From Deltaproteobacteria bacterium (GTDB lineage Bacteria; Desulfobacterota; Desulfobulbia; Desulfobulbales; BM004), in the NCBI GenBank assembly GCA_019312695.1, contig JAFDCT010000223.1, positions 1 to 13,895 of the forward strand: a stretch of 13,895 bases of DNA. Direction: 5' to 3'. Positions within the stretch are counted from its first letter, which is position 1. Each line of letters opens with the position of its first letter. The position numbers and the translations under genes were made by a program. The notes below the pieces were generated by a model that saw nothing but the letters and a program-made list of their open reading frames with translations, did not search any database and was not told the origin of the DNA. This document shows, one piece after another, positions 1 to 13,895 of this stretch.

Positions 1-49
1 CAAGAGAAGAGATAAGAAAGCGGCACCCTTTGTCAAACCAGAAAAAAAC

Positions 50-79
50 TTGACACATTCTTCCCCGGCATGGTATCCA
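50..79 (+). promoter_or_regulatory. Candidate sigma-70 promoter for tRNA-Ala
   Basis: TTGACA at 50-55 matches the -35 consensus exactly. It is followed, after an 18-base spacer, by TATCCA at 74-79, a partial -10 match. Transcription would start near 86, about 34 bases before the mature tRNA. The position fits a tRNA promoter, but the -10 box is weak. Confidence 0.45.
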
Positions 80-119
80 ATCACCTCTTTCCAACAATGA
101 CCTTTGACAACAGCAACGT

Positions 120-195
<76 letters not shown>

Positions 196-316
196 ATAAA
201 ATTTTTAATTAACTGGTGGCGGATTCTTAAAAATGTGTCTGCTATCGCATTTCAAATATTTTTGCTGGTTGGGAAAATATCCTAAACGGTCAGCCTGTTA
301 AAATAGACTATACGCT

Positions 317-350
317 GGACTGTCAATAAAAACAGTTCCATTTATTTATT
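317..350 (+). terminator. Possible weak terminator downstream of tRNA-Ala
   Basis: GGACTGT (317-323) can pair with ACAGTTCC (332-339) with one bulged base, and the stem is followed by a T-rich stretch to 350. It lies between the tRNA and the lipoprotein gene. The stem is short and the tract is not pure T, so this is tentative. Apart from this and the 447-505 inverted repeat, I see nothing in the 357 bases between tRNA and gene. Confidence 0.25.
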
Positions 351-446
351 CACCTTCCCTTTAATGTTTATTTCACACAATTATTGCCTTGCCCAATACC
401 CTTCATTAGTATATTTATTCGAGGAAATAGAAGGGGGTTTGCCTAT

Positions 447-505
447 TGCCGGATTTGGAGTTATAATTTTAAGCAATTTGCAACCGGCGAGATAACCATC
501 CGGCA
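447..505. repeat. 8-bp perfect inverted repeat in the lipoprotein gene leader
   Basis: TGCCGGAT (447-454) and ATCCGGCA (498-505) are exact reverse complements separated by 43 bases, and lie 48 bases before the lipoprotein start. It could be a long-range stem in the leader RNA or two operator half-sites. No function is assignable. Confidence 0.3.
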
Positions 506-552
506 CCCTCACCGTCAAACCCCGTAACTCACTGAGACAGAAAGGCAAAAAA

Positions 553-1485
553 ATGTCCGCTAAATCTCTTGCAAATATTATAATTATAACGCTTTTATCT
601 ATTCTGCCGCTATTAAACAGCTGCAGCAGCCAGCCAGAAACACCGCCGGAAAAAAGTAGCGTTTCCCCCCAAAAGAAATTTTACCTGGGACTTATACCGG
701 AACAGGATCTGTTCAGCCAGAAAGAGCGATATACTCCGCTTGCCCGCTACCTCTCTAAAAAGGCCGGGTTGGATATAGAGATCAAGATTCTTTCCCGCTA
801 CGGCAATATTATTGATAATTTTATCTCAGGTCAGCTGGATGCTGCTTTTTTCGGGAGCTTTACTGGTGCCCTGGCAATCAGTAAACTAGGAGTGGAACCG
901 CTTGCCCGACCATTATGGCAAGACAATACCTCCACATATTACGGTATGGTCTTTGTCAGGAAAGACAGCTCCATAAAAAGCGGGCAGGATATGAAAGGCA
1001 AGCGGTTTGCTTTTGTGGACAAGGCTACGACTGCCGGCTGGCTCCTGCCCCTGCACTATTTTCATGAGATCGGCATCAAGGATTACGGGAAGTGGTTTGC
1101 TGAAACATATTTTACCGGAACCCACGAGGATGCCATCAGGGATGTTCTTGACGGCAAGGCCGATATCGGCGCTGCTAAGAATACGGTCTTTTATCGGCTT
1201 GCTGCGAAAGAAAGCAGAATATCAGCCGAACTGCAGATCCTGGCAACATCTCCACCGGTTCCTTCCAATACTTTGTCGGTGCGGAAAGACCTGGACAACT
1301 CCTTAAAATTAAAACTGAAAAACATACTGCTCCACATGCATGAAGATAAACACGGCAAAGAAATACTGGACAAATTCGGGGCTAAAATGTTCATTGAAAC
1401 CACGCAGCAGGACTATGAACCTGTTTTCACCTATGCCAACGAGATAAAACTGGATCTCAAGAAGTATGATTACCGGAATATTTAA
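553..1485 (+). CDS. PhnD-like periplasmic substrate-binding lipoprotein
   Basis: This 310-residue protein has a hydrophobic signal segment (residues 7-21) and a lipobox LLNSC with the lipidated Cys at 24, so it should be a membrane-anchored periplasmic lipoprotein. Residues from about 42 to 300 match the PhnD/phosphonate-type substrate-binding fold by pattern: a leading LGLIPEQ strand, a DAAFFGSFTGA segment, a KRFAFVDKATTAGW segment in the hinge/ligand region, and HEDAIRDVLDGKADIGA. No ABC permease or ATPase gene adjoins. It sits instead before a membrane histidine kinase and its regulator, so a ligand-presenting sensor role is more likely than transport. PhnD-type domains are known as the sensory part of TtrS-like tetrathionate and thiosulfate kinases, so an oxyanion ligand is plausible but unproven. 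The start is supported by AAGG at 542-545, seven bases before ATG. Confidence 0.85.
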   Translation: MSAKSLANIIIITLLSILPLLNSCSSQPETPPEKSSVSPQKKFYLGLIPEQDLFSQKERYTPLARYLSKKAGLDIEIKILSRYGNIIDNFISGQLDAAFFGSFTGALAISKLGVEPLARPLWQDNTSTYYGMVFVRKDSSIKSGQDMKGKRFAFVDKATTAGWLLPLHYFHEIGIKDYGKWFAETYFTGTHEDAIRDVLDGKADIGAAKNTVFYRLAAKESRISAELQILATSPPVPSNTLSVRKDLDNSLKLKLKNILLHMHEDKHGKEILDKFGAKMFIETTQQDYEPVFTYANEIKLDLKKYDYRNI

Positions 1486-1543
1486 TGCCCGCGCCCGCAA
1501 TTGCCTCTGTGTAAAATTTAACCTCATTTCTGACTGCTATTAC

Positions 1544-1556
1544 GGCTGATGCAGCC
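1544..1556 (+). promoter_or_regulatory. Small hairpin between lipoprotein and kinase genes
   Basis: GGCTG, a 3-base loop and CAGCC form a 5-bp hairpin followed by TTTA, in the 108-base spacer between the two genes. It may reduce read-through or stabilise the upstream message, but is too weak to call a terminator. Confidence 0.2.
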
Positions 1557-1593
1557 TTTACAGATGCGGCCATTCTAGAGACTTTTTCCTCAT

Positions 1594-3060
1594 ATGAAAA
1601 AGAAAATTTACTTCGTCATGTTCCTTCTTATCCTCTGTTTTCTGGCGGGTGGATTATATATATCAAAATCGATACATGAGGTAACAGACAAACTCGAGAC
1701 CATCATCACCCTCAATAAAGTCGAATTTCTGCGGGAAACTTTGCTGAACAAAATGGTCGTGGTACAGGCTGACCTGCTTCTCAAGGATACTCCGCATGCC
1801 AGACAGGTTGACACCTTTGTCCAGCATGTGGAGGAAATGCAGCAGGCGGCAAATCAGTGTTCCAATTGTCATCACCAGGAAGAAGTGAAACAACGCATCA
1901 CCCATTTTCAGCAAATGATCGATCAATATACAAAAAAACTGAGCCGGATCTATACCCTGAGAGCAAATGCCGCAAGATTAAAAAAAGAGAAGCAGAGCGC
2001 CTTTGACCTTGGCCAGACAACGTTGGAGCTCGTCAACAAGATTGTCATAACATCGCAACACAAAACATCGCAAAGAATTCAGCAGGCCCGTTTTAACATT
2101 CACAATTCAGAGATGTTGCTTTATAGCCTCATGATCATCGGGCCGTTTATCATTATTTTTACAACGTATTATTTTCTCAGAAATTTCAGTGGATCTGTCC
2201 TGGCGCTCACCAATGCCACCAGTAAAATAAAAGAGGGCCACCTGTCCTTTCAGATAAAAAATAACCTGAAAGACGAATTTCGTGTACTGGCTGATTCTTT
2301 CAATGAAATGGCAGTTTCCATAACAGAGCATGAAAAGACAATCAAACAGGCTGAAAGGCTGGCTGCTGTTGGTGAGCTTGCCGCCGGGCTGGCGCATGAA
2401 ATAAAAAATCCCCTGGCAGGCATAAAGGTCTCCATTGAGGTGCTGAAAAACGACCTGGACCTTGAGCAGGAGGAGAAAGAAATCTTTTTAAGAGTCATCA
2501 ATGAGATTTACAGAATAGAGTCATTGCTTAAAAATCTGCTCAATTATGCCAGGCCGGCGAAACCCCAACTTGATTTTATCAATCTGCACGAAACCTTGGA
2601 CACAATGATTAAAGCCTCTGAAATGTCACTCAAAAGTCCCAGCAGCAAATCCGAATTGCTTAAGGATATTAAATTTGTTAAAGACTTTGATTCAGATATG
2701 CCGCTGATCTGTGTCGATGGGGGCCAGTTCAAACAGGTAGCCCTGAACCTTATATTAAACGGGATAGACGCCATAGCTGAAAAGGGAACAATAACCATAA
2801 AAACAGCGAGTTCTTCTAAGGATTCTATAGAGATAATGATATCCGACACGGGTAATGGTATTGACCAAAAGGACCTCAAGATGGTATTTAATCCATTCTT
2901 TACAAACAAAGCGAAAGGAACCGGCTTGGGCTTGGCAATCACTAAACGCCTGATCGAGCAGCATAAAGGTTCCATAGATGTCGTCAACAACCGGGAAGGC
3001 GGGGCAACCTTTATTATCACGTTGCCTGTAAAACAGGAAAACGGGTGGTGTAAAACATGA
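1594..3060 (+). CDS. Membrane sensor histidine kinase with periplasmic CxxCH heme motif
   Basis: A 488-residue kinase. Transmembrane segments lie at about 5-23 and 174-196, bounding a periplasmic domain of about 150 residues. That domain contains CSNCH at 89-93, the covalent c-type heme attachment motif, followed by a second His. A HAMP-like region spans about 197-250. The HisKA box has the phospho-accepting His268 in a HEIKNP context. The ATPase domain shows an N box around Asn385-Asn389, DTGNGI at 418-423, FNPFF from 432 and GTGLGLA at 442-448, so all catalytic boxes are intact. It is expected to sense redox state or a heme ligand, or the bound state of the lipoprotein upstream, and to phosphorylate the regulator that overlaps its stop codon. 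Start: the ATG gives a clean signal anchor (MKKK plus hydrophobic stretch), but there is no strong ribosome-binding site. Confidence 0.93.
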   Translation: MKKKIYFVMFLLILCFLAGGLYISKSIHEVTDKLETIITLNKVEFLRETLLNKMVVVQADLLLKDTPHARQVDTFVQHVEEMQQAANQCSNCHHQEEVKQRITHFQQMIDQYTKKLSRIYTLRANAARLKKEKQSAFDLGQTTLELVNKIVITSQHKTSQRIQQARFNIHNSEMLLYSLMIIGPFIIIFTTYYFLRNFSGSVLALTNATSKIKEGHLSFQIKNNLKDEFRVLADSFNEMAVSITEHEKTIKQAERLAAVGELAAGLAHEIKNPLAGIKVSIEVLKNDLDLEQEEKEIFLRVINEIYRIESLLKNLLNYARPAKPQLDFINLHETLDTMIKASEMSLKSPSSKSELLKDIKFVKDFDSDMPLICVDGGQFKQVALNLILNGIDAIAEKGTITIKTASSSKDSIEIMISDTGNGIDQKDLKMVFNPFFTNKAKGTGLGLAITKRLIEQHKGSIDVVNNREGGATFIITLPVKQENGWCKT

Positions 3061-4460
3061 AAATAAAAGGCAGGATTTTTCTTCTTGATGATGACGAACT
3101 CATCATTACCATGCTTGACAGGGCTCTCAAGAAAGAAGGATTTGAAACCCAGCTGCAGACAACCGGCCAGAATATTATCGAAAATATTGAAGAATGGCAC
3201 CCCGATCTTGTCATGCTGGATATTCACCTGGGTGAAGACAAGGACGGCCTTGATATCCTGCATGATATCAAGCAGAATGAAATTGATACACAGGTCGTGA
3301 TGCTGACGGGGGATGATACTGCTGAATCTGCAATAAAGGCCATGAAAATAGGGGCAGCAGATTACCTGACCAAGCCTTTTAATGTTGACGAAGTCATCAT
3401 GGTCATCAAAGGCATTCTGGAAAAAGCCAAACTCAGGGAAGAGGTAAAATATTTCAGAAAGTCACGTATGGATTTCACCCATGATGAAATGGTGGGCAAA
3501 TCCCCGGCCATAAAAGAAGTAATAGATAACGCAAAAAAAATAGCCACCGCCGGAGTCCCGACCATACTTATTACCGGTGAGTCCGGGACGGGCAAGGAAG
3601 TTCTGGCCCGCTATATCCATCACTGGATGCATCAGAAAGAAGAGGAGGAGGTTGAAAGTGTGCCGTTTATAGCAGTTAACTGTACGGCTCTGCCTGACAA
3701 CCTGATTGAGAGCGAACTTTTCGGCCATACCAAGTGGGCTTTTACCGATGCCAAAACAGATAAAAAAGGTATGTTTGAACTGGCCGACGGCGGCACCATT
3801 CTGCTTGATGAAATAGGCGACATGCGGGCCGATCTCCAGAGCAAATTTCTGCGGGTGCTTGAAAACAGAAAGATCCGCCGCCTAGGCGGCAAGGTCGATC
3901 TCCCTGTTGATGTGAGCGTTATCGCCACAACAAACAGGGACCTCAAACAGGCAGTATCCACCAAGGACTTCCGGGAGGACCTTTTTTTCCGTTTAACCTC
4001 CTTTGCACTCAATCTGCCGCCGCTGCGTGAAAGACATGAAGACATTGTCATGCTGGCCCGATACTTCCTGAATCAATTCTGTCTGAAATATGGTAAACCG
4101 GAGATCAAGGGTTTTACTCCCGAGGCTGAAAAATCACTGGCCGCTCATAAGTGGCCGGGAAATGTACGGGAGTTGAAAAATGTTGTGGAACGCTGTGTTG
4201 TCCTGGTAAGCAGCGATTTTATCGGGCCGGGACACCTGCCTCTGGAATTTAGCGAAGGACATGCTTTTCCGTTTGTCGAAAGACGCAAAGAAGCACGGAT
4301 CATCCTGCCTGAACAGGGTATTTCTCTGGAGGATGTGGAGAAGGATCTGATCAAGCAGGCTCTAGAAAAAACTGGCAGCAACCAGACCAAGGCGGCTAAA
4401 CTGCTGAATATATCCTACGACACCATGCGTTATCAGGTGAAGAAATTCGGCTTAATGTGA
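3057..4460 (+). CDS. NtrC-family sigma-54-dependent response regulator with altered GAFTGA loop
   Basis: A 467-residue regulator in three domains. The receiver (about 5-125) has the acidic cluster D11-D13, phospho-acceptor Asp55, Thr84 and Lys106. The AAA+ domain (about 145-375) has Walker A GESGTGKE at 174-181 and Walker B TILLDEIGD at 247-255. A Fis-type helix-turn-helix occupies about 425-467 (NQTKAAKLLNISYDTMRYQVKK). The loop that contacts sigma-54, normally GAFTGA, reads WAFTDA at 227-232; the key Phe and Thr remain. The first codon is TGG at 3735-3737, one base from GGG (Gly). The ATG overlaps the kinase stop by four bases, implying coupled translation and a cognate pair. Targets are unknown, and I found no convincing -24/-12 promoter in the window. 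Confidence 0.95.
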   Translation: MKIKGRIFLLDDDELIITMLDRALKKEGFETQLQTTGQNIIENIEEWHPDLVMLDIHLGEDKDGLDILHDIKQNEIDTQVVMLTGDDTAESAIKAMKIGAADYLTKPFNVDEVIMVIKGILEKAKLREEVKYFRKSRMDFTHDEMVGKSPAIKEVIDNAKKIATAGVPTILITGESGTGKEVLARYIHHWMHQKEEEEVESVPFIAVNCTALPDNLIESELFGHTKWAFTDAKTDKKGMFELADGGTILLDEIGDMRADLQSKFLRVLENRKIRRLGGKVDLPVDVSVIATTNRDLKQAVSTKDFREDLFFRLTSFALNLPPLRERHEDIVMLARYFLNQFCLKYGKPEIKGFTPEAEKSLAAHKWPGNVRELKNVVERCVVLVSSDFIGPGHLPLEFSEGHAFPFVERRKEARIILPEQGISLEDVEKDLIKQALEKTGSNQTKAAKLLNISYDTMRYQVKKFGLM

Positions 4461-4462
4461 GC

Positions 4463-4474
4463 TCAAACGTTTGA
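4463..4474. repeat. 12-bp perfect palindrome after the regulator gene
   Basis: TCAAACGTTTGA is fully self-complementary, three bases after the sigma-54 regulator stop and in the 62-base gap between convergent genes. A wider GCTCA/TGAGC pairing (4461-4465 and 4482-4486) surrounds it. There is no T-tract, so bidirectional termination is only a guess. Confidence 0.25.
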
Positions 4475-4522
4475 TATGAAGTGAGCAAACAGGATATACT
4501 ATATTATACCGGGTGTCTTAAA

Positions 4523-5215
4523 TCAGGCAAACCGGACCCCTACCCGACAATTTTCTTCATCGTCCATTTTACTCCAGACAACCACCCCGGTTCTGTTGTC
4601 AACTTTCTCATCAAAACCGATTACCTGCGATTCCTTCAAGGGGTAGTGGATCAGGAACCCTATACCGCTGTCGCTGATATCAACCGCCTGTGCCTCAAGT
4701 GTCTTACGGGTATAGTTTCCCTGGTCAATGATGCTCATCTGAAAAAATATGTTTTCCGTAAAAGGTGCTCTTGGTTTTTTTCTTGATTTTTTTTCAAAAC
4801 CATTGGCGGCAAACTGAAAATCGGTTTGAAAATTTTCTTTGCCTTTAAGGGCTTGCTGTACCACATCCGTGATATCGCACAGGTCAAACGGCTTGGAAAT
4901 AAAGTGGCTGGCTCCGTTGGCAATGGCCTTGTTATTATTTTCACTTAACTTGTCAGAGTCAAAATGGCTGGCAGTCATGATTACAACTCTGATTTCGGGG
5001 CACATATCCTTGGTAATTTTCATCAGCTCCAGGCCGTTCAGGTCAGGGAGATTAACATCGAGCAGACACAGGTCATATGGGCAAAAGGAGAGTTTTTCAA
5101 TTGCCTGTGCCGCCGTACTTGCAGTTACAACCTCATAGCCATCATTTCTCAGAATTTTTTCCAGGGCATATAATATGAGTTGGTCATCATCAACTACAAG
5201 GATATAGTGTTTCAC
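4523..5215 (-). CDS. Response regulator receiver with C-terminal PilZ (c-di-GMP-binding) domain
   Basis: A 230-residue cytoplasmic protein. The receiver (about 3-122) has the acidic cluster D9-D11, phospho-acceptor Asp53 in LLDVNLP, Thr81 and Lys108. A linker follows, then a PilZ domain (about 145-230) with RKKPR at 145-149 (RxxxR) and DISDSG at 179-184 (D/NxSxxG), the two motifs that bind cyclic di-GMP. The protein should therefore join phosphorelay input to c-di-GMP binding, acting through protein contacts because no DNA-binding or enzymatic domain is present. It converges on the kinase/regulator cassette and has its own promoter region, so a shared kinase is possible but not shown. The start is GTG at 5213-5215, preceded by GAGG (5221-5224 on the other strand) with a 5-base gap. 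Confidence 0.9.
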   Translation of the reverse strand: MKHYILVVDDDQLILYALEKILRNDGYEVVTASTAAQAIEKLSFCPYDLCLLDVNLPDLNGLELMKITKDMCPEIRVVIMTASHFDSDKLSENNNKAIANGASHFISKPFDLCDITDVVQQALKGKENFQTDFQFAANGFEKKSRKKPRAPFTENIFFQMSIIDQGNYTRKTLEAQAVDISDSGIGFLIHYPLKESQVIGFDEKVDNRTGVVVWSKMDDEENCRVGVRFA

Positions 5216-5220
5216 TTTTA

Positions 5221-5224
5221 CCTC
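5221..5224 (-). promoter_or_regulatory. Ribosome-binding site fixing the GTG start of the receiver-PilZ gene
   Basis: On the minus strand GAGG lies five bases before the GTG codon at 5215. This supports GTG as the genuine initiator; there is no in-frame ATG nearby upstream. Confidence 0.6.
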
Positions 5225-5256
5225 GAGAACAAAAGTCTATTTAAATCAAACAAAAT

Positions 5257-5270
5257 GTTAAAATTTTAAC
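5257..5270. promoter_or_regulatory. 14-bp perfect palindrome upstream of the receiver-PilZ gene
   Basis: GTTAAAATTTTAAC is completely self-complementary and lies 41 bases before the GTG start, in a promoter-like position for the minus-strand gene. It could be an operator, but AT-rich palindromes also arise by chance. Confidence 0.3.
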
Positions 5271-5375
5271 GGATAGACATACTTAACTCATATTGAATAG
5301 CAAAAACCAGACCATGATAGCTTTTAAGAAGATTTATTTATGAAAATCTCTTTGATAACAAGATGATAGAGGTAG

Positions 5376-5415
5376 CCGACTGAAATTGTCGGTCAGGGAT
5401 AATACAATCCTGACC
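5376..5415. repeat. Two overlapping stem-loops in the 5.2-6.0 kb gap
   Basis: CCGAC (5376-5380) pairs with GTCGG (5388-5392), and GGTCAGG (5391-5397) pairs with CCTGACC (5409-5415). The two stems share two bases, so they are alternatives. They lie upstream of the receiver-PilZ gene and may be leader structure. I do not recognise a riboswitch class. Confidence 0.3.
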
Positions 5416-5495
5416 CGGAAATTGATAAAATAAACAGGAATTTTACCGAATGACTTGTGGTTATTTTGCTAAAATTTTTTTTTTACTTAATCTAA

Positions 5496-5801
5496 CAATG
5501 CAATCGACGTGCCAGCCCCTGTGGATTTAAAGGGCCGCCTATCCGTGAAATCTTTGCGGGCCTGAAAAAAAGGCGGAAAGTTAAGATAATTGCCTGTGGG
5601 CAGAAGCATTCAGCTGGTTCCCGGTTTGGCCAAATGACCAAAAAAATTACCAACCTCAACGGGTTTTTACCCTACTCGAAATTTTTTGCGCCGCCCGAAC
5701 TACATTATATAGAAGTAGGTTTATCCAACCCATCAGGCCTGGGTATTCAGCTTGCCTCTGTAATAAAGAAACCCTTTACAAGGAAGACTTTGTTCGATTA
5801 A
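5496..5801 (+). other. Unrecognised 101-codon stop-free stretch, possible gene remnant
   Basis: The frame is open for 101 codons from 5496 and closes with TAA at 5799-5801. The only ATG in it is at 5634, which would give a 55-residue basic peptide (MTKKITNLNG...). There is no Shine-Dalgarno sequence in front of that ATG. The upstream half of the frame is rich in Lys, Arg and Gly and has no start codon I would trust. I recognise no family. It may be the tail of a decayed gene or chance. Around it, the rest of the 766-base gap between the receiver-PilZ gene and the next gene shows only the small repeats listed separately. Confidence 0.2.
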
Positions 5802-5901
5802 AGTTACATATGACAGAGTAAACAGACTCATGCAAAACCATACTCAAGCACAATATAAAAAATAACTTTGGGGATGGCTTAAAAGGTTTTTCTCAAAGGA
5901 C

Positions 5902-5952
5902 AAGCCTCTGCAGGCAAATCTGGAATTGGCCTTCTTCTTGCCTCAGGGGCTT
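5902..5952 (+). promoter_or_regulatory. Long imperfect hairpin just before the small gene and mpl
   Basis: The arm at 5902-5917 (AAGCCTCTGCAGGCAA) pairs with 5938-5952 (TTGCCTCAGGGGCTT) with one bulged C and one G-T pair, around a 20-base loop. A pyrimidine-rich run, TTTTCTTCTC from 5951, overlaps its base. It lies 29 bases before the preferred start of the small gene. It could be an attenuator or terminator-like leader structure. Confidence 0.4.
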
Positions 5953-5981
5953 TTCTTCTCATTCTCCACATGGAAAAAATT

Positions 5982-6179
5982 ATGACTGCCGCAAAACAGA
6001 AAAGCAAAGCTGAAAACAGTGTTGACCAGGCTGCCCGCCCGGTCAGTGATGAGGCTATTCTCAAAGTGGCCAAAGAGGTTGTTGTTAAGTTCATCGAGGT
6101 TGGCCGTCTGTCACCGGCAAACTTTGATGAAACCTTTCAAAGTATTTATAAAACTGTGCAAGACGCTGTACGCTCCTAA
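5982..6179 (+). CDS. Small conserved-looking protein of unknown function upstream of mpl
   Basis: A soluble protein of 65 residues with no signal or membrane segment. The N-terminal 20 or so residues are Lys/Ala/Ser-rich and probably disordered. The rest (ILKVAKEVVVKFIEVGRLSP and onward) reads as two amphipathic helices joined by a GRLSPANF turn. I recall similar short proteins in deltaproteobacteria but cannot name a family. I chose the ATG at 5982 because GGA at 5972-5974 lies seven bases before it. The ATG at 5970, which would add MEKI, has no Shine-Dalgarno sequence. The gene ends 18 bases before mpl, in the same frame, so the two are probably co-transcribed. Its coding look (strong Val/Ala/Ile helix pattern) makes it a likely real gene. 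Confidence 0.65.
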   Translation: MTAAKQKSKAENSVDQAARPVSDEAILKVAKEVVVKFIEVGRLSPANFDETFQSIYKTVQDAVRS

Positions 6180-6197
6180 CCTTTTTCCAGTTTATCG

Positions 6198-7631
6198 GTG
6201 AATCTTCTATCTGCCCTCAATCGCTTCCCTCATCAGGTACGCCATATTCATATCATGGGTATCTGCGGCACCGGCATGGGTTCCCTGGCCGGCATGCTGA
6301 AGGATTCCGGTTATACTGTCACCGGCTCCGATGAAAACATCTATCCTCCCATGAGCGACTTTCTGGCTGCCTGCAATATAGAGATAAAAAACGGTTATGC
6401 CGCTGAGAATCTTGCTCCCCGGCCCGACCTGGTTGTGGTGGGGAATACCATACGCAAAACAAATCCTGAAGCCCTGGCCCTGGCGGAGCTTAACCTCCAT
6501 TATGTCTCTTTTCCCCAAGCCCTGGGCCATTACTTTCTTACCGGTAAGACTTCACTTGTGGTAACGGGCACCCACGGCAAGACCACCACCTCATCCCTCC
6601 TGGCCACACTGCTGCACAAGGCCAACCTGACACCGGGATTCATGGTGGGCGGCCTAGTACAGGCCTTCGGCCGCAATTACAACCTTGGCAGCAGTCCCTA
6701 TTTTGTCGTGGAAGGGGATGAATACGACACCGCCTTTTTTGACAAGGGGCCGAAATTCTTGCACTACCAGCCCCATACTGCCATTGTCACCTCAATCGAA
6801 TTTGATCATGCCGATATATTTGCAGACCTTGAGGCTATCAAGGACGCCTTTGCCCGCCTGATGGCCATCATGCCGGAAGACGGCTGTGTTGTTGCCTGCT
6901 TTGACAGCCCGGTGGTCAAGGATATAACTGCCAGAGCAGCATGCAGGGTTATTGGTTACGGCCTGGATCAGGAATCGGAGTGGACCATCAGGAATCTTAA
7001 TGTAAAACCGGAGGGCACCTTTTTTGATGTTGTACATAAAGGCGAGTTCTACAGCTCATGCAAAAGCCCGATGCCGGGACGTCATAACGCCTTGAATGGA
7101 TTGGCGGTCATTGCGGTTCTCGATCGTCTCGGTCTGGCCAAAGAAGATATTGTGGCCGGGCTTTCCGGTTTTGAAGGGGTTCGCAGACGCCAGGAAGTCC
7201 GGGGCGTGGTAAACGATATCACGGTTATCGATGATTTTGCCCACCATCCCACCGCAGTCCGGGAAACCCTGGCTGCTTTGAGGCAGGCCTATGACGGCCA
7301 GAGGCTGGTGGCTGTTTTTGAACCGCGCACCAACTCCAGCAGACGCCGGATCTTCCAGCAGGATTATGTCTCATCTTTCGACCGGGCAGACCTGGTACTT
7401 GTGCGGGAACCGGTCCCCCTCAAGGATTTTCCAACAGATCAGCTCTTTTCTTCACAACAGCTTGCTTCTGATCTCAGAGCCCGAAACATTGATGCGCTTT
7501 CATTTTCCGACACCGACACTATTTTGGCCCACTTGCAGGATACACTGCGGCCAGGTGATGTGGTGGCCATCCTTTCCAACGGCGGTTTTGATAATATACA
7601 CATGCGGCTGCTGGAAATATTGGGTAAATGA
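6198..7631 (+). CDS. mpl: UDP-N-acetylmuramate:L-alanyl-gamma-D-glutamyl-meso-DAP ligase
   Basis: This 477-residue Mur-ligase family enzyme joins the recycled murein tripeptide L-Ala-gamma-D-Glu-meso-DAP to UDP-MurNAc in the cytoplasm, returning wall fragments to peptidoglycan synthesis. The N-terminal Rossmann-like domain begins HIHIMGICGTGMGSLAG (17-33), the form typical of Mpl rather than MurC. The ATP-binding P-loop is GTHGKTTT at 124-131. EGDEYD (172-177) and EFDHAD (201-206) are the Mpl-specific metal/substrate motifs. PMPGRHNALN, DDFAHHPTAV and EPRTNSSRRR follow in the central and C-terminal domains. The length is usual for the family. The start is GTG at 6198-6200 without a clear ribosome-binding site. 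The only room upstream is seven codons to an in-frame stop, so translation may be coupled to the small gene. Confidence 0.95.
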   Translation: MNLLSALNRFPHQVRHIHIMGICGTGMGSLAGMLKDSGYTVTGSDENIYPPMSDFLAACNIEIKNGYAAENLAPRPDLVVVGNTIRKTNPEALALAELNLHYVSFPQALGHYFLTGKTSLVVTGTHGKTTTSSLLATLLHKANLTPGFMVGGLVQAFGRNYNLGSSPYFVVEGDEYDTAFFDKGPKFLHYQPHTAIVTSIEFDHADIFADLEAIKDAFARLMAIMPEDGCVVACFDSPVVKDITARAACRVIGYGLDQESEWTIRNLNVKPEGTFFDVVHKGEFYSSCKSPMPGRHNALNGLAVIAVLDRLGLAKEDIVAGLSGFEGVRRRQEVRGVVNDITVIDDFAHHPTAVRETLAALRQAYDGQRLVAVFEPRTNSSRRRIFQQDYVSSFDRADLVLVREPVPLKDFPTDQLFSSQQLASDLRARNIDALSFSDTDTILAHLQDTLRPGDVVAILSNGGFDNIHMRLLEILGK

Positions 7632-7634
7632 GAA

Positions 7635-7676
7635 GGACTGAGGGATAAGGGAGGAGGGAAGAGAGAAAATATGAGG
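7635..7676 (+). repeat. Heptamer array A (GGACTGA type), mpl-rfbB spacer
   Basis: Six period-7 units beginning GGACTGA, GGGATAA, with later units drifting (GGGAGGA, GGGAAGA). They fill nearly all of the 46-base gap between the convergent stop codons of mpl and rfbB. No terminator hairpin is present there. Confidence 0.75.
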
Positions 7677-7677
7677 C

Positions 7678-8820
7678 TCAGGAATAGTTCCGGGCCAGCC
7701 ACTCCCGGTAATCCTCCCCCATGACATTTTCGCACCAGTCCATATTTTTCAGGTACCAGGCAACAGTTTTCCGCAAACCTGATGCAAAGGACTCAACCGG
7801 TTCATATCCAAGTTCCTGCCTTATTTTGGAGGCATCAATGGCATACCGCCGGTCATGGCCCGGACGGTCCTTGACATGCGTGACTAGAGAAGAGTATGGC
7901 TGCGTCTTCGGGACTGAGGGCTGAGGATTGAGTTCATCCAGAATTGCGCACAAGGTGTTTACCACTTCCAGGTTCGTTTTTTCGCAGTTCCCGCCGATAT
8001 TATACGTTTCTCCTAATCTGCCTTTTTTTAGGATCAGGTCAATTCCCCGGCAGTGGTCTTCAACATAAAGCCAGTCCCTGATATTGAGGCCGTCGCCATA
8101 AATGGGCAGCTGCTTGCCGGCAAGACAATTGAGAATGAGCAGGGGAATCAGTTTTTCCGGGTGCTGATAGGGCCCGTAATTGTTTGAGCAGTTGCTGATG
8201 GTCATGGGCAGCCCGTAGGTCTTGTAATAGGCCCTGACCAGAAAGTCCGAACCCGCCTTGCTGGCAGCATAGGGTGAATTCGGGGCATAGGGTGTTGTCT
8301 CGGAGAAACCTGGGTCGTCCTGCCCCAGGGAGCCGTAAACTTCATCGGTTGAAATATGGTGAAAACGAAATTTCGAGGACCAGGGACCGGGGACTGATGA
8401 CTGAGTGTCCAGCCAAACTTTCTTGGCAGCCTTGAGCAGGGTATGGGTGCCTGTGACATTCGTATCCACAAAGGCATCCGGCCCGTGGATGGAGCGGTCA
8501 ACATGCGATTCTGCCGCAAAGTGCACTATGGTATCTATCTCCTGATCCTGCAGGAGGTTCTGTACAAGGTCATAATCCCTGATATCCCCATGCACGAAAA
8601 GAAAGCCGGTATGACTTTTAATGAGTTCAAGATTACCCCTGTTGCCCGCATAGGTCAGGGCATCAAGCACTACCACTCGGTCTTCCGGATAGTTTTTAAT
8701 CCAGTAGTGAACGAAGTTTGCACCGATAAACCCGGCACCGCCAGTTATAAGGAGTGAAGAGTGACGGGGGAGCATTGAGGACTGAGAACTGTTTTGTTCG
8801 GACTCTATTGTTTGAGACAT
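7678..8820 (-). CDS. rfbB: dTDP-glucose 4,6-dehydratase with three repeat-encoded insertions
   Basis: This enzyme converts dTDP-glucose to dTDP-4-keto-6-deoxyglucose, the second step to dTDP-L-rhamnose. It is an extended SDR with GGAGFIG (27-33) for NAD, the catalytic T158-D159-E160 in ISTDEVYG, and YAASK with Tyr184 and Lys188. RDWLYVEDH and DRPGHDRRYAID are diagnostic for RfbB. It has 380 residues where the family usually has about 340-355. The excess lies in three Ser/Pro/Gln-rich segments, at residues 7-22, 139-149 and 299-311, each coinciding with a GGACTGA-type heptamer array in the DNA (arrays D, C and B). All three are at the N-terminus or in loops, and active-site motifs are intact, so the enzyme is probably functional. 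I chose the ATG at 8820 because GGAGGTG (8826-8832) precedes it ideally; a TTG at 8844 would place that site inside the gene. Confidence 0.95.
   Translation of the reverse strand: MSQTIESEQNSSQSSMLPRHSSLLITGGAGFIGANFVHYWIKNYPEDRVVVLDALTYAGNRGNLELIKSHTGFLFVHGDIRDYDLVQNLLQDQEIDTIVHFAAESHVDRSIHGPDAFVDTNVTGTHTLLKAAKKVWLDTQSSVPGPWSSKFRFHHISTDEVYGSLGQDDPGFSETTPYAPNSPYAASKAGSDFLVRAYYKTYGLPMTISNCSNNYGPYQHPEKLIPLLILNCLAGKQLPIYGDGLNIRDWLYVEDHCRGIDLILKKGRLGETYNIGGNCEKTNLEVVNTLCAILDELNPQPSVPKTQPYSSLVTHVKDRPGHDRRYAIDASKIRQELGYEPVESFASGLRKTVAWYLKNMDWCENVMGEDYREWLARNYS
7897..7931 (+). repeat. Heptamer array B inside rfbB
   Basis: Three clear units, GGACTGA, GGGCTGA and GGATTGA (7911-7931), are preceded in phase by weaker ones from 7897. 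The array encodes, on the minus strand, most of the extra loop at RfbB residues 299-311, just before the conserved DRPGHDRRYAID motif. Confidence 0.75.
8377..8404 (+). repeat. Heptamer array C inside rfbB
   Basis: Four units in phase: GGACCAG, GGACCGG, GGACTGA, TGACTGA. On the minus strand they encode RfbB residues 139-148 (TQSSVPGPWS), an insertion between a helix and the FRFHHISTDEVYG strand. Confidence 0.75.
8751..8792 (+). repeat. Heptamer array D inside the rfbB N-terminus
   Basis: Six units of 7 bases, including GGAGTGA, AGAGTGA, GCATTGA and GGACTGA. They encode the N-terminal extension of RfbB (about residues 10-23) that precedes the Rossmann strand LLITGGAGFIG. Confidence 0.8.
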
Positions 8821-8825
8821 CAGAA

Positions 8826-8832
8826 CACCTCC
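8826..8832 (-). promoter_or_regulatory. rfbB: Strong ribosome-binding site for rfbB
   Basis: On the minus strand GGAGGTG is followed by five bases and then the ATG at 8820. This is the strongest Shine-Dalgarno sequence seen in the window and sets the rfbB start at 8820 rather than the in-frame TTG at 8844. Confidence 0.8.
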
Positions 8833-8843
8833 ATCTGGAAACA

Positions 8844-8920
8844 AGACTGAGATGTCATGAGGAAGGACTCAGGTATGGGGGCTGAGGGATGAATGCTTAA
8901 GTAAAAGGGCTGAGAAATCA
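8844..8920 (+). repeat. Heptamer array E, 11 units between IVP remnant and rfbB
   Basis: This is the longest array: eleven consecutive 7-base units in one phase. Near-consensus units are AGACTGA (8844-8850), GGACTCA (8865-8871), GGGCTGA (8879-8885), GGGATGA (8886-8892) and GGGCTGA (8907-8913); others are degenerate. The last unit contains the stop codon of the IVP-family reading frame, and the array runs to just before the rfbB ribosome-binding site. Confidence 0.8.
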
Positions 8921-9296
8921 TTTTTTTTCTTCCTTGTGCTTTTTAACTGTGGAACGCAACCCACCGATTATTTGAGAAATTTCCATAGTGAGTACTTTTA
9001 ATGAAACAAACTTTTCATTTGATATATAGCCGATATCGTATGAACAGTAAGTTGCGGACTGACTTCTGCACATGAACCTTTGGCAATGACCAGTGCTGAT
9101 GAAATTCAGCTCTACCAGCCCGATCAAACCCTTTAGCAATGTTTGACATGGTTGAAACAGAGGCACGTTGAATCTGGCTTTTAAGACCAAAATTTTTTTC
9201 GAATTTACTCCACGTCATTATATCATAAATTTTCTTAGTAAGTTCTCTTGCATTTTGCCAAGCTATGAGATCTTCAAATTTAGTAATCTTTTTCAT
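8918..9296 (-). pseudogene. Four-helix-bundle protein (23S rRNA intervening-sequence protein family), two frameshifts
   Basis: The N-terminal part (KFEDLIAWQNARELTKKIYD, QIQRASVSTMSNIAKGFDR) is the hallmark of the four-helix-bundle/IVP family. The frame then breaks twice. After GRAEFHQ the family-like text continues in the next frame as LVIAKGSCAEV...QL (break near 9093-9096). It then moves to a third frame as YCSYDIGYISNEKF to the end (break near 9048-9049). Each break is explained by loss of one base; repaired, the protein would be about 126 residues, normal for the family. The products of the separate frames should not fold. IVP-family proteins are small dimer/pentamer-forming helical bundles of unclear function, often found away from rRNA. 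Here the gene is a cassette between rfbD and rfbB, with heptamer arrays of opposite orientation on its two sides. Sequencing error could mimic the lesions. Confidence 0.85.
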
Positions 9297-9344
9297 GAGT
9301 TCTCATAAACTTATGTCTTAAGCCTCATCACAGGCGTCAAGTTT

Positions 9345-9365
9345 TTAAACCTCAGTCCTCAGTCC
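9345..9365 (-). repeat. Heptamer array F at the rfbD 3' end
   Basis: Two perfect GGACTGA units on the minus strand (9359-9365 and 9352-9358) plus a degenerate third unit. They form the last codons of rfbD and continue toward the IVP remnant, with weaker in-phase units traceable to about 9298. Relative to array E the orientation is reversed, so the IVP remnant lies between opposed arrays. Confidence 0.7.
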
Positions 9366-10232
9366 TTTTTTCAACTCACCCAGCATTTTCCTGAGTGACG
9401 TCCGCCAGTGTTCGGCTGCGTAACCCAAAATCTGCCAGGTTGCAGTCTTATCAAGAACACTGTAAGCGGGGCGCCTTGCAGGAGTGTGATAATCGGAGGT
9501 TCGAATCGGCTTGATCGGAATAGCTTTTTCCAGCATTCCCAGCTGGAGTGCCTCTTCCTGGATTGCCACGGCAAAATCATACCAGCTGGCAACGCCGGCA
9601 TCTGTCCAGTGATAGATGCCCGGGACATTTGCCATGTCTGCCAGATAATAAATTGCCCTGGCCAAATCTCTGGTCCAGGTAGGGGTGCCTACCTGGTCTG
9701 CAACAACGCCGATCTCATCCCTTTCTGCCATGAGTTTCAGCATGGTCTTGACAAAATTGCTGCCATGGCAAGAATAAAGCCATCCTGTACGCAGGACGAG
9801 GGCCGTGTTCATGGTTTCGGCCAATACTTTCTTTTCCCCCTGCAGCTTGCTGGCCCCGTATACGCTGAGTGGATTCGGGCTGTCATGCGGCAGATAGGGC
9901 TGCGACTTAGAGCCGTCAAAAACAAAATCCGTTGAAATATGAATGAAGCGGGCCTGGTAATCTGCTGCAGCTCCGGCAATATTTGCCGCCCCGTCCGTAT
10001 TCACAGCAAAGGCTTTTTCTTTTTCCTTTTCAGCTTTATCAACCGCAGTATAGGCTGCAGCATTGATCACCAGAGCAGGCCGGTGTTGCTGAACAGCTGC
10101 CGTGACTGCGCCACTGTCAGTGATATCGAGCTCCGCCCGGCCGAGCGCGATCAGCTGCCATCCCTCCGGTCTGGCTCGCTGCAGTTCCCAGCCGAGCTGG
10201 CCGTTTGCGCCTGTAATTAATGCTTTCATCAT
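9345..10232 (-). CDS. rfbD: dTDP-4-dehydrorhamnose reductase
   Basis: This 295-residue SDR enzyme catalyses the last step of dTDP-L-rhamnose synthesis, reducing dTDP-4-dehydrorhamnose with NAD(P)H. Visible are the nucleotide-binding GANGQLG (8-14), NAAAYTAVDKAE (57-68), the STDFVFDG segment from 100, YGASK with Tyr125 and Lys129, and RTGWLYS. The length and motif order are normal. The final six residues (GLRTEV) are read from two tandem GGACTGA heptamers, so the natural C-terminus appears to have been rewritten by the repeat. Two Met codons stand in tandem at 10232 and 10229; neither has a good ribosome-binding site. The gene follows rfbC by 95 bases that hold opposed heptamer arrays. Confidence 0.94.
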   Translation of the reverse strand: MMKALITGANGQLGWELQRARPEGWQLIALGRAELDITDSGAVTAAVQQHRPALVINAAAYTAVDKAEKEKEKAFAVNTDGAANIAGAAADYQARFIHISTDFVFDGSKSQPYLPHDSPNPLSVYGASKLQGEKKVLAETMNTALVLRTGWLYSCHGSNFVKTMLKLMAERDEIGVVADQVGTPTWTRDLARAIYYLADMANVPGIYHWTDAGVASWYDFAVAIQEEALQLGMLEKAIPIKPIRTSDYHTPARRPAYSVLDKTATWQILGYAAEHWRTSLRKMLGELKKGLRTEV

Positions 10233-10242
10233 TATTAATGGA

Positions 10243-10270
10243 GGACTATGAGTTAAAGACTGAAGACTGC
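10243..10270 (+). repeat. Heptamer array G, rfbC-rfbD spacer
   Basis: Four in-phase units: GGACTAT, GAGTTAA, AGACTGA, AGACTGC. The array starts 11 bases upstream of the rfbD start codon and faces array H. Confidence 0.65.
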
Positions 10271-10287
10271 GTATTTCTTAAAAAAAT

Positions 10288-10322
10288 CTTTTACTTAACC
10301 CTAAGTCCTGAACCCGCAGTCC
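10288..10322 (-). repeat. Heptamer array H, opposed to array G
   Basis: Five in-phase units on the minus strand from GGACTGC (10322-10316) through GGGTTCA, GGACTTA and GGGTTAA to AGTAAAA. It is opposite in orientation to array G across a 17-base AT-rich spacer. GACTGCG (10265-10271) and CGCAGTC (10315-10321) can pair, so a transcript through both arrays could fold into a hairpin. Confidence 0.7.
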
Positions 10323-10327
10323 TGTTT

Positions 10328-10873
10328 CTAATAACATTCCGCATCCTTAAACAAAGCGGCTGCCTCATCCTTGGGAGCAAGGATTGGGGGTTTACCCTCA
10401 ACAAGAGGCCAGTTGATGCCCAGGCCAGGGTCATCCCAGCGGATTGCCCTTTCATATTCAGGGGCGTAAAAATCAGTGCATTTGTAAAAGAAGTCAGCCT
10501 GCGGGCTGGTGACATAGAAGCCATGGGCAAACCCCGGAGGCACCCACAGCATCTTTTTGTTCTCCCCGCTGAGATGTATGCCGACCCACTGTCCGAAGGT
10601 GGCGGATTTTTTGCGCAGGTCAACAACAACATCAAAGACCTCGCCGCTCAACACCCGTACCAGCTTGCCCTGGGGTTTTGTCACCTGGTAGTGCAGCCCC
10701 CGCAGTATGCCCTGGGCCGAACGGCTGTGGTTGTCCTGGACAAAATCCGCTTCTATGCCGCCGGCGGCAAACTTTTCAGCATGCCAGGTTTCCATGAAAA
10801 AACCGCGGTTATCACCAAATACCTCCGGTTCGATCACTATGACATCAGCTATTTTTGTCGGGATAAATTTCAT
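10328..10873 (-). CDS. rfbC: dTDP-4-dehydrorhamnose 3,5-epimerase
   Basis: This 181-residue cupin-fold enzyme epimerises C3 and C5 of dTDP-4-keto-6-deoxyglucose, the third step to dTDP-L-rhamnose. Conserved RmlC features are visible: FGDNRGFFMETW (19-30), FVQDNHSRS (44-52), LRGLHYQ with the catalytic His61, and GEVFDVVVDLR. They are followed by WVPPGFAHGFYV (110-121), the active-site Tyr130 in FFYKCTDFY, and Asp169 as likely partner of His61. Length is normal. It lies 74 bases after rfbA; that spacer is AT-rich and is one of the few in the locus without heptamers. No strong ribosome-binding site precedes the ATG. Confidence 0.96.
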   Translation of the reverse strand: MKFIPTKIADVIVIEPEVFGDNRGFFMETWHAEKFAAGGIEADFVQDNHSRSAQGILRGLHYQVTKPQGKLVRVLSGEVFDVVVDLRKKSATFGQWVGIHLSGENKKMLWVPPGFAHGFYVTSPQADFFYKCTDFYAPEYERAIRWDDPGLGINWPLVEGKPPILAPKDEAAALFKDAECY

Positions 10874-10947
10874 TTTTTTTCATCAAAAGTCAGATAACTG
10901 GAAGGTCTTATAGTATTAAATTTAAAATTCTAAATTTTGATTCTTAT

Positions 10948-11826
10948 TCACTTCCACTTCTCGGCCTCGATAAGGAGCAGAAGGTACTGACCGTAATTGT
11001 TTTTCGCCAGCGGCTCGGCAATTTGCCTTACCTGTTCCACGGTTATATAACCCAACCGGTAGGCGATCTCTTCCAGGCAGGCGATCTTAAGGCCCTGGCG
11101 GTCTTCCACCACCTTGATAAAGTTAGCCGCATCAAGCAGGGATTCGTGGGTGCCGGTATCAAGCCAGGCCGCACCGCGGCCTATGAGTTCAACATGCAGA
11201 TCCCCCCTCTCCAGGTAGGCCTTGTTGACATCCGTTATTTCCAGTTCACCCCGGGGTGAGGGTTTGATCGTTTTGGCGATCTGCACCACATCGTTGTCAT
11301 AGAAATAGAGGCCCGTTACTGCATAATTCGATTTGGGCACTGCCGGTTTTTCCTCAATGTCAAGCACCTTGCCGCTCTCATCAAAACTTATGACACCGTA
11401 GCGCTCAGGACTCCTGACATAGTAGCCGAATATTGTTGCTCCCTTTGCTCTTTTAGAGGCATCCTGGATCTGCTCGGGCAGGCCATGCCCGAAAAAAATA
11501 TTATCTCCCAGGATCAGACATACCAGGTCGGAACCTATAAAGGTTTCGCCGATGATAAAGGCCTGGGCCAGCCCCTTTGGTTCATGCTGGATAGCATATT
11601 GCAGGGAAATGCCCCACTGGGAGCCGTCATTCAGCAATCTTTTAAACTGGTCCCGGTCTTCCGGCGTGGTAATGATCAGAATATCCTTTATGCCGGCCAG
11701 CATGAGTACAGCAATGGGATAGTAGATCATGGGCTTGTCGTACACCGGCATGAGCTGCTTGCTCACCGAACGCGTGATTGGATAGAGTCTGGTGCCGGAG
11801 CCACCGGCCAGTATGATGCCTTTCAT
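10948..11826 (-). CDS. rfbA: Glucose-1-phosphate thymidylyltransferase
   Basis: A 292-residue nucleotidyltransferase that makes dTDP-glucose from dTTP and glucose-1-phosphate, the committed and usually feedback-regulated step. The N-terminal signature GGSGTRLYP (8-16) with Lys23 binds the nucleotide, LGDNIFFG holds the metal-binding Asp108, and IEEKP and [11 protein letters not shown] are the sugar-phosphate site. [13 protein letters not shown] and the [15 protein letters not shown] segment are characteristic of RfbA. Length is normal and no repeat insertion is present. It is the first of the four rhamnose genes on the minus strand. Its 216-base upstream gap to the previous gene contains promoter-like and inverted-repeat sequences, so the rfbACDB set may have its own promoter. 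Confidence 0.97.
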
Positions 11827-11877
11827 TGGTTTTCCCGTTGCTGAGTAATATTATATATCCCAATACATTTAATAACT

Positions 11878-11937
11878 ATTATAAACGAGCTGCACAGCTA
11901 GCTAACAAACCATAGTTATCCTAGTTGATTAAACTAG
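11878..11937 (-). promoter_or_regulatory. Candidate promoter and operator-like repeats upstream of rfbA
   Basis: On the minus strand a perfect TATAAT (-10) lies at 11883-11878, about 52 bases before the rfbA start. The best -35 candidate, TTGTTA at 11908-11903, is 19 bases away, longer than ideal. Between them is AGCTG-CA-CAGCT (11888-11899), an inverted repeat, and upstream is CTAGTT-gatta-AACTAG (11921-11937), another. Such a layout could bind a regulator, but none is identified. Confidence 0.4.
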
Positions 11938-11949
11938 AGTTTTTACTTC

Positions 11950-11985
11950 TTACCCGGTTTTTGCGACGATGGCAATAGCGGGTAA
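11950..11985. repeat. Nested inverted repeat downstream of the two-CW gene
   Basis: TTACCCG (11950-11956) pairs with CGGGTAA (11979-11985), with a smaller TTGC/GCAA pairing inside. It lies 57 bases past the two-CW/epimerase stop. It could stop minus-strand transcription before rfbA, but no T-run follows on that strand. Confidence 0.35.
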
Positions 11986-12013
11986 TGACTGAGGTGTGAG
12001 GGCTGAGAAAAAG
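11986..12013 (+). repeat. Heptamer array I, downstream of the two-CW gene
   Basis: Four units: TGACTGA, GGTGTGA, GGGCTGA, GAAAAAG. This is the right-most member of the family in the window and lies 29 bases after the end of the two-CW/epimerase gene. Confidence 0.65.
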
Positions 12014-12042
12014 AGTAATAATTTGACGGTTATCCCCGCGCA

Positions 12043-13500
12043 TCAAAGGGATGCCTCATACTCCTCCAGGGGCTTATGGCTGTATTTGTTCATGGTATCT
12101 AGGAGAACATCCGGGGCCTCCAGAAACTCTCCGGCAGGCTGCGAAGTTCCACGCAGATCCTCATTAAAGGTCGTAATGAGATTGAAGTGCTTCCAGCGGA
12201 TGAGATAATAGTAAATGATACTGGTCAACTCTGTAAAAACGGTTATCTCAGGCTCATTATCCCTGTAGCTTGACCGTTCCAGTTTGCCGACGGACAGCGT
12301 CTGAATTTCATAAAAACTCTTCATGAACTGCATTTCCGCCGGCAGCCTGATCTCAACTCCTAGGCGGCCAAGCCGCTTAATCAGCCACTTGAGGAAACCC
12401 CGGCCTGTTTTGGCTAAAGGGTACGGGACATAGATCTCCCGCGGTGCCTTGACATCAAGGTAGGACTTAATGGCCTTGATGATCGCCACCAGTTCCACGG
12501 GCTCTCTATCAACAAAATTATAGGTCTGCCCGGAGAACTCATCCCGTTTCTCAAGTATATAGTTTACAAACGCGGGGATCTTCTTGGTATTGGTATAGGA
12601 ATGAAATACGCCCGGCTTGCTGAGCATGAACGGCATGGCCTGATCGGCAATGGAAAAAAGCAGCCGCTGGAATCCCTGGATCTTGTGGTCATGCTTGCCG
12701 TAAACCACAGCCAGCCGGATGATGGTATAGTCAAGCCCCTGGGTCTCATGCATGTATTCCAGGGTTTTTTCCGCCATCAGTTTTGATTTAGCATAATTGG
12801 ACAGCCTGGGGTTGAGTTCCAGGCGATCTTCCTCAGTAAGGTTTTCACCCATGGGCAATACTGCGGCAGAGCTAAAATGGATATAGGGAATTTTCTGCTG
12901 CATGGCCATTTTGGCCAGTCTTACAGCCCCGAGGTAATTAATTTCGTAGGCAAGCTGGGCATCACTGTCCAATGGGGCTATGGCACAGTTGACAATAAAA
13001 TCGGGCTGGTATTTTTCAAAATAACTTCTTATATCCCTGGGCTGGCGCAGACTCAGCCTTTTACTGTTGGGGCCGAGAACCTCTATGTCGCCTACCTTGT
13101 TGCTGAAATAATGCATCAGGGCCCCGCCTATAAGGCCTGAACTACCGATGATAATGCCAAGTCTCTTGGTTGTGATGTCTAGCCGGGAGGATGTATCCTT
13201 GAGCCGGGTGAGCAGCTTGTTATTGCTCTCCAGGGCTTTGCCCTCTTCATTATGGACCTTGTTGTAGAAGTCGCAGCGCCTGCAGGCCACCTGCTTACGG
13301 GCAAACGAGCCCTGCACGGTGCCGCCGCAGAAGGTGCCGGCCACAACCCAGCAGGCCCTGCCTGAATTTATGCCGCCATGGACCGTGTCCAATCTTTTTT
13401 CGCTGGCAGCGGGGCAGACGCCCAATTGTTTGGTCTTGGCGCCTTTCGGACCCCGGCCGCACTTCATGAATTCCCAGCAGTTGAGCTTTTTCTCAGTCAT
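12043..13500 (-). CDS. Two-CW cysteine domain fused to an NAD-dependent epimerase/reductase-like protein
   Basis: A 485-residue protein of two parts. Residues 1-80 hold seven Cys (8, 14, 29, 50, 58, 73, 76) in the pattern NCWEFMKCG...CP...HGGINSGRACWVVAGTFCGG...CRRCDFY. This is the 'two-CW' motif I know from deltaproteobacterial signalling proteins, likely a metal- or redox-binding module. A short helical linker leads to an extended SDR domain from about 114. It has GSSGLIGG (119-126) for NAD(P), IHFSSAAV with Ser210-Ser211, and YAKSK with Tyr236 and Lys240, so the catalytic residues are complete. It resembles RfbD-type reductases in outline, but the substrate cannot be told. The C-terminal 100 residues or so are unassigned. 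No signal peptide is seen. Its place upstream of rfbACDB suggests a sugar-nucleotide or glycan role. The start ATG has only a weak AAGG nearby. Confidence 0.85.
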   Translation of the reverse strand: MTEKKLNCWEFMKCGRGPKGAKTKQLGVCPAASEKRLDTVHGGINSGRACWVVAGTFCGGTVQGSFARKQVACRRCDFYNKVHNEEGKALESNNKLLTRLKDTSSRLDITTKRLGIIIGSSGLIGGALMHYFSNKVGDIEVLGPNSKRLSLRQPRDIRSYFEKYQPDFIVNCAIAPLDSDAQLAYEINYLGAVRLAKMAMQQKIPYIHFSSAAVLPMGENLTEEDRLELNPRLSNYAKSKLMAEKTLEYMHETQGLDYTIIRLAVVYGKHDHKIQGFQRLLFSIADQAMPFMLSKPGVFHSYTNTKKIPAFVNYILEKRDEFSGQTYNFVDREPVELVAIIKAIKSYLDVKAPREIYVPYPLAKTGRGFLKWLIKRLGRLGVEIRLPAEMQFMKSFYEIQTLSVGKLERSSYRDNEPEITVFTELTSIIYYYLIRWKHFNLITTFNEDLRGTSQPAGEFLEAPDVLLDTMNKYSHKPLEEYEASL

Positions 13501-13625
13501 ACCTTATAGATAAACAGGCTTTTTAATTCTTCTACAAATTCAAAATGTTTGTTCTGCATAGTTTTAAAATTTTCTTAATTACAAGTTATATCAACTGGAT
13601 GAAATTAACAACCACACTTTGAATG

Positions 13626-13655
13626 TGTAACATGATGTATAGCTAAAATGTTACA
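13626..13655. promoter_or_regulatory. 8-bp perfect inverted repeat upstream of the two-CW gene
   Basis: TGTAACAT (13626-13633) and ATGTTACA (13648-13655) are exact complements with a 14-base spacer, 126-155 bases upstream of the two-CW/epimerase start. The symmetry suits a dimeric regulator site, but this is unproven. Confidence 0.3.
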
Positions 13656-13793
13656 GGTCACAACATGAATGAAACGTATTTTCTGTTGTTTAGCCATCGC
13701 ACACAGCCGAGTACCGTAAAAGAGACCAAAACAGGAGTTTGACATGTTTGAGTACCCTTAGGGTCCGAGTTTTCAAACTCCCGGTCATTTTGA

Positions 13794-13823
13794 GGAACGC
13801 AGGATAGTTCCGCATTACGGAAC
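13794..13823. repeat. Overlapping alternative hairpins near the right edge
   Basis: GTTCCG (13807-13812) pairs perfectly with CGGAAC (13818-13823) over a 5-base loop; GTTCC (13807-13811) can instead pair with GGAAC (13794-13798). The surrounding text (GTCATTTTGAGGAACG) resembles dispersed palindromic repeats seen in many proteobacteria. The rest of the gap from 13501 to the window end has no supported gene. Confidence 0.35.
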
Positions 13824-13872
13824 CAAGTGATTGGCTGCTCTTTTTGGTTCATTTTTAGGCAAGCTGTCAATC

Positions 13873-13894
13873 ATCAGCAGTTTTGTATGCTGAT
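13873..13894. repeat. 7-bp hairpin at the window end
   Basis: ATCAGCA (13873-13879) and TGCTGAT (13888-13894) form a perfect 7-bp stem with an 8-base loop. It may be a terminator or repeat part; the window ends one base later. Confidence 0.3.
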
Positions 13895-13895
13895 A

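Follow-up and report, generated by a model that had tools for sequence, protein, structure and literature searches.

Degenerate heptamer arrays of a bacterial rfb locus as probable termini and remnants of a very small transposable element that carries an IVP gene

The window, i.e. the whole stretch of 13,895 nucleotides analyzed here (contig JAFDCT010000223.1 of assembly GCA_019312695.1, a Deltaproteobacteria bacterium of the Desulfobulbales), carries an rfb locus in which tandem repeats of the heptamer GGACTGA lie between as well as within genes (Table 1). An ungapped, phased scan with the consensus GGACTGA, in which segments were kept at a score of at least 10, detected 8 segments, all beyond base 7600 and none in bases 1-7600, whereas 40 dinucleotide shuffles of the window yielded 0.3 segments on average and 2 at most. 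The existence of the family, its 7-base phase, the drift of its units and its clustering, all of which had been described in the first-pass annotation, are thereby confirmed, also against a shuffled-sequence control. The nine arrays of up to eleven units counted there were not recovered, as the longest of the 8 segments comprises 42 bp, i.e. six units; Tandem Repeats Finder at a minimum score of 30 reported only two period-7 arrays in the window. Four segments are intergenic, three are located inside rfbB and the remaining one reaches into the end of rfbD, in agreement with the earlier observation that the arrays also enter coding sequence. CRISPR arrays have unique spacers, while the GGACTGA units follow each other head to tail without spacers, which rules out CRISPR identity, as had been stated before; likewise, a dispersed and degenerate heptamer family is not a plain microsatellite. 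The region 10228-10335, which includes the inverted array pair in the rfbC-rfbD spacer, folds with -27.7 kcal/mol (z -2.97), and no Rfam match at E 0.1 was obtained for 7600-12100.

Table 1. Heptamer arrays and the IVP gene in the window.
Feature	Position	Strand	Score or basis
Short GGACTGA array, mpl-rfbB spacer	7634..7643	+	score 10
Array inside rfbB, read through in frame	7911..7932	+	score 17; array at corresponding place in G004
Array inside rfbB, read through in frame	8375..8405	+	score 16; array at corresponding place in G004
Array encoding N-terminal extension of RfbB	8750..8791	+	score 17; alignment with RfbB of G004 and G011
Degenerate arrays downstream of IVP gene, inverted relative to 9350-9366	8864..8917	+	score 11.5; only 8864-8887 passes array threshold, remainder read by eye
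IVP gene, frameshifted	8921..9296	-	Pfam; two-frame match to intact G001 protein
GGACTGA array upstream of IVP gene (gene strand), 3' end of rfbD	9350..9366	-	score 17; Tandem Repeats Finder, 100% matches
Inverted array pair without IVP, rfbC-rfbD spacer (hairpin)	10240..10323		fold and scan; only right arm 10300-10323 (-) passes array threshold; missing from G006
Solo array upstream of rfbA	11987..12007	+	score 13.5

Between rfbD and rfbB lies a gene of family PF05635, "23S rRNA intervening sequence protein" (IVP), which forms a four-helix bundle. The first-pass annotation had used IVP only as a marker of spacers and had missed its place at the center of the arrangement. ORF 9015-9296 matches PF05635 at 6.7e-18, and the intact IVP protein of genome G001 matches the gene across two frames: 9021-9296 encodes residues 1-92, and a different frame, at 8924-9064, supplies residues 79-125, the outer end of the gene being assumed to include the stop. 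PF05635 is the sole Pfam match of this gene and of two relatives, without any transposase family. To our knowledge, no function has been assigned to PF05635 proteins, and we know of no catalytic motif in IVP. IVP structures have been solved (2gsc, 2rld), and in a Foldseek search with an IVP model the Avd structures of diversity-generating retroelements (4dwl, E 0.015, TM about 0.8; 8ub7) ranked next after two IVP structures. IVP is under purifying selection, with dN/dS values of 0.03-0.15 in 17 of 17 pairs, some of which have a member in common.

Pairs of units were counted across the own genome. Pairs with at most one mismatch numbered 3, all of them in this contig, versus 0 in the reversed control, while with two mismatches allowed 9 pairs were counted genome-wide, 7 of them in this contig, versus 13 in the control. 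In G006, which belongs to the same genus, rfbC and rfbD are four bases apart and rfbD and rfbB touch or overlap, with no array at either junction; the comparison of relatives for presence and absence, as suggested in the first-pass annotation, thus supports that annotation. GGACTGA arrays also occur in the genus on stretches without an IVP match, those assemblies being fragmented, and the second IVP gene of the own genome (L337), located at a contig edge, has no array in the 4 kb analyzed. Fifty-six of 78 solo arrays have no partner within 250 bp (14 have an inverted and 7 a direct partner; 1 is a tie), and the majority of the dispersed arrays thus do not form paired miniature elements. Among 18 ORFs beside solo arrays in genus and family, 15 have Pfam matches; the ORFs include two Mur ligases, GMP synthase, an integrase, NAD kinase, NtrC-type regulators, an MscS-type channel and one sugar epimerase-type protein. 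Solo arrays adjoin a Mur ligase gene also in G004 and G006, comparable to the array in the mpl-rfbB spacer of the window. The location of arrays in operon spacers, where they are likely transcribed, would suit a role as binding sites of a post-transcriptional regulator, as put forward for the TAACTGA repeats of Beggiatoaceae, for which translational control has been proposed (MacGregor 2015). We regard this as extremely unlikely, because the corresponding junctions of G006 and the empty plasmids described below have no arrays, the unit at the same spacer differs between G004 and G001, and the arrays adjoin unrelated genes.

To place these observations in a wider frame, IVP genes were collected across bacteria: 126 PF05635 matches were found in 39 of 58 genomes, of which 30 were taken as loci, and 60 more rows were added, mostly from hand-picked multi-copy genomes. 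From a scan of GTDB contigs the best 80 of 587 IVP matches were used, and this sample therefore favors relatives of the query. The total of 171 IVP rows in 168 loci, including the window, contains some duplicates or near-duplicates (L041/L208; L045/L121). The arrays flank the IVP genes tightly: in 126 of the 171 rows a tandem array was present within 250-300 bp, with a period of seven in 82 cases, eight in 33, nine in 8, ten in 2 and six in 1, and 45 rows, among them the IVP gene of the window (score 10), have no assignable period. Applied to controls, the same procedure assigned a period at 0 of 30 ribosomal S8 loci, at 2 of 30 RmlD loci and at 5 of 760 blind positions (2 of 380 in IVP-free genomes; 3 of 380 at a distance from IVP in genomes that contain it). 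Counts of period-7 arrays with a score of at least 13 were 32 at IVP loci (17 of 30 with arrays), 14 at RmlD loci (6 of 30) and 0 at the 30 S8 loci; for five of the six RmlD loci the contig also carries an IVP gene. The tie to a surface-polysaccharide locus, as originally suggested for the arrays, is hence replaced by a link to the IVP gene; association with polysaccharide genes is ruled out by the RmlD control loci and by the varied neighbors of solo arrays. In the 80 GTDB loci (best 80 of 587), period-7 arrays reached a density of 9.57 per 10 kb up to 300 bp from IVP and of 0.80-1.26 at larger distances, and period-8 arrays one of 4.25 versus 0-0.11. On both sides of IVP the arrays are mostly inverted relative to each other (78 of 87 at two-sided clean loci; 8 direct, 1 tie), which places the IVP gene in the loop of a long hairpin that could form between them.

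Arrays of period 7 or 8 were lacking from 400 kb of sequence of IVP-free genomes, where four of period 9 and one of period 10 were found, and 400 kb taken from IVP-bearing genomes outside the vicinity of IVP contained one period-7 and three period-8 arrays, as compared to 32 and 13, respectively, in 91 kb of IVP loci. Together with the blind positions, these counts rule out a genome-wide background of period-7 arrays. The scarcity of arrays away from IVP also argues against plain slippage repeats of the STRR or simple-sequence type, i.e. arrays made anywhere by polymerase slippage, with IVP merely nearby. This idea draws on a report that heptamers rank as the most frequent class among long simple repeats in most of the genomes studied (Mrazek 2007, cited in PMC4679880) and on a left array whose length in two near-identical plasmids differs by exactly 14 bp, the second plasmid being likewise filled. 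However, it accounts neither for the inversion nor for the way in which the arrays covary with the protein, nor for the target duplication. As the origin of the arrays, slippage is strongly disfavored and in our estimate very improbable, but it may still adjust their copy number.

Array unit and period track the IVP subfamily more than the host. For this comparison 120 of the 126 assigned rows were kept, four with internal stops and two short ones being dropped. The nearest IVP in another genome has the same period in 92 of 120 cases, whereas 200 shuffles gave a mean of 60.3 and a maximum of 78, and a tree of 113 IVP proteins of at least 90 residues with period 7, 8 or 9 required 16 period changes versus at least 28 in 200 shuffles. 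Between genomes, units of the same period had a similarity of 0.90 where protein identity was at least 0.8 (14 pairs) and of 0.56-0.60 where it was below 0.6; the value within single genomes was 0.58 at identities below 0.4. These same-genome pairs of identity below 0.4 (59 pairs) have the period in common in 39% of cases and their units are at background similarity, ruling out a host-specific unit. AGGAGTC and AAACGCTG exemplify the units of two subfamilies. Several pairs with a protein identity of at least 0.8 also have flanks in common, and like units in these pairs therefore reflect common descent of the locus, not transposition. Similar elements in otherwise non-collinear flanks were observed as well (L192/L211; L039/L204/L217), and in Flavobacterium and kin junctions occur in empty, array-only and array-plus-IVP states.

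Filled and empty sites could be compared on cyanobacterial plasmids, 31 records of which carry IVP. Ten were used in a first test (two pairs near-identical), later joined by H57 and H9 and by L322, L327 and L336, which are filled relatives; of the six listed empty relatives of L293, three were compared. One complete element of this kind is that of a Trichormus/Nostoc plasmid. All of the first ten IVP genes have an adjoining heptamer array, which is two-sided in nine cases, eight of them inverted and one (L298) direct, while only a weak period-8 array (score 11) was detected at L369 (H9). Gene and arrays are present or absent as an insert of 423 bp, the annotated unit containing one CDS; array pairs without IVP exist, too. 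At site 1, where filled and empty plasmids are ~97% identical, the 5-bp sequence GTAAT is duplicated exactly, and the insert including the duplication measures 428 bp. The duplication is exact in three of the six filled-empty combinations and spoiled by one polymorphic base in the other three. Site 3 shows an imperfect target duplication, TTCTA, and at the remaining five of the seven sites (2, 4, 5, 6 and 7) divergence or rearrangement precludes a clean one. By coordinates, 273 bases stay unaligned at the cas6-cas4 site of the Dolichospermum UHCC 0315A plasmid.

Terminal inverted arrays and a 5-bp duplication are also what one would expect of a trans-mobilized element, and a 423-bp unit devoid of a known transposase as well as pairs without IVP fit a MITE-like passenger, on whose termini an unrelated IS transposase acts in trans. 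IVP would then be cargo, e.g. an RNA-binding protein that softens insertion into operons. The likeness to MITEs and small insertion sequences in terms of a short unit, inverted ends and a 5-bp target duplication (one clean site) is countered by ends that are tandem arrays, by a unit that tracks the encoded protein and by a single ORF without a transposase-family match. As units and periods differ among IVP subfamilies in step with the protein, a single IS would not recognize all arrays; moreover, IVP is under purifying selection. We consider the passenger hypothesis unlikely.

Thus, the arrays probably represent the terminal repeats and the remains of a transposable element of very small size, designated IVP element, which we conclude to be a minimal transposable element without a recognized transposase. 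A full element would comprise about 420 bp with one PF05635 gene and, on each side, an array of 7-10-base units, usually in inverted orientation. It appears to insert with a 5-bp target duplication, between genes in the cases seen, and would leave behind IVP-less copies and single arrays that drift. According to this explanation, the window harbors one element with a frameshifted IVP gene between rfbD and rfbB, an IVP-less pair between rfbC and rfbD, and single arrays elsewhere. IVP may be the mobility factor of the element itself, perhaps acting, like its fold relative Avd, as an assembly that binds nucleic acid and recognizes the cognate repeat. Such an assembly would recruit a host polymerase or nuclease, and the array could grow through copying of its own unit.

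The Avd-like fold, also remarked as homology in PMC10053308, raises the question of copying through RNA: IVP might act like Avd, with a reverse transcriptase in trans, the array representing repeated copies of a short template and the gene-in-hairpin layout serving as RNA intermediate. Reverse transcriptase (PF00078) matches were obtained in seven of nine genomes searched but not in G000 and G001 (88% and 72% complete), both of which contain IVP and arrays; this leaves the own genome without a match, unlike the systems in which Avd occurs. The 5-bp duplication fits DNA integration as well, and in our judgment copying through RNA has very little probability.

In bacteria, tandem heptamers have been known for decades, and there is no agreement on how they spread. 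The cyanobacterial ones, known as STRR1, resemble the arrays of the window in being tandem, degenerate, dispersed and mostly intergenic (4 of 8 segments in the window). According to work by Elhai in 2008, Nostoc also contains small dispersed repeats that reportedly measure 21-27 bp, are mobile and occur near tandem heptamers; they are not known to include an IVP component. In the 23S rRNA intervening sequences of the Leptospira/Coxiella type, a PF05635 ORF likewise lies in the loop of a stem formed by inverted ends, but these reside inside 23S rRNA, whereas the IVP elements described here lie between protein genes and have stems made of tandem arrays. G-rich heptamers, i.e. GGGGA(C/T)T of Nostoc and GGGAATC of Xanthomonas, are treated as quadruplex-forming simple repeats in PMC4692102, the main text of which contains neither '23S' nor 'four helix'. 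The first-pass annotation had set the window apart from STRR in motif and setting. Its unit is indeed not identical to the published Nostoc unit GGGGACT, yet the rotation GAGGACT differs by only one base, and with respect to setting, the IVP genes on ten cyanobacterial plasmids have adjoining heptamer arrays as well. TAACTGA direct repeats occur in Beggiatoaceae, Cyanobacteria and Bacteroidetes and share with GGACTGA the heptamer length, the ACTGA core, intergenic location, patchy distribution across phyla and suspected transfer, for which the author found no mechanism (PMC4679880), proposing translational regulation instead; 'intervening', 'four helix' and '23S' are absent from its main text. 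In the open-access literature we found no link between IVP and repeats, partly among the matches listed, and among the matches listed no title on GGACTGA repeats.

With somewhat less than even probability, PF05635 proteins could be the factors that mobilize a new class of transposable elements and build their arrays. Each subfamily would then recognize its own 7-10-base unit, amplify it into inverted terminal arrays and insert with a 5-bp duplication, and the STRR and TAACTGA repeats would be debris of such elements. If repeats and PF05635 form one system, the spread of the repeats and the function of the protein become testable together, including the assignment of each repeat to the protein that makes or moves it, the reason why periods range from 7 to 10 and the way in which a 420-bp unit without a known transposase inserts with a duplication. 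The name IVP occurs in PMC10053308, PMC5787105, PMC10910872 and PMC11637426, and a figure legend in PMC10910872 lists it among proteins associated with CRISPR adaptation modules. Given one such system, this naming could be explained by IVP elements beside cas genes: elements of IVP type were observed between cas6 and cas4 or between cas10 and cmr3.

An ungapped phased scan of the window detected eight GGACTGA segments with a score of at least 10, all within one interval of the rfb locus (see table) and none in positions 1–7600, bearing out the clustering described in the first-pass annotation. Shuffled sequence gave fewer such segments (mean 0.3, maximum 2, in 40 dinucleotide shuffles). The longest segment comprised six units, so that the claimed arrays of up to eleven units were not recovered; Tandem Repeats Finder, which requires less degenerate copies than the phased scan, reported two period-7 arrays. 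Within the same genome, pairs of GGACTGA units with at most one mismatch occurred in the window contig only (3 vs. 0 for the reversed pattern), and pairs with two mismatches showed no genome-wide excess over the control (9 vs. 13). Arrays within rfbB are read through without stops and the corresponding positions are occupied in the genus relative G004, whose RfbB is 79% identical to that of the window. The rfbC-rfbD spacer forms a hairpin in RNA folding (z -2.97).

The genes around the arrays encode a Mur ligase (annotated earlier as mpl), RfbB, a 23S rRNA intervening sequence protein (IVP, PF05635, of four-helix bundle type), RfbD, RfbC and RfbA. The IVP gene of the window is frameshifted, the intact protein of the genus relative G001 matching it in two frames, and PF05635 genes and GGACTGA arrays are found on common contigs in several relatives. 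A second IVP fragment of the same genome lies at a contig edge, with no arrays in the 4 kb read.

Coordinates of features in the window and in other records
Feature	Record	Position
GGACTGA segments, score at least 10	window	7634-12007
IVP gene, match in two frames to the G001 protein	window	9021-9296 and 8924-9064
Protein with N-terminal two-CW domain (NF045718) and SDR/epimerase-like domain	window	12043-13500
Second IVP fragment	G000:C283 (genome of the window)	3-164
Different IVP subfamilies and units in the same rfbD-rfbB spacer, two species of the genus	L229; L230	1338-1670; 4474-4851
Array pair apparently nested inside another	L297	680-1020
Membrane-protein-like ORF apparently between two arrays	L165 (Flavobacterium record)	2860-4300

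Lag autocorrelation was used to scan loci centred on IVP genes for tandem repeats of whatever period, leaving the unit free. In 30 loci with up to 1.5 kb per side, 32 period-7 arrays (17 loci) and 13 period-8 arrays (7 loci) were detected, while periods 5, 6 and 9–13 gave 0–2 arrays each; counts for period 14 take in multiples of 7. No period-7 arrays were present in 30 ribosomal S8 loci, and 30 RmlD loci of the same genome set yielded 14 in six loci, five of them on contigs that also carry an IVP gene. At 80 further GTDB loci, densities within 300 bp of IVP were 9.57 (period 7) and 4.25 (period 8) per 10 kb vs. 0.80–1.26 and 0–0.11 farther away. Twenty 20-kb stretches of IVP-free genomes contained no arrays of period 7 or 8 (four of period 9, two each of periods 6 and 12, one of period 10), and twenty such stretches of IVP-bearing genomes away from IVP contained one period-7 and three period-8 arrays. 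When periods were assigned from the flanks (250 bp upstream and 300 bp downstream of the Pfam or tblastn match), 126 of 171 IVP rows received one (82 seven, 33 eight, 8 nine, 2 ten, 1 six), including records labelled Bacteroidota, Acidobacteria, Planctomycetes, Clostridia, Treponema, Proteobacteria and Brucella; the 45 rows left without a period include the degenerate copy of the window, and the one archaeal record had none assigned. The same procedure assigned periods at 0/30 S8 loci and 2/30 RmlD loci and, at blind positions, 2/380 times in genomes lacking IVP and 3/380 times in genomes carrying it, away from the gene.

Arrays flanked the gene on both sides in 87 of 120 clean IVP rows and, read towards the gene, were inverted in 78, direct in eight and tied in one, with a mean unit similarity between the two sides of 0.85 in the inverted vs. 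0.51 in the direct sense. The nine exceptions include L028, with the unit AAAAGCC; the plasmid locus L298 is similar. The period was common to a row and its most similar IVP in another genome in 92/120 cases (200 shuffles: mean 60.3, maximum 78), and a 113-leaf tree required 16 period changes vs. at least 28 in 200 shuffles. Between genomes, unit similarity in same-period pairs rose from 0.56–0.60 at protein identities below 0.6 to 0.90 at identities of at least 0.8 (14 pairs). Dissimilar IVP copies within one genome carry different units (similarity 0.58), 39% of 59 pairs having the period in common. Many similar IVP pairs occupy one ancestral locus; others are collinear over the element alone. 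For instance, L192 and L211 have 92% of IVP residues in common and similar units, and collinearity of their DNA is confined to positions -56 to +78 relative to the match, with two short non-collinear matches outside. A change of period can be a one-base change of the unit, as in L204 (AAACGCTG, period 8) and L195 (AAACGGTTC, period 9), whose flanked proteins are 79% identical.

Insertion was examined in cyanobacterial plasmids. In the ten IVP loci fetched first, out of 31 records, a heptamer array always adjoined IVP, on both sides in nine and inverted in eight of these. For the Trichormus variabilis locus L293, six close relatives (97.3–97.8%) lack IVP, of which three were fetched. Three of six filled-empty comparisons, two with L293 and one with the filled plasmid L322, were base-exact: the target GTAAT is single in empty plasmids and flanks the insert at both ends in filled ones, the insert comprising 428 bp including the duplication and the element 423 bp. 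The remaining three comparisons are not exact, owing to a single polymorphic base downstream. The Scytonema plasmid insert is 14 bp (two heptamers) shorter, and in the Nostoc plasmid L323 the insertion site appears to retain a decayed remnant. At a second locus, compared with L330, TTCTA flanks the L297 insert on both sides and TTCTA and TTCTG flank that of L336, a duplication judged by eye and with an imperfect right flank. Five further sites (L291, L295, L328, L369, L289) were too diverged or rearranged for such a reading. At one conserved junction in four GTDB records (two Flavobacterium, one Flavobacteriales, one labelled Limnohabitans; arrays judged by eye), two are empty, one has an array only and one has array and IVP. 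In the genus relative G006, the rfbC-rfbD gap measures four bases and rfbD and rfbB touch or overlap; at these tight junctions the window holds an inverted array pair and the IVP element. In G004, an IVP from a different subfamily, 36% identical to the G001 protein, occupies the rfbD-rfbB spacer together with AGGAGTG-type arrays.

The arrays and IVP are best accounted for as a minimal transposable element bounded by tandem arrays as terminal repeats, the arrays being cognate to the small protein that the element encodes. That the unit is mobile is supported by the covariation and by two insertion sites, one exact and the other imperfect; from linkage, covariation and selection we infer a role of IVP in this mobility. 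dN/dS of IVP was 0.03–0.15 in 17/17 pairs, which were picked for high similarity and in part have a member in common. One IVP model (pLDDT 95.8) matched the solved IVP structures 2gsc and 2rld and next Avd of diversity-generating retroelements (4dwl, E 0.015); the resemblance of IVP to Avd is noted in the literature (PMC10053308). Reverse transcriptase was not found in the incomplete genomes G000 and G001, and was present in 7/9 genomes searched. In RNA folding of the Trichormus element, the arrays form a stem with the gene in the loop (z -3.27). Heptamer repeats have been described previously (PMC4692102, PMC4679880), and among the papers listed in open-access searches none was seen to join IVP to tandem repeats.

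Arrays lying over 500 bp from an IVP gene numbered 78; 56 of them had no partner within 250 bp, and the partners of the others were inverted in 14 cases, direct in seven and tied in one. Therefore, arrays can be paired without IVP, but the majority of the dispersed ones stand alone; these may be half-deleted elements or may reflect a separate mode of spread. By eye, one IVP-less pair is apparently nested inside another (L297, L329, L330, L331, L336), and of the related plasmids one has the outer pair only and two have neither. The ORF in L165 lies beside an IVP element and is possibly cargo of a composite element.

IVP elements were also observed within CRISPR operons (L289, L298, L369), and IVP appears in a figure legend on CRISPR-adaptation associations (PMC10910872). 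The cas10-cmr3 interval holds one in Picosynechococcus (type III-B), the related plasmid pAQ6 of PCC 7002 having no IVP there, and the cas6-cas4 interval holds one in plasmid systems of Anabaena (type I-D) and Pseudanabaena.
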